The translations under genes were made by a program, and so were the position numbers. A DNA stretch of 64,000 nt from Atriophallophorus winterbourni (Eukaryota > Platyhelminthes > Trematoda > Plagiorchiida > Microphallidae), in assembly GCA_013407085.1 (NCBI GenBank), contig JACCGJ010009907.1, positions 1 to 64,000 on the forward strand, in the 5' to 3' direction. The notes under the pieces were generated by a model that searched no databases, was not told the DNA's origin, and worked only from the letters and a program-made list of their open reading frames with translations. Every line of letters starts with the position of its first letter. Position 1 is the first letter of the stretch. Of the stretch, positions 1 through 64,000 are shown one piece after another.

Positions 1-2430
1 ATTGTAGTATTTGAACTAGCAGAAATGGTGGACAGTATCGCAGAACTCCTCCGTTTCCAGTCAGCAGATGCACATATTTCCAAAGTGTCCACAGGAAGAT
101 TACGCACATCCGGTAACGGGAAGAAAGACAGAAATGCAGATTTACTTGCTGAGGTTGCAGCTTTACGCAATGCATTTCGAAACATCATATTAAACTGTAA
201 GCCACGATCACGCACATCATCCCAACAACGCTTGAGTAGCCATACTGGATTTCCCGTTACCTGATACACCAGAACTACGGCAATGATGCACAACGTTGCA
301 TTAAACCTTGCTACTATCGCACATCGCAAACTACAAATTCGAGCCAACATGTAATAGTGAATACCGTCGTCAGCCCGAAGCAGTTAGGTCATGTCTTCTT
401 CATACTGGATGGGTCTCTACTTCTACGTTTTCTGACAGACTCCGGTGCAGTAGTGAGTATACGCCCGGTAGACTTTTTCACAAGGTCTATCTTGATAAGC
501 GAACACTTTATGGCAGCAAAGGAATAGGTTATAACAACCTATGGTAAACGCTGCTTGACCATTGATTTAGTTTTGCGAAGTGAATTTCGCTGGATTTTTA
601 CAATCACTTAAGTTCCATTTGCAATTATATGCATTCGACCTCCCGGTCGATTCTCTCAGTCATTGAGCAGTTTGTCTCGTGTTTGTTAAGTTCAATAGAA
701 TAAGCCAAATAAGAATTCACATCGCTTGAAAAGCATATCGCCGAGATCACATCCCAGAAGCACTATTGTCCCAATACGCTACTGTCAATCTTCATGGACG
801 CACTCACCGAGGCAGCGGGAGGAGTGCTACAACATTACGTTGACGCGTCATGGTTCCGATGTTGTTCTTCTAACAGCGACTTCGAACGGTAGAGACTCAG
901 AATAGCACATTCGGTCAAGAACTATTTACAATATATCTGGGAGATGAACATTTTCGCCACTTTGTTGTGGGCACACAGTTTACTGTGTTTACGGATCATA
1001 GGCCCCTAATTCACTCAATGAGAAGATATGCGGATATATACTCCCCTGGAGAGATGCAAAACCTTTATTTTGTCTGTGAAGTAACGAATGACATACAACA
1101 CATCTCAGGTGCCCAAAATCCTGTCGCGGATGCACTCTCTAGATTAGGCGTGGTAGATTTGCCATCCTCTTTCAACATGAGCAAAATCTTTGCTGCGCAA
1201 GCGCCAATCACAGAGATTTCTCTCACATTGACATCACACCTCAACCCTTGCCTGACGGCTTGGGTGATACCTTTTCAGTGTATTGCATACCGCTCCCCGA
1301 AGCGTTGAGATGAAGAATGTTCGATACTATACACAATATTTTCCATCTTGGCATTTGTGCCAAGCGTTAAACTAATTACTGTTATCCATTTGCATGCTTT
1401 CTGTCACACAATTAAGGTTAGATTTATCTGGCCGAAATCAAATAAAAACTTTCAGCAAAGAACTGAACCGTGCGGTAAATACCAACGCACGAAAATCCAC
1501 CGACAAACCAAAAGTCTATTAGGGAACCTTCGTCGAAACTATTGAGCGTTTATTTAACATCCACGTAGATCTAGTTGGCCCGTTACCACCCTCACGTGTC
1601 CGTACATACATCGTCACCTGCATTGACCGTTTTACCAGGTGGCCCGAAGCCCATTCACTGCACAACTGTACTTCCAAGACAGTTGCGCACGGTTTCTTCA
1701 AACGTAGGGTGCCTCAGTTCGGTTACCCAGGTATTGTTACAACGGACCAAGTTTTCCATTTTAATGGCGCATTCAGTAAATTGCTGGATACTCTGGGTTA
1801 TCGAAATACTTCTAGCCTGCGGCGAATGGTATGGTGGAAGGGGTGCACAGGCAACTCAAGGCGCATGGAGATATTTACTGGACCGAATTCATATCGATCT
1901 TCCTTTAAAACCACTTTGCAAGCCACCGTCGCCGAATTAAAATTCAACCGTACTATCGCTTAACCTCATGAGTATATCGTTCCGTCTAGGTAATCAACAT
2001 TCTCCCATGGTAATTACATTGCGCTCTCGCCGTTCCCGCCTACCATGCGAAACCGTCCCTCGTTCTGAAGTTTTTCTCCGAAACGACAGTATGAAGCAAC
2101 CTCTTCACCCACATTATGCTGGACCCTTTAGGATAATTTAGCGGTTCTTGAAAACAGTTGTGTTTATCCGCGACGGTAGAAATGACACTGTTTTAATTGA
2201 CAGAGTCAGACTGACGTTCATTGTCGATACAGTTGACCCGGTTAGTCTGAAATACCGACCGACAAATTAACAACCAACGGTAATAACCCTTACTACACCT
2301 ACTACTAACTCTGGTCCCGCCACCACCACAAATAAACGCTCTGAACCGCAAGGCGTAAGGTTCGCGGACTACGTAATACATATTTTCCACGTTTCTACCG
2401 ATTGGTATATTTCCCATGCATATTTTTACC
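1..2430 (+). mobile_element. CsRn1-like Ty3/gypsy LTR retrotransposon, internally deleted relic (left end outside window)
   Basis: Domains follow in the usual order with many stops and frame changes. The gag end lies at 1-345, with an H-x9-C-x4-C arrangement (H at about 268, then RCIKPC) resembling the unusual CHCC gag finger of CsRn1 elements. An aspartic protease with DSGA and a following beta-rich segment lies at 380-680. RNase H lies at about 780-1200, with FTDHRPLIHSM and then DALSRL. The integrase core lies at 1550-1900, with DLVGPLPPSRVRTYIVT, DRFTRWPEA, and a shifted AANGMVEG-like segment. A C-terminal domain lies at 2040-2380. Almost all of the reverse transcriptase is missing, because the sequence passes from protease to RNase H within about 100 bases. 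No LTR is visible on the right side. This is a dead copy; the CsRn1 assignment is by motif memory and not by alignment. Confidence 0.8.
967..1308 (+). pseudogene. RNase H / connection fragment of the CsRn1-like pol
   Basis: This is the longest open piece of the relic, 113 codons. It begins inside the RNase H domain (GTQFTVFTDHRPLIHSM) and continues through the conserved segment ending in NPVADALSRL, after which integrase-side sequence begins. The same frame is open upstream to about 905, where FGQELFTIYLGDEHFRHF fits the RNase H fold, so the ATG at 967 is not a real start. It would have degraded the RNA strand of the RNA/DNA hybrid during reverse transcription. Confidence 0.75.
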
Positions 2431-3130
2431 TCGTCTTGATCACTCGGTCATGACCATAAACCCATGTACCGATCATAACTGTTAACTAAATAACTTGTTC
2501 TGACTTAGAAACCGCTGACACTCCAGCCAGTTTTTATTCACGAGTTTCCAACCACAAGAATGCACCAGTACCATTGAAAGTTTCAGCACTAATTGTGCCC
2601 GAGATTATATGAATTATTTGTATTAATTCTGAAAAAGTGTGGCACCACCTATGAAGGCTGAATATCGACAAGTCTACGAAAGCCGGCGAAATCACAACTG
2701 CAATCCTAAAGTTGTGACAGTCAATGGTGTGAAACACTCTGATTTCATTAATCACTCTTTGAGGAAGCGTGTTGTATCCTGTTATGAAATATTCAATCAA
2801 AGCCCAGTGCTGATAACTTGAATGGTTTATTCTCTGATATCAAAGTTAACCGCAAATTACAAGAATTAGACAATCTATGAGCTAATCATTATCACAAACG
2901 TTAAGCTTTAAAAACAATTTGCGCTTTTATGCCACAGTTAGATAAGGTTGGTTTGGTGCATTTCCAACACACACCATAGCCGGTTTATGCTGTTTTCACC
3001 CATGCAATTGAAACAATGGAAGGATGGAGAACAAGTTGTGCTTGGATGCTAATATTGGATAAGAATGTTAAGAGCAATTTATTTGATCAAATGAGTCTAA
3101 TCACCAGTAGTAGGGTCTGTGTTTGATAGA
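2431..3130. other. No gene recognised
   Basis: AT-rich sequence between two transposon relics. Short open frames (for example 2639-2821 +) have no recognisable domain or splice context. Confidence 0.5.
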
Positions 3131-3134
3131 AAGG

Positions 3135-3215
3135 CATGCACATGAGCATTTTTAGAACCTTGAGATTCTTCCATATATATACTCATATCCGCATCACGCT
3201 ACAACCGGTTTCTTG
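3135..3215 (-). repeat. Decayed fragment of the hammerhead-unit family (long-stem variant)
   Basis: The stretch has the TGCACATGAGCAT-type start and, at about 3197-3215, the complement of the GAAACCGG segment seen in intact hammerheads of this window. The CTGANGA half of the core is not present, so no active ribozyme is expected. Confidence 0.35.
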
Positions 3216-3614
3216 CTATTTATGCACGCCAAGTGATGGCAAGCTTTTCAATCTGAACCGGTTGAGAGCACAAACCAAGGCACGAAATGTGCTAATCCGT
3301 GAACTGCTGTTTTCCGACGATGCAGCCTTTATTGCTCTAATCCCAAGAGTCACCTTCAGCAGTCTCCCTAATGGACTGTTTTTTCGTCGGCAGCAAAGAA
3401 CTTCGGTCGAACAATCAGCAATGAGCCAATACTAAATTTCTGGCCAAGGGACTGTATCGCCTCCCATCATAACTGTTGGAAACTGTCAGCTTGAATCAAT
3501 ACATCCTTCACATACCTTGGTTTCAACCATTGCGGATAACCTCTCTCTAGACACGGAGATTGATAAGCGGATTAGCAGAGCAGCTGTCATTTTGTCCCGA
3601 TTGAACTCTCGTGT

Positions 3615-3938
3615 TTGGGTAACCGCAAGCTGACTGTAAAGACAAAGATGATGGTATACAGCGCGTGCGTACTAAATGCCTTACTATACGGCAGTGAAAC
3701 CTGGACCACCCACGCAAGACACGAACGGAAGCTGAATGATTTTCATCTACGAAGCATCCGTCGTATCTTGAACATATCGTGGATGGACAGAGTGACTAAC
3801 GCTGAAGTGCTTTCAAAAGCTGGTCTACAGAGCATGTTTACCCTATTACATCAGCGCCGCCTGCGGTGGCTTGGTCATGTCTATAGAATGGAAATGGTCG
3901 TATTCCGAAAGATCTACTCTATGGTGAGTTGCAACTAG
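3615..3938 (+). pseudogene. RTE-like LINE: post-RT segment
   Basis: A 107-codon open piece with the segments TVKTKMMVYSACVLNALLYG and WLGHVYRME typical of the region after the reverse transcriptase domain in this LINE family. Both neighbouring pieces are in other frames, so this is a remnant and not a gene. Confidence 0.7.
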
Positions 3939-4246
3939 GAAGTCGACCATTGGCAGACCGCACTTGCGGTACAAAGACGTTTGCAAAAGAGATGAAAGCT
4001 CTTGGCATTGACCCGGCGAGTTGGGAAGAACTTGCTCTTGACCGCTCACATTGGAGGCACTGTGTAAAGCGTCGTCTGCATGCTGGGGAGGAGCAGATAC
4101 AGCTCTTGGCGGCTGAACGCAGATCACGCCGCCGACGTGCTACTGACGCAATACAACCGAGTTCTGACTATCGTTGCCAGCGCTGCGGGAGAGATTGTTC
4201 CTCCCGAATCAGACTGTTTAGTCACTCAAAAAGCTGCAAAACCTGA
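3929..4246 (+). pseudogene. RTE-like LINE: C-terminal zinc-finger segment
   Basis: A 105-codon open piece with TKTFAKEMKALGIDPASWEE followed by a basic run (RRSRRRRA) and a finger CQRCGRDC...H...C. It is the C-terminus of the same LINE copy, one frame off from the segment before it. The finger probably binds nucleic acid during integration; that role is inferred from related LINEs. Confidence 0.7.
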
Positions 4247-4773
4247 ACATTCACACGTTTGTGATGTACATTCATGGTCGACATCGACCGATGGAGGCCA
4301 ACGAGGTGGAGTCAGCAAATTCATGATCAGTGAGCTTTGAAACAGCGGTAGAGTGGTAGACAAAGTAATACTTGTATGCCTCAGTTGAACAAGGTTCTTC
4401 TAAAGAATAAACATGTTCGATCACGAAATCGCAAATTGATTGTTAGCCAAGAATGAACGAATAATGTATTGTGGTGCATCTACCCACATCATTCATTCAT
4501 GCATGCAGCTGTAATTTAGGAAATTTGATAATGCCTTTTGTTATAACTAATCAAATTCACTAACCATCATTAAAATGGCGTTAAATTTAAGGTTTCTCTT
4601 CCGAAGATATTTTTACCTGCATCACATTGCAATAACCAGTAACAAATGCTAAGCATGAATTGATTTTTAATGACAGTGTTGAAAAAGCATCACATTTTGC
4701 AAAAATAATTTGTGGCAAATATTGTTTACAAATTGAAAAGGTAACACTCTCGTTGAAGTAAGAGGAATCGTAT

Positions 4774-4796
4774 TCACCGCAGAACTTGCATGAATT
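4774..4796 (-). CDS. EF-hand gene, terminal coding exon 5
   Basis: The strong acceptor TTTTCTTTCCAG is followed by two bases that complete Glu165, the last residue of calcium loop 4. Then come FMQVLR and TGA at 4776-4774. It is very short (23 coding bases), but the phase and the conserved E-F after the loop make it convincing. The 3' untranslated region would lie below 4774; no AATAAA was seen there on the minus strand. Confidence 0.85.
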
Positions 4797-7700
4797 CTGG
4801 AAAGAAAATGATTTCAAGTTTTTGAATATAACCGCATTTTTTTCAAATTATGATTGATGTTATCGAACTCAACTCAGAAAGACAATTATGACAACGAACC
4901 TTAGAGGTTCTGCTTATTCAAATGATAGTGCATGCATGTAAGATATATTTCATTTAGGAAATGTCTTTTCCTTAACCGTATTGACACGAAAATATATGGT
5001 AAAATTCAGAATATCATACGATTTCGAATAATGCCAGGGCATCTTTTACTAAATCACAGGACATTTTGACGTTTCTTATTTTCGCAAGTGATACTTGTGC
5101 TACCAATTCCCATTGGGTGTTTCTATGATAATATTCTTGTAAGATTGCGAGAAATATTTAATCAATACGTTCTTATTTTGAAGCACTGACTGTGCTTGAA
5201 TTGTTGTTCGTTTTGAGAATGAGTTGTGAGCACAGTTTACGAGCATCGACCTTTCATTTCAGATGTTCGGGGCCTATGTTAACCTCCTTAAGTCAATGCC
5301 GACCATAGATGTACATCAAAATAGCTTGATTTTTTCTTGCTCCACATTTTGTATGATTTAACAGTAAGACTCATGTGGAACGACCTGTCCAGCAGTGATA
5401 TGCAGTACTCGGTCGATTGACGTCAGTTTCACGCCGCCGGCGTGATCAGCGTTCAGCAACCAAGAGCTGTACCCGCTCCTCCCCAGCTTGTCGACGACGC
5501 TTCACACAATGCCTCCAAAGTAAACGGTCAAGAGCAAGTTCTTCCCAACTCGTGGGGCCAATAACAAGAGATCCATATCAGTTTTGCAAACGTCTTTGTA
5601 CCGTAAGTGTGGTCTTCATATTGGTCGACTTCGTGATTTCAACTCACAATAGCGTAGATTTTTTGGAATAAAACCATTTTCTATTCTGTAGACATGACAA
5701 AGCCATTATAGGCGGAGATACTGTAATAGGGTGAACAAGATCTGTAGACCAGCTTTAGAAAGTACTTAAGCATTAGTCATTTTTTTCCGTTTATGATATG
5801 TTCAAGATACGACGAATACTTCATAGATGAAAAGCATTCAGCTTCCGTTCGTGTCATGTGTGGATGGTCCAGGTGTCGCTGTTTTAAATTAAAGCATTTA
5901 GTATGCACGCGCTGTATACCAATATCGTTGTCTTTACAGTCAGCTTGCGATTGTCCCAAAAAAGAGATTTCAATCGGGACGAAATTACAGCCAATTCATT
6001 AATCCATCTCCATGTTTAGCAAGATGTTATCCGCAATGGTTGAAGCAAGATATTTGCAATGTTGTACTGGTTTCAAGCTGACGGTTTTGAACAGCGATGA
6101 TAGGAGGCAACACAATCAATTGATCAAGGGCTTTGGTCTTGCTTATGTCCGAAATATTTGCGTGCCAACGAAACGTAGTTAATTAACGACTGGAGGCGTT
6201 ATTGGGAATGCGCAATATTAGCTACATCGACAGTATCGGGGTATATAAGGTCAAAGTAAGTCTCTTCGTTTTTAGCCGATATAACAGCTTAAGATACAAA
6301 CGTAAAATTGTTCCCAGAAATCATAATTTCCCATCCATGTACGCAAGCAAGTATGTAACCATTTGTACAACATTTTGTCCTTTTCTTTTAGATCAATGAA
6401 AATAACATTTTACACAACCCTTTCAGATAAAAAATTCAAAACGGGCAATAGTTGGTCTGAAAATCTATTATTGACCAACTTAGAGGTAATTCTAAGTATT
6501 TTAATGCGTTTATTAGCGTTCATTTCATTTTTCTCAAACACGCGTTATGCCAATAACGGATATTTAATTGAATAAATTTTTCAGGAAACAGACACAAATA
6601 TTTGTGAAATACCCAGCACAGTTTAAAGAAAAAATTGACATAAGACAGTTTAACTTTTGAAATGGTATTCTTGCATATATCTTCATTTAGAAAGCGTTAT
6701 TCAACGGGATAAATTATTATAATTGAACTTATTGTTCATCAATATACGGTCTTGCTGAATTCCTCAAAGACGAAGTCAAATAAATTGGTTCGCTATATTA
6801 TTCGTATGCGATAAATAAGGTATTCACGACGTCTTCAATAAATCCCGTAATCATTTTCGTATTGCCCAGGGTACATGCTCAGATCTTTTCAATCTACGGA
6901 GGAGTCGACTTTCACATTAAAAGAAATATCCAGACTAACTTTCCGTTGCTAATTACTCTCCATTTCTTGACCAATATTTACCACTATGGGCTGTTACCTC
7001 ATTGACCCAGCGTTGCCGAACTAGTTGGCAGTTGTTTTGAACCTTTTCAAATTAATCATGCAACCGACCAAGAATAGTCGTCCATGAAAATATGTGTCTT
7101 TAGCCCCTTTGAAGTGTCCATAAGCTAATATGATGAGCTTTCTATTGAATTACAGTGAGCAAACTTGCTATCCAGTAGTATGACGTTTATTTTAGATGGA
7201 ATATAAGCAAACCAATCACTAAATTAACTAAAAGTAATCGTACGTCTGACGCAAGAGGGCAAATACGGCACCATCTTGTTTCAGCGGATTTTTCATATTG
7301 TGAGCATAGCACTCGTAATTTGAAATTACTATGCTGAAACCATTTTCTGGTATATCACTGCGCCTCGAACATCGTTCATTAATAAGTCACTCAATTTGAT
7401 AGGGAAATCCCAACGTGATAATTTCAATTTCTTATAAAAAATATTAGCAATAAAAATGTACACCTTACCTTCAAAACCAACCTTTCCATCACCATCGCTA
7501 TCAGCGGTCCGAATCATTTGTTCAATCTCTTGAGGGCTAAGCGACTCGCCTAACTTGTTCATCAAATCTTTGAGCTCAGCAGCGTCGATGTAACCATCAC
7601 CGTTGTGGTCAAATTCCTGTGAAAATCAGATTCCATCATAAAAATATTGATTTTTGGTTGAACGTCGAAATTGGATTTAGGAAAGCTCAAAAAATTTTTC

Positions 7701-10700
7701 TAAACGTGCATTTTATTAATTGATAGCACAATCTTAACCAGATGTTTACGATATTAGGAAAATGTAATTAGTGGCATATTCTTAGTTCCCGTATTGGGTA
7801 TTTTGTATTTGATTGATCACCCAGCTGGGTGAATGGTTGAACGAGTTGTTAAAATGATTGATAACGCAAGTTGTATTGATTAATTAAGGAAATGGCCACG
7901 AGTTAGCTAATCAACCTGGCATCTGTCTCAAACAACAAACGTTGGATAACGTAGATAGATCACACTTAAGTCACGGTGAATTGCTAGTCTTCCAGCAAGG
8001 CCATTGTGACCACAATTAACTAAAAGTGTTCAACATTAAGCAGGTCTAAATTGCACTGAATTTATTTCAAAGACCACTTTGTTGACCTGTTACTAGGGGT
8101 AGATTAATAGATAACTCGTGCATGTCAGCAGCACAACGAACGGTATCTTTTGTTTAATATGCATTTACAATCACGTTTTGCAATAAAATTATTTGGGAGC
8201 ATTATTTCGTGGAGCGTTGAGTGCTAATCATGTGTTCTCAGACTCAAAATAAGAGCAGGACGCGCCGAAAAGTAGGACGACAACAATTGTAAACCCATAC
8301 ACATTCGGGTTTTGCGTAAGGATTAAATGAAAATGGCTTCAAGCGACATCACGGAAATCATGAATGGATGAAGAACGTCATCCACAATCGATTGGTATGC
8401 AATTCATTAATGTTGGTCAAAGAAACCTAGCGTGATTAAGATCTTAAACGTGCCGGTTTGGACAAAACTCATTAACAGATCAGATCAAAATTTCAATCAG
8501 GACAGACGTTTCACTACAGTGTTGTTGCTGCTCGATTTGCCTATATAAGAATGATGCATGCTCTGTTCTTTGGGTCGTGAGTAGTAAGAGCGTTCGACCA
8601 ATAGGATTTCTCTTGTGTTGTGGGATTCTTGGGTTTGACCTCAAGGATGAATTGGGTGCAATATTCAAGTGACTGTGAAACGCGGGGGGAAAGATGGTCG
8701 TTGATGGATCGATAGAACGGAAGTGTAGTGATAATTGGCCAGACGTTTACCAGCTGCCAATCGTTGACCTGAAATGACTTGGTGCAATCATTGTTGGCTA
8801 TTCCCACACGCAACAATATATTTAGCTTGCTGATATGCACCATATGTCAGAAGTTGAATACCTCTGATCGGTCAATTTTACGCTGTTTTTTCTAGTCAGT
8901 TGTAATTGCATCGGTATTGTTAAATAACTTAAATTTACTTGTCTATCAGTTAGGTAGTCTCTCTTACAAATCAAGAAAAATGTCCTTATTCGATAAAATT
9001 CAAGTTTTTCAATTGAGAAGCCTGATGGACTAGATTAAACGGTTCAAGCGTTGAGAAACATAAATAAAGAAAATCATTTTTTTGAAAATTGTTTTGCTCT
9101 TCAATTTTCGGTATAAAACACGCATGCGATATGGGCGATCTTATTGTTGTTTAAAGCTTCATTGGAGTACTAATACTAACAACGTTGAGAAATTTCCCCA
9201 GCTGTTCGACAAACTCAAAGTTGTCTCTCATCAAACGTACATGGTTTACCACTCACGTGAGTCGGTACAGTTAAATAATTATCACCAAAGAATTTATCTA
9301 TTCGAACAATTTTTATTTCAGTTTCAAGCAGACTTGAAGATCTCCAGTTTCTCTTGTGCCCATCACATAATAAACTTTCTCAATTTGTTCTCATTAAGGT
9401 TTGTATTTGTATTCATTAATCCTTTGTAGCAGCTAAACCACTGTGTGAAAGTGCGAGTAATCCAACTTTCATATATCTGCTATTTGGAATTTTTCGACGC
9501 ATTTTCAATCTGATCAAAATTGGCGGTTTTGCAAACAGGACGAAGGGACCTTGGCATGCGGATACTGATCGTACCACCTCAGCCTGATAGATGCAAACAG
9601 CATGAAACAGGTCTTGGTTGTGCGCTCTAGAAATGAACGCAAGTGAGGATTTTTGACCCAGACATACAATTTGCTTTATCACACATGCAAACAAAAACGC
9701 TCGATATCATTTTACCTTCAATGCAAAATTAAACATCATAATCCGTCTCAAGGCGCAAAGAACTCTACATTTTTCGTCCATTTCATTATCAAGTGTGAGA
9801 ACAGAATTTCAACCAGACTGGATATAAGTACACAAATATGACATTTACATTGATAATCTGTTCATTTTAACCAAAAAATTTGTATATCTAAGCTTTTTCA
9901 TGCAGTAAAGATATTCAAGAAAAATGATTCTTTAATTGCGGAGTTTATGACATTCAATAAATAAAAAGGGTATACAAATATGAATATTATTTATACATTT
10001 GTTTAGTTAGTTAGCTTATTAAGTTATACTCAATAGTTATCAAGTTTAGGAGATGAGATAATAGCTCAGAAATGCGCACATAATACGCTCAATTGAAGAA
10101 TCAAATTTAAAACAATCATATGGCATTTTATATTAAAACTAACCGCGAAAGCTCTGCGATATAGTTCTTCGCTTGCACTTCTCGAATTGTTCTCATTGCT
10201 ACCCTGTTGAACATAATATTCTGACATCGCCTTCAGAAATTCGCGAAAATTTAACGTACCATCACCTAGTTATGACGAGATTAAGATGTACAAATTTGTT
10301 TAATGAAGATAAACAGCACAATAGAATTATCTGCAATAACTATGGTTCATTAGTGTGAAATAAAAGGAAATATCCGTTCAGTCTCCGCTTCATAAACAAA
10401 CAACTTTTTTCCTATTCAGAATAGAATGAATCTTACCGAACGTTGAGAAATATGAATAATTAATATGATTAATGTTTAAATTATTCAACCTAGAAATAAA
10501 ATGAAAATAATAAAGCACATTGACCTTGCCCTGTAAAACCGAGCGACCAAATTTATACATTTTTAACAAAATGAAACAACCAAACATTATCACCTTCTGA
10601 ATGACTTTCAATCATATAGATAAAATTAACAAATTTCGAACACAAAAGGTGATAATGGTTCAACGTTAATGTAATGGAATATGTTTGTGACCGATCGGGG

Positions 10701-13700
10701 AATCATAATCATCAAAAAAAGAAAGTTTGTAATGAATCGGTGAGAGTAGTTTATTGGTAACGTTTCGCTTCTGACACAGAAGATTCGTCAGACCAAGGGT
10801 GTCAGTACGAACAGAGATCAAGCTTAAATTTCATTCACCTGACCAATCACAAGCTGGTTAAGAACTGCACAGTCCATGATGGGTTCTGCGCTCGTTAAGA
10901 AGGACAGGCGCGTTCAATATCAACTGACGCGCCGCCACCCCTACGTGCCGTATAATCCCTAAATTGTTTCAGCCTTGGCAGGTGTGAATGACATCTGCTG
11001 ACCGATTAGCTCGGTGCGCGCACTAGGGGTCACGCATGTTGATGTTTATCCGCTGCATAACCGAACGCCAGATTGTGGAGATATCAGTCCCATCCACCTT
11101 AGAGACTGCGTTCTTACCGGACTTTGTTATCTCAACCGCCTCAGCGTAAAGTCGTTCAACATCATCGTTGCAAAACTGATACACATCTCAAAATTGATTT
11201 TGATTTTATAATATCGAATTCGAATAAAAATTAGGGATAAAAGGGCAGATAAATCCGAAAAATTGTGTGTAAGTGTGGCATACAAGTATAACTTTGTTAT
11301 CCATTTTAACACTATTTCAATGCTCACTGAACCTGATCTTACTGTCTCCACCTGACGACGGCAAACAGCCAGCAACCGGTAGTGCTGTGTAAGGGATGGG
11401 GATGTGAGCAACACATTACATTGGTCATCCATAAGCGCCTTGAGTGCTCGACCAAGAATCACTTTGTAATTCGGTGTCTGAACATCGTGGTTCGTTGTAC
11501 GAACCCTATGTAACAGTGGCATACAAGTATAACTCTGTTTACCAATTTATCACTGTTTCAAGGCTCATTGAACCTGATCTTACTGTCTCCACCTGACGAC
11601 GGCAAACAGCCAGAAACCGGTAGTGCGGTGTAAGGGATGGGGATGTGAGCAACACATTACTCCCATAACTATTAGGTTAACAAATGGTCATTTGAGTTTT
11701 TTATTTGTTAATACTGCAAAAAATAACACATTTGCGTTCACTGTGAATGCAATCAGAATCGGTCTGAAATTCAACACTGTTCGATCACGGTAGCGTTTTG
11801 TATTTCGAAAATTAGAACTCGAAGCAATGGTTTACATCCACAGTTTCATTTTGACAATTATTTACCTTTTCTAATTATGTTCTTCTGTCACACCTTTAGT
11901 TTTGCAGGTGTGCACAATCTAAATTGAGCTTGATTGTAAGCAAGCGAATTGCTCTTGTCATATCTGTGCGATTAACTAACCGCCAATACTTGATGAAGTG
12001 CTGCTTAATACGACATCTGTTCAGCGTAAAACTTTGGTTCTGACGTAGCTTCGGTATTTTGGATATTCCGCTGCAAACATCTCGAACTGTTTGCTACAAT
12101 CATTCAATTGTAAGTACCGCCAAACCACTTTAAGCGCCAAATACGGTACCGTCTACCTGAGATCAACCACGTTGTTTGCGTAACTTTCAACATTTCTTTC
12201 TTCCTCAATCCTCGTAATTTTGCAACATTAAAGTTATGAATACTAGTTTCTGTACCTATATATGAACCATTTGCTTGAGATTAATTTTATCTATCAATGT
12301 TATATTGTAAAAAGAATGATGTACTTCAAAGAAATTAGTCTTTATTGGTTAAGTAAATGTGATTAGATTTAAATTCAAACGTGAAATTTTCTGATTACCA
12401 TGAGAATCAAATTCACAAAATTATTTCGTTGAAATGACATGTATATGTTCTTCCAATACTTTTATACTAAATTTTCATACTTTGGAACCCATGCTACATA
12501 GGGTTCTTGCAACGAACCATGATCTTCGAATACGGAATCACACAACTATTATTGCCCAAGCGCTCAACACGCAATTTAACAGTTACATTGTACAATATTT
12601 TCGTTATTTCACGGTCATCTGAGCTTGATCTCCCCGTATATACTTCAATTCAATTCAATTCAATTTTATTGGTCTAAAAAGCATATAGCTTGACAAAAAC
12701 CATAGAATAATATGAAAATTACGAATAACATGGGTAGAAAAACGGATTTGTTTGCTTACTGAGCAGTTCAGGAATCAAGTAAAAATCCATTGGACAGAAA
12801 CTGGTTTCAAAGTTCAAAACTTTTATGGTGTAAAATATATAGGTTCAAAGTTTGGATTGGTCAACATGAAATTGTCCAAATTCGATTTGAATATATCCAA
12901 GTTGGGTGAATGTGCAACATTACAAGATAGGTAGTTCCAGGTAAACATACACGTACAGAATAAAAGTACCTTCGACAGTTTAGTCTCGAGTCGGGAATAT
13001 GTACTGTATAGTCGTGACTCCGGCTGGATCTGGGTGGTAGTCGCGTGAATAGTTGATTAAGGGGATGTTTGGGGGTATGCAGTATATTGAACATAACTAT
13101 CAAATCACCTCCAAATTGATTGAGACTTGCAATACGATCTTCGTATTGTTTGCGCTTCAAACCGCGTACTTAGTAAATGTCGAACCTTGTGAAGGCAATT
13201 GTGGTGTGTAAGGGATGGGGATGTGAACACCACAATACTTTGGTCTTTCATATGCGCCTCGAGCGCGTGGCCAGGAATCACTTTGTGATTCTGTATTTGA
13301 ACACCGTGGTTCTTTGTAAGAACCCTATATAACAGTGGCATACAAATATAACTTTGTTTACCGCTTTTTCACTGTTTCAAGGCTCACTGAACCTGATCTT
13401 ACTGTCTCCACCTGACGATGGCAAACAGCCTGAAACCGGTAGTGGTGTGTAAGGGATGGGGATGTGAGCACCACAATACTTTGGTCTTTCATATGCGCCT
13501 CGAGCGCTTGGCCAGGAATCACTTTGTGATTCTGTATTTGAACATCTTGGTTCTTTGTATGAACCCTATATAACAGTGGTATATAAATATAACTTTGCAA
13601 TTGTGTAGCGTTCTTGTAGATAATGTGTGCGCCCTAGTTTACTTTACAGAATTATTTTGTTAAAAAAATTAAAGATTGATTTTCGAAGATTCTTCTCTAG

Positions 13701-16700
13701 TAATATCTATCACCCACGAAATTATCTCGAAAATATTATGATAAAATAGTGTGATTTTTTGTGGTCGAAATATTAATGACAATGTTGCCTCTAATTCGAA
13801 CCCACTTCAAAACGAACTGGTCAAATCTCCAACTTTTTCAACAGCTCGGCCAAAACGCCGTGATGCATACTTAAACAACACTAATGATTTATCTTCGAAA
13901 CAAGTTTCCGCAACCAATCTCAGTTAGGTGAGTGTGGTTATTGAAATTTTGTGATTGTGTAACTTGTATCTATTATTTTTGTTATAAAAAATAATCTATA
14001 GCTGAAATTTCCAAAAATTCCTAATGAGACTTCGAAATTCTTATTTTCTAGACTAAACCTCAAATTTTGAAATTTTTCAAAATAAAGTTTTCACAAGTGG
14101 CACCTTTTTGACAGAATTTTTACAGTATATACCGTGTAATTTGTTTAATGTATGATACAATAATACATGAAGAGCATGTTTTGAGTGCATCTTGATCAAG
14201 CATTTTGCATAACATTGGATTTTCGGAAACTAAATTGAAGGAATATAGGAGTTTGTATCAACACTGAATATTGAACCTTAAATTTTGCATCAACAATAAA
14301 TCATGTCGTGAATTGTCAAACCGCGAACTGAAAAATGAATACAAGGACTTTATAAATTGAGTTATAAATTAATTGCTAAAACGGAAATTAATTAATCAAA
14401 TTGGGTTAACTTTTAGAAAACCGTTCATTTAAAAACTAATATCAAAAGCGTTGGTTTCGATTAGTAGAACCTCAGAAGATTTTTATATGAAACCGATGTC
14501 ATCATACTTTGTTAGAGTTCGTAGTAATTGATAGATTATTAGATTTTTGGCCACATAAATGGTAGATCGACCATTGCTAAATGTAGCTAATTTCTATGAT
14601 ATTCTGGAGGAAATTTGGGCAGTGCAATTTGGCTGGTACACATTAAAAATGGTATCTGAAACAGAATTCTTCACGCAGAATTCATTGTTAATAAAGACAA
14701 TGATGTGGCTTGATTATGCGCAGCTAAAAATTTAAAATTAAGACATCGAAAGTAAGCGAAAAATCTGAATGAAATAGGACGGAGTATTACTTCAACGCTG
14801 AAGAATAACGAACAGAAAATTGTTTACAATAACACGACTTTAATGCACTGAAGCATTGGGAAAGGAACGTAATATAGTCATTCTACTGGCTGATAAATGA
14901 AGAACAATAATAACTATGGCTATGAAACATGATGTAGAAAATTCAGAAAATATAGTTTATGGCCTAAAGATTGTGATATATTGATCGAAGACAAGGCTAA
15001 TGAAGTGGTACAGCAAATCGCTGCAACAATGAAATAACTAAAGTTTTCTGAACAAATAAACAATTATAATCTTGTTAAAATGAAATAAAAATACCAATTA
15101 ATCCCGATTTCTTAATCTTACAAAAGTCGCAAGAATAACTATACTCTAAAAAGATTGTGTTGTTTCCTGAAGGGCAAGGTACTAATAGTTAGTGAACTAA
15201 GAAATTCGCTTTCTTTCCATAACGACTATGAACACTGTCAGCACGTCCCGAAGACTGAATTAAGCAAGATTAGGAACTTATAAATCATTGAATCATTGGA
15301 AGTACTTATTACTCTAATCACATGCCTTATAAAACAGGCAATGTCGTCACCTTATCCGATAAGCACTTGAAATATTTGAGAAAAAGTATACGACGAATCA
15401 ATTATTGATATATATATTTTGGTTGAAAGCAACCCGATTTTCCATTACTTGGACTTTAATTCTGTGATATCCAACATAGGTCAGCTGGAAGACAACAAAA
15501 TTTTCATCGGAATGCCGTGGAATTCAATCTATAATTCCAAAACAAAGAAAGCCTGCGCTTTTCAAGCACACCTCTGGAAATTATTCAGTGAACGAATATA
15601 TTAACTAGTTTCTAGGGTAAGAAATAGGAATCAAATTCTGAATTTTAACAGCCATGGCCCTCATCACTTAATTCGAACCAGTTCAACACGCTGCAACACT
15701 TGACAACTAAAGAACAATTAGATGAATCGCATTTCTAACGTATTTGAGAGAAACGGATTTTTAAGGAAAGTTTTGTTTTTCAAGATTCGAAACTATTTAA
15801 TTTCGACTAAAATAAGATAAGCCAAAGCGATAAAACGACACCTCTGGTTACAACAATAAACAAATGACATTGAGGTTGATATAACACATAGGCCAACGAA
15901 ATGTATATATACACAATTATCAAAATTGAACGTAACCATACAGGAAGACGACAAAACGAACGTCAGCTATAAAATTCACTTCAAAAATAGCAAAATACAC
16001 TACTTCGAACAAAGAGGATGTAGAGCCGCACAAGGCTGCACGTGGATCAAGTAACCATGAAAAGCCATGGCCAAAAGCCTCTTGTATCGCAAAGCACGGC
16101 ATCAAGCCACGCAATTTCCTAACCAATAGATGTAATGGTACAGAGTGTATGAGGGTAGAAGCAGGAATTGATGGAGTTACGCCAATTGAGACCCAATCGC
16201 TTTTTTTAGAATGTCTATTACGCTGTCTGCACAGACTTTAGGTCACTTGATCCAATATTAATAACGTGACCCCCGCGTTTCACACCCACGTGTCCCTATT
16301 CATCCTTAAGGTCAACCTGGCCCACGCTAATCGCGTTCACCCACAAACCACAAAGCAAGAAGAAGCAAATTGACGAAAAGCCATTATTGCACACACAACG
16401 AAGAACAAAACACACGCTCATCATGTAAAGGCATAACAAGTATTCTCAACACAGACATCAACATATATGTCTCAGTTGTCACAACTCTGGATGCGATTTA
16501 CTTCTCGATTACTAGCAGCGGTCATTGTGCATCTCACCATCTTTCAGGGAATGTGTTCACTTGAACCATTTAGATAAATGCTTCAGAAAACTGAATTATA
16601 ACGTGTTCCTGATCGTCGTCGCTCTCGCTCGGTAGTTTCAGCGATTACTTCTCTTGCGTTTTACCTGAAGGTCGTTTTATATTTTACCAGAAAGCTACTG

Positions 16701-19700
16701 ATTAGCATCCATCGCTAATGCATTGCACACCTTCACGTTGACACCAGCTTTATGAACTCAAGTATGTCTAGCTTGATATGGGTGGATTTTTTAGCCATCT
16801 TGCTGTCAGAGACACCTCCACGACATAGTTGAGGCGTTTGATGATCATCTTCTCATGGAGAACATTGCATTGTACTCTATACGAATTCTTGAAACTTGAT
16901 TTTTTTTCGTGGGGTGTGAATGATGGAAAAGCATGCAAATGAATATTTTGTTTCATGGTTATGGGTTCAACCCCATTTAACATGTGTTTGGACACATGCT
17001 TTGAACAGGTTGGTCGTACCAGCCTTATCCAACAGTGGCATACAAGCACTCCTTGTTTGATTTTTTTTAATTTATGATTTTCGTAATATATACTTAATTA
17101 TTTACACTTAAAGTCATGAAGTAAGAAATCTTATACTATGTATAATAGATGTGTAACTGCTCTTTTTAGACAAATTTATCTTGACTTAATTAAGTCGTTT
17201 CCAAGTTCCATTTGACGAAGCGAATCGATAAAACTGTTTAAACTATATTCCAGTAATTATCATCCCAAAACATGTTTGTCCCTATTGGTGACATTCGATA
17301 ACCAATTTGGCTTTACAACGTAATATTAATAAAAATTGCTAGATATTACAATAACTACATTCCTATTAGGCAATGTAATGGAAAATGTTCGTGACCGATC
17401 GGGGGATCATTATCATGAAAAAAGAAAGTTTTTAATGAATCGGTGAGAGTAGTTTATTGGTAACGTTTCGCTTCTGACTCAGAAGCTTCGTCAGATCAAG
17501 GATGTCAGTACGAATAGAGATCAAGCTTAAATTTCATTCACCTGACCAATCATAAGCTGGTTAAGAACTGCACAGTCCATGGTGGGTTCTACGCTCGTTA
17601 AGACAGACAGGCGCGAGCATCATCAACTGACGCACCACCACCCCTACTTGACGTATAATCCCTCAATTGTTTTGGTCTTGGTAGGTGTGAATGACATCGG
17701 TGCGCACACCAGGGGTCACGCACGTTAATGTTGATGCGCTGCAGAACCGGACGCCAGATTGTGGAGATATCAGCCCCATCGACGTTATTGACTACCTTCT
17801 TACTGACATTTGTTATCTCAACCGTCTCAGCGTGAACTCGTTCGTTGTATGGTTTTATTCCCCGCCTTATCACTTTTACGTTGTCAAGATCAACGCTGTG
17901 ACCTGTGTCCAGCACGTTTTCAGCTAGTGCTAAATCGCTTATCAGTGATTGATATTCACTGGAATTGCGTGGAAGCTTACCAATTCGATTTTTTCTTCAC
18001 TTATTCTAGTTTTGAGTTCTCTGGATGTTTGCCCGATATATACTTCCGAGAAACCCTTACAGTTGATTTTATATACGCAATTCGTCGCGCAACCTACAGG
18101 TGTTTTATCCTTGAGATGCGGTAATACGGACCGAAGCGTTCTACCCCCTTTATACGTTACTCGCATACCTGCGTTATTCAAGATTCGACTGATCCCCTTT
18201 GAAGCATCCTTAACCTAAAGTATAGAAACTGTTGCACGCCAAACATATTCTGTTTTGTGTGCTGGGTATTTAACCCGTTTCAGTTAGCATTTAATTAAAC
18301 TCTTAGGGTAATCATGATCAGCAAGCCGACGACTAACTTCGTGATGTGCTCGATTTTATTCGTTTCATCGCCGAACAAGCATTCAACTTTGTACAACAGC
18401 GATTTCGCAACTGAATTAAATACTTTTTGGGGGCGCGCTGTTGAGTACCGCAAGACCGCATCTGTGTCGATTAGTTAACGATAGACCGTAGTGCTTATTC
18501 AACCATTCTGCTTTCGCGTGAGCTAGTCCAAGAATGAAATTGTCCCTTCTGTCGACTCACTTTCCTTTGTAACTTGGATTTTGGGATCCAAGTTGCTAAG
18601 GTAACTATGGAATGCTTAATTTTATTTTTTTAATTTTTTTTCAATTTTTCAACTCTTTGAGATGTATCAATTACCGAGTAACCAATTTTACGATGATGTC
18701 TGTCGTTCCAAGTAAAATTCATTTGACAGTTAAAGAGGTTCCTAGCAAAATCAATCATATTTTGACATGCAACGTATCAGTTATCCGAAATAATTACTCT
18801 GGAGAGTATGAAAATATTTTAGAATTCGCGTTTCCTTCTGTCAGCGTTTACACAAGCGGTACACAGCTTGTACAATTATAAAAATAATAATATTAATAAT
18901 AATAATAATAACAATAATAATAATAATAATAATTAATATTATTATTTTTAGGGTAGAATATTTGCTAAAAGTCCTTTCGTAAGAATCGAACGATGATTGG
19001 AATTGGTGCAACTGAAAATACATGATTGAACTTTCAAAAGCATGAAATTTGCTGAAATCTGCATTAAATTTTTCATAAAAATTTCACAATCAATAAACGG
19101 ACATACCATCAGCATCGACTTGACGTATCATACTTTTTATTTGTGTTTTCGAAGCGTTGTGTCCTAAATAATTCAATGCGGTTTCCAATTCTTCACTTGA
19201 GATGGTGCCGTCTCCATTGTTGTCGAAAAAGTGAAATGCCCATCGAATATCTAAAAGTTTTAAGTAATTATAGTAACACAAATTTTGATTTTTTAATTAT
19301 TTCAGAACTTTGGAAATATAAATTTATGTTTCTGCCCGACAACTTCTATGATATACCCGTTGAATCTTTAAATACTCTTAAAAATATCTTATTTCTTATT
19401 AATGTCGCCACATTATAGAAGGAACATTATTAACAAAATATTTACGAACAGAAAATAGCGAGAGTTTAGTGCTAAAAGCAATGCTATATATTGTCTTTAG
19501 TTGTTGGTTGATCTTAAAATAAAATATCAAATAATTGTAAACATTCTAGAAAATATGCATCTTTTGCAATATTTTTTAATTGTTTTGACTATAACATTAT
19601 TTCTAAATATTTAATAAATATTAAATTCTATCAAATTTTGAATGTGATTTTTCTAAATTAAAAAATAAATGTCACCTATTTTGCGAGTATTTATTCAACG

Positions 19701-22700
19701 GAACCCGAATTGGTAGCACATGAAGAAAAATTGAATCAGCTTTGTAGAAATCGAATAATTTGTTGTCAAGATAAAAACCTATATCGAATACTGCTCTAAC
19801 CGATTGCACTCAAATTTCTTTGCATTATAAATAAACGATCGGTCCCAAACATATTCCAATCGATTGCTATATCGAATACATTTTTGCAAAAAAACGTTAC
19901 TCACTACAAACGGTCTGGATTATAATTAACTAGTTCTGTGGAAAATTATGTGAAAATTAATCTTGATAAAAATTTACATTTTAATTCGCACACGTTTTCA
20001 GAAAACTTTTTAATCGCATCGCTGATTGCTATAATGCATCTCGATCATATGAATATTAGGAAGAAAATGACCAGTTTTAGATGTCGGTTTGATGGTAAAT
20101 AATCTGTTCGTAAATGTGAAAGTTCAGGATGCTATTTTCCTTTAGCCATTTTGTCAAACAAAAGTTACAAATTCGTTCTTTTGAAACAAGCAGAAAATAA
20201 CTAAATTCGTGGTTTTGAGCTTGTAATCCACTCTCGGATAAAGTTAGCACGACAATTAGCCCACACCCACAAAGATTAATACAAACCCACAGTTTCGAAC
20301 AACACTACTCATTTGCATGAATTCAATCCTTCCTAATGTTTCAATGTTTCAATCAATCAAGAAATATAGAATTCTTTAATCGATCTGGAGTCTAGTAGAA
20401 TAATTTTTCTAATAATTATTTTACACTTCTTCAGCTTGGTTGATTGCTACTTCTGTCATTTTTTGCATTCTAAGTGCTGAAACGAAAATCCAAGTGAAAA
20501 TAAAATGAATATCACACGTATAATATACATCAACCAAATACGTTAATTCATTTTTTATATCAGACCATTTTGCCTCCCATGAAATTTCAACCTTATTAAC
20601 AATTGAGAGGCAATTTCCGGTTATCCCAAATTTATCCTGATTGGGACATATCTTGGAATTAATTATGACATTCGTTTCCGGTGAGGACTGAAGCTTGACG
20701 TACATTAATTTTAATCGTCAATTTTATTACAATTATATACCACATATTGCAAATTTGCGTAAATCCTATGAACAGAAATGCGTGGATTTTACATTTAAAT
20801 TGAATAGAGTAATGGTGAAAATTGTTTAAACAATTTGATGTTGTGAAAAATACAACACCTGTATTTGCTACAATCATAAACGAAAAAATAAACCATAGTA
20901 AACATGTGTTTATTACACCGGAATACTTTATTTTTTCAGTGAGAAACTTATATTATATTGATGTTATGAAGTAAATTTATTTAACTACCCTCGGGATTTG
21001 GTCTCCCAAAAAGTGTAAACTATAAACTCTCTCTAATCTGTAACCTAGTTTTAGTTCATTTTTCCCCAAAGATTTTTTCAATCCTTGTCAAACAAGACAT
21101 AAATCCTCATTGATACTCTAATTCGATTAACTAATTTCGATGTCTGGTTCGTTGTCTGAGCTAATAGGATGAACCGTTCGCTTGTGATTATGACAGCATT
21201 TCGATAATCCCTGCAACCAAATTGATTCGAACTACTTGATACTTTCCCGTTTGAGCAGCCCCTCACACAACCCAGTGCAATCTACGAGGCAGCAGGGAGT
21301 TGACAGAAAGAAAGCGCTACGCACCAGTTATCCGCCTATGGGACTTCATTCAGAATTTTTTCACTTTTTTTCTTAGGAAGCGTTTCCCGCAATCGGGTAA
21401 CACGTAAGGCAGTGTTGGTTTGCAATCAGGGTTTTCTTTCCAAAGATGGATTTCTGGCGAGCTTATTCTACCTGTGGCCAAATGGCTTTTGGGCGCAAGC
21501 CAACCGGTTTCGTTCCTTTTCCAGTCAGGAAGAGTAGCTCCGGCGAGATCGCGGAAGCCACTCTGGCACGCCAGAAGCTAGACTTGGTTGTCAGAGGCGA
21601 CTAGAGTTTCACGCCACATGAAAGCATTTCTTAGATAGTAGGAGTTCATCCAAACTACCACCCATGACATTGAAAACCTTGCAACCAGGAACCGATATTT
21701 TTAAACTGTAAACCCTAAACTCTTTCTCAACTCTAAACAATAATCTAGTATTACTACATTTTTCGTCTTAGATATTTTTATTACTCGTCAATCAAGATAT
21801 AAATCAATTATTGATACTCTAATTCGATTAACCAATTTCAATGCTTGTTAAGTTGTCTGAGTTAACGCGATGCATCGTTCGCTTGTGTTTTTGACAGCAG
21901 TTTGATAATCCTCGCAACAGAATTGATTCGAACTACTTGAGATTTTCCCGTTTGAGCAGCCCCTGACGCAGGTATCGGAAATTCGTTGCCCGCTAATAAA
22001 TGCCGCAATTATAAAAATTGAATTTTGAAAACTGTTTATCCCAGCATAATATCACTTCAATATATTGAACTGGTTTTGACTCATATTCGAATATTCGATT
22101 ATATCATTATTTTATAAATTTATTTCCTACTTACATATACTCTCATTTTAGTCAGTCTATCAATCATAAGATTACATAAAATAAGACGACATGCAAAAAT
22201 TTATGAAGAATTTTTAATGAAACTAGACTTAAACGTAAAAGAATTTCAGATACTTAACTTTTGCACTTAATATTTAAAAATATCAGCTAATTTCCGCATC
22301 TCTTATTGTCTAGACCTTTTTCGTACAAGATTTACATAGAAGGCTATAAAATGCTACATAGCTCATTCATGGAAATTGACAGTGATAAGATCGCATTGAC
22401 GAAAATCTTTCACTGCAATCTTGAACTATGCATGGTGAAATTTGCAAAAGGGATCAAATGACGATAGTTGAAATTATTTTCATTTCTCTCGCATGAAAAT
22501 AACACAGAGATTTTTCGTTTCATTTGTAGGGTCGTGACCTGTTGTCTATACTTATGAATGTCAAAAACAGTTCTTTCAAAATACGTCGATGTATTTTTTA
22601 GACAAAATGCCAAACAAGTAGCTGTTGAAACATCAAGCACACGTTTCATATTTAGTGTTTCTCCATCATTCGCAACCTTACAGTAATTTTAATTTGTTCG

Positions 22701-24786
22701 AGTCACGCAAACTGATAACAGATATTAAAAGTTAGTAAACTTATGTGTTGCTCACACTTTGGTCATCCAAAAGCGCCTTGAGTGCTTGACCACGAATCAC
22801 TAAGTGATTCTGTGTTTGAACATCGTGGTTCGTTGTACGAACCCTATGCAACAGTGGCATACAAGTATAACCTTGTTTACCATTTATCCACTGTGTCAAG
22901 GCTCACTGAACCTAATCTAACTGTCTCCTTATGATGACGGCAAGCAGCCAGAAACCGGTAGTGGAGTGTATTTTCGGGGGATGTGAGCAACACATCACTT
23001 TGGTCATCCATAAGCGCCTTGAGTGCTTGACCACGAATCACTATGTGATTCCGTGTTTGAACATCGTGGTTCGTTGCATGAACTCTACGCAACAGTGGCA
23101 TTCAAGTATTATCTTGTTTAGTAAACTTATATTTTACTTCAGAATGTAAACTATCCCTAATTACTCGAACAAGTTTAAACGTGGTCGAATTTAGACCTTT
23201 GTTGCTTTCGAACCAAGCTGCGGTATTTTTGCTGGCAATTTTATGTCAGCCTTCGGATGTTTTTTTATAGAAAGCTGCACTTTTACCCCAGCAAGGGCTT
23301 TTGGATAGCAGAATCTAACGTTTTCAAGCAATCGATTTCTATATAGTGGCAGATCGGATTAGATAGCGTACGTCATGCTAATTGATAAAAGTTAACATTT
23401 AATCAATTTAAGCATTTTCCACGATAGTTCGACTACAATGGTAATCTGTTCATCCCGATCATCACAGAATTTCGCGGAACAAAATACCGTAAAACGGTTT
23501 GAACTACGTAAAATTATTTGTATACCATGCATTTGTCGCTTTTGTGAAAGAGAAAAATCGAATATTCAATTAATATATTTTCTGTTAGTTAATTATATAT
23601 TAATACACAAGTATTATTATCTATATTATTTCATGTGAGTTCAATTTGCACGTTGGAGTCAGATAATATAACATAAGGTTTAAACAGATTATTGTTTTAC
23701 AATAGTTTGAGAACCTCAAGTCAGAAGAAATGAATAACTTTGCTTGTTCTGATAAGCATATGCACTGATCCAGTTCAAACAGTTAATATTCACAAAACAC
23801 CAAGGATAATTTCGGAATCAATATAGGTTCTACAGGAGTCGCAACGTCTAAAATACTTATTAGTTACTTTAAGGAATCCACTCAAATCTTTTTCATCTTT
23901 TGGACCATACCAACACAAACTAATTCTTAACATTTAGCGATTATTAGTTTTAATCAATTCATTCGTGTAAAAATCGTTACACCTTTTGTTTTTGGAAACA
24001 AAGTAACAAAATTTAATCGACCAGTATTTGGAAAAAGAAGTCTTTGATAGAATTGAACGCCCTTGTTACACCGTGCATTGTGTATTGTAAAATGGAATAT
24101 CGAGATGGATTGAATCACGTTCGCCAAGCAATTTGATTGTTGAGAAATATTCTTTTGGAATTAATAAATCTTTATACACGTTTTTCAAACAAAAACACAT
24201 TTATCAGCTGTTAAAAATGTCGGCTTAGTTTCCTGATGTATTTTTGAAAACATTTCTATTAATTTACGTAAACAGTCAAGCTAGCACGTATATTTTCCTA
24301 GCTTTGAAGTCAAGCTATTTATTTCAAATTGGAAAATGATAGAATAAACATAAATCAAAATCGAATAAAAAATATCAACGGTTGCTTTCTGATTTATAAT
24401 CACATTTGCATTATATTACACCAAATCTGCTTCTAGTTTTCGTAAGAGTTCTGGAAGTAGCAACATTTCTATGCAAAATCCTTCTAAATGCCTTCGCGCT
24501 TTGTTTACTAAAGATAACAAATAGAGTAATTTTATAGAGTCCATCAATAACAGTAAAATTCCAATTGAAGATCTCGTGCTCATAGCAGTGAGTCTGACAC
24601 TTCATATTCACATAATCGTACGTTGTCCACGTGTGCTGATGGTTTAGGTCACTGTTTTTATTGAATATTATTGGAGTTTGATTGCAACAAAAATGCATCT
24701 TGCTTACCAGCCAATTGTTCTTTAGTGAGAATTCCTTCCTCTATCAAATCTTGAGCAAATTGTTCATCATTCTCTGCCTCTTGCAT
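4774..24786 (-). CDS. Calmodulin-like protein with four EF-hands (five coding exons)
   Basis: Coding exons in order of transcription are 24786-24708, 19250-19107, 10265-10144, 7616-7469 and 4796-4774. Junction phases are 1, 1, 0 and 1, and all agree. Introns are about 5.5, 8.8, 2.5 and 2.7 kb and begin GT and end AG. The predicted product has 171 residues. Calcium loops lie at residues 36-47, 72-83, 118-129 and 154-165; each has Asp at position 1, Gly at 6 and Glu at 12, so all four should bind Ca2+. Calmodulin has 149 residues or so. This protein has about 16 extra acidic N-terminal residues, a linker between the two lobes about nine residues longer (Ser/Asn-rich, residues 90-107), and ends six residues after loop 4. 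It is likely a cytosolic Ca2+ sensor. Troponin C or a flatworm-specific calmodulin-like protein are alternatives. The promoter and polyadenylation signal were not identified, and an upstream exon or trans-splice site is possible. Confidence 0.88.
5390..6170 (-). mobile_element. RTE-like LINE fragment inside intron 4
   Basis: Read on the minus strand it follows the same order as the 3230-4345 copy: the segment before the thumb (6150-6000), a frame-broken KLTVKT...YSACILNAL and HERKLNAFHL segment (5960-5790), then RPHLRYKDVCK and the basic RRRR region with the finger remnant (5650-5390). Stops and shifts are frequent. It lies in the last intron of the EF-hand gene, in the gene's orientation. 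Confidence 0.65.
7469..7616 (-). CDS. EF-hand gene, exon 4 (EF-hand 3 and most of EF-hand 4)
   Basis: Acceptor TTTTCACAG ends at 7617 and donor GTAAGG starts at 7468. The exon encodes residues 116-164: loop 3 (DHNGDGYIDAAE), the long helix containing LMNKLGESLSPQEIEQMI, and loop 4 up to its eleventh residue (DSDGDGKVGFE). It starts in phase 0 and ends in phase 1. Confidence 0.92.
8630..8700 (+). repeat. Dispersed repeat shared with 16250-16325 (opposite strand)
   Basis: TTGACCTcAAGGATGAATxGGG followed by GTGAAACGCGGGGG recurs as the reverse complement at about 16270-16320, with an extra 15 bases or so between the two blocks here. The family is not identified. Confidence 0.4.
10144..10265 (-). 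CDS. EF-hand gene, exon 3 (rest of EF-hand 2 and inter-lobe linker)
   Basis: Acceptor TCATAACTAG ends at 10266 and donor GTTAGT starts at 10143. It encodes residues 76-115 plus the last two bases of Gly75. These are the second half of loop 2 (GDGTLNFRE), helix FLKAM, a linker rich in Ser and Asn, and the start of EF-hand 3 (EELYRRAFA). The acceptor has a weak pyrimidine tract, but both phases and the split calcium loop match exons 2 and 4 exactly. Confidence 0.88.
10665..11170 (-). mobile_element. Penelope-like element, 3' end (type A, copy 1)
   Basis: On the minus strand the end of a GIY-YIG endonuclease is readable from 11170 (VERLYAEAVEITKSGKNAV, then DISTIWRSVMQRININ). A non-coding tail with a hammerhead (10754-10796) and a terminal segment down to about 10665 follow. 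The copy at 17370-18560 matches it along its whole length. It is 5' truncated and lies in intron 2 of the EF-hand gene. Confidence 0.75.
10754..10796 (-). ncRNA. Hammerhead ribozyme, PLE type A (copy 1)
   Basis: On the minus strand, TTGGT is followed by CTGACGA, a hairpin with CTTCTG/CAGAAG arms, GAAAC, GTT and ACCAA. Helix I is UUGGU:ACCAA (5 bp), the core is CUGACGA...GAAA, helix III is a minimal AC/GU, and cleavage is predicted after GUU. All conserved core bases are present. A 10.1/11.1 irregularity lies at the base of helix II. Hammerheads of this kind are known in PLEs. Confidence 0.75.
11346..11387 (+). ncRNA. Hammerhead motif, 241-bp unit family, damaged
   Basis: CTCCAC and CTGACGA are intact, but the second core strand reads GCAA instead of GAAA, which should abolish cleavage. 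Confidence 0.6.
11587..11628 (+). ncRNA. Hammerhead ribozyme, 241-bp unit family, core intact
   Basis: CTCCAC, CTGACGA, helix II GGC-AAACA-GCC, GAAA, palindromic ACCGGT and predicted cleavage after GUA. Helix I is only 3 bp close to the core because the 3' strand reads GTGCGG. The self-complementary helix III without a loop suggests action as a dimer in tandem transcripts. Confidence 0.75.
11663..12480. other. Intron 2 sequence, no gene recognised
   Basis: AT-rich intronic sequence. No domain, RNA or transposon end was recognised. Confidence 0.45.
12484..12600 (-). repeat. Fragment of the 241-bp hammerhead unit, no ribozyme
   Basis: The CATAGGGTTCTTGCAACGAACCATGAT stretch and the following segment ending near AAGCGCTCAA match, in reverse orientation, the part of the unit upstream of its hammerhead. 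The hammerhead itself is absent. Confidence 0.55.
13204..13596 (+). mobile_element. Retrozyme-like insertion, 241-bp unit, about 1.6 copies, 9-bp target duplication
   Basis: AAGGGATGGGG recurs at 13210 and 13451, a 241-bp period. The insertion is flanked by GCAATTGTG at 13195-13203 and 13597-13605. It interrupts a CR1-like LINE relic. It contains one hammerhead. Confidence 0.75.
13406..13447 (+). ncRNA. Hammerhead ribozyme, 241-bp unit family, core intact
   Basis: CTCCAC, CTGACGA, GGC-AAACA-GCC, GAAA, ACCGGT, predicted cleavage after GUA, then GTGGTG. Helix I is CCAC:GUGG. The 10.1/11.1 position is U/U. Confidence 0.75.
13651..14559. other. Intron 2 sequence, no gene recognised
   Basis: Very AT-rich. 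No open frame of note and no recognisable element. Confidence 0.45.
14560..15610 (+). mobile_element. Possible heavily decayed Penelope-like reverse transcriptase
   Basis: A segment near 14855-14960 reads ERNIVILLADK followed by a stop and TIITMAMKH. This resembles the N-terminal block of PLE reverse transcriptases, which have a NIVILPADKG-like motif. A better preserved open piece at 15419-15604 contains the segments FHYLDFNSVISNIG and IFIGMPWNSIYNSK. Stops and shifts are frequent, and the usual catalytic YVDD was not found. The 15419-15604 piece could belong to something else. Confidence 0.35.
15611..16909. other. Intron 2 sequence, no gene recognised apart from a short dispersed repeat
   Basis: The only recognisable piece is the repeat at about 16250-16325, which matches 8630-8700 on the other strand. 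Confidence 0.4.
16910..17045 (-). repeat. Fragment of the long-stem hammerhead-unit family
   Basis: AAAGCATGCAAATGAAT and, at the other end, CAACAGTGGCATACAAG match the ends of the hammerhead units, while the middle has diverged and lacks a hammerhead core. Confidence 0.4.
17457..17499 (-). ncRNA. Hammerhead ribozyme, PLE type A (copy 2)
   Basis: On the minus strand: TTGAT, CTGACGA, a 7-bp hairpin GCTTCTG/CAGAAGC, GAAAC, GTT, ACCAA. The core is intact. Helix I has one A/C mismatch. Helix II is perfect, unlike copy 1. Confidence 0.75.
17942..18181 (-). pseudogene. PLE GIY-YIG endonuclease core fragment
   Basis: A 79-codon open piece with CVYKINCKGFSEVYIGQTSR, which carries the V-Y-x(n)-Y-I-G pair of a GIY-YIG nuclease. 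The fold would nick target DNA to prime reverse transcription in PLEs. It ends early by a stop and the C-terminal half is in another frame at 17598-17915. Confidence 0.75.
18882..18950. repeat. AAT/ATT microsatellite
   Basis: About 70 bases of mostly AAT repeats with a few interruptions, followed by ATT repeats that could fold back on them. Confidence 0.9.
19107..19250 (-). CDS. EF-hand gene, exon 2 (EF-hand 1 and start of EF-hand 2)
   Basis: Acceptor AAACTTTTAG ends at 19251 and donor GTATGT starts at 19106. It encodes residues 27-75: IRWAFHFF, calcium loop 1 (DNNGDGTISSEE), the helix LETALNYLGH, and the first residues of loop 2 (VDADG). Both ends are phase 1 and fit exons 1 and 3. Confidence 0.92.
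19690..19875 (+). repeat. Terminal segment of PLE type B
   Basis: GATTGCACTCAAATTTCTTTGCATTAT and the following ACGATCGG...CCAAACATATTCCAAT (19802-19862) are the reverse complement of 48190-48275 and resemble the 3' end at 49600-49622. No coding part is attached, so this is a lone PLE end. The left limit is uncertain. Confidence 0.55.
21014..21970. mobile_element. Paired direct repeats with LTR-like ends (possible TRIM element)
   Basis: Two related copies, 21014-21267 (254 bp) and 21707-21970 (264 bp), both start TGTAAAC and end ...CA. They share long blocks such as TTGATACTCTAATTCGATTA and CCCGTTTGAGCAGCCCCT. About 440 bp without a coding frame lies between them. The layout fits a miniature LTR retrotransposon without genes. 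No target-site duplication was seen and the copies have diverged, so a plain segmental duplication is an alternative. Confidence 0.5.
21971..22731. other. Intron 1 sequence, no gene recognised
   Basis: AT-rich sequence without a recognised element. Confidence 0.45.
22745..23117 (+). mobile_element. Retrozyme-like insertion, 241-bp unit, about 1.5 copies, 13-bp target duplication
   Basis: The insertion is flanked by TTAGTAAACTTAT at 22732-22744 and 23118-23130. It contains two copies of the GCGCCTTGAGTGCTTGACCA segment (22772 and 23016, about 240 apart) and one damaged hammerhead. The first 11 bases are the reverse complement of the unit's own GTGAGCAACAC, as if the end had snapped back. It lies in intron 1. 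Confidence 0.8.
22925..22966 (+). ncRNA. Hammerhead motif, 241-bp unit family, damaged
   Basis: The 3' half is intact (GAAA, ACCGGT, A, GTGGAG), but the 5' core reads ATGATGA instead of CTGATGA and helix I has changed to CTCCTT. Confidence 0.6.
23131..24400. other. Intron 1 sequence, no gene recognised
   Basis: AT-rich sequence; nothing recognised. Confidence 0.45.
24708..24786 (-). CDS. EF-hand gene, exon 1 with start codon
   Basis: ATG at 24786-24784 opens an acidic N-terminus (MQEAENDEQF...) that leads into LTKEQLA, the segment just before EF-hand 1. Donor GTAAGC begins at 24707. The exon ends in phase 1; its last G plus AT of exon 2 gives Asp27. An in-frame TGA lies ten codons upstream, and no other ATG is available between. 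An upstream coding exon spliced into those ten codons cannot be excluded. Confidence 0.82.
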
Positions 24787-25146
24787 CGCAGGCGTTGAAA
24801 GTGTATCTTGATTTCAAACAAGATTTCTAATTGAACTAAATACAATCTGATTGGACAGGTGAGGAAGAGCCGTCATTGGCTATTCTAGTACATATTCGCT
24901 TGTGACCGAAGAGAATAATCTTTTATGTAAATAAGGCTGTTTCTCAACATCCTAGTTTGAAATTACATCGTTAAGCAATATACACCTAAATTTTAACTTA
25001 GATCGAAGTTTTTGAATATGAGGCAAAATATTTCGCTTAATTTGATTCAAAACAAAAATAAATGGCTATTTTTTTTCTGGAATTACTCGTCAATGAGGTG
25101 TTCTGTACCCGAGAATACCTAGTCTTTTAATTAATGACTGTGAGTC

Positions 25147-25461
25147 TCAAAATGCACTAATTTCAAGTAAATATTTGTTGCAGAGTCCTGAATGTTCAGG
25201 TTGACTAATTTTGTGACTACTGAGTTCTTTGGACTTCTCATTTCTTTCATTGTCCAACCCGATGTAATTAGACGTTTTGTAGTTACGCATTGTTTTGCAC
25301 CTCTGCACATATCTTTGATCAATTGGTTTTTCAAAGAAAGAATTTCCGCTTGTCAAAAGATGTATCGAGATTGGTGCATGATTTAACTGTCTCTCCAAAT
25401 TTAATTCGAGAAATGGTCGATGCTCGTCACTTAGAGAATGTAACAAGCTGATTTCAGTCAT
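25147..25461 (-). other. Unassigned open frame, 104 codons
   Basis: A Ser/Asn/Lys-rich open frame close upstream of the EF-hand gene and on the same strand. It starts after an in-frame stop and a possible acceptor (CACACAG). No domain was recognised. It could be a relic or an exon of an upstream gene. Confidence 0.2.
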
Positions 25462-25562
25462 TCTGTGTGACGATGTATGTCAATAGCGTGAGGCCTGCTG
25501 ACCATTATTCTCCACATAAAGTCTATCTTTCATCCCATGTTATAGAACTGAATAATTTAGAA

Positions 25563-25805
25563 TTTAGAATTTTATATGCGCCTCGAGCGCTTGGCAAGGA
25601 ATCACTTCGTGATTATTTATTTGAACATCGTGGTTCTTTGTAGGAACCCTATATAACAGTGGCATACAGATTTGACTTTGTTTACCGCTTTTCCACTGTT
25701 TCAAGCCTCACTGAACCTGATATTACTGTCTCCACCTGACGATGGCAAACAGCCTGAAACCTGTAGTGTTGTGTAAGGGATGGGGATGTTAGCGCCACAA
25801 TACAT
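25563..25805 (+). mobile_element. Retrozyme-like insertion, single 241-bp unit, 10-bp target duplication
   Basis: About one full unit (243 bp), flanked by TAATTTAGAA at 25553-25562 and 25806-25815. It contains one hammerhead near its 3' end. Confidence 0.75.
25730..25771 (+). ncRNA. Hammerhead ribozyme, 241-bp unit family, near intact
   Basis: CTCCAC, CTGACGA, GGC-AAACA-GCC, GAAA and cleavage triplet GUA are present. The helix III palindrome is changed to ACCTGT, which weakens it. Confidence 0.65.
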
Positions 25806-26044
25806 TAATTTAGAAATCAATTCATTACTTCATTTTGCACCTGTTTGTTCAATAAAAGTCTAGTTGAAAATTCGTTTAAGCTGTTAACGATTAAGATTGG
25901 TATCTAATCTATAAAAAATAAGTGTCATACTATTTTATATAAAACCATTTAGGTTACCTCGATTCGATCTTTGAATATTCGTACATATGCTGAGAAAATA
26001 TTTAACTCTTCCATATAGCGGTACATATACTTCCTGCCGTTAAA

Positions 26045-26080
26045 CACCACAACTGGTTTCTGGTCGTCATCAGGTGAAAA
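26045..26080 (-). ncRNA. Hammerhead relic, helix II shortened
   Basis: On the minus strand CACCTGATGACG is followed directly by ACCAGAAACCAG and TTGTGGTG. The GGC-AAACA loop segment is deleted. Confidence 0.45.
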
Positions 26081-26127
26081 CTGCAAGATTACGATCATAA
26101 TCGACATTGAGACTTCGAAAATTCAAT

Positions 26128-26222
26128 AAACCTGTCTCCACCTGATGACGGCAAACAGCCAGAAACCGGTAGTGAAGTGTAATTTGGGGAAGATGTGAGC
26201 AACACATCACTTTGGTCAATAC
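26128..26222 (+). repeat. Partial 241-bp unit with intact hammerhead
   Basis: The piece runs from CTGTCTCC through the hammerhead (26136-26177) to GAGCAACACATCACTTTGGTCA. The rest of the unit is missing. Together with the minus-strand relic at 26045-26080 it forms an inverted pair about 50 bases apart. Confidence 0.65.
26136..26177 (+). ncRNA. Hammerhead ribozyme, 241-bp unit family, core intact
   Basis: CTCCAC, CTGATGA, GGC-AAACA-GCC, GAAA, ACCGGT, cleavage after GUA, then GTGAAG. Helix I is 3 bp next to the core. Confidence 0.75.
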
Positions 26223-26759
26223 ACCTTTATTTTTTTCACATTTTATAGGATGTGTTTCGACGTATGCCTTCGTTAATATTGGGCATTTTGAAAGAATACA
26301 AAATCTGTAAACAAGTGAAGGTTGAGGCTAATCAAAGATAAACACTTTTTTTGCCAAAAACAATATTTCTTCCTGCAAACGTTATCGAAAAAGAGATTAA
26401 TGTTTGATTTGGCAATTTCCCTTTTCAACATTCACTTGTTTGATTTTGCATTTCACAAACCAGTCACAAGTTACCAAGGTCTCGCGAAATTTTTCCGAGC
26501 TGTCGTTCAAATCAAACAAAATTAACGGATGGTTTGTTGAGTTGTGTTGTCTAATGCGGATCAAATTTCATGATAGAGTGCTGCAGCTTGACGAAAGTCC
26601 ATTTACAAAGAATCAAAATTAATTGACCATTTCCAAACATAGCCAAGACGGTTAAGTCATGTTAAGGCTGGGTTATCTTCAATATTTCGGAATTTAAATA
26701 TAAATATATAATATAAATAACTCAAGAAAGTATTTTTAAAAGATACTTTCATGTTTATC

Positions 26760-26908
26760 GGATCAGAGGGGTTTGACCCCCACACCCCATCAGCTGTTGT
26801 AATTCGTGAAACTCGAGTCCGGAGTCCCATTATAGGAGCGTTGTGATATCAACTTTGGGAATTAGTCGATGGCTTGCCACGGAATGAGTGGTCACAAATA
26901 TAACAAAC
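26760..26908 (+). mobile_element. Smα-like SINE, second copy, 5' truncated
   Basis: It shares with the copy at 27127-27345 the GACCCCCACACCC block, AAACTCGAGTCCxGxG, CGATGGCTTGxCA and GAATGAGTGGTCACAAxxATAACAAAC. The CTGANGA half of the hammerhead is lost, whereas GAAACTCGAGTC is kept. Confidence 0.65.
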
Positions 26909-27126
26909 ATATCTCCAAACCTCGGCTTAAACAACAATGCACACGATCTAATCGGTGTTAGCTTACACTGTATCCGATGGAAAGACCTGACGCGGAGATC
27001 TGTTCGGTTGGGCGACCACAACAGATGTTGCTAGCTCCTTCTGAACTGGTCGGGCAAACAAAGCTACTCGAATGTGCCAGTCTGGAGAACAGTTCATAAA
27101 CGCTTAATTGCGATCGGCCGAACATT

Positions 27127-27345
27127 GGACGGTAGGGGTGTAGCCCGGTCGTTAAGGCATGGGACTACAATTGGTGGTGGGGTTCTGTCTAACCCCACAC
27201 CCGAAGTGGAGGATATATGGCAATGCTGATGAGCTCAAATAAGAGCGAAAACTCGAGTCCAGTGCCTTCCTTATGGACCGTCGTGATCCAACTTGTGAAT
27301 AGTTCGATGGCTTGGCAACGGATGAGTGGTCACAAGGATAACAAA
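27127..27345 (+). mobile_element. Smα-like tRNA-derived SINE with internal hammerhead
   Basis: The 5' part resembles a tRNA gene: a box-A-like TAGCCCGGTCGTTAAGGC at about 27137 and a box-B-like GGGGTTCTGTCTAACCCC at 27179-27196, spaced as in an RNA polymerase III promoter. A hammerhead (27219-27266) follows, then a tail ending GATAACAAAC. SINEs that combine a pol III promoter with a hammerhead are known from schistosomes (Smα). A second copy lies 200 bases upstream. It is not a functional tRNA, because the acceptor stem and anticodon arm do not fold. Confidence 0.78.
27219..27266 (+). ncRNA. Hammerhead ribozyme in SINE (Smα-like)
   Basis: GGCAATG, CTGATGA, helix II GCTC-AAATAA-GAGC (perfect 4 bp), GAAA plus one extra A, palindrome CTCGAG, predicted cleavage after GUC, then CAGTGCC. 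Helix I is GGCAAUG:CAGUGCC with one A/G mismatch. The extra A in the second core strand may reduce activity; the other SINE copy reads GAAACTCGAGTC without it. Confidence 0.75.
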
Positions 27346-27982
27346 CTTTGTTTATACGCTTTAAGTTTCACTGCTTTACTTTTGAACTGCTAAATTATGT
27401 TTAACAGTCTGAAATTTCTGTTACTAAACACAACACTAATTTTATGTAAAAAATGTTATTTTCCAGTGCATCTAGGTTTGGTGAAACAAACATTGCTTAT
27501 ATATTCCACCAAAACGTTTGGTGCAAGCGATTTAATACTTTTTCGGTATTTCTCGTCAAGCTTTAAAATAATGCTCAAAATTGCCTCAACCGTCTAGATA
27601 AAGAAACTGCGTTCGAACAATCTTGCTCCAAAACAGAAGACTTTATGCTCTTCTCGATAGAAATTCGGACAAATTAGAGTCTGACATTGTAAACGTGTGT
27701 TACAACTACAGAATGATGCTGCAAACAACCACGAAAAGAATACTAAGCGAATAACACCGAAATGCCATGAAAAAGTTTTTCAAATTAACGATATGGTGCT
27801 AACAAGACCTGAGAAAAGCGATTGAGTGATTCTGTTAATTGGAAAAAAGTATGTGATGAAAATGTGAGTTATATTGAAAGACTTAACAAAATTTCAATTA
27901 TCGCTCGACGCAAAATTAAAAAAACCCCTTGAAAGTTGAATTACAATTATGGATGATTTGGAAATGACTATGCGAGAAGGAT

Positions 27983-28339
27983 ATGATTAGAAACGAAACT
28001 TGTGACCAGTTGCAAATCGTAGGCATTCAGCATCCTCTACTCTATGGATCGCCAATGAGGCCGATTCTGTCCATGGTATATTCGCCGTACCATTTTAAAG
28101 CAAATTGGTTATGTGAAGTATTAGATTTAATCAGAAAGCGTTTAGGTAAATGCAGCATTTTGGATGTTTTTACATTAGTTGACAAGGTAAGCAATGTAAA
28201 ATTTAAGACAAAAATAGAATACTATCGCTTAATGTTTCATCCTTATTTTCCAATGCACTTTTGCTGGAAACCGTTGAATGTTTGTGTAATACAATTGCTC
28301 ATCAAGAATTCCATGTTCCTATATCAATCAACACTTTGA
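27983..28339 (+). pseudogene. PLE type C reverse transcriptase, N-terminal half
   Basis: A 118-codon open piece with CDQLQIVGIQHPLLYG and SMVYSPYHFKANWLCEVL, which match the palm-entry region of PLE reverse transcriptases. The frame leaves the protein near 28220, where the SLDV-type motif should follow. Confidence 0.7.
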
Positions 28340-28573
28340 AAAAGCTACTTATAAGATGCACAATAAACATACAATCTCAATGCGACAACAAGATGTTTCT
28401 ACAAATCCATTAGGTAGTCATAGATTCGACACTAGGACCTTTATTGGCAGATGTTTTCATTGTCCAGCTAGCGCAGGAACCTCTGAAATCGATTATTGAA
28501 AAACTAGAAATGTACTTACGATACATATTCTTTATTTACAACGAAGAATTGGACATCGAATTTTTAATCTCAG

Positions 28574-28786
28574 ATGTTAACAACGCTCGAGTCAACTTTT
28601 TTTACGTATGAACTGGAAACAAACAGACGTCTGGCATTTCTGGATGTTCTACTCACAAGAAGATCAGACGAAACACTGAGTAGACGTTTTAACAAAAAGG
28701 AATTTTGGTTTGGGCCGTATACACATTTCGTCAGTCTCGATCCAGCGAATATTAAACAAAATCTGGTGCATAAACTATGTACGTAA
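28574..28786 (+). pseudogene. PLE type C reverse transcriptase, C-terminal block
   Basis: The open piece contains FTYELETNRRLAFLDVLLTR, the block following the catalytic motif in PLEs, and the start of the thumb (TLSRRFNKKEFWFGPYTHF). It ends at a stop before the linker to GIY-YIG. Confidence 0.7.
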
Positions 28787-29374
28787 GCAACTCGAATTTG
28801 TGCTGAAGAAAATGTGACTAAGGAACTTGCACTGATAAGCAATTTTCTAAACTAAAATTGCTATTTATCATGTTTCATCGAACGGCATATGCTCCAGATG
28901 CCAAAAAGAATAGCCGCGCCAACATTACCAAAGATAACGCCATATCTTCGGCTTCAATTTCAAGACGACGTCTTGAGCGACTCCTTAACACGCAAGTTCA
29001 AACAAGTAGTACACAGAACTTTCACCACTAAGAAAGCAATAATAACATACACTAACAAACCACTAATCGGACATCTGTTTAAAGACCAGAGAACCTCAAT
29101 GTTTATTTAACAATTTCCTCTTTCTGTGGAACAGGAGACATTGGCTTACGACGCGGAAACTGGTAAACCCAATGTCTGAACCCAAACCCTACATAGTTAA
29201 GCAATAGCTGCTTCAAAATGATAAACAATGCGATTCTAGCTCACTTGATTCGCACGGCGCATCAAATGAAGTCAGAAAAAGCGTTCTCAGTTGTTCACAC
29301 GGTTCCTCAAACGTGTTTCGAGGAGTTTGTTCAAATCAACTTGCGGACAGCTGAGGCAATTGCAATAAAGTTAT

Positions 29375-29490
29375 TTCAACAAAAAATTCATTTGCATGCT
29401 TTTCGGTCACACGCACCCCACGACCGGTTTCGTACTGTTTGCACTCATCAGGTAGGGACAGTGAGATCAGGATCCGCATGTACTTTAACA
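29375..29490 (-). repeat. Long-stem hammerhead unit fragment downstream of PLE C
   Basis: It starts TTCATTTGCATGCTTTTCGG on the plus strand and carries an intact hammerhead on the minus strand. It begins directly at the end of the PLE coding region, so it may be the PLE terminal repeat in reverse orientation or an independent insertion. Confidence 0.6.
29416..29457 (-). ncRNA. Hammerhead ribozyme, long-stem variant, fully canonical
   Basis: On the minus strand: CCCTAC, CTGATGA, helix II GTGC-AAACA-GTAC, GAAA, ACCGGT, predicted cleavage after GUC, GTGGGG. Helix I CCCUAC:GUGGGG pairs fully with one G-U. The 10.1/11.1 pair is G-C as in classic hammerheads. Of this family it is the best preserved copy in the window. 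Confidence 0.85.
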
Positions 29491-30104
29491 ATGTTTATGT
29501 GTTCACAATAACTAGTTCGTTATCTTTCCTTTCCCTGACCAAAATCCGTATCAACCATGTTGTTTACATCGATTTGTATCTTCTTACGCATGTATCGTAA
29601 AGATTGATGAGAAATACCGAAAAGTAATTGTTTCGCTTTCATCATATGTTTCTCTGAAAATATTGCTTAATATATAATCTTTCGATATAATATTGATCCG
29701 ACATTAAAAAGCTATTTTCATGACATTTTGTAATCTTTATATTTGCATAAATCTTACAACATGCATTCCATTTATACAAAATTGGACATATGCTCAATAA
29801 AAAGTATTTCGCCTAGAGAGTTTTTCTATTCGAAGGCACGAAAATTCGTTTGAAATCATTCTCTCAGGAATAATACTTATATGGGAAAAACATCAGAAGT
29901 GGGTGAAAAAATACGAATAAATTTTTTAATTTGCTTTGATACGGAAAGGAATCGTACTATTTTGTCAAACAATACAGTTTAATACATGAGAGTTTATACG
30001 ACTGCCTTAAGTCAACCGTCGTAGCTCAACAACATGATTCTAGCTTTCACGAGGAAACAATTTATAACCCTTTCAACAATTAAGAAAACCAGGTATTCAT
30101 AGAT
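29491..30104. other. No gene recognised
   Basis: AT-rich sequence between PLE and LINE; no element ends recognised. Confidence 0.4.
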
Positions 30105-32700
30105 TTATTCATAGATTATATGCAGGTAAAAAGCTATGCTTTACAAGACCCACAAAAATGTACATCGAGTCGGATGGTAAAAAATATCAAAATATTGTTA
30201 GATTATTGTCAAACGTGAAAACATACTTGCCCATGTGGATATCTAGTGATTTTTCGAAAACTTCAACAGTTCCAGATTGTACCACATGAGTAGGTAAACT
30301 GTTCCACAGTTGAACATTGCGAACGGAAAATGCATATTTGCGGCAGTTCAACCTGCTATGCTGTTGGTAAAGTTTCAATTGGTGACCTCGCAGATGTGTG
30401 TTATGGGAAAGATGAAACAAATGACCGCAAGGATGATTTGTTTGATTAAGCACTGTCCAAATGAATATAAGTGCTCCTCGTTTCCGTCTGTATTCAGCCG
30501 AATGCAAATTCAATAATTTAAGTCGCGTTTCGTATGGATAATTTGATAGTCCCAGGACGAGTTTTGTCGCTCTGCGCTGTGGAGTTTCTAATAGCAGAAT
30601 ATCTTTTTTCAACCAAGGATCCCATGCCGGTATAGCATATTCAACATGAGGACGGATGTACGTTGAAATCAATTTGCAGGCAATATTGGGGTCAAACGAA
30701 CCTAGGACTCTTTTAAGGAGACCCAAGTTGTTTTCAGCTTTGCAGGCAGCCAGTCGACATTGCATTGAGTTTCCTAAGTCTGATTGGATAATCACACCTA
30801 AATCTTTTTCGGAGGAGGCGGGTTTAATAACAATGCGACCAAGATAATATTCTTTGCTCGACTTGCTGTTGAGAGACAATAGGCTGCATTTCGAAGCATT
30901 CAGGGGCATTTCGTTGTCTATGGACCAAGTATGAATCATATCGAGATCCCGTTGCAGGTTCTGCGTGTCGTCTGTGGAGTTTATCTTGCGCCAAAGCTTT
31001 GCGTCATCAGCGAAAATAAGCACGGACGACTGCAATACAGTAGGCAAGTCGTTTATATATATTAAAAACAAAAGCGGTCCGAGGACTGATCCTTGTGGGA
31101 CACCACGGGCAACTTTAATCGACTCGGATAGTTCGTTTTTGACTCTCACGTACATCTCACGAGATATCAACCATTCTTTAATCCATGCATGGAGTTTACC
31201 CTGTACTCCGTAGGTGAGTAGTTTCGACGAAAGTATTTCGTGATTCACACGATCGAAGGCTTTTGAGAAATCGATATAAATTACGTCCACGGAGTTGCCG
31301 GCATCCAGTAGCTCAGACCAAGATTCTTTTGCTAATAGCAAGTTTGTCAGGCAGGATCGTTTTTTCCTGAATCCATGCTGTGCCTCGGAGATTAAATTAT
31401 TAATCTCAAAGTGATTCCGTAAGGCATCAGCTATTATGGACTCCATTACTTTTGATAGCACTGGTAATAACGCTATCGGGCGATAGTTTAAAGCATCATT
31501 TCTTTTGCCACCATTGTAGATGGGACTAATCAGGGCAGTTTTCCAAGTTTGTGGTACAAAGCTCTGCTCGAACATCATCGTGAATACGTCAGATGTCGGT
31601 ATTGCCAACTCGGAAGATAGATTGTGCAAAATGTTTGCGTGTATATTGTCTATACAGGGTGAGCCTGTTCTCTTCATCGTCATCAATTTTGATTGAACAA
31701 CGTTGTGAAGGAACTCCACCCCATGAAGAATTGGCAGGCTGCAGAAGTCAGAGTTTAAGGGCTGTCTATGGGTCGACACTTGTGAGATAACTGATGCGAA
31801 TTGCTGTCGGAAAACGTTAGCGCAGTCTTTAAATGACGTCACTATTCCAGTACCAGAGACCAGTGGCGGTATTCCCATTTTAACATTCCGGAGGTAGTTG
31901 ACCCTTTTATACAATGCTTTGAGATTTATAATGAATTTTTCGACAAGACTGATTTGGTAATCTTTACTGTCTTTTCGAATGAGGCAGACACACTTATTTC
32001 GCGATAACCTGTAGTAGCACCAAGTTATCCCAGACGGTTCGTCCGAGTATTTGAACCAGGCATTGTCACACTTACACATCCATCTCCGAGTACTGCTTCT
32101 GAGAGGCTTTTTCGGACGCTGTTTGCTGGATATTATTTTCACCTTCGATAATAAGTCAAGGATAATACGAAGTTGGCTGTAAAACGTTTCCCAGATTTCA
32201 TTAGCTGATTTGAGTTCAAGGAAATCCCATCGATGTGCAGTAGTAAGAGCTCGAAGCAAGTCATAGTTCACAGTTGTATACGTTCGTTGAGTATTTCCCG
32301 CTGGTTCGTATTGATAAGTATAATCAAATGCCATGACAACATGATCACTCAATCCGAGTGGAGCTGTATGGGAAACAGATTCTATCATGAGTTTTTCGTT
32401 TGTAAGTATGAGGTACAGGCTAGATGGGGTTTGTTCAGATCGCAATCGGGTTGGTTGTTGCACATGGTTGTAAAGAGGGGTGCAAGTCATTATTTCTTAA
32501 AGAAAGCTTTTGAATGAATCGTCAGGCCCCCTGTAATACTGTGTTGCAGGTTCATTTCAGTGAACTTTCCCAGAATGCTCTGAGATTGGTGTAAGCAGCA
32601 TAATAGAGATTGATTTTGATTTTCGTTGACGATGAAGAGCTCATAGTAGTGGGTTCGTTGACCAAGAATTGGTCGGCTGCTCCACGTTTTTTGTCTCAGG
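30105..32700 (-). mobile_element. CR1-like LINE (family 2), 5' truncated
   Basis: The 3' end lies at about 30105, with a repeated ATTCATAGATTT tail shared exactly with the copy ending at 53352. The reverse transcriptase and C-terminus are open for 767 codons. A frameshift near 32490-32510 separates this from an endonuclease remnant (32500-32690). No promoter or ORF1 is present. The family 2 C-terminus shows SRLNCRKYAFSVRNVQLWNS. Confidence 0.85.
30187..32490 (-). CDS. CR1-like LINE reverse transcriptase polyprotein, open for 767 codons
   Basis: This enzyme would copy LINE RNA at a nicked target. The N-terminus holds the last part of the apurinic endonuclease domain (LGLSDHVVMAFDY, residues about 45-57). 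Reverse transcriptase blocks follow: WKTALISPIYNGG, LNYRPIALLPVLSKVMES, QHGFRKKRSCLTNLL, and VIYIDFSKAFDRVNH with catalytic Asp407. Next come GVPQGSVLGPLLFLIYINDL, FADDAKLW (residues 493-499; Asp495 and Asp496) and DLGVIIQSDLGNS. The thumb and C-terminal region end in LWNSLPTHVVQSG. All catalytic residues are present and the frame has no stop, but the upstream endonuclease is truncated and shifted, so the element is not autonomous. The ATG at 32490 is only the first in frame. A near-identical 3' copy lies at 53352-53852, which implies recent activity of this family. Confidence 0.88.
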   Translation of the reverse strand: MTCTPLYNHVQQPTRLRSEQTPSSLYLILTNEKLMIESVSHTAPLGLSDHVVMAFDYTYQYEPAGNTQRTYTTVNYDLLRALTTAHRWDFLELKSANEIWETFYSQLRIILDLLSKVKIISSKQRPKKPLRSSTRRWMCKCDNAWFKYSDEPSGITWCYYRLSRNKCVCLIRKDSKDYQISLVEKFIINLKALYKRVNYLRNVKMGIPPLVSGTGIVTSFKDCANVFRQQFASVISQVSTHRQPLNSDFCSLPILHGVEFLHNVVQSKLMTMKRTGSPCIDNIHANILHNLSSELAIPTSDVFTMMFEQSFVPQTWKTALISPIYNGGKRNDALNYRPIALLPVLSKVMESIIADALRNHFEINNLISEAQHGFRKKRSCLTNLLLAKESWSELLDAGNSVDVIYIDFSKAFDRVNHEILSSKLLTYGVQGKLHAWIKEWLISREMYVRVKNELSESIKVARGVPQGSVLGPLLFLIYINDLPTVLQSSVLIFADDAKLWRKINSTDDTQNLQRDLDMIHTWSIDNEMPLNASKCSLLSLNSKSSKEYYLGRIVIKPASSEKDLGVIIQSDLGNSMQCRLAACKAENNLGLLKRVLGSFDPNIACKLISTYIRPHVEYAIPAWDPWLKKDILLLETPQRRATKLVLGLSNYPYETRLKLLNLHSAEYRRKRGALIFIWTVLNQTNHPCGHLFHLSHNTHLRGHQLKLYQQHSRLNCRKYAFSVRNVQLWNSLPTHVVQSGTVEVFEKSLDIHMGKYVFTFDNNLTIF

Positions 32701-32847
32701 TGCATTTGATTGACTTGGTAGCAAAGTCATTTCAGGAACGTCATCCACAGTTGCCAACAATTGTATCACTTTTTCAATGGCAGTAGTCGAGGGTGCCAGT
32801 AAAGCTTTCCCTCAAGCGGTTTTAAAAAGTACATCATCTGACGATCG

Positions 32848-33534
32848 TTAAGATGAGCTGGAAAGCAGTGCTGAATTCGCTTGATGAGATGAGTTCGGTG
32901 ATTTATTTGAAATGGTATCTGATGAACTCTGAAGTTTGCTAACTTTGAAGCAACTTTCTTGGTAATGAAAACTAGATTTTCCGTTTGAATCAATGACACG
33001 GGCGGATGTTGACGTGTTAACAGGATTAGCGCTTGAATCGGTTGATAGGGAACTCAAATTTTCATCAGCTTTAGCACGAGCAATGGCACTGTTAGAAATC
33101 GGTCGAACTGTCTTTCCAGATGCAGTTTGAATATCCAGAGTAACGGGAGCATTCTCCATACTATGAAAGGATGTATGAAAGTCAACGTTTCGTTTTCCGC
33201 AAAGCCGCATAATTAAGGTATCATCATCGTTTTTCTGCATTAGAGCCTTGGCTCTTCCGACAGGTTCTCGCAGTCCATATGGAATGAGGCGGTGTTTGAG
33301 AAACACAGGGTTCCCTTCTACGTCAAGAGAAATTGGAGGAATTTGTAATCCACCAGTTGCTTGCGAACATTCAATTATGATATTCTTCAACTCTAAAGTG
33401 CCTTCAGGCGATGTCAGAAAAGATAGACTGACTTTCAGTGCTTGCATTGCTTTTAAACCAAGAACAGATAGACCAGTTCTAATAACAATGAATCTATATT
33501 CAGCATTATTGTTTTCATCGCGGATAGATATCAT
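32848..33534 (-). pseudogene. Gypsy protease end, RT entry and fused Ser-rich tail
   Basis: A 228-codon frame. Residues 1-60 continue the protease fold (YRFIVIRTGLSVLGLKAM) and residues 70-90 are the RT entry segment (GNPVFLKHRLIPYGLREPVG). After an abrupt change at about residue 95 (QKNDDDTL) the rest is Ser/Asn/Thr-rich and has no RT motif. The junction marks a large internal deletion of pol. Confidence 0.6.
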
Positions 33535-33573
33535 ACAGGATCCAATGGCAGGAATAGAATGTCCAGTAATGGT

Positions 33574-34482
33574 TTAAATTTTGAGGCTAGTAGTTTGGAT
33601 TTTCGCATTGGGAGCAAACTGTTTCAGATCTCTCTGGGTAATAAGCGATTCAACGCTAGCCGTATCTAGAATAAAATCTAGTGATGCGCCACTAGTAACA
33701 CAGGAAATGGTTTTACGAATGTGACTAGAATTGCAAGATGTCACTGCCAAAGATAATGATTTAAATTCAGCATTAACATCGCTAACCTGAGCGTTTTTCG
33801 AATCAGTCCAATACGTTTTAGGAGCTCGACAAACGGATTGAATATGGCCAGTTTTTCCACACTTGTGACATCTGGCTTGACGGAATAGGCAAGTGTGGCG
33901 TGAGTGCAGTCTGCCACATGAAGCACATTTCCTAATTTTGATTGAATTGGAATTGCTATCAGCAGCGCGATGATAATTCGGCTGATATTTGAGTTGTTGA
34001 CTTGCTATAGCATTCTTCGATATTTCACGTTTATGTGTATTGAACATGACGAAATTTTCTGTTGACGACAAATCTGTTGTTGCCACACGCGCATCTTCAT
34101 ACTGTTCGCAGTGAGCTCGAACATCTTTAAAAGAGGGTTTTGGCAGCTTCAAGAGTTCATTCTGCAAAACACTGTCATGTATTCCAGCAATTAGACGATC
34201 TTTCAATTGCATTTCTAGCAAGTCACCGAAGTCGCATTTTGCTGCTTGAATTAACAATTGTAGGATAAATTCGCGAATTCCTTGATTGGGCTGGCGCACC
34301 ATGGAATGAAATTTTGCGCGTTCGGTTGCCTCGAAATGTACAGGTTTCACGTGTTGCATTAAAAGCGTCTTCAGCGTTTCGTATGGAAGAGAAATAGGAG
34401 AATCAGGATAGGCTAAATTCTTGATTAACGTATATGCAGATTTTCCGACTGCATTTAGAAAATGAACCGATTTTTTTATCAT
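33574..34482 (-). CDS. Gag with zinc knuckles and start of protease, Mag-like gypsy
   Basis: A 302-codon frame. An N-terminal capsid-like domain contains YETLKTLLMQHVKPV and IREFILQLLIQAAKCDFGD. Two fingers follow: CASCGRLHSRHTC, then CHKCGKTGHIQSVC, a regular CCHC knuckle. The frame ends in the protease, whose active site reads FILDTASVESLI with Asp-Thr-Ala in place of Asp-Thr-Gly or Asp-Ser-Gly. Gag would coat and package the element RNA. The true start lies further upstream, in another frame (34403-34590, with MANSSLEPL), so a frameshift has broken it. The rest of the protease and the RT entry continue in 32848-33534. Confidence 0.75.
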   Translation of the reverse strand: MIKKSVHFLNAVGKSAYTLIKNLAYPDSPISLPYETLKTLLMQHVKPVHFEATERAKFHSMVRQPNQGIREFILQLLIQAAKCDFGDLLEMQLKDRLIAGIHDSVLQNELLKLPKPSFKDVRAHCEQYEDARVATTDLSSTENFVMFNTHKREISKNAIASQQLKYQPNYHRAADSNSNSIKIRKCASCGRLHSRHTCLFRQARCHKCGKTGHIQSVCRAPKTYWTDSKNAQVSDVNAEFKSLSLAVTSCNSSHIRKTISCVTSGASLDFILDTASVESLITQRDLKQFAPNAKIQTTSLKI

Positions 34483-34621
34483 TCTCAGCTTTCGGTCGTG
34501 TCATACACCAAATTTCGAATCTTTCACAATAGTCTTCAATTTCTCGAGCATTTGAATTTATATCGAGAGGTTCCAGACTTGAATTTGCCATGAAGAATTG
34601 CTGTTCGCGACGCCAAATGTG

Positions 34622-34646
34622 ATGAATTGAATTGAATTGAATTGAA
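34622..34646. repeat. (GAATT)n pentanucleotide repeat
   Basis: Four tandem ATTGA/GAATT units in front of the gypsy gag. The same pentamer array occurs at 12646-12668 and 62214-62234. Confidence 0.85.
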
Positions 34647-34761
34647 TAACCAACCCAAGAATTGAAGTAAGAACGGACCACGCTCACACGAACAGTATGT
34701 ATTAATTAATGCACCTCTAACATCGAGAATTTGAAATACGGAATTATTGATTAGTATTGAT

Positions 34762-36066
34762 TATTATTCAAACAATCATCACAGAATCCTAAGCTTCTCT
34801 ACAAGATAGTAAATGAACGATCACCTCATGGATTGACCCACAATGCCCAAGATACCGCTGATTCTTTAGCAACGTTTTACTCATTTATTTGAACGTATTG
34901 TGACTGCGCGCATAAGAGAACATTTTGAAAACCAAAATATTTTGACCGCAGCACAACACGGTTTTCGAAAAGGTCGTTGCTGTTTATCTAACCTACTTAC
35001 AACGTTTGAGGATTCGACCAAGGCACTAGACGAAGGTGAAGCTGTACATGCTTGTTTCATCGATATTTCCGAAGCTTTTGATAGAATCAACCATGACATC
35101 TTAATTAAAAAGCTCGAATCCTATGGAATAACGGGAATATTGCTGAATTGGATAAGGGACTAACTTACTGATAGACACGTACAAGTTCGCGTTAGCAGCA
35201 ACTTATCTAGAACAATAGAGGTCACGAGTGGAGTTCGGCAAGGCTCGGTGCTTGACCTCTTCTATTCTTGGTGTATATGAACGATATAGTAGAGGATATT
35301 GGACGTTAATATTAACCGATAATATTAAAATATGTAAACGTTTCAGGTCTGTTAATGACTGTATGGCATTACAACGGGATCTGTGCACCTTGTTTCGTTG
35401 GTCCCAGTTAAATGAGTTACCATTTAGCCCTGCGAAATGTAAAACACTGCAGCTTGGAAAATCTCTACACCACACGTATCCGCTTGGCACGCAAGATCTC
35501 GTCTGGACCACCGCAGAAAAAGATCTCTGTATATGGGTTTCGTTTAACCTTAAGACTGGACATCATTGCCGGATGGTGTACAATAAAGCTTGCCGTATCT
35601 TAAGTCTTCTCAAAAGAATATTCCGGATTTTTACGCCTGAAACCCCACCCTGGGTAATTAACACGTATATACGTCCTGTTATGGAATATTCCATCCAAAC
35701 CCGGGCACCATGGCTGAGGAAGGACATAGAAGTACTCGACATGATTTATCATCGTGCTACAAAGTTGGTCCTCCCTTACAGAAATTAGCCTTTCACAGAA
35801 CGAATGTTAAAACAGAACTTTCACGATTTTACCCAACGACGGATACGTAGTGACCTTATGTTGACCTTCAAAATCCTGCATACTGAAAACCATTCCCTCA
35901 AACACTTGCTAAATCCCAATGGCCTTACTCGAACACGAACACATTCAAAGGCTTCAAGCATTCCTCATTCTCGATTGAATATTCGTCGATCAAAATGTTT
36001 TGAGGTTTTCGCTTCCAAACTCGATGAGCTTATGACGAACCATGCGGTATGTGACTGTCCCTATTG
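34762..36066 (+). mobile_element. CR1-like LINE (family 1) relic with internal deletion
   Basis: It begins in the spacer before the RT (NPKLLYKIVNERSPHGLTHNAQ, 34795-34860) and jumps directly to LFERIVTARIREHFENQNIL (34878-34940), skipping about 120 residues relative to the 57669-59855 copy. RT blocks QHGFRKGRCCLSNLLTTFED, ACFIDISEAFDRINHD and GVRQGSVLD (PQG changed to RQG) follow, but the FADD box is deleted between about 35260 and 35330. The thumb and C-terminus end near 36066. Stops at 35161 and frame shifts near 35230 and 35790 make it dead. Confidence 0.75.
35228..35788 (+). pseudogene. LINE family 1: RT end and thumb fragment
   Basis: An open piece of 186 codons with SVNDCMALQRDLCTLFRWSQ, then WTTAEKDLCIWVSFNLKTG and RHDIEVLDMIYHRATKLVL-like sequence, matching residues about 470-660 of the 57669 element. 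The catalytic FADD is missing before it. Confidence 0.7.
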
Positions 36067-36118
36067 ATTTTTGAGAAATTTTATATTTTATATATATTCC
36101 ATATACCTTGTCATCCTG

Positions 36119-36476
36119 GTAGCTTACTTGGATATGTTCTTCGAGCTTGTTGAGTTTGCATCGGACGTTTCGTTGCCAGACTAGGCAACATCTTCAGCGA
36201 TTGTTGGCAAATTGACTGCTCGAATTTGAACTGACGATGGTATTTGGCCGGTAGACCACTGGTCACGTGATCGCATGTGATTGATTGATTGGTTGGCTGC
36301 CTTTACGGTTCTTCGTCTCAGACGCATCCGTGCGTAGATGTCGTCCAAGCTCACGTGTTCGTTGATCGATCGTTCACCGGAGTACCAGGCTTCGATGAAC
36401 TCACGTGCTGCTTTGTTATTAGCTCGACCCAAGATGCAAACTCAACAAGCTCGGAGAACATATCCAAGTAATCTAC
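36119..36476 (-). mobile_element. Penelope-like element end (type D) with hammerhead and inverted terminal arms
   Basis: The minus-strand frame 36432-36181 is the C-terminal end of a GIY-YIG domain (RANNKAAREFIEAWYSGERS, then HVSLDDIYARMRLRRR). It is followed directly by a hammerhead and then by a 42-base arm (36119-36162). The reverse complement of that arm starts the element at 36434-36476. PLEs are known to carry a GIY-YIG domain, hammerheads and direct or inverted terminal repeats; here all three lie within 360 bp. The reverse transcriptase is absent. Confidence 0.75.
36160..36201 (-). ncRNA. Hammerhead ribozyme, PLE type D, fully canonical
   Basis: On the minus strand: ATCG, CTGAAGA, a hairpin with GTTGCC/GGCAAC arms (6 bp) and a six-base loop, GAAAC, GUC, CGAT. 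Helix I is AUCG:CGAU, helix III is a minimal AC/GU, and cleavage is predicted after GUC. All conserved core bases are present. It overlaps the stop end of the GIY-YIG frame. Confidence 0.88.
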
Positions 36477-36599
36477 CACAACTTCCCGAGCTACAAATAT
36501 TCCAAACAATACTATCTTGTCATCCTATGGTTATTGTTAAGCTTACTTCTTTTTCTACCATAACAGATTCTGAGTTTCTGAGTTTTTGATATAATAAAG

Positions 36600-37069
36600 T
36601 TATGCATGGTTGTATTGCAGACTTTGTTTCATCTTCTACAATCGCTGAAGAAGCAACTTGAATAGATGAACAATTGAATTTCAAGGATATCGACAACATG
36701 CTTGGTCTTGTCTGAAATCTTCGCTACATAGCCTTCCTACTCAACCTAAAGAAGTATCATCACAAATCCGAAAAGCATTACCATGCTTTTGATCAATTTG
36801 ATCCATTCTTTCTAAATGGTTTTTCCTAGACTTTTCGCCTGACGAATTTGCACACAGAATATGGCTACATAAAGAAAACTTTATTAATATTAAAGGTTCA
36901 GTAGAAACATCTGCGTTTGAATGTTTATGAATGTAGTAGAGTAAATGTGGATGTTTGCGAATTTTATTTTCATCTACGTAAAACTGTGATTTCCATACAG
37001 TAATAGTGACGATATTTGCAATGAAATAAATACTACAAAACAGAAAAAAATGTTTTTTTTAATGCTTCT
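36600..37069. other. No gene recognised
   Basis: AT-rich sequence without recognised elements. Confidence 0.4.
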
Positions 37070-37440
37070 GTTTAAAGGATAAGACGGTGATCTCTGGTCA
37101 GCGTATCCTGTTTTGTTGTTGGCCTCCATCGGTCGATGTTGTTCATTGATGTGCATCAAAATCGCAGGAATTTTTTATTTTCTACAGCTTTTCGAATGAC
37201 TAAACCGTCCGCTTCGGGAGGTACAATCTCTTCCGCAGCGGTGGCAACGATAGGCAGAACTCGGTTGTAGGGCGTCATTTGCACTTTGGCGGCGTGATCT
37301 GCGTTCAGCAGCCAAGAGCTATATCTGCTCCTCCCCAGCTTGCAGACGACGCTTTACACAATGCTTTCAATGTGAGCGGTCAAGAGCAAGTTCTTTCCAA
37401 ATCTTGGGGTCAATTCCAAGAGCTTTCATTTATTATATCC
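37070..37440 (-). mobile_element. RTE-like LINE, 3' end fragment
   Basis: On the minus strand the C-terminal region is readable in pieces: KALxIDPxxWKELALDRSH with several shifts, the basic region with GGADIALGC out of frame, and the finger remnant near 37230. The 3' untranslated part with ATCGACCGATGGAGGCC (about 37125) matches 4280-4300 of the first copy. Confidence 0.6.
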
Positions 37441-37723
37441 TGTCTAAAGACGTGGTATTAAACCGTATAGCGAACGCGTACATGCGGAGGCGTTCGACAT
37501 TGCCAAGGCAAGTCGACTGGCGGTCAATAATTGGATGGGGCAGAAACCTCCACAATCTGGCGCTCGCCGCTGATGCGAAAGTAAATAGTTGTTATTCACC
37601 TCATACCATCTACTTAATTGCATTTTTATTTTTCTTCAAAAATAGCTTAATCTTAGCCTCGTTACCTATGTACTTTTACGCATTTTGGTCGCTGTGTCAA
37701 CTGACCTTGACGGTTCAAGATTA

Positions 37724-38180
37724 AAGATTCAAGAATTTATGGACACAAAAGCACATAGCTTCACAATCACCATATCATAGTAAATATGCGTTCAATAAGA
37801 GGTATAAAAAAACAATTACACGATGTCACTAGAGTCAAGTAATATGCTTACCCTGAGTCAATACACAGGCATCGTCAAATCGTTAGGTAACAAATAAGTG
37901 TCCAAGGTTCGAGTGAATGTTTGGATACAGGGAGAGGTGATAATTACTTCGTGAAGGGCATTCCACAGAAAATAGACACGTACCGGATAGAAATATCGGC
38001 GACAGTTAGTACGGGAATGGGGAATTTGTAGTGCCGCTGATTGGCTACGTGTAATTCCTGATTCACGGTATTTAAACAAATGTTTGAGTAGATGATCTGG
38101 AGTATTCAATATCTTGTAAGTAATGATAACGTCACTTCGAAGTCTACGTTGAAGGGGAGTGAGAGCTTTAGCTTTTCCAA
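37724..38180 (-). mobile_element. CR1-like LINE (family 1) 3' end nested in PLE B
   Basis: On the minus strand, YKILNTPDHLLKHLF-like sequence is followed by SRTNCRRYFYPVRVYFLWNA and a 3' tail with TTGAATCTTTAATCTTGAA. The tail is of the same type as at 60045-60070 after the intact family 1 element. It is about 450 bp, 5' truncated, and splits the PLE at 37722/38186. Confidence 0.75.
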
Positions 38181-38354
38181 CCTTGTATTAAATTGACGTG
38201 GATACACACTAGTATGCCAATCGACCACAGATCCTGGTCATTTCCACGAGACGTGACACACTGTAGGCGTACTATAGGCTGTTTAGCGGTAAGGTTAAAT
38301 CAGTTGTGGCGCGGTTACTACTACTTAATCATGTTCCCTGTCTTGAGTATCACC

Positions 38355-38396
38355 CTTGGTCTAACGAAAGCTTCTGCGTCAGAAGTAAAACGTTAC
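38355..38396 (+). ncRNA. Hammerhead motif, PLE type B, damaged
   Basis: CTTGGT, then CTAACGA (core G5 changed to A), hairpin GCTTCTG/CAGAAG, then TAAAACGTTAC in place of GAAACGTTAC. Both core strands are changed, so it should be inactive. Confidence 0.6.
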
Positions 38397-38459
38397 ACAA
38401 CAACTGATCTAACCGATTCAGCGAGTGATGAGGACCTATTCAAATCATTTACACTTTTA

Positions 38460-39780
38460 TAATATTGTACTTATAACTTGACATCGTGATATTATTTAGT
38501 TAATTGTTTTTTCAACCATGAATGTTGAATCTTGATCAGAATGCGAAAATTACATATTTTATCATCGGATTAGTCATTCTTTGTTTCATTGTGACTGAAC
38601 TCTTGGAAAATAAAAGGATAAAAAACAAATTACATAATCGTTCTGTATACTGATTGAACTTTCAGAAAAAAATGCTGTTGTTTTACCTGAAATTGGCAAG
38701 AAGATGATAACGCAGTTCTTTTTATAGACGTTAGTTTTTTAAGCATGAACACAGAAACTCATAATAAATCCGAGGACTACGTGCTGAACAACAACGTCTT
38801 TTCTAGATGGCTGAACTTGTATGATGACTGAGGGGATATTCTACGTCGCACGGTTTATGCGCCCTTTGAATGGATGCAATTTTATCCATCAATTTATGGA
38901 GATTTTAGATTTATGATTGATTATCGCAAACGATCAGCAATACAATAGATTGTTCGTATTAAATTTAAACCAAATATTATTTCGTGTCAGCAACAATGAA
39001 GTGAACAAAGTGGGGAAACCAAAATCATCTTTGAAATGGAGTGGGGAAATGTAGGTCTGAAATGAATGTTTGGATAATTTTTTCATTCCAAGTCTGTCAA
39101 TCGGGGACAATAAGGGTTTAAAGTAAGTAGAGTAAACGCATTATTATTCAATATGAAATTGTAACGTTTCTTTGAAGAGAATTTCATTAGGTCAGATAGC
39201 AATTTCTTGGTGTAAACATTTCGACAATAAGCATACTTGGACTGCATAAAAGTACCGACGAAAGGTTTGTCAGAAATGTGATATCCGACTGGTCGTATTA
39301 GGACTGCGTTCCCTATGACTGGAACCAAATTCTATGGGGTACCTGTCTAGGTTGGACGCGAATAATTAAATTGATCTTGGAAAATGATTTACATTTGCAG
39401 AGTTATTCACAAGCGTAACAGAAGTTCGAGGTAAATGATAGCCGATCAAGATCCGTATGTGCATTTCTTTAACACAGACACTGCAAATGTATGAATGACA
39501 TGATAGGAATGTGCATCACCCGTGCACTAAGAAAGAATTTGGAGATATTCGACTCATTCTAAGTTGATAATTCTCAAGTTTTGCCACAAATGTTTGCTCT
39601 TGAAGGAATGCTCGATTCTCACTTGTAAACCAACATAAGTCAGAATCCAATCTAACCTAGTCTAATACGGATCAAGCTGTCGTGAACCAAATCACTATAA
39701 CAAACTCTTAGTTCAAGTTTCTCAAGTGGAAATGTAATTGGTGATATTCTAATCTCTGATGAAGATCATTGGCTTCTAGA
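38460..39780. other. No gene recognised
   Basis: AT-rich sequence; no element or domain seen. Confidence 0.4.
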
Positions 39781-39781
39781 C

Positions 39782-40006
39782 TGTTTGGAGGGCACCCCCT
39801 GTCGTATAGACAGTGAACGAACTATCGATTAATCGACCAATCATGATCGATGGTGAGTTCCAATTGTGATTTTTATTCACTGTGATATTCACACATTTGC
39901 TCAATTGTGATACTCTTCGCATTCGCTAAATAGACGAGTTGAGTGACGGTTGCGTTCTCTCTGACCACACGGGCTGGGCCAACAACAGTACAACACAGAC
40001 ATAACA
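39782..40006 (+). repeat. Left LTR of the gag-only element
   Basis: It is 225 bp, starts TGTTTGG and ends ATAACA, with a GATTAATCGACCAATCATGATC palindrome-rich stretch near 39828. It differs from the right LTR at only a few positions, mostly small substitutions. Confidence 0.85.
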
Positions 40007-40662
40007 ACTCGGCGACGGGGAGAAAAGAACCCAGCAATTCGAAATGGCAATCACAGCAGAAAAAATCAATACTTCAGCAACAGCAACGCCAATTCGAAGA
40101 AGCTCAAGCCCGTTTGATGCAGACACTTTTGAAAAATCTGAGTGTTATTCATCAAGACAAGAAGACTGACGTACAAAACCCAGTGGTGAATGCAATCATC
40201 AACAGCATCCCCAAATTCAATTACGACCCAGAAAGCGGTCTCACCTTCGAATCTCGGTTCAAGAGATTCAAATATATTTTTCAATCAATTTTCGAAGAAA
40301 TTTTCGGCGAACAGTCTTTCTTATTTAACAGACGGTATAACTGCATGAAATTGATCAAGCAGGATTGCGATGAATTTGTAACTTATGCAGGAAAAGTATG
40401 TGGTCTGCAATCAGAGAAGGATAAAGAGATTCGCACGAGACTACCGTCACTACTCGATCAAAATCCGAAAATCAACATGACGTCAACAGCCGAATGCCAG
40501 AGGCTACTAAATTTGAAGCGTGACACTGCGCTGGTCGAGCAAAACCCACGCCAGAATGAGCCAGTGGTGTTGGCCGTCAAGCACCAAAGTAGCCGACAGA
40601 ATGATCATTGTGTCGATCAAGACACCAAGCTCCCATCCCAGTTCTGCCAATGTGATGAATGA
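39943..40662 (+). CDS. Gag-like protein of the compact LTR element, broken in the zinc finger
   Basis: A 239-codon frame that opens inside the LTR, so the true start is probably further in (for example Met59 in RLMQTLLKN). A Gln-rich coiled stretch (residues 38-60) is followed by an inverted NAIINSIPKFNYDPESG and FESRFKRFKYIFQSIF, like the capsid N-terminal region of gypsy-type Gag. The frame meets TGA at 40660-40662. The same frame stays open afterwards and encodes a Cys/His cluster (CPFKKHRCQKCNRKGHNENY, 40678-40737), so the stop lies inside the nucleic-acid-binding end. Whether the stop is a mutation or is read through cannot be told here. Confidence 0.7.
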   Translation: MTVAFSLTTRAGPTTVQHRHNNSATGRKEPSNSKWQSQQKKSILQQQQRQFEEAQARLMQTLLKNLSVIHQDKKTDVQNPVVNAIINSIPKFNYDPESGLTFESRFKRFKYIFQSIFEEIFGEQSFLFNRRYNCMKLIKQDCDEFVTYAGKVCGLQSEKDKEIRTRLPSLLDQNPKINMTSTAECQRLLNLKRDTALVEQNPRQNEPVVLAVKHQSSRQNDHCVDQDTKLPSQFCQCDE

Positions 40663-40961
40663 CATTTTGCGCGTTATTGCCCATTCAAGAAGCACCGATG
40701 CCAGAAGTGCAACAGAAAGGGGCATAACGAAAACTACTGCCGCACAAACTATTTTAAGAGATCAGTGTTCAATGATCTCTATCCTGTCTTCGCCAACTTC
40801 AAGACGCCAGAAGATGGAAATTCAGCGGAAGAAGAGCCGCCTCAAATTAATTCCGCGGAATGCAAACCAAGAAGGTGGGCCGATCGAAGACGTATTCCAG
40901 TAACCCTCTGCAAGTGAATCCAAAAATGAAGTCATACGACAACCAAGCTTAAAGGCGGAGG

Positions 40962-41185
40962 TGTTAGGAGGGCAACCCCTGTCGTATAGATAGTAAACGA
41001 ACTATCGATTAATCGACCAATCATGATCGATGGTGAGTTCCAATTGTGATTTTCATTCACTGTGATATTCACACATTTGCTCAATTGTGATATTCTTTGC
41101 ATTCGGAAATAGACGAGTTGAGTGACGGTTGCGTTCTCTCTGACCCCAAGGGCTGGGCCAAAAATAGTGCAGCACAGACATAACA
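40962..41185 (+). repeat. Right LTR of the gag-only element
   Basis: It is 224 bp, starts TGTTAGG and ends ATAACA, closely matching the left LTR. Confidence 0.85.
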
Positions 41186-41246
41186 AAACGTCTGTGAATA
41201 ATTAATATAATGATTTAACAACAAGCAATCTGAAAATTACTGTGAT

Positions 41247-41500
41247 TTGAGGATTGTGAGCAGAGCATTAGATTAGTGTTTTATAAGCGTCTTGAGTGCT
41301 TGGAACAAAATCACTTTGAGATTCTCTATACGAACATAATGGTTCGTTGTAAGCATCCTATTTAACAGTGACATTCAAGCATTATTTGTTTACTACTATA
41401 CCACTTTTCCAATTCTCACTGAACCTAAGCTGATTGCCCCAAACTGATAACTGGAAACCGTCAGAAATCGGTTGTTGTTTGCGACACCGTGTTATGCTAC
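41247..41500 (+). repeat. Decayed 241-bp hammerhead unit
   Basis: AAGCGTCTTGAGTGCTTGGAAC (41286), GTAAGCATCCTATTTAACAG (41350) and TTCTCACTGAACCTAAGCT (41415) follow the unit order. The hammerhead region (41428-41480) reads CCAAACTGATAACTGGAAAC..., with several core changes. Confidence 0.6.
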
Positions 41501-41989
41501 AACACAATGCAAGGCTACGCGTATATTGATCGTGAAAGCAGTAATTATCTTATCGTGGTTTGTGTGTGTGATGGTAAAGTGATGTGAATATTATGCTCAA
41601 TGCTTACTTCGTCGGAAATTTGTTGACCGAATGTCACATTAGTTCCTGCAAAGGTAAATGAGAGGTGAATACATTGATTTACAAGTTTCACGTGGTCATG
41701 TATGCACATGAAATATCAGACATCAGGAATTTCAGATCAGATCAAAGATGATGGTGCATTTATAGAACGGGCGTTTGCATATGCGAAACTTTGGATCAAA
41801 TGTTTTCAAGTAGATCAATCATCCATAATTAGTATTTTGCATATACCAAACTTTTATATTTCGTAATGGTTTGTGACAAACTTTCATTTCCATTTATGTT
41901 CACTTTATGAACTTGAACATGGATATTTTAATTGTCTTCGTAAATAAGTATTGTTTGGATAATTAGTACAATGTGCAACTACAGGAAAA

Positions 41990-42330
41990 CGACGTAATAC
42001 GGATAAAAAATGAGCTTGTGTCTACGACTTTTTCAAAAGGAGGATACGGCTCGTTATTATTCTGCTATCTAGAATGGTGTCTACCGAAGGACATCTACTA
42101 AAACACTTGTTTGATGTGCGTGATGAAAAAGTAACACACGGACATACCTTATCCTTTTACATTCCAAGTTCCCGTATGGAATGTCGGCGTCATTTTTCCG
42201 TACATGCTATATTTCTTTGTATTGCCCTACCTTATCATGTGGTGGACTTTCCTCGACTGGTGCTATTTAAGGCCAAATCGGGCTTATATAAACAAATGAA
42301 CAACATTCCTGAGCTATATATTTGATAAAT
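41990..42330 (+). mobile_element. CR1-like LINE C-terminus relic
   Basis: The open piece 42074-42325 reads EGHLLKHLFDVRDEKVTHGH and IPSSRMECRRHFSVHAIFL, the conserved LINE end (HPLKHLF...IPHSRLNCRR in the intact copy). Upstream sequence is frame-broken. The relic at 47660-47930 is closely related. Confidence 0.65.
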
Positions 42331-42649
42331 ATTACTCGTTATGTAATATTTTTCTACATTTTTATTCCTACCATCATTCTTTGGTGTTGAAAAGTGTTAA
42401 CATATTATCCAGAAATCTTTGAATCATCGAATCCTTGAAATGTCGTAGATCTTTGATGTTTATTTTAAGCCCTTAATCAAGTGATAATTCAAAATGTTTC
42501 ACAACAACATGCAATCTGATTTGCGAGAAAAACATCTCCCAAACGATATCTCACAACGATATGCGGTAGCAGCTCAATCAGCACGGTTTCGCGTTTTCAA
42601 GGTTGACTCCGTTCCGGCGATAACAGTAGCAGCAGGGCTATCTTTGATT

Positions 42650-43215
42650 GGAACTGAATCTTTGAACGATCCACCAGAGATTTTAGGTCAAATTTCCTGT
42701 CTTGAAAAGTCAATGCAATTTCGACTTGCTATCAACAAGGCTGGCAACAACTTGGGCCTCCTCAGAAGAGCATTGGTTCGTCTGACGCTAATGTCAATTG
42801 CAAGTAGCTTTAAACCTACACGCATCCTCATATCGAGATCCGTGGTTGAAACATGATGTTTAGCTAGTAAACTGTTGAGAAAACAGAGCGGCAAAACTCT
42901 TCCTCAAATTATCGAATCATCACTACGAAACGAGACTCAGAATTCAAAACTGCATTTAACATAGAGACGATAACGAGGAGCACTAATTTTCTTTTTTACA
43001 GTACCTACTCAAATATATTATCTTAGAAGTCGTTTATTACACCTCTCTCATAGCACATAACTGCACGGTCATCTCTTTACACTCTATCAACAGCATAGTA
43101 GATTGAACAGCGAAAAATCTCCATATTATATTCGCACTGTACAGTGGTGGAACAATTTATCTACTCACGTGGTATTGTTGACCTTTTTTACCCATAGGGA
43201 CAATTATCTTTTTTG
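42650..43215 (+). mobile_element. CR1-like LINE (family 2) relic
   Basis: MQFRLAINKAGNNLGLLRRA (42711-42770) matches CRLAACKAENNLGLLKRVLG of the 30187-32490 element. Later frame-broken pieces give RGALIFFFTV, LYQQHSRLNSEK and STHVV (42980-43180), matching its C-terminus. It is strongly decayed. Confidence 0.65.
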
Positions 43216-43239
43216 CGCTTGATAATAATCCTTACGACG

Positions 43240-43350
43240 AAACTTGTTTATCATTCCTTAACTGTTTCAAGCACATGCGGATCCTGATCCTACTGCCCCT
43301 ACCTGATGAGTGCAAACAGCACGAATCCGGTCGTGGGATGTGTGTGATGG
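43240..43350 (+). repeat. Long-stem hammerhead unit fragment
   Basis: Contains TTTCAAGCACATGCGGATCC and a hammerhead at 43296-43337. It is related to the copy at 29375-29490, in the opposite orientation. Confidence 0.6.
43296..43337 (+). ncRNA. Hammerhead motif, long-stem variant, one core change
   Basis: CCCTAC, CTGATGA, perfect helix II GTGC-AAACA-GCAC, then GAAT instead of GAAA, CCGGTC, GTGGGA. The change of A15.1 removes the A-U pair of helix III at the cleavage site, so activity is doubtful. Confidence 0.65.
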
Positions 43351-45319
43351 AACTGTATGCATATACTGATTTTTGAACCTGAACAATAATTTATGCGTGT
43401 TTGTTACCATTGTTATTCTTTCATAAACGGCTTAAAATATCATGTTATAAGTTATTTTTATCACTCGGAAGCCGATGGCAACTTGCGTGTACGAACTTTA
43501 TACCTTACTATTTGACAGCGCAACTTGAATCATCTACACAAGAGAACAAACAATGTAGATTAAGTTCCAATAAAGTATCACGCGTCCCATCCTAGACATA
43601 ACATGAGTGAAGAAATAACAAATCCAGAAGTGATAGCAGAGAATGATTTTTGTCGTCATTTGCATCGACAACGTTTTACTTGACTACACATTTCGATTTC
43701 GGAGCAACAATCCTTCCCTCAGCGTTCATAACAATATACAGTATTCGATGAATCCTACACTCACACCATTTCGATATGGCTATATGAAATAGAATATTTA
43801 TATTTCATAATATCAATAATATGAGTCGTAGAAATGAGTAGGCGGACATTTCGGCGTTTGACCCATGTTTGGTACAAGGTCATTTGTGAGTTCAGAAAAT
43901 TTGAATGCATTTGGCATTAACCCTACGTAGTGAAAGAAACGTGCTCTCGACTGCTCGCTTTGTATTTGGGTTAAGCGCCAGCCAGAGTGGATACTGCTTC
44001 TTGCAACTGAACGTAGAGTTAAAAGACACGAGTTAAACATTGTTGATTAGCAGCTACATATCGATCAGCTAGGTTATACATACATGAATATCACTACTCG
44101 GTACCAGATTCAGTGTTCTTTGAATAAGAAGATCAACTTTGCTTGAATAACACCGGCTTGATCTTTCAGCTTCGAATACAATTAGTTTTAACGCGGGCAT
44201 AAATTGTTTGATCGCTTCTCAAACGAGGAGTCAAAAATGCATGAAATTCATCGCTAACTTGTGTGAATGTGGGTATTCTGTTATTGCATTGTTTTTTAAA
44301 TACTTGATGTGATCACTTGGCACTTAGAGATTTTATTAAACAGTAAATAAAAAATTTAAACTAGCACGTGGAACTTTACCCCATTTGTATGTAACCTTGG
44401 TTAACGATGATTAAGTTAAAAAAATAAATTATTATAAACTGATTTATTTTATTTTAGGCAATGTTGTGCCATGCAATACTTACCGAGACCCAGGATTGAA
44501 AGGTGCAATCCCGTTTTGCCGAGTGTTCTGCAAAACGAACATTTCAACGCTATTACTTTGTAAACAATCGGGGAAAGTTTGTATTTAATTCTGGATTAAA
44601 AGCATATTCGCTTTACACACAGTTCAAATGTCCTATTGAAATAGTTTTGCCAATCCTTGCTGTTCTTGTGGACCTGACTTGATTTATATGAAATTTTAAA
44701 TAATAAAATCGTCTGATAATTCATTTGCCTTTGTGGGCATAATCGTTGGTTCGATGCTAATTAAAATTGAGTTTGATAGAATTTTTAGAAAAATAATAAA
44801 GACAAGACCATTAGAAACAAACATTGATATCCATTGTACCTGGGGATATCTCGAATGATTAAAAAATGCATTAGGCCATCATTATTTCATCGACAGAGAA
44901 AAATGAAAGCTCGAAATTAATTTTTCTCCGCACTTTTATTTTTTTCATTCAACATGGAACTTTTTAACATGTTTCTATGTAAACGAAAGAAGTTTGATGC
45001 TCCACACGATTTGAATACTGGGCAATTTTATTTCGAACTACCATCATAACGCTCAATTCCAGTGCAGACGAAACCGAAGCTGTTTTGGATTTGAATGTGA
45101 CTGGCAATCTCAAATGTTCTCATTAAACTTCAACTTTTCTCCCATAATTGTTATTCGTATTAAAAAATTTTGTTGGTAAATTAATTTGATTTGCTGAAAA
45201 TTCGTTTTAACAATTAAAGCATTCTTATTCTTTCTTTAACAATAGAAATGATCGGTAATTTCTTAATGTTTGTTGTTGGAATTCTTCGCATGTCGATCTT
45301 ATGCTTCAAGGGCGTTTAA
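43351..45319. other. No gene recognised
   Basis: About 2 kb of AT-rich sequence. The open frame 43813-44040 on the minus strand has no recognisable domain. Confidence 0.4.
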
Positions 45320-45640
45320 AATTAATAATCGGTCCGATACGGGAAGAACACTCTCTCTCCAGCAGAGCTCGCAGCGATAGGCAGTACTCGGCCAATCAAT
45401 GCCAGCTGCAGGCTCTCAGAACCCGATAGCAGTGTCAGCGCAACCCCGCTTAGAGACGACGGTTGCGCAGTGACTCTAAAGTGAGCGAGCAAGAGTAAGT
45501 TCTTTCCAGCGAATAGGTTTAATGTCAGAGATTTCATATTTCTTACGCAAACCTCTTTGCAACGCAAGTTCGGCCTGCCCACAGTTCGACTTCGAGATTT
45601 TAACTCTCCATAGAGTAGATCTTATGATATATGACCATTT
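45320..45640 (-). mobile_element. RTE-like LINE, C-terminal fragment
   Basis: On the minus strand GRPNLRCKEVCVRNMKSLTL begins the conserved VGRPxLRxKDVCK-type segment. The following part keeps the family's base sequence (GCGCAACCGTCGTC, TGCGAGCTCTGC) but is out of frame for the finger. Confidence 0.6.
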
Positions 45641-47650
45641 CCCTAACGAATTGGTGTATATTGAAAACCGACATTATATATTCGAGAAAAATATAACCTC
45701 CATTGTTTAAACACATCCTCATTTCGACAAATTTGATCTGTACAAACAGCAAGAAACATTTCGGTGAATATTTTTGATTGGGATAAGAAAACGTTTCAAA
45801 AAGACGTGTATTTAGAAGTGAGCACTAATACAGCATGTATAAGTATAATTGATCGTGTGAATGATATTCTATGGAATGAAACTTCAAACAGAGTTTGACG
45901 TTGTGAAAAAATCTTCAGTCTTCAACCTACTAATCTTGTCAGATCAATGGGAAATTTCAAAAACCTTCGGAGTTGGTCGTATGTAACACAAATATTAAAC
46001 TAGATAAATTTCAAAAATCTTGGTATGCAATTGAGCAGTAAGGTTGCAAACAGTACATTGATGTTAACGTATTGTCAACCTTTTGCGATTTTCTTATATG
46101 CGAGGTTTTTCGGAGCTTGAGATATACAGAATAAGCACGCTGGTACTAGAAAACCTTTAGCATGATTTCTCTCAAGGTATTTATTCCACTGTTTAACTTG
46201 GATAAGCAAGAAGATGGTTAGTGAGATGTCTAGAAAAGAACATTGCTACCATTGTGTGTCTCAATCACATTCAAGAAATCTTTAAAACATCGTTGGAAAT
46301 CGCTTAAATGTATAGAATGACGCCAATTACCTGGATTTGAATGACTGTCAAGTGACGCCTTTTGACGTTAACTCGTGGGGGCAAACACAGCGACCACCAA
46401 AACAACTGGGAACGTGGGATTCCGATTGAATAGCCGACGAATCGAATAGTCGTTTTTCATTAACAACGATAATTAGAACATACATGTGCATCAAAACTTT
46501 AAAGATATTTTATTCCTCCAAAACTGTTCATTGTTCTGGGACGATTAATACACCGCCCTCGATCGTTATATTTTTAATGTAAGTAAGCAGAAACTATTTC
46601 CTTCAATCCAAAAACATAAAATGATCTTCAAATCAGCACGAGCTCTATTACAGTAAAATCATCGAATGAATTTCAGACGTCAATTCTAAAACCATTACAT
46701 AAATTAGATCTCCGTAAGAGACCAAACACGTTTAATGTACTAACTGGGAACACCTCCAACTTCAGGAATACGACGTTCGCACAAACAAACAATGTTCTCT
46801 GATATTTATCACTCTTTTCAAAACATGTGTGAATAGTTGGTAAAGGGTGAACCTGCCATTTCGCTGACAGGTGGTATGCCATCGGACAATGTACCGAGAT
46901 TTAACGGTTTTCGACTATTTAGCTTGGGAAAAATTATAGCCCGTTTTTCTCATTAAAAACTATTCGTAAATGCTTTGCATTTATTTATAATTTTAATTCC
47001 GTGATTTGTTTATAAATGAATAAAAATGTTCAAGATAACGAAATTAAAGTTTGTTTATGCTTGTCACATTTTTACAGCATATAAGTTTGATTACTATTAA
47101 GGAAATTCATGATTAATATTGCTATAAATTATTCAATCGAAAATATGTAGAAAATTGAATCAATTATTTGTAAGCGTGTATGCTGTGCTTTATCATTCTA
47201 TTAATACTATATAACTTGATTGCCAGTTAGGTTGGTTATTGGGTGTGCTTTTGTTCTGGATTTAAACCAAGATTTAGGTCATTACTGAATGGAAAGATCA
47301 ATACCTAGCTTTATTTGAAATTCATATTTATATCAGAGGTATTTAGAACCTGGTCGTTTTTCTAATACTAGTCTTGAATTTCGTATCCTTGAAACATCAT
47401 TCTTGAGAGACTTTGTATTATGGAATCGTGATATCCATCGATAGGCTCGTAGATTGTTAGGTAAGTTCCGAGGAATATTTGGGAGATTTTTGCGGTTAAA
47501 GTTACCAAGGATAATGAATGTCTACCTTCACCATACGATGGAGTAAGCGGTGAAGGTCTAGCCTCCTTGACTGCAAAGAGACATTGCTTTCTTCGATAAA
47601 ATCTTTCACAGAGCAACAACGTAAGTGATGGGTCTTGGAAATATTCCGTA
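45641..47650. other. No gene recognised
   Basis: About 2 kb of AT-rich sequence without recognised elements. Confidence 0.4.
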
Positions 47651-47659
47651 AACCGAAAG

Positions 47660-47930
47660 TTTGTGACGTCTTGGTCAATGTGCCTTTACCGAAAGGAGGA
47701 TAAGGCGCAATATTTTTCTTGTCTACTAAATAACATTTACTAAGTCATTTGTTTCAAGAGTGTGATGAGAAATTCACACATGAATATACCTTATTCCTTT
47801 ACATTCCCGTATTTATTATCGGCACAATTTTTCCCTATTTCAACATGTAGTGGATTCTCGCTGCCGGGTGATATTTAAAGCGTAATTGGAATTATATATG
47901 CAAACGAGCATCATTTGTTAGTCATACATT
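47660..47930 (+). mobile_element. CR1-like LINE C-terminus relic (related to 41990-42330)
   Basis: CGAAAGGAGGATAAGGCGCA, then a frame LSHLFQECDEKFTHEYTLFL and a broken IP...FPYFN segment, matches the 42010-42260 copy base by base with many changes. Confidence 0.6.
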
Positions 47931-48282
47931 TGATGTACTCTACTAGGTATATAACATTTAAATCTTAAATACACCATTGTTTGATCATGATTATTGGATT
48001 AATCACGCACAGTGTACGATCAGTTATCTACATAATGACCTTTGTTTGACGTGCATTCAAAGAGACAAGTTTGTTTCTATGACATCCAATGAACGACTTG
48101 ACGGAAAATTGCACACTGCTAACCTTTATCCGCCATATAAAGGTTCATTCAATTTCTCGGTATTAGCAAGAACGACGCACAATGATTTTAAATTTGGTCC
48201 GAAACCAATTGGAATATGTTTGGAACCGATCGTGTATTCATAATGCAAAGAAATTTGAGTGCAATCGGTTTGAGCATGTTTT

Positions 48283-48325
48283 CGGTAACGTTTCACTCCT
48301 GACACATAAGCTTCGCCAGAACAAG
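48283..48325 (-). ncRNA. Hammerhead motif, PLE type B, left inverted arm, damaged
   Basis: On the minus strand CTTGTT, CTGGCGA (core A6 changed to G), a loosened hairpin, GAAACGTTACC. The second core strand is intact. Confidence 0.55.
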
Positions 48326-49540
48326 GGTGGTAGTCAGGACTGGGAACATAACTAAGTATTAGTAAACATCCCCACTGATTTGACCTTAGGGCTAAACAGC
48401 ATGCACCGTGTCACGTCTCGTGGGAATGACCAGCATCAGTGGTCCATTTTCCTCACAGTGTGTATCCACATCAATCTAATACAAGTGAACAAGGTCAAGG
48501 TCATTTGACACACAAAATTGAGCGTCCAGCAAATTATCTACGGTGTATAGATCTGTCTAAACAGGAACCACTTCGCATTTAATGAGCAATTATATATAAA
48601 AAGAAGGGTTGGTAATGGGTTCGCCGATATCTCCAGTACTTGCGAACATGTATATGGAGCATTTCGAGAAAAAGCCATTAACAATGAAGAACTTAATCCA
48701 AATATATAGCGGCGCTATGTTGATGGCACATTTGTTATCATTGAGCGATATCGGTTAGAGGCCTTCTTCAAATTTGTAAATGAAATAGACTCACGCATCA
48801 CGGTCACAAATGAAGTGGAATCTTGCACAGGCACTCTTCCATTTTTGGACTTTTTAGCACACAATGTATACAGGAAAATAAAAACTTTTGTCCATGGGAA
48901 ACATATCGATTCATATGCACTTCAAGGATAAAACACCTTAATCTAGCGTTACGAACAACATCTACAGAATCAACTGTAAGGACTGTTCAGGTGTTTACGT
49001 AGGGCAGACTTCCATAGAAATTCACAGCACCGGGATGCGAGGGAATATCAATCCCTTAATCCTGATTCTGCCTTGGTGGAGCACGTTTTAGATACGGGTC
49101 ACAGCGTGGATCTAGAAAATGTGAAAATATTGAGACGCGGTATTAAACCGTATAGCGAACGCCTACATGCGGAGGCGGTCGAAATTGCTAAGGCAGAAAT
49201 CACCACAATCTGGCGCTCGGCACTGATGCGAAGGTAAATGTATATGTATATGTATATGTACTAGTTAATTTGATTTTTGTTTTTCTTCAAAAATAGCCTT
49301 AGCCCCGTTAGTTATGTACTTTTACCCCATGTGGGCAGCTGTATCAACCGACCATGACCGTGTTCACGTGTATTAGATTAATGTGAATACACACTAGCAG
49401 GCAAATCGACTACTAACCCTGTTCATTCTCACGAGACGTGACACACTGTTGCTGTACTATAAGCTGTATAGCCCTATGATCTAATCAGTGGTGGTGTGTT
49501 GGCTACTACTTAGTCATGTTCACTGTCCAGGCTATCACCC

Positions 49541-49584
49541 TTGGTCTGAAGAAGTTTCTGTGTTAGAAGTGAAACGTTACCCAA
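49541..49584 (+). ncRNA. Hammerhead ribozyme, PLE type B, core intact
   Basis: TTGGT, CTGAAGA, a 7-bp hairpin GTTTCTG/TAGAAGT with G-U pairs, GAAAC, GTT, ACCCAA. The core is complete; helix I is GGU:ACC. Confidence 0.72.
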
Positions 49585-49659
49585 AAATTGCTCTAACCTA
49601 TTGCACTCAAATTTCTTTGCATTCGCTCAACACATTTGCGCATTTATGAACAAGGGACA

Positions 49660-49800
49660 ATGCAAACATGCGCATTTGCATTCATTTCTATCACGCACAC
49701 GTACAAACATACACACACACCACAACCAGTTTCCTGCTGCTGGCGCTCTTCCGGTAGGGACACTATGGTCAGGATTCGCAAGCCCTGAGACAGTGGAGGT
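49660..49800 (-). repeat. Long-stem hammerhead unit fragment, ribozyme decayed
   Basis: CATTTGCATTCATTTCTATCACGCACAC and the complement of CCCTAC...GGAAAC (49727-49767) show the family, but the 5' core reads CGGAAGA instead of CTGATGA. Confidence 0.5.
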
Positions 49801-50579
49801 TACCTCATTTATTTATTCTGTATCATCGAAATACTTCATTACTTCAAACTATTCATTGGAACAGAGCAGTAGATGGTAAAATATATTCCCGTGTCCGGGG
49901 TGTTTCGCTGCTTTTGAATATTCATTTTTGCGGGACAGTTTTAAGTCATAATGACCTTCAGTTTTTTTGGGTCCATTTATGGGGAATTTTGATACAACAT
50001 TTAGTCAGAACATTAAATGCTTGGAATTTTAACGCTGTTTAGGTTAGTTTCAAAATATGCTAAACATTCTAAATATTCAAACCACAGGATTTGAACGGAA
50101 AAATTGCACAGCAGACTCAAAAATAGATCAAATTCAATCGAGTATGGATGTGCAATCGTGCGGCACTTCTGTGCTGTACAGCTAAATTGTTTTACGACCG
50201 GCAGTAATCTGCATGCAAATACACGCGGGAGTCTCACTGCCATTGCTATTTTACTTTTCCATTGCTATCTATGCCTGGGCAACCTGACAGTATCTTAGCC
50301 CATGTGCAGTCTTTGACTGTGCAGCACTTTGCCTGGGTTAGGCTAGTGATTTCATACATACATTTGCCATGGAAGGCATCCTTAGCTAAAGTCTAATGCG
50401 AAAATGCCGTTCGAATTCCGAATGAGGAGAATTTCTCACGTTCATAAATTTGGGTTTTAACCCAAATGCAGAATAAATCTTGAAATTCGTATTCTGCCGC
50501 GATTCAGGCTTTTGCCACACAAGCTAAGCGACCAAATCTATAGTACACAGTGGAAGAAAAGGACTGGGGTGTCTAGATT

Positions 50580-51020
50580 TGAGGTAGTTTCAAAAATGGT
50601 CTACAATGCGAAGAAATTTACAAACGTGCGTTTCAGCTACTAGGAATGTTACGGCGGATATTTAAACGTTGTTCCCCGAGTTGTGTTCCTCCCATAATGA
50701 ACACACATAAACCCGGTTCTAGAGTAATTACTACTCAAGCCCCAAAATCTTAAATCTCGTTTCAAGGTGATAATAATCAAAATGTAGTCTTGCCGTACAC
50801 TCTAGTCTTTAAAACTCCTCTTTTAATTTAATTACGAATTCCTACTTTGCCATGAATGTTAGGTTTCTCGGGATCTTTTGTTATAGTCTGTAGTGTGCTG
50901 AAATCTGTATCAAAATTCTGAGTTGTTTCGTAATGATGATTTGGCAGTACATTGACGAACTTTGTCACTCTGCTCTGTAGTGTTTCGAATAGCTAAATAT
51001 TTTTTTACAACGAAGGATCC
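50580..51020. mobile_element. Two CR1-like LINE scraps in opposite orientation
   Basis: Plus strand 50588-50705 reads SFKNGLQCEEIYKRAFQLLG then MLRRIFKRCSP, matching residues about 535-575 of the 57669 element. Minus strand at about 50955-51020 matches the family 2 stretch TCTGCGCTGTGGAGTTTCTAA...CAACCAAGGATCCCA of 30570-30630. Confidence 0.5.
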
Positions 51021-51926
51021 CAATCCCAAAATATTGAGCGAAATAGACCAAGATTGTCAAATAATTACTAAAGGCGAGAGGCAACATTTTTTGTCATATC
51101 CCATTTTCGTTTGTCGGAAAAGTTCGTATCGCTCACTTTTTCATCAAATAACAAACTCTTGATAAATCATGCAATTGAGTTCTACGAATCCGACCAGGTT
51201 CAAAATGTAGGTTATTGAGCAAGGCTCAATTCTTACACAAATGCTTCACACTGCATGATGTAATCTTCTTACGCATATGGCCAAACGACAATCTGTCACA
51301 AAGGTGTCATTATGTGCACTGGAAACGAACATGTATTTGACTGACTCTGTCCCTGCAAAGGAATAGATCAAACTGGTTATTTCTTGAAATATTCAAATTT
51401 TCATGCTTTTCCGACAAGGACACGACTAGCTTCGTGTTGTTTGAACTCATAGGTAGGAACAGGATGTCTTGGTTTTTTAATAATACATTTCATTCAATGA
51501 TTTTTACAATAAAGTCTCGTTAAGTATTGTACAGCTTTTTAATAAAATGTTCTTTAATTTAACACGATACTTGGAGCACGAAGCTAATTTGCACGCAATT
51601 AGAACATTACCACGACTCACCGGTAGATCATGATGTCGCCGTTTTCTGAACGATCAATTGGACTTTTATTCTCCATTTCTAAACAACAACCATCATTTTT
51701 TCCACAAAGATTTCAGCAACCAAACACACAGCAGTTTCACTTTGCGTGTCATTTTGTCGTTCCATTTTTCCGTCAGCTGATTGGCAATTTCGAAAAACGG
51801 CGCACACTGATTGGTTTGTGACAGGTTGTGATAAAAGCTTTCCAGTTTGGGCGCGAGCTATAGTTTGAAAGAACACACTAACTTTTGGAACGAGAATTAA
51901 AATTTTACAAAATCTTGTCATTAAAA

Positions 51927-52091
51927 ATGCGTCGGGCGGTACTTGATATCGTTAATTTAGATAATGCGAATTTGTTTATTTTGGAACAAGTCAACAAAAT
52001 TATCACAGAAGATTCCACTGTTTATATCTTAGTTGAGGTGCTTATTATTATGTGGTTTATCAAAACGTATACGAGAACAGTTAACGCATAA
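51927..52091 (+). other. Possible first exon or short unassigned frame
   Basis: ATG at 51927 opens a frame reading MRRAVLDIVNLDNANLFILE and a hydrophobic segment YILVEVLIIMWFI. A GTGCTT that could act as a donor lies after TTGAG near 52038. No family was recognised. It may be a chance frame. Confidence 0.2.
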
Positions 52092-52129
52092 TTTTGCGTT
52101 TTAGCCTATAATATCGAACGTTCGGTCAC

Positions 52130-53350
52130 TCAACTAGCAGATTTTGAGAGCATTCATTACTTTTTCCATCAACAATACGTTGAAAATGCTTCGTAAATGG
52201 AAAGCATTCAACTTCCGTTCTTGTCTTGAGTGAACGGTCGAGGTTTCACGGCTGTACCATAAAGCATATAGTACACATGTATACCATTATATTGGTCTTC
52301 ACAATCAATGTGTGGTTGCCCCAGACACGAGGGTTCAAACAAGACACTATGGCAGTCCTTTAACCAAGGACTTTGTTCTTGCTCATGCTGATTGTCAGAC
52401 CGAAGTTTTTGCATGTTGACGAAAAACATTTCATTAGCGATTGAAGGTGTTCTTTGCAGTGAGCAATAATGGCTGCATCGACGGCAAGTAACAGGTCAAG
52501 GATTAGCACATCCAGTACCTTGGTTTGTGCTCTCAAGCATTTTCAGGTTAAAAAGCTTGCCATCACATTGTGTACGTAGGTAAATACCTTCTTTTTCATT
52601 CTAAAAGCGTGTTTCAGCAGCAGAGCAAAGAAAATACTGAACAGCGTGGATGCCGAAACACGTTCTTTTTGTCGCCTTGGTGAATTTTAAAGCTTCTGAA
52701 CTGCAATCGTTGTAATGAACTAAAACCTTCGAGCCAAAGTGGAACGAAATAACGAGTTTCAGTCGCCTTGGGGGCAGCCTATAATAGTTAATATTTTGAA
52801 AAGACTCTCCCTGCTAACGTGATCCATTGCCATTTATTGAAGTTGTCTCAGGGAGAAAATAATGTCAACGGTTGAGCTTCCCCTGCAGAAGTCACATTGA
52901 GATTCGGAGTAAACTCTACCAGCTAAAACTTGTAGCCGGATCTGTAAGACTTTAGCAAACACTTTGCCTACAACATTCAGTAGGGAGATCCTCTGTCAAT
53001 GTTACATTCACCTCGTTCACAATTAGTTGTCAAAAGCGAGATGATCTTGGTGTCTTATATCTCTTATGGGACACAATCCCCATGCCAGCATTGAAGAAAC
53101 AATCGATGAATTGTCTGTATTAAAACTTTTCTTCAGTATTTGATGAACTCAGGTGGAATTCTGTAGTCACCAGAGGCCTCCCCACTCGCTAAGCGTTTGA
53201 TTACTCTGTTCATCTCATCAATAGTAGGGGAAGTATCTAAGTGTTCAATGGATGGTGAACTTTCGACATTTTCAAGCGCATGTGGTAAAACCGTGCTACC
53301 CCAGATTAGACAGAATGGACTGTTCGACCCATCTTTCCATCTGATGCGTT
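52130..53350 (-). mobile_element. RTE-like LINE, RT region, decayed
   Basis: On the minus strand from 53350: SPTIDEMNRVIKRLASGEAS then GDYRIPPEFIKY (53240-53136), which is the RT entry segment. Frame-broken palm sequence follows, then DGKLFNLKMLESTNQG (about 52560) and the catalytic neighbourhood with PVTCRRCSHYCSLQ where the FADD box should be. The end near 52150 matches the ISxTDxVTN region of the 3230 copy only weakly. Confidence 0.6.
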
Positions 53351-53351
53351 C

Positions 53352-53852
53352 ATTCATAGATTTATTCATAGATTATATGCAGGTAAAAAGCTATGCTTAA
53401 CAAGACCCACAAAAATGTACATCGGGTCGGATGGTAAAAATATCAAAATATTGTTAGATTATTGTCAAACACAAAAAAACATACTTTTCCATGTGGATAT
53501 CTAGTGATTTTTTGAAAACTTCAACAGTTCCAGATTGTACCACATGAGTAGGTAAACTGTTCCACAGTTGCACATTGCGAACGGGAAATGCATATTTGCG
53601 GCAGTTCAACCTGCTATGCTGTTGGTAAAGTTTTAATTGGTGACCTCGCAGATGTGTGTTATGGGAAAGATGAAACAAATGACCGCAAGGATGATTTGTT
53701 TGATTAAGCACTGTCCAAATGAATATAAGTGCTCCTCGCTTCCGTCTGTATTCAGCCGAATGCAAATTCAATAATTTAAGTCGCGTTTCGTATGGATAAT
53801 TTGATAGTCCCAGGACGAGTTTTGTCGCTCTGCGCTGTGGAGTTTCTAATAG
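53352..53852 (-). mobile_element. CR1-like LINE (family 2), young 5'-truncated insertion
   Basis: This 500-bp segment is nearly identical to 30108-30590, including the ATTCATAGATTT tail. The frame 53900-53454 (minus) covers LLETPQRRATKLVLGLSNYP to the C-terminus and differs at only a few residues before the end. The homology stops sharply at 53852, after CTAATAGCA. Such a short 3' piece is the normal product of incomplete target-primed reverse transcription. Confidence 0.82.
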
Positions 53853-53879
53853 CATATACTCTTTGTCGACAACAGCCAT

Positions 53880-54640
53880 TATGCTCACTCTTACGAACAC
53901 CTTCTAGTCGCTTAATGGGTGTTTCGTCGGCATTTCATGAAAAGACTTTTGTGGTGACAATCAGCATGAGCAAGACCACCGTCTTGGCCCAAAGGATTGT
54001 ATCGCCTCAGTCATCACGTTGAAAACTGTCAGCTTAAATCAGTACATCATTTTACATATTTTGGTTCGACATTGCGGATAACCTTTCGCTATACGTTGGT
54101 GATTCATAAACGGGTGGCAGAGACCTGCCCATTATGCACCTCTTTGCACTCTGTGTCTGGGTCCATCGCACATTTACTGTAAAGACAAAGATAATGTTAC
54201 ACAGCGCGTGCGTACTAAATGCTTAAGAGTACAGAATTGAAACCAGGACCATTCACGCAAGTTACGAACGAAGCGGAATGCTTTCCATTTACGAAGTATC
54301 CGCCGTATTTTGAAGGTATCGTGGATGGTCAAAGTAACGAACGCTGTCAAAAGCTGGTCAGCAGAGCATGTTCACCCTTCTACGTCAGGTCGTCTATGTT
54401 GGCTGGGTCATGTGTACAAATTGGAAGGTCTACTCTATTGTGAGTTCAAATCAGGAATTCGACCTTTAGGAAGACCTCACTTGCGCTACAAATACGTTTG
54501 CAAACAGTGGTTATGAAATCTCTTTGCACTGACCCCACTCGTTCGTTGTGGAATACAGATCACGCCGCCGGTGTGCAACTGACGCCGATCGACCGAGTAC
54601 TGACTATCGCTGTGAGTGCTATTCCGCATTCTCAATTGAA
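53880..54640 (+). mobile_element. RTE-like LINE, post-RT to C-terminus, decayed
   Basis: On the plus strand, pieces of the family order appear: NQHEQDHRLGPKDCIAS (about 53965), the KTVSLNQYIILHIL segment, TCKDKDN...RACVLNA, then MFTLLRQVVYVGWVMC and EDLTCATNTF, and RSRRRCATDADRPSTDYRC (54550-54605). Many stops. It is oriented opposite to the fragment at 52130-53350. Confidence 0.6.
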
Positions 54641-55250
54641 TAAAGATCGTATGTTTCCTTTCATATCTATTTTTTGAAATTCCTATTGGTATTTTTGCCG
54701 CCGTTTTCACGTTAAATATTAATGAATGCACGTTTGATAACTCAACCAGGAAAACTCTTTGATGTTTCTAATCTTTTTTTCCTGAATATACATCAACGTA
54801 GTATAGTCGTTATTTTGCTGATTGTTTTTTAATCATGAAATTTCTGATTTCTGTGTTTTGCCTATATTGTTTGAGCTCCTAGTAATATGGGTAAATTGGT
54901 GGAATGAATCTAATCATAGCAGAAATATCATGCTAAAATCCCGTGAATTTTCTAAATTAAAATACTTCTTTGTAAGGTCTCGTTTTGGCAGGTCTATTCA
55001 GAAATGCACTGCATCTTCGCGACCGTGTAACTGCTTATGAAATTTTAGACCACATTTTCTGTATGGTGTTTTGATTGTTGTATGCTTTATTCAATTTGGC
55101 GTATATATTTCGTTATTGTTTTGTTATAAGACATATATGTAAATATGTACATCATTTAAAATTTCTTCACGCCGCCGACGTGTTTTGCTTTGGGGAACTT
55201 CTGCCTTTTTGTGACAACGTTGTATTTTATTCTCGTGTCAAATTGAGGAG
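54641..55250. other. No gene recognised
   Basis: AT-rich sequence without recognised elements. Confidence 0.4.
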
Positions 55251-55293
55251 TGAGTTCCTATTTAATGTGTTGCTCACATCCCCCGAAATTACA

Positions 55294-55335
55294 CTCCACT
55301 ACCGGTTTCTGGCTGTTTGCCGTCATCAGGTGGAG
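55294..55335 (-). ncRNA. Hammerhead ribozyme, 241-bp unit family, best copy
   Basis: On the minus strand: CTCCAC, CTGATGA, C, GGC-AAACA-GCC, A, GAAA, ACCGGT, cleavage after GUA, GTGGAG. Helix I CUCCAC:GUGGAG is perfect (6 bp). The 10.1/11.1 position is C/A rather than G-C. Helix III is a loopless palindrome, which suits a two-molecule (dimeric) fold in tandem RNA. Confidence 0.82.
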
Positions 55336-55534
55336 ACAGTAAGATTGGGTTCAGTGACCCTTGAAACAGTGGATAAATGGTAAACAAGATTATACTTGAA
55401 TGCCACTGTTGCATAGGGTTCGTACAACAAACCACGATGTTCAAACACAGAATCACAAAGTGATTCTTGGTTAAGCCCTCAAGGCGCTTGTGGATAACCA
55501 AAGTAATGTGTTGCTCACATCCCCTGAAATTTCA

Positions 55535-55576
55535 CTCCACTACTGGTTTCTGGCTGTTTGCCGTCATCAGGTGGAG
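55535..55576 (-). ncRNA. Hammerhead ribozyme, 241-bp unit family, core intact
   Basis: As the copy at 55294-55335, but the helix III palindrome reads ACCAGT. Helix I is perfect. Confidence 0.75.
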
Positions 55577-55775
55577 ACAGTAAGATTAGGTTCAGTGTGC
55601 CTTGAAACAGTGGATAAATGGTAAACAAGATTATACTTGAATGCCACTGTTGCATAGGGTTCGTACAACGAACCACGATGTTCAAACACAGAATCGCAAA
55701 GTGATTCTTGGTTAAGCATTCAAGGTGCTTGTGCATAACCAAAGTAATGTGTTGCTCACATCCCCCGAAATTACA

Positions 55776-55817
55776 CTCCACTACCGGTTTCTGGCTGTTT
55801 GCCGTCAGCCGTTGGAG
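55776..55817 (-). ncRNA. Hammerhead motif, 241-bp unit family, damaged
   Basis: The 3' half (GAAA, ACCGGT, A, GTGGAG) is intact, but CCTGATGA is replaced by ACGGCTGA, so the core is lost. Confidence 0.6.
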
Positions 55818-55874
55818 ACAGTAAGATTGGGTTCAGTGAGCCTTGAAACAGTGGATAAATGAGTTCCTATTTAT

Positions 55875-57550
55875 TGGGTAACACCAAAAGGTCGCTTTAG
55901 GTGATATCTGCGTTGGATCAGCCGCTACGGCTGGAGCGACGCTTCTCGTTGGCGCATCATATGAAATTGCGAAGCTCTTGCAAAAATTAATCACAATAAT
56001 AAAATGTTTAAATAATGCTCAAAATGATAATTTCATCCTTCACAAACGAACTTGGATCTGTGTCAATTGGTGAATGGATGATATTTCATCTCGTACAAGT
56101 GATGTACGCTGCGCAAAAATTACCTTAGTTCATTTTGACGGGCACCGCAAGGTAGAAAAATCGAATCATGGAGATGAATTCCTTAATTCGGATTGGAATG
56201 ATGGCGCATATATGTTCTTTTACTTCACCTCAGTTCGATGAGCACGTCGAGTAAGTGTAAATATGAATCAAGATCATAAAAATTACAGCGGGTAAAAGAA
56301 GCTACGAATTTAAAACAAATATATCAATCTTCCTCTCCGATTTCACAGGTGGGACCGCAGCTTAAGCATACCTCATTTCTAAACTGGAAAATGATCTTCC
56401 TTTAATAATTAAAACAGACTTGTAGGACAATCTTATTTGGGAAAAGGTGAATTGAAACCTGATCACCACAAAAATTCCACCCTGGTCTTCATCGTGTCTG
56501 GCGAGGATACATTGACAACAAACAAAGCGATTCCGGTAAAGTGTCAATTCAGAACCATTGAAAGTTCCTCTAACTATTAACATGCTTATATATCAAAACA
56601 AATTGGCAGCATTTGGAGATGCTTGCAAGTGGAACAATTTAAGTTGGAATGAATTAACCTGAAAACAATAATTATCGTCGTCCTGGCAAGCAAAACTGTG
56701 TTTGTTTCGAAAGCTTTTGTTATTGTTAGAGCTCAAAGCACTTGTTGATTACAAACGTTGCCCAAATGTTTAGTCATATGAGCAGAAAAACAAGATTTAC
56801 TAATTCTGGTCTTTTCTATCATGTCCTACTTTGTATGAGTTCTAGGTTCCTAATTCACTCAGGTCCTGATAACATTTCAGATTTGGGATTAATGGTTGAC
56901 AGATTAATTGGTGTTACACTAACCACTGGAGGAAAACTTTCCGGTGTACATCCATCGTAGACAACATAAATTAGAATCGCATTGTTATAATATCCAAGTT
57001 GAAGTCTAAATATATGGAGAAATGTTTCGATTCTTCCAGATTCATTATTTAGACGTGCTTACGGCAATTCCGCCTAAAACGTAGAACATTTAACAAACGT
57101 TTGAAATCGTTTTTGCTACTGGCTCGGACATGTGAAATTTTATTTAGAATCTTGTATGTAAGAGTTGCATGGACGTTGATTAATCAGCTGTAGTTGTTGC
57201 GGTATGGTGAAAAACAGCTTAACTAATTTCGTTCCACATTGCTCACCAACGAACTATGTGAGAACTTATCCTCCTATAAGAATACTTCAATAAAACAAAC
57301 AATCCCAATTAGGAGATTTTCATACACGCCATTTCCTTCTTGTTGTTGTTACGCTGATGGAACCGCAGTCCCACATAAATCGTCAACGTTATTTTCAAAC
57401 TGTCAAAGACTGTTTTTTTCCTGGAATAAGGTATAATCGAACACTAAAAGGAACTAATTCTCATCAGATCATTTGCTGTTCTCTAATGTTTATATAGTTT
57501 GTAATGTACAATCAGAGTAATATTGATCCTTAAATTACATCTCACTCATC
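55875..57550. other. No gene recognised
   Basis: About 1.7 kb of AT-rich sequence. Short frames such as 56742-56960 + have no recognisable domain. Confidence 0.4.
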
Positions 57551-57559
57551 AATTTACTA

Positions 57560-60070
57560 TGCTTATTGTTGGACCAAATAATTACACTCCGTCAAAAATC
57601 TGGAATTACTTTGAATGACTTGATGTGAGGGTCTCCTAGTCCCATCGTCAAACTCCGAAGCAACAGCAGTGGAGTCAGTGCAGTATCATAGTCCTTTGGA
57701 GCTAAGTGACCATCTGGTGTTGTCCTTCGAATTCGTGTGCAACGCCAGAAGGGCGTCGGGCGACGTTAAGTTCATCAGGAGAGTCGATTACTTCGGCCTT
57801 CGCGGTGCCATTACGATTATGGAGGAAAAATATCTCGATCTTACGAATGCAGAAACTCATTGTTCTAGTCTGTTAAGTTATATCGGTACAAAACTAGACG
57901 AAAATTCTACCTGTGTTCCCAAAAGGAAATCAAGAACATTTTGCTTCAAACTCCGAAACCGCACTCGGAAGTGGATAGCCATGCGAAAGTCCGCATGGGC
58001 TGCACATAAAATAACACGAACAGACGCATCTTGGGAACACTTTCGTAGTTTTCGTAACAAGGTGACGTCCTTAATTCGAGAAGACAAGCAATATCACCAT
58101 TGGAAGCTGATCGACCAGATGGAACGACATCCTAAATTGCTGTACACCATCGTAAACACCGCGACCAAGGTTAAGCCAGGTGTATTTCCTATCCAGACAG
58201 AGAACGGACTGACTGATAATGTCAAGGATACAGCTGATGCCCTAATATCATTTTATGCGCAAGTATTGTGTCCAAAGAACGTGTCAACGCTGACGTCTTT
58301 GCCCCACCCACTACAAATCGAATGCCTTAGCAACATCGAGGTAAATCCTACGGTTGTGCGAAAGCATCTACGCGGGCTGAACGTTCGCAAATCACCAGGA
58401 GAGGATGGAATAACACCCACTGTTCTGAAGTCATGCGAGCTGGAGCTTTGTGGCCCACTAAGTGGTCTATTCAGGCACTCATTGAATACGGGAACCGTAC
58501 CAACTCAATGGAAAACCGGTGTTATCACACCAATCTACAAAGGGGGCAGTCGTTCTGATCCGGCAAATTATCGCCCTGTGACGCTTCTTTCGGCGGTTTC
58601 TAAAATTTTGGAACGCCTGGTGTGTGAACGACTTGTTGAACATCTCGAGAACCATCAGCTAATAACTTTCACACAACACGGATTTAGGAAAACATATTCA
58701 TGCCTGTCTAACTTGCTCACGACTCTAAATGACTGGACGCAAGCACTAGACCAAGGGGGTTCCGTCCATGCCGTTTACTTAGATATATCTAAAGCATTCG
58801 ACAGAGTGAATCACTCCTTACTGCTTCAGAAACTGCAGAATGTTGGCGTCATCGGAAACCTACTAACATGGTTCACAAGTTACCTGTCTGGACGCAAAGT
58901 AAAAGTCAGAATAGATGGTGAAACTTCTCGAACAATTGAAGCCATGAGCGGAGTCCCTCCGGGTTCGGTTCTCGGTCCGATACTGTTTCTCATATTTATA
59001 AACGATCTACCGAACTTACTAGCATGTAAGCTTGTTTTATTCGCAGACGATGTAAAAATCTGGACGAAGGTCAACTCTATCGAGGACTGTCAATTTCTGC
59101 AAGGAGATTTGAATAAGCTGCACCAGTGGTCAATTCAAAACAAACTGCCATTTAATTTCCGCAAGTGCAAAATGTTGCAAGTCGGAAAACCCTTTCCCTT
59201 TAACTACAAAGTTGGCAGCCACCCGCTTGAATGGAGTACATCACAAAAAGATCTCGGAATCTGGGTGTCTGGCACTTTGAAGAACAGCCTACAGTGCGAA
59301 GCCGTCTACAAGCGTGCGTGCAGCTTGCTAGGTTTACTGAAACGCATTTTCGGACGTTTCCCACCACACTCACTCGCGAAAATACTAAACACTTACATAC
59401 ATCCTGTCGTTGACTACGCTGTACAAGCTTGGACGCCATGGATGGGAAAAAAGATTTCGTCCCTCGAACAAATTTATCACAAGGCAACCAAAATGGTTAC
59501 CGGATTGAATAATTTACCCTTTGAGCAGCGACTGACCAGACTTGGACTGTGCACCCTCGAGCGCAGGCGTATCCTACACGACCTCACTCTGACATATCGA
59601 ATCATCTACGCGAAATCCCACCCTCTCAAACACCTCTTCAATTTTGGTTCCGTTATCCCCACACGCAGCCACCCTTTGACCCTTCAAATCCCACACTCAC
59701 GATTAAATTGTCGTCGTAACTTCTACGCTGTTCGTGTATGCTTCTTGTGGAATAGCTTGCCGACAGATATTGTTACTTCAGCGAACGAGCACAACTTTAA
59801 ACAAAGGTTACGAAACCTTATGTCGAGAACTACTGCGTTGGCCCCTACCTATTGATGTCTATATTTTTTAACGCACGGAACTACCGTCCATCCAAAGATT
59901 CTTTTCCCTCAGTCTGTGTTGCCATTGGGGATTATTTTTGCTCCACCTATGAAGAACATGGATATGATCATACAAGTAAGGATTTTTAATATTTTATACG
60001 TATATCCTATGGTACTGTACAGCAATTTGCTTTTTTAGCCATAAATCTTGAATCTTAAATCTTGAATCCA
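57560..60070 (+). mobile_element. CR1-like LINE (family 1), young, 5' truncated
   Basis: The element starts within the endonuclease, where a frame-broken piece around 57580-57668 resembles the STLDLILTSE region. It contains a 728-codon RT frame and ends at about 60070 in a tail of AATCTTGAATC repeats. It is the reference for the family 1 fragments at 34762-36066 and 37724-38180. Confidence 0.85.
57669..59855 (+). CDS. CR1-like LINE reverse transcriptase polyprotein, open for 728 codons
   Basis: Residues 7-20 are the end of the endonuclease (HSPLELSDHLVLSFEF). A basic spacer follows (residues 75-160). Reverse transcriptase blocks are RKSPGEDGITPTVLKSC (about 237-253), WKTGVITPIYKGG, NYRPVTLLSAVSKILERLV, QHGFRKTYSCLSNLL, AVYLDISKAFDRVNH with catalytic Asp372, GVPPGSVLGPILFLIFINDL and FADDVKIW (458-465; Asp460 and Asp461). 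A thumb region comes next, and the C-terminus is IPHSRLNCRRNFYAVRVCFL. The conserved PQG of motif B is PPG here: codon CCG, residue 431, in place of Gln. This Gln is almost invariant in such enzymes, so the copy may be inactive despite the open frame. The ATG at 57669 is just the first in frame; the real ORF2 start lay further upstream in the missing part. Confidence 0.88.
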   Translation: MESVQYHSPLELSDHLVLSFEFVCNARRASGDVKFIRRVDYFGLRGAITIMEEKYLDLTNAETHCSSLLSYIGTKLDENSTCVPKRKSRTFCFKLRNRTRKWIAMRKSAWAAHKITRTDASWEHFRSFRNKVTSLIREDKQYHHWKLIDQMERHPKLLYTIVNTATKVKPGVFPIQTENGLTDNVKDTADALISFYAQVLCPKNVSTLTSLPHPLQIECLSNIEVNPTVVRKHLRGLNVRKSPGEDGITPTVLKSCELELCGPLSGLFRHSLNTGTVPTQWKTGVITPIYKGGSRSDPANYRPVTLLSAVSKILERLVCERLVEHLENHQLITFTQHGFRKTYSCLSNLLTTLNDWTQALDQGGSVHAVYLDISKAFDRVNHSLLLQKLQNVGVIGNLLTWFTSYLSGRKVKVRIDGETSRTIEAMSGVPPGSVLGPILFLIFINDLPNLLACKLVLFADDVKIWTKVNSIEDCQFLQGDLNKLHQWSIQNKLPFNFRKCKMLQVGKPFPFNYKVGSHPLEWSTSQKDLGIWVSGTLKNSLQCEAVYKRACSLLGLLKRIFGRFPPHSLAKILNTYIHPVVDYAVQAWTPWMGKKISSLEQIYHKATKMVTGLNNLPFEQRLTRLGLCTLERRRILHDLTLTYRIIYAKSHPLKHLFNFGSVIPTRSHPLTLQIPHSRLNCRRNFYAVRVCFLWNSLPTDIVTSANEHNFKQRLRNLMSRTTALAPTY

Positions 60071-61110
60071 TCAGTGCATTGCAACTTTTAAAGAGTGTGG
60101 ACTAGTTTTGGTGCACGAGGGTAGAAACTTTTAGTAATTCTTGGAATCAAAACATAAGTTGCGATGATATTCTCGTCTATATACGTATTAATGGTATCAC
60201 ATCTTCTATATTCTGTATAATGGAAGTCTATATGAGTGGTACCGTTTCAGCAAACACTAGTGGAACTGATGGTTATTTTATCCTTTCTTGACGAAATAAA
60301 TCAAACTCCACATAAAATCGTCAGCTGTTTTCAAATTTCTACTCTCTCATTACCATATTATTCTTGAATCTAATTTAATTTTTGCTGCTTCCTCATTGGA
60401 CCGATTTAATTCAATGCTTGATGACTTCTCGGAATAGCGAGTTACTTGCACGCTCTGATCATGGTTGATCTCAAGAGTCCAATCAATCAATTGGTTGTGT
60501 ATTGATTTGTGCTATTCAAGTCGATCTCGGGGGTTCACGCGTTGACTCTGAAATTTGCGAAAACTTTCCAACTCTAACACTAAAGTGTGTGTGGCTACTC
60601 CTTAGAAACATATTCATTTTTAAATGATTTCACTTCATTTTCCGTCATCAAAACTGTGATGTCTGATGAGCGGACGGAACAATTTTACGCTGTGACACTT
60701 TCACAATTTTTTACTTCTTCCCAAATTATACTAGGATAATTTACATATTTTTGTGATCATCTCGTCAAGATCTATTGGATTATACCATCTTGGTTCTACG
60801 GGAGAATAACACGTTGATTTTTCCTAGTCGGGATAAATTTACTCGTCTCATCCACGCGTGCAAAATTTAACAACCCTCGACACAGATGAATTTCCATCCG
60901 CTCAAAAGAGCTCAACATTCTCATCATTGTATATTGATCGTGATGCTCAACATCTTGGATATCATATTTGTTTAGCTTTGCAAAGCTGACCCTAACTTGT
61001 CCACACATCATGTTCATCTCATCGAAAACCTGCGATCGATATTACATTACCTACACGAATTATTGTATCGCACCGTTAACACAAACACACGACCGCACAT
61101 AAACGCTGAA
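60071..61110. other. No gene recognised
   Basis: AT-rich spacer between two LINE copies; nothing recognised. Confidence 0.4.
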
Positions 61111-61119
61111 CGATGACCT

Positions 61120-63400
61120 AGAAAGCCGCATTACCAAAGCGCAAAAGCTGTACAAAAGGGGTAACTGCGAAGGTACGTGTTGTCACCTGTCATGTCTGCT
61201 CAGGCAAAATCTATGCTAGCTGTGTACGACCATGACGAAGGAAGCGATAAATATAATCAAAGACGATTCTATCGCGGGAGTTTGCTACATCTGCGCCGAA
61301 TGCAGAAAAAGTTCACGAGGCCTCTGCGACCCAGCAACTGTAGACAACTGATCATCACGAATTTTCACCCTCGCATCATGTTTTAAAAAATCGAACTTAA
61401 CCTCGATTCTTTGTTAGAAGCTCGCACGAAACCAGCGTCCTCTTAACTCAGACAAGCAATTAATGATAGTTGTGTATTGGCAAATAAGAAAGCTATCGCT
61501 GATCAAAGGAGAACGTGGGAAAACGTGGAGGATAATTACCCTACCAAAGTGAGTTCCCGAAGCCAGCATATATATCAAACCAACGAACACGTAAATACGG
61601 CACAAATGCCGAGATCATGGGCCTCCGCAGCTCAAGGCCACTCAGTTTCCGGCGCTGACGATAAAACATATATTGCTATCGTAAAGAATACAAGTGGACA
61701 AACTTCACAAAATTCGTATAATTGATCAGCCACCCGGTTCCACAACTTAAGTGCAATATATGCACGAATATGCCAGAACCTGATGCTTCACTATTTGATG
61801 CTCGGGTGCAGCACGATCTTAAGGCGTGGTTTGGCCTGTGCAAAATGATGGAAATAGATCTTGTTGCATGATTGAATCAAGTTACTAGAAAACGTGATTC
61901 ACCACACTACAACAAACTGCGATTGTTCAAAATAACCATACACGATGAAAGAGATCTGGAAGAAATATTTCTAAACAGATACATGCTTCGAAGTAGCTCA
62001 GAAACACCCTGCCGTGTCTACCCGATATCCCATGGTGCGAGAGAAACGGCACAACCGCTGATCATGAAAACAATTCCTTCCGTAGTCTTGATTACTTTGG
62101 ATTTCATAAATCAGTGGCGATTCTTCCACTCACGACTCCAGAAAAGTCGGACCAATAATTTCAGTCATTAATCACAAAAAAAACGATCAAGTGCACCTAG
62201 ATCATTAAAATGGAATTGAATTGAATTGAATTGAACAGCCTTATCAACAAATCAATCGAACTGTGCGAGATTTGTAATGAAACGATGCCGGGTATAGTCG
62301 TCATAACATAAACGTGGTTCCATGCCTCATTGTCTGACAAAGAACTCACCTTGCACAGCACGTCTCTATCCCACCGAGACTGTTTAATTGAGTTATGAAC
62401 GATGAGACCATTGATATAGCTGACACACTTTGGTGCTCTCTGAATATTACTTCAGGAGACGAATGCATTATTGGAGTGATCTATAGTTCTCCAACAGCAA
62501 CTCCAGACCTAAACAATAAATTGATTGATGGTTTGCGCTATGTGACAACGCGGCACAAGACTCAAATATTGATAATGGCGAATTTCAACATTCCCCAGCT
62601 CTACAGCTTGGATAATCATCAATCAGAGACACTTGACTATCAACTTCGAAGCTTCTTGGATTACGCACCCGCTTATAACCACGTTCTTGGATTTACTCGT
62701 ATGCGGAGATCAGACCGATCCTTTACCTTGGACCCAATACTTACGTCAGATCATACCGCTGTAGAGCATATTGTGTATAAACCGCCAATCGGACGAAGAG
62801 ATCATGTTGTCCTAGAATTCAAGTACGTTTGTAGCGCTAGGTACAACATTTCCGGATAGTCATTGGCACTCTTTCTTACAGTACCTGAAATCTATACTGC
62901 ACGAACATTCAATATTCGTTCTAAAGAAATAGTCTCAACATAATAAATTTAAACTACGAAGCAAGACTAAAAAATGGAGGAAACAAAGAGTAAGATCATG
63001 GGAGTTTCATAAGGTTGAAAAGAGCCTATTAATGGGCACAATTTACACGACTGAGAAACAAAGTTATCCGCTTTATTGGAGATGATAAAAATGCTTCTCA
63101 ATCGCATTCAATTTCTCAGATGCACCACAGTCCGTAGCTCTTATATCGACTCGTGAATGATAGAACGAATATTAAACCAGAATTGTTGACCTTGAAAACT
63201 TCATCTGGTTTCACTGAATCTGTTAAAAAGACCGCTGATCTATTAGCAGACTTTTAGGCCGGAGTTTTCGCGCCAAAATCCATGGAGCCTGTTGAGGTAT
63301 TCATCATTCAACTTGACAGACCGACTTTGAGTGAAGTATTGATTACTCCGACGGTGGTAGCGCAGCACTTACGAAAATTTAATGTAAAGATATAAATATA
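61120..63400 (+). mobile_element. CR1-like LINE, 5' part (ORF1, endonuclease, pre-RT spacer), decayed
   Basis: ORF1 remnant from about 61160 has a CHVCSGKIYASC segment and CxxCxxC residues after it, resembling the PHD-like finger of CR1 ORF1, then stop-ridden sequence to about 62160. A (GAATT)n array (62214-62234) precedes ORF2. The endonuclease frame is 62395-62859. The pre-RT spacer continues with stops (KKWRKQRVRSWEFHKVEK, about 62970-63020) to about 63395, where a pogo-like transposon end begins. The RT is absent. Confidence 0.65.
62395..62859 (+). pseudogene. LINE apurinic-type endonuclease domain fragment
   Basis: A 154-codon frame with CIIGVIYSSPTATPDLNNKL, then ILIMANFNIPQL (the GDFN motif with Asp changed to Asn), a LDPILTSDHTAVEH segment and RRDHVVLEFKYVC (the SDH motif with Ser changed to Arg). 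This domain nicks target DNA. Loss of the motif Asp and the SDH Ser indicates an inactive copy. The N-terminal catalytic part is missing or frame-shifted. Confidence 0.7.
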
Positions 63401-63401
63401 C

Positions 63402-63860
63402 ACTGGAACCCACCTATTACGAACTCGTTTTCAACGAATTTTTGGGTTGAACGAACACACCATGATTTCCCAAATAAATTCCTTCTTTGTGAGACTATTT
63501 GATACATTCGTACAACGAATCTGTTCGTTACGAATCTCGCTTTTTACGAACACTGCACGCTCCCGACGGCTATGTTTGTTCACTAAAGTTCATACATATA
63601 ACGAACTCGCTTTGTCTTGCCTTTAACATACAACGCTCCGTCAAGAGTGGCCTACAGTACGCTAAGAATAGAACTGACACAGCTTGGCGAGACACAGGCA
63701 GCCTAGCCTACAGTGTGCTAACTGACTCGCACGCACGCACAAGAGAATTCTCTGTGACTGGTAATCACAGACCTATGACAAATTGAAATCACTCAAGCAA
63801 CCACTTCATTTGCTTCATACAGTTACACGATGGCTGGCAGAAAACGAAAACGAGAGCAAG
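63402..63860 (+). mobile_element. pogo/Tigger-like DNA transposon, 5' end
   Basis: TA is followed by CACTGGAACCCACCTATTACGAACTCG, the kind of terminal inverted repeat found in pogo/Tigger elements (CAGTGGAACCTC...ACGAAC). ACGAAT/ACGAAC repeats continue to 63610. ATG at 63830 opens MAGRKRKREQ, the basic start expected of a Tigger-type transposase, but after ten codons the frame meets the hammerhead-unit insertion. The rest lies outside the window or is lost. Confidence 0.6.
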
Positions 63861-64000
63861 ATTATACTTGAATGCCACTGTTGCATAAGGTTCGTACAAC
63901 GAACCACGATGTTCAAACACAGAATCACAAAGTGATTCTTGGTTAAGCACTCAAGGCGCTTGTGGATAACCAAAGTAATGTGTTGCTCACATCCCCGAAA
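63861..64000 (-). mobile_element. Retrozyme-like 241-bp unit, cut by window end
   Basis: AAGATTATACTTGAATGCCA through AATGTGTTGCTCACATCCCC repeats 55387-55530 almost exactly. The hammerhead would follow just beyond 64000. It sits inside the start of the pogo-like transposase frame. Confidence 0.75.

Follow-up and report, generated by a model that had tools for sequence, protein, structure and literature searches.

A 241-bp tandem array between exact 14-bp duplications

The window analysed here, a 64,000-nucleotide (64-kb) stretch of contig JACCGJ010009907.1 from the trematode Atriophallophorus winterbourni, holds at 55251–55873 a tandem array of a 241-bp unit (copy H) flanked on both sides by TGAGTTCCTATTTA, exact over 14 bases. 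TRF assigns the array a period of 241 and 2.5 copies over 55263–55861 with 94% matches, and the coordinates give 2.47 units, so that an earlier note, which had described a non-integral multimer of about 2.5 units, is borne out on this point. The RNA sense is the minus strand, in which copy H runs from its 5′ end at 55859 to a 3′ end at 55265. We number the unit from 55505 as position 1, which makes 55265 position 241. The GC content of the unit is 0.44, and among the 20 repeat families listed out of 24, the direct repeats at copy H are solely the units themselves.

The flanks had been called a clean target-site duplication, and the copies of the 14-mer are indeed exact. When the same flank windows were applied to 3000 randomly paired positions in the window, matches of at least 14 bp arose twice (lengths 16 and 37), of at least 10 bp 9 times, of at least 9 bp 19 times and of at least 6 bp 872 times. 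The array and its flanks support the claim of a multimeric insertion with target duplication. The unit had also been said to code for nothing, and no protein domain was recognised in this dispersed family; the two open frames of at least 95 aa over copy H gave no Pfam match above the cut-off (the best was zf-TRAF_2, E 0.073, 14.1 bits against 27). Of the three 241-bp-spaced hammerhead units described earlier, all three cores are present, on the minus strand (the claim had left out the strand), but the third core is broken (Table 1).

Table 1. Positions of the array, its hammerhead cores and its relatives in the window. In the sequence of core H1 a slash marks the predicted cleavage site.
Feature	Position	Strand	Remarks
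Target-site duplication, copy 1	55251..55264		14 bp, TGAGTTCCTATTTA
Copy H (array under study)	55265..55859	-	595 bp, 2.47 units of 241 bp
Target-site duplication, copy 2	55860..55873		14 bp
Hammerhead core H1, intact	55297..55329	-	CTGATGA...GAAACCGGTA/GTG, predicted cleavage after unit position 206
Hammerhead core H2, core intact	55538..55570	-	helix III palindrome broken by one change (ACCAGT)
Hammerhead core H3, broken	55779..55811	-	CGGCTGA for CTGATGA
Copy A	11268..11661	+	1.63 units, 3′ end at 4, no target duplication recognised (flank match of 4-5 bp)
Copy B	13201..13597	+	1.65 units, 3′ end at 121, 9-bp duplication 13195-13203/13597-13605
Copy C	22756..23120	+	1.51 units, 3′ end 122-125, 13-bp duplication 22732-22744/23118-23130
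Copy D	25578..25806	+	~1 unit, 3′ end near 6, 10-bp duplication 25553-25562/25806-25815
Copy E	26132..26216	+	0.35 unit, intact hammerhead core, 3′ end near 9
Copy F, old	41241..41475	+	1 to 1.2 units, 73-75% identical by BLAST
Copy G	63857..64000	-	3′ end at 121, runs off window
Relative I	43240..43336	+	G-C pair at helix II base
Relative J	29414..29467	-	canonical helix II, G-C pair at its base

The repeat is dispersed across the window

A profile built from six units and run on the 64-kb window returned 22 matches above the inclusion threshold, at 16 loci. We define the family proper as the eight loci A–H, seven of which are about 80% identical or more while F is at about 70–75%; the other eight loci are older or sister repeats whose likeness is chiefly in the hammerhead or in the sequence leading up to position 121. 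The copies are scattered and hold 0.35–2.5 units each. Within the window the 241-bp repeat is a dispersed family and not part of a long satellite block, the case that had been named as speaking against the insertion. The 3′ end of copy F is ambiguous, being placed at 208 by BLAST and at 240 or 3 by script.

Several older pieces lie around these copies. Copy E, on the plus strand, adjoins an older inverted hammerhead fragment (26127–26033, minus strand), the two together spanning 26033–26216, and copy E is perhaps an insertion into or beside an old copy. An old relative at 2910–3260 (minus strand) shows weak profile matches (2914–3239) below the inclusion threshold, together with the hammerhead-like remnants AGAAACCGGTTGTAG and CATAAACCGGCTATGG and an end near CAAATTG that resembles, by eye, the preferred 3′ end at position 121 described below. 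The sequence downstream of the hammerhead of relative J (29378–29423, minus strand) recurs as a sister repeat at 16907–16952 (plus strand) with 87% identity, and J and I have 99 bases in common at 85% (43266–43364, plus strand, on the I side).

A type I hammerhead with a palindromic helix III

Judged from its sequence, the motif is a hammerhead of type I, its core being open at helix I. Core H1 reads CTGATGA-C GGC AAACA GCC A-GAAA-CCGG-TA/GTG, and its helix I is formed by UUAC and CUCCAC paired with GUGGAG and GUAA. Helix III is the palindrome ACCGGU, with loop space of two or four bases at most, and the pair at the base of helix II (10.1–11.1) is C.A or U.U in 10 of 12 core rows. Going by eye over the conserved letters of the hammerhead, we take cores H1, H2, A2, B, D, E and J to be intact and H3, A1, C and F to be broken, with I broken in part.

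For the helices we aligned 12 cores from the window; pairing is seen in 83.2% of the 184 cells, and 6 of them have changed on both sides. None of 500 shuffles reached the paired share or the covariation score, and the values for both-side cells, both-side pairs and further pair types were reached by 2, 38 and 42 of 500, respectively; the 12 rows are related, and these shuffle tests may overstate the covariation. Sliding the partner by 1–3 columns lowers the pairing to 32–48%.

Since helix III is a palindrome, two cores can pair with each other. Two H1 stretches cofolded without constraint form a double hammerhead with both cores in place, at −36.1 against twice −14.5 kcal/mol, which is 7.1 kcal/mol below two monomers, and H1 is accordingly predicted to be most stable as a dimer. 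The full double hammerhead is the best cofold for 2 of the 12 cores (H1 and B) and not for the other ten. Lunse and colleagues reportedly worked on dimeric Penelope hammerheads. The fold of the whole unit is barely better than that of shuffles (z −1.71 for H and −0.94 for B).

Database models capture the motif weakly. Rfam gave zero matches at the gathering score in the whole window and no hammerhead in a relaxed search (E up to 1) of 901 bases; only under the laxer filters of a 136-base search does H1 appear, as Hammerhead_HH9 with 17.4 bits (E 0.044, gathering 52). Relative J comes closer, matching Hammerhead_1 at 30.8 bits (gathering 34). An Rfam match to TtnuCD25 at 55844–55918 was taken as chance, at 28 bits against a gathering score of 85. 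A search of viral_contigs and genome_contigs gave no exact match to a hammerhead pattern, which is what an animal element would lead one to expect.

Seven of eight 3′ ends fall at two phases of the unit

Target duplications were found in four of the six younger copies with both ends in the window: 14 bp in H, 13 in C, 10 in D and 9 in B, the last with strict ends only and missed with looser ones. E has a flank match of 6 bp, which is at chance level, A one of 4–5 bp and F one of 4–6 bp. The earlier note had named flanking 14-mers missing from other copies, together with a lack of empty orthologous sites, as speaking against it; three further copies carry duplications of their own, A has none, and E stays at chance level. 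Read in the RNA sense, the duplications start with TAAAT in H (55860), TTAGT in C (22732), TAATT in D (25553) and GCAAT in B (13195); an A stands third and a T fifth in 4/4, in a sample too small for a target motif.

The 3′ ends of seven of the eight copies lie at two unit phases, about 121–125 and 241–9, with that of F ambiguous; the younger copies end at the unit positions given in Table 1 for A–E and G and at 241–2 for H. Two 10-nt arcs hold 7/7 of these ends, a result reached in a fraction of 6.5e-5 of 200000 uniform draws with the arcs re-chosen for each draw. The 10-nt width was picked after the ends had been seen, and we therefore reran the count with widths of 8–16, on both hand-typed and script ends: 7/7 ends were held in seven of eight settings and 6/7 in one, with frequencies from 0/20000 to 0.001. 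When F is added at 208, 7/8 ends are held (0.0003–0.0045), and when it is added at 240, 7 or 8 of 8 (at most 0.0003). Older relatives can fall off the two phases: K ends at 178, and 208 may be the end of F. A count that includes K (178), M (114) and N (124), all older, and places F at 208 has 8 or 9 of 11 ends in the arcs (at most 0.00085).

The 5′ ends are scattered. Under strict scoring the six readable ones are at 93, 207, 2, 19, 167 and 127, without clustering (2/6), and looser scoring places A at 91, B at 183, D at 2 and E at 155. The strict 5′ end of copy B (207, with 3 bases of ambiguity) is the first base past the predicted cleavage site, and the loose one is at 183. The 5′ ends of H, C and perhaps D fall just downstream of a 3′ phase, and insertions longer than one unit span the predicted cleavage site.

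Copy C carries at its 5′ end an extra inverted piece of 14 nt, ATGTGTTGCTCACA (22743–22756), between the left duplication and unit position 2. It equals, by eye, the reverse complement of unit positions 228–241 and overlaps the duplication by two bases and the unit by one. Under twin priming, the second target strand of copy C would have been primed at the 241 phase and the first at the 121 phase. The stretch comes close to a palindrome, however, so that flipping a 5-nt loop would mimic the inverted piece.

At the 121 phase the RNA ends on a CAAG-N5/6-CTTG stem-loop. Its four pairs (G-U allowed) are kept, as a raw count, in 13 of 16 rows that include distant relatives: in 11 of the first 12, then in N and P1 of the last four, with A2, M and P2 failing. 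The stem has changed on both sides in B (CAAA/TTTG). The 241 phase has the stem-loop GATGTG-AGCAA-CACATT, which ranks in the top ten hairpins of units H and A and not in those of unit B. Stronger hairpins lie at 39–57 (H, B) and 73–89 (H, A, B), where there are no 3′ ends, so adjoining a hairpin does not single out the two phases. We also considered the unit as an old dimer, given phases about 120 nt apart, and rejected this: in 4/4 units the two halves match no better than shuffles, 215–490 of 500 of which reach the score.

Units of one insertion descend from one recent unit

Copying from a single circle would give an insertion units that start out identical, with any later differences confined to private changes. 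With each within-copy difference counted once, private and shared differences number 15 and 0 in H, 7 and 0 in B, 10 and 1 in A, and 7 and 3 in C; the one shared site of A vanishes if its last four bases are left out, and the three of C are those also seen elsewhere. Summed over pairs, which overlap and are not independent, private changes outnumber shared ones 48 to 3 within insertions and stand at 519 to 489 between them. Read from these differences, each insertion stems from one recent unit. Close relatives in different insertions are also mostly private (H–G 8 to 0, B–D 26 to 1), so the transcript of a homogeneous array would pass this test of common descent too, and the units of one insertion may also have been made alike by later homogenisation in place. 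The two 3′ phases, the scattered 5′ ends and the descent from a single monomer together suggest that reverse transcription started internally on a circular RNA.

Reverse transcriptases in the window

The window holds LINE- and LTR-type fragments. There are two long LINE-type reverse transcriptase ORFs, at 57624–59855 (plus strand) and 30187–32496 (minus strand), whose 3′ ends carry the short direct repeats AATCTTGAATCTTA and AATCTATGAATA, and the end of the second recurs at 53352–53854 with 97% identity. For the ORF at 57624–59855, the best named among 120 of 1610 relatives are from the flatworms Paragonimus westermani (51%) and Dicrocoelium dendriticum (41%); further ones among the same 120 of 1610 include Spirometra, Schistocephalus and Trichobilharzia, the krill Meganyctiphanes (37%) and a bacterial bin (37%). 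An LTR-type element is represented at 874–1963 (plus strand) by RNase H-like and integrase pieces, the integrase match being below the cut-off. No GIY-YIG match was found in the 29 of 57 window ORFs of at least 95 aa that were scanned by Pfam, and no Penelope helper among them.

The tails of the LINEs (short repeats like AATCTTG and AATCTATG) resemble, by eye, the last bases of the 121 phase. A LINE helper recognised by a shared 3′ end was rejected: in 6/6 comparisons, 39–262 of 300 shuffles reach the alignment score. A target duplication was sought for two LINE copies and none was recognised.

Relation to known elements

We assign the 241-bp family, as a new member, to the non-LTR metazoan retrozymes, a kind already known in animals and described from Acropora, Mytilus and the axolotl (Cervera and de la Pena 2020, PMC7229834); platyhelminths are already among the animals listed there with such hammerhead repeats. 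The earlier note had likened the array to metazoan retrozymes, which its hammerhead units, dispersed multimers and flanking duplications support; as a whole that interpretation is partly supported and was right in kind. As in the members described in PMC7229834, the hammerhead here is of type I, the tandem repeat lies within 150–450 bp, GC is under 50%, and target duplications, when present, exceed 4 bp. In the hammerhead itself there is likeness to the two axolotl types, in the weak palindromic helix III and the helix II mismatch: of these, one has a palindromic tetraloop on a one-pair helix III, there is a U.U at the base of helix II, and both cleave better as dimers (PMC7229834). Compared by description, the published elements range from dimers to long multimers in coral, whereas the copies here hold 0.35–2.5 units (PMC7229834). 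The preferred 3′ ends and the common descent of the units are what this family adds to the picture of metazoan retrozymes, from a small sample.

Two other groups show partial likeness. Penelope-like elements with minimal hammerheads also place a hammerhead in a tandemly arranged retroelement (PMC11167929, PMC7761336), although the open frames of the 241-bp unit have no reverse transcriptase or GIY-YIG domain. In the Penelope-like element of Anolis, reverse transcription starts inside its own RNA, at an AC-rich stem-loop with two start sites (PMC11167929), which resemble the two 3′ phases here; the likeness is suggestive and not a test of kinship. The phases here are about 120 nt apart, in contrast to 30–40 for the tail between the Anolis start sites (PMC11167929). 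Among flatworms, the Schistosoma W-elements, including SMalpha, are tandem repeats with functional hammerheads in some families, and some have autosomal copies, one with a possible target duplication (PMC8490949). By the description in that source they are satellite-like, whereas the repeats here are short dispersed insertions (PMC8490949).

Origin of the array

On this evidence, copy H is likely a non-LTR retrozyme. It was probably inserted in a single event, when an RNA, multimeric or circular and predicted to be cut by its own hammerheads, was reverse-transcribed. In the proposed cycle, dimeric hammerheads would cut the transcript made from the minus strand sense of a tandem copy, and a host ligase would circularise the 241-nt monomer. 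A reverse transcriptase from another element would then begin at either of two preferred sites and travel round the circle as many as 2.5 times. A more specific version, which we put forward tentatively and hold at less than even confidence, places two fixed internal starts about half a circle apart, each at the 3′ foot of a small stem-loop, with at most 2.5 rounds of copying, copy C having used both sites, one per target strand.

Other accounts differ in what served as template. It may have been a linear, incompletely cut multimeric transcript and not a circle, which we rate as rather unlikely: copy B starts at the predicted cleavage site (207 under strict scoring) as a 5′-OH run-off end would, and in vitro the Anolis Penelope-like element can do without hammerhead cleavage, inserting RNA that is unprocessed (PMC11167929), but the descent of each insertion from a single monomer is unlike the transcript of an old heterogeneous array, and no long array was found within the window. 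An inert repeat, with a hammerhead that has decayed or was never active and is only a look-alike, would agree with the weak Rfam score, the mismatch at the helix II base and the broken cores A1, C, F, H3 and, partly, I. We consider it improbable, as the core letters and helices are kept with covariation over 12 cores, and axolotl HHR_Amex2 cleaves, best as a dimer, despite a U.U at the same place (PMC7229834).

The tandem form itself might have arisen on the spot, a fragment somewhat longer than a monomer being inserted and further units added later by slippage or unequal crossing over. Such local duplication also yields private changes within an insertion, and copy H could be 354 nt plus one unit. 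In-place duplication should, however, need more than one unit to begin with, and A, B and C already have 1.5–1.65; moreover, four of the eight copies (A, B, C and H) are non-integral and their 3′ ends are still at the two preferred phases, and we give this account little credence. Least of all do we expect ordinary satellite DNA, or an excised DNA circle re-integrated by a DNA transposase. Tandem 241-bp units are what it predicts, yet there are sixteen dispersed loci in 64 kb, relatives included, with 0.35–2.5 units per family copy, and the unequal duplications (9–14 bp) with preferred 3′ and scattered 5′ ends fit target-primed reverse transcription better.

For the route by which metazoan retrozymes return to DNA, LINE and Penelope enzymes are both only proposed in the account of PMC7229834. 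Judged by title or by the start of the abstract, no paper listed in the literature search dealt with retrozyme insertion junctions, with most subscription journals outside the scope of the search; two of those listed name target site duplications (PMC9695139, PMC11722881). In 64 kb this family has eight copies, with eight more loci related to it; it is dense and its junctions are readable, and where the cDNA starts can be asked directly. The same junctions bear on whether the template is circular and on the endonuclease that cuts the target. If borne out genome-wide, they would amount to a junction-level map of the way from a circular RNA to a tandem DNA insertion.
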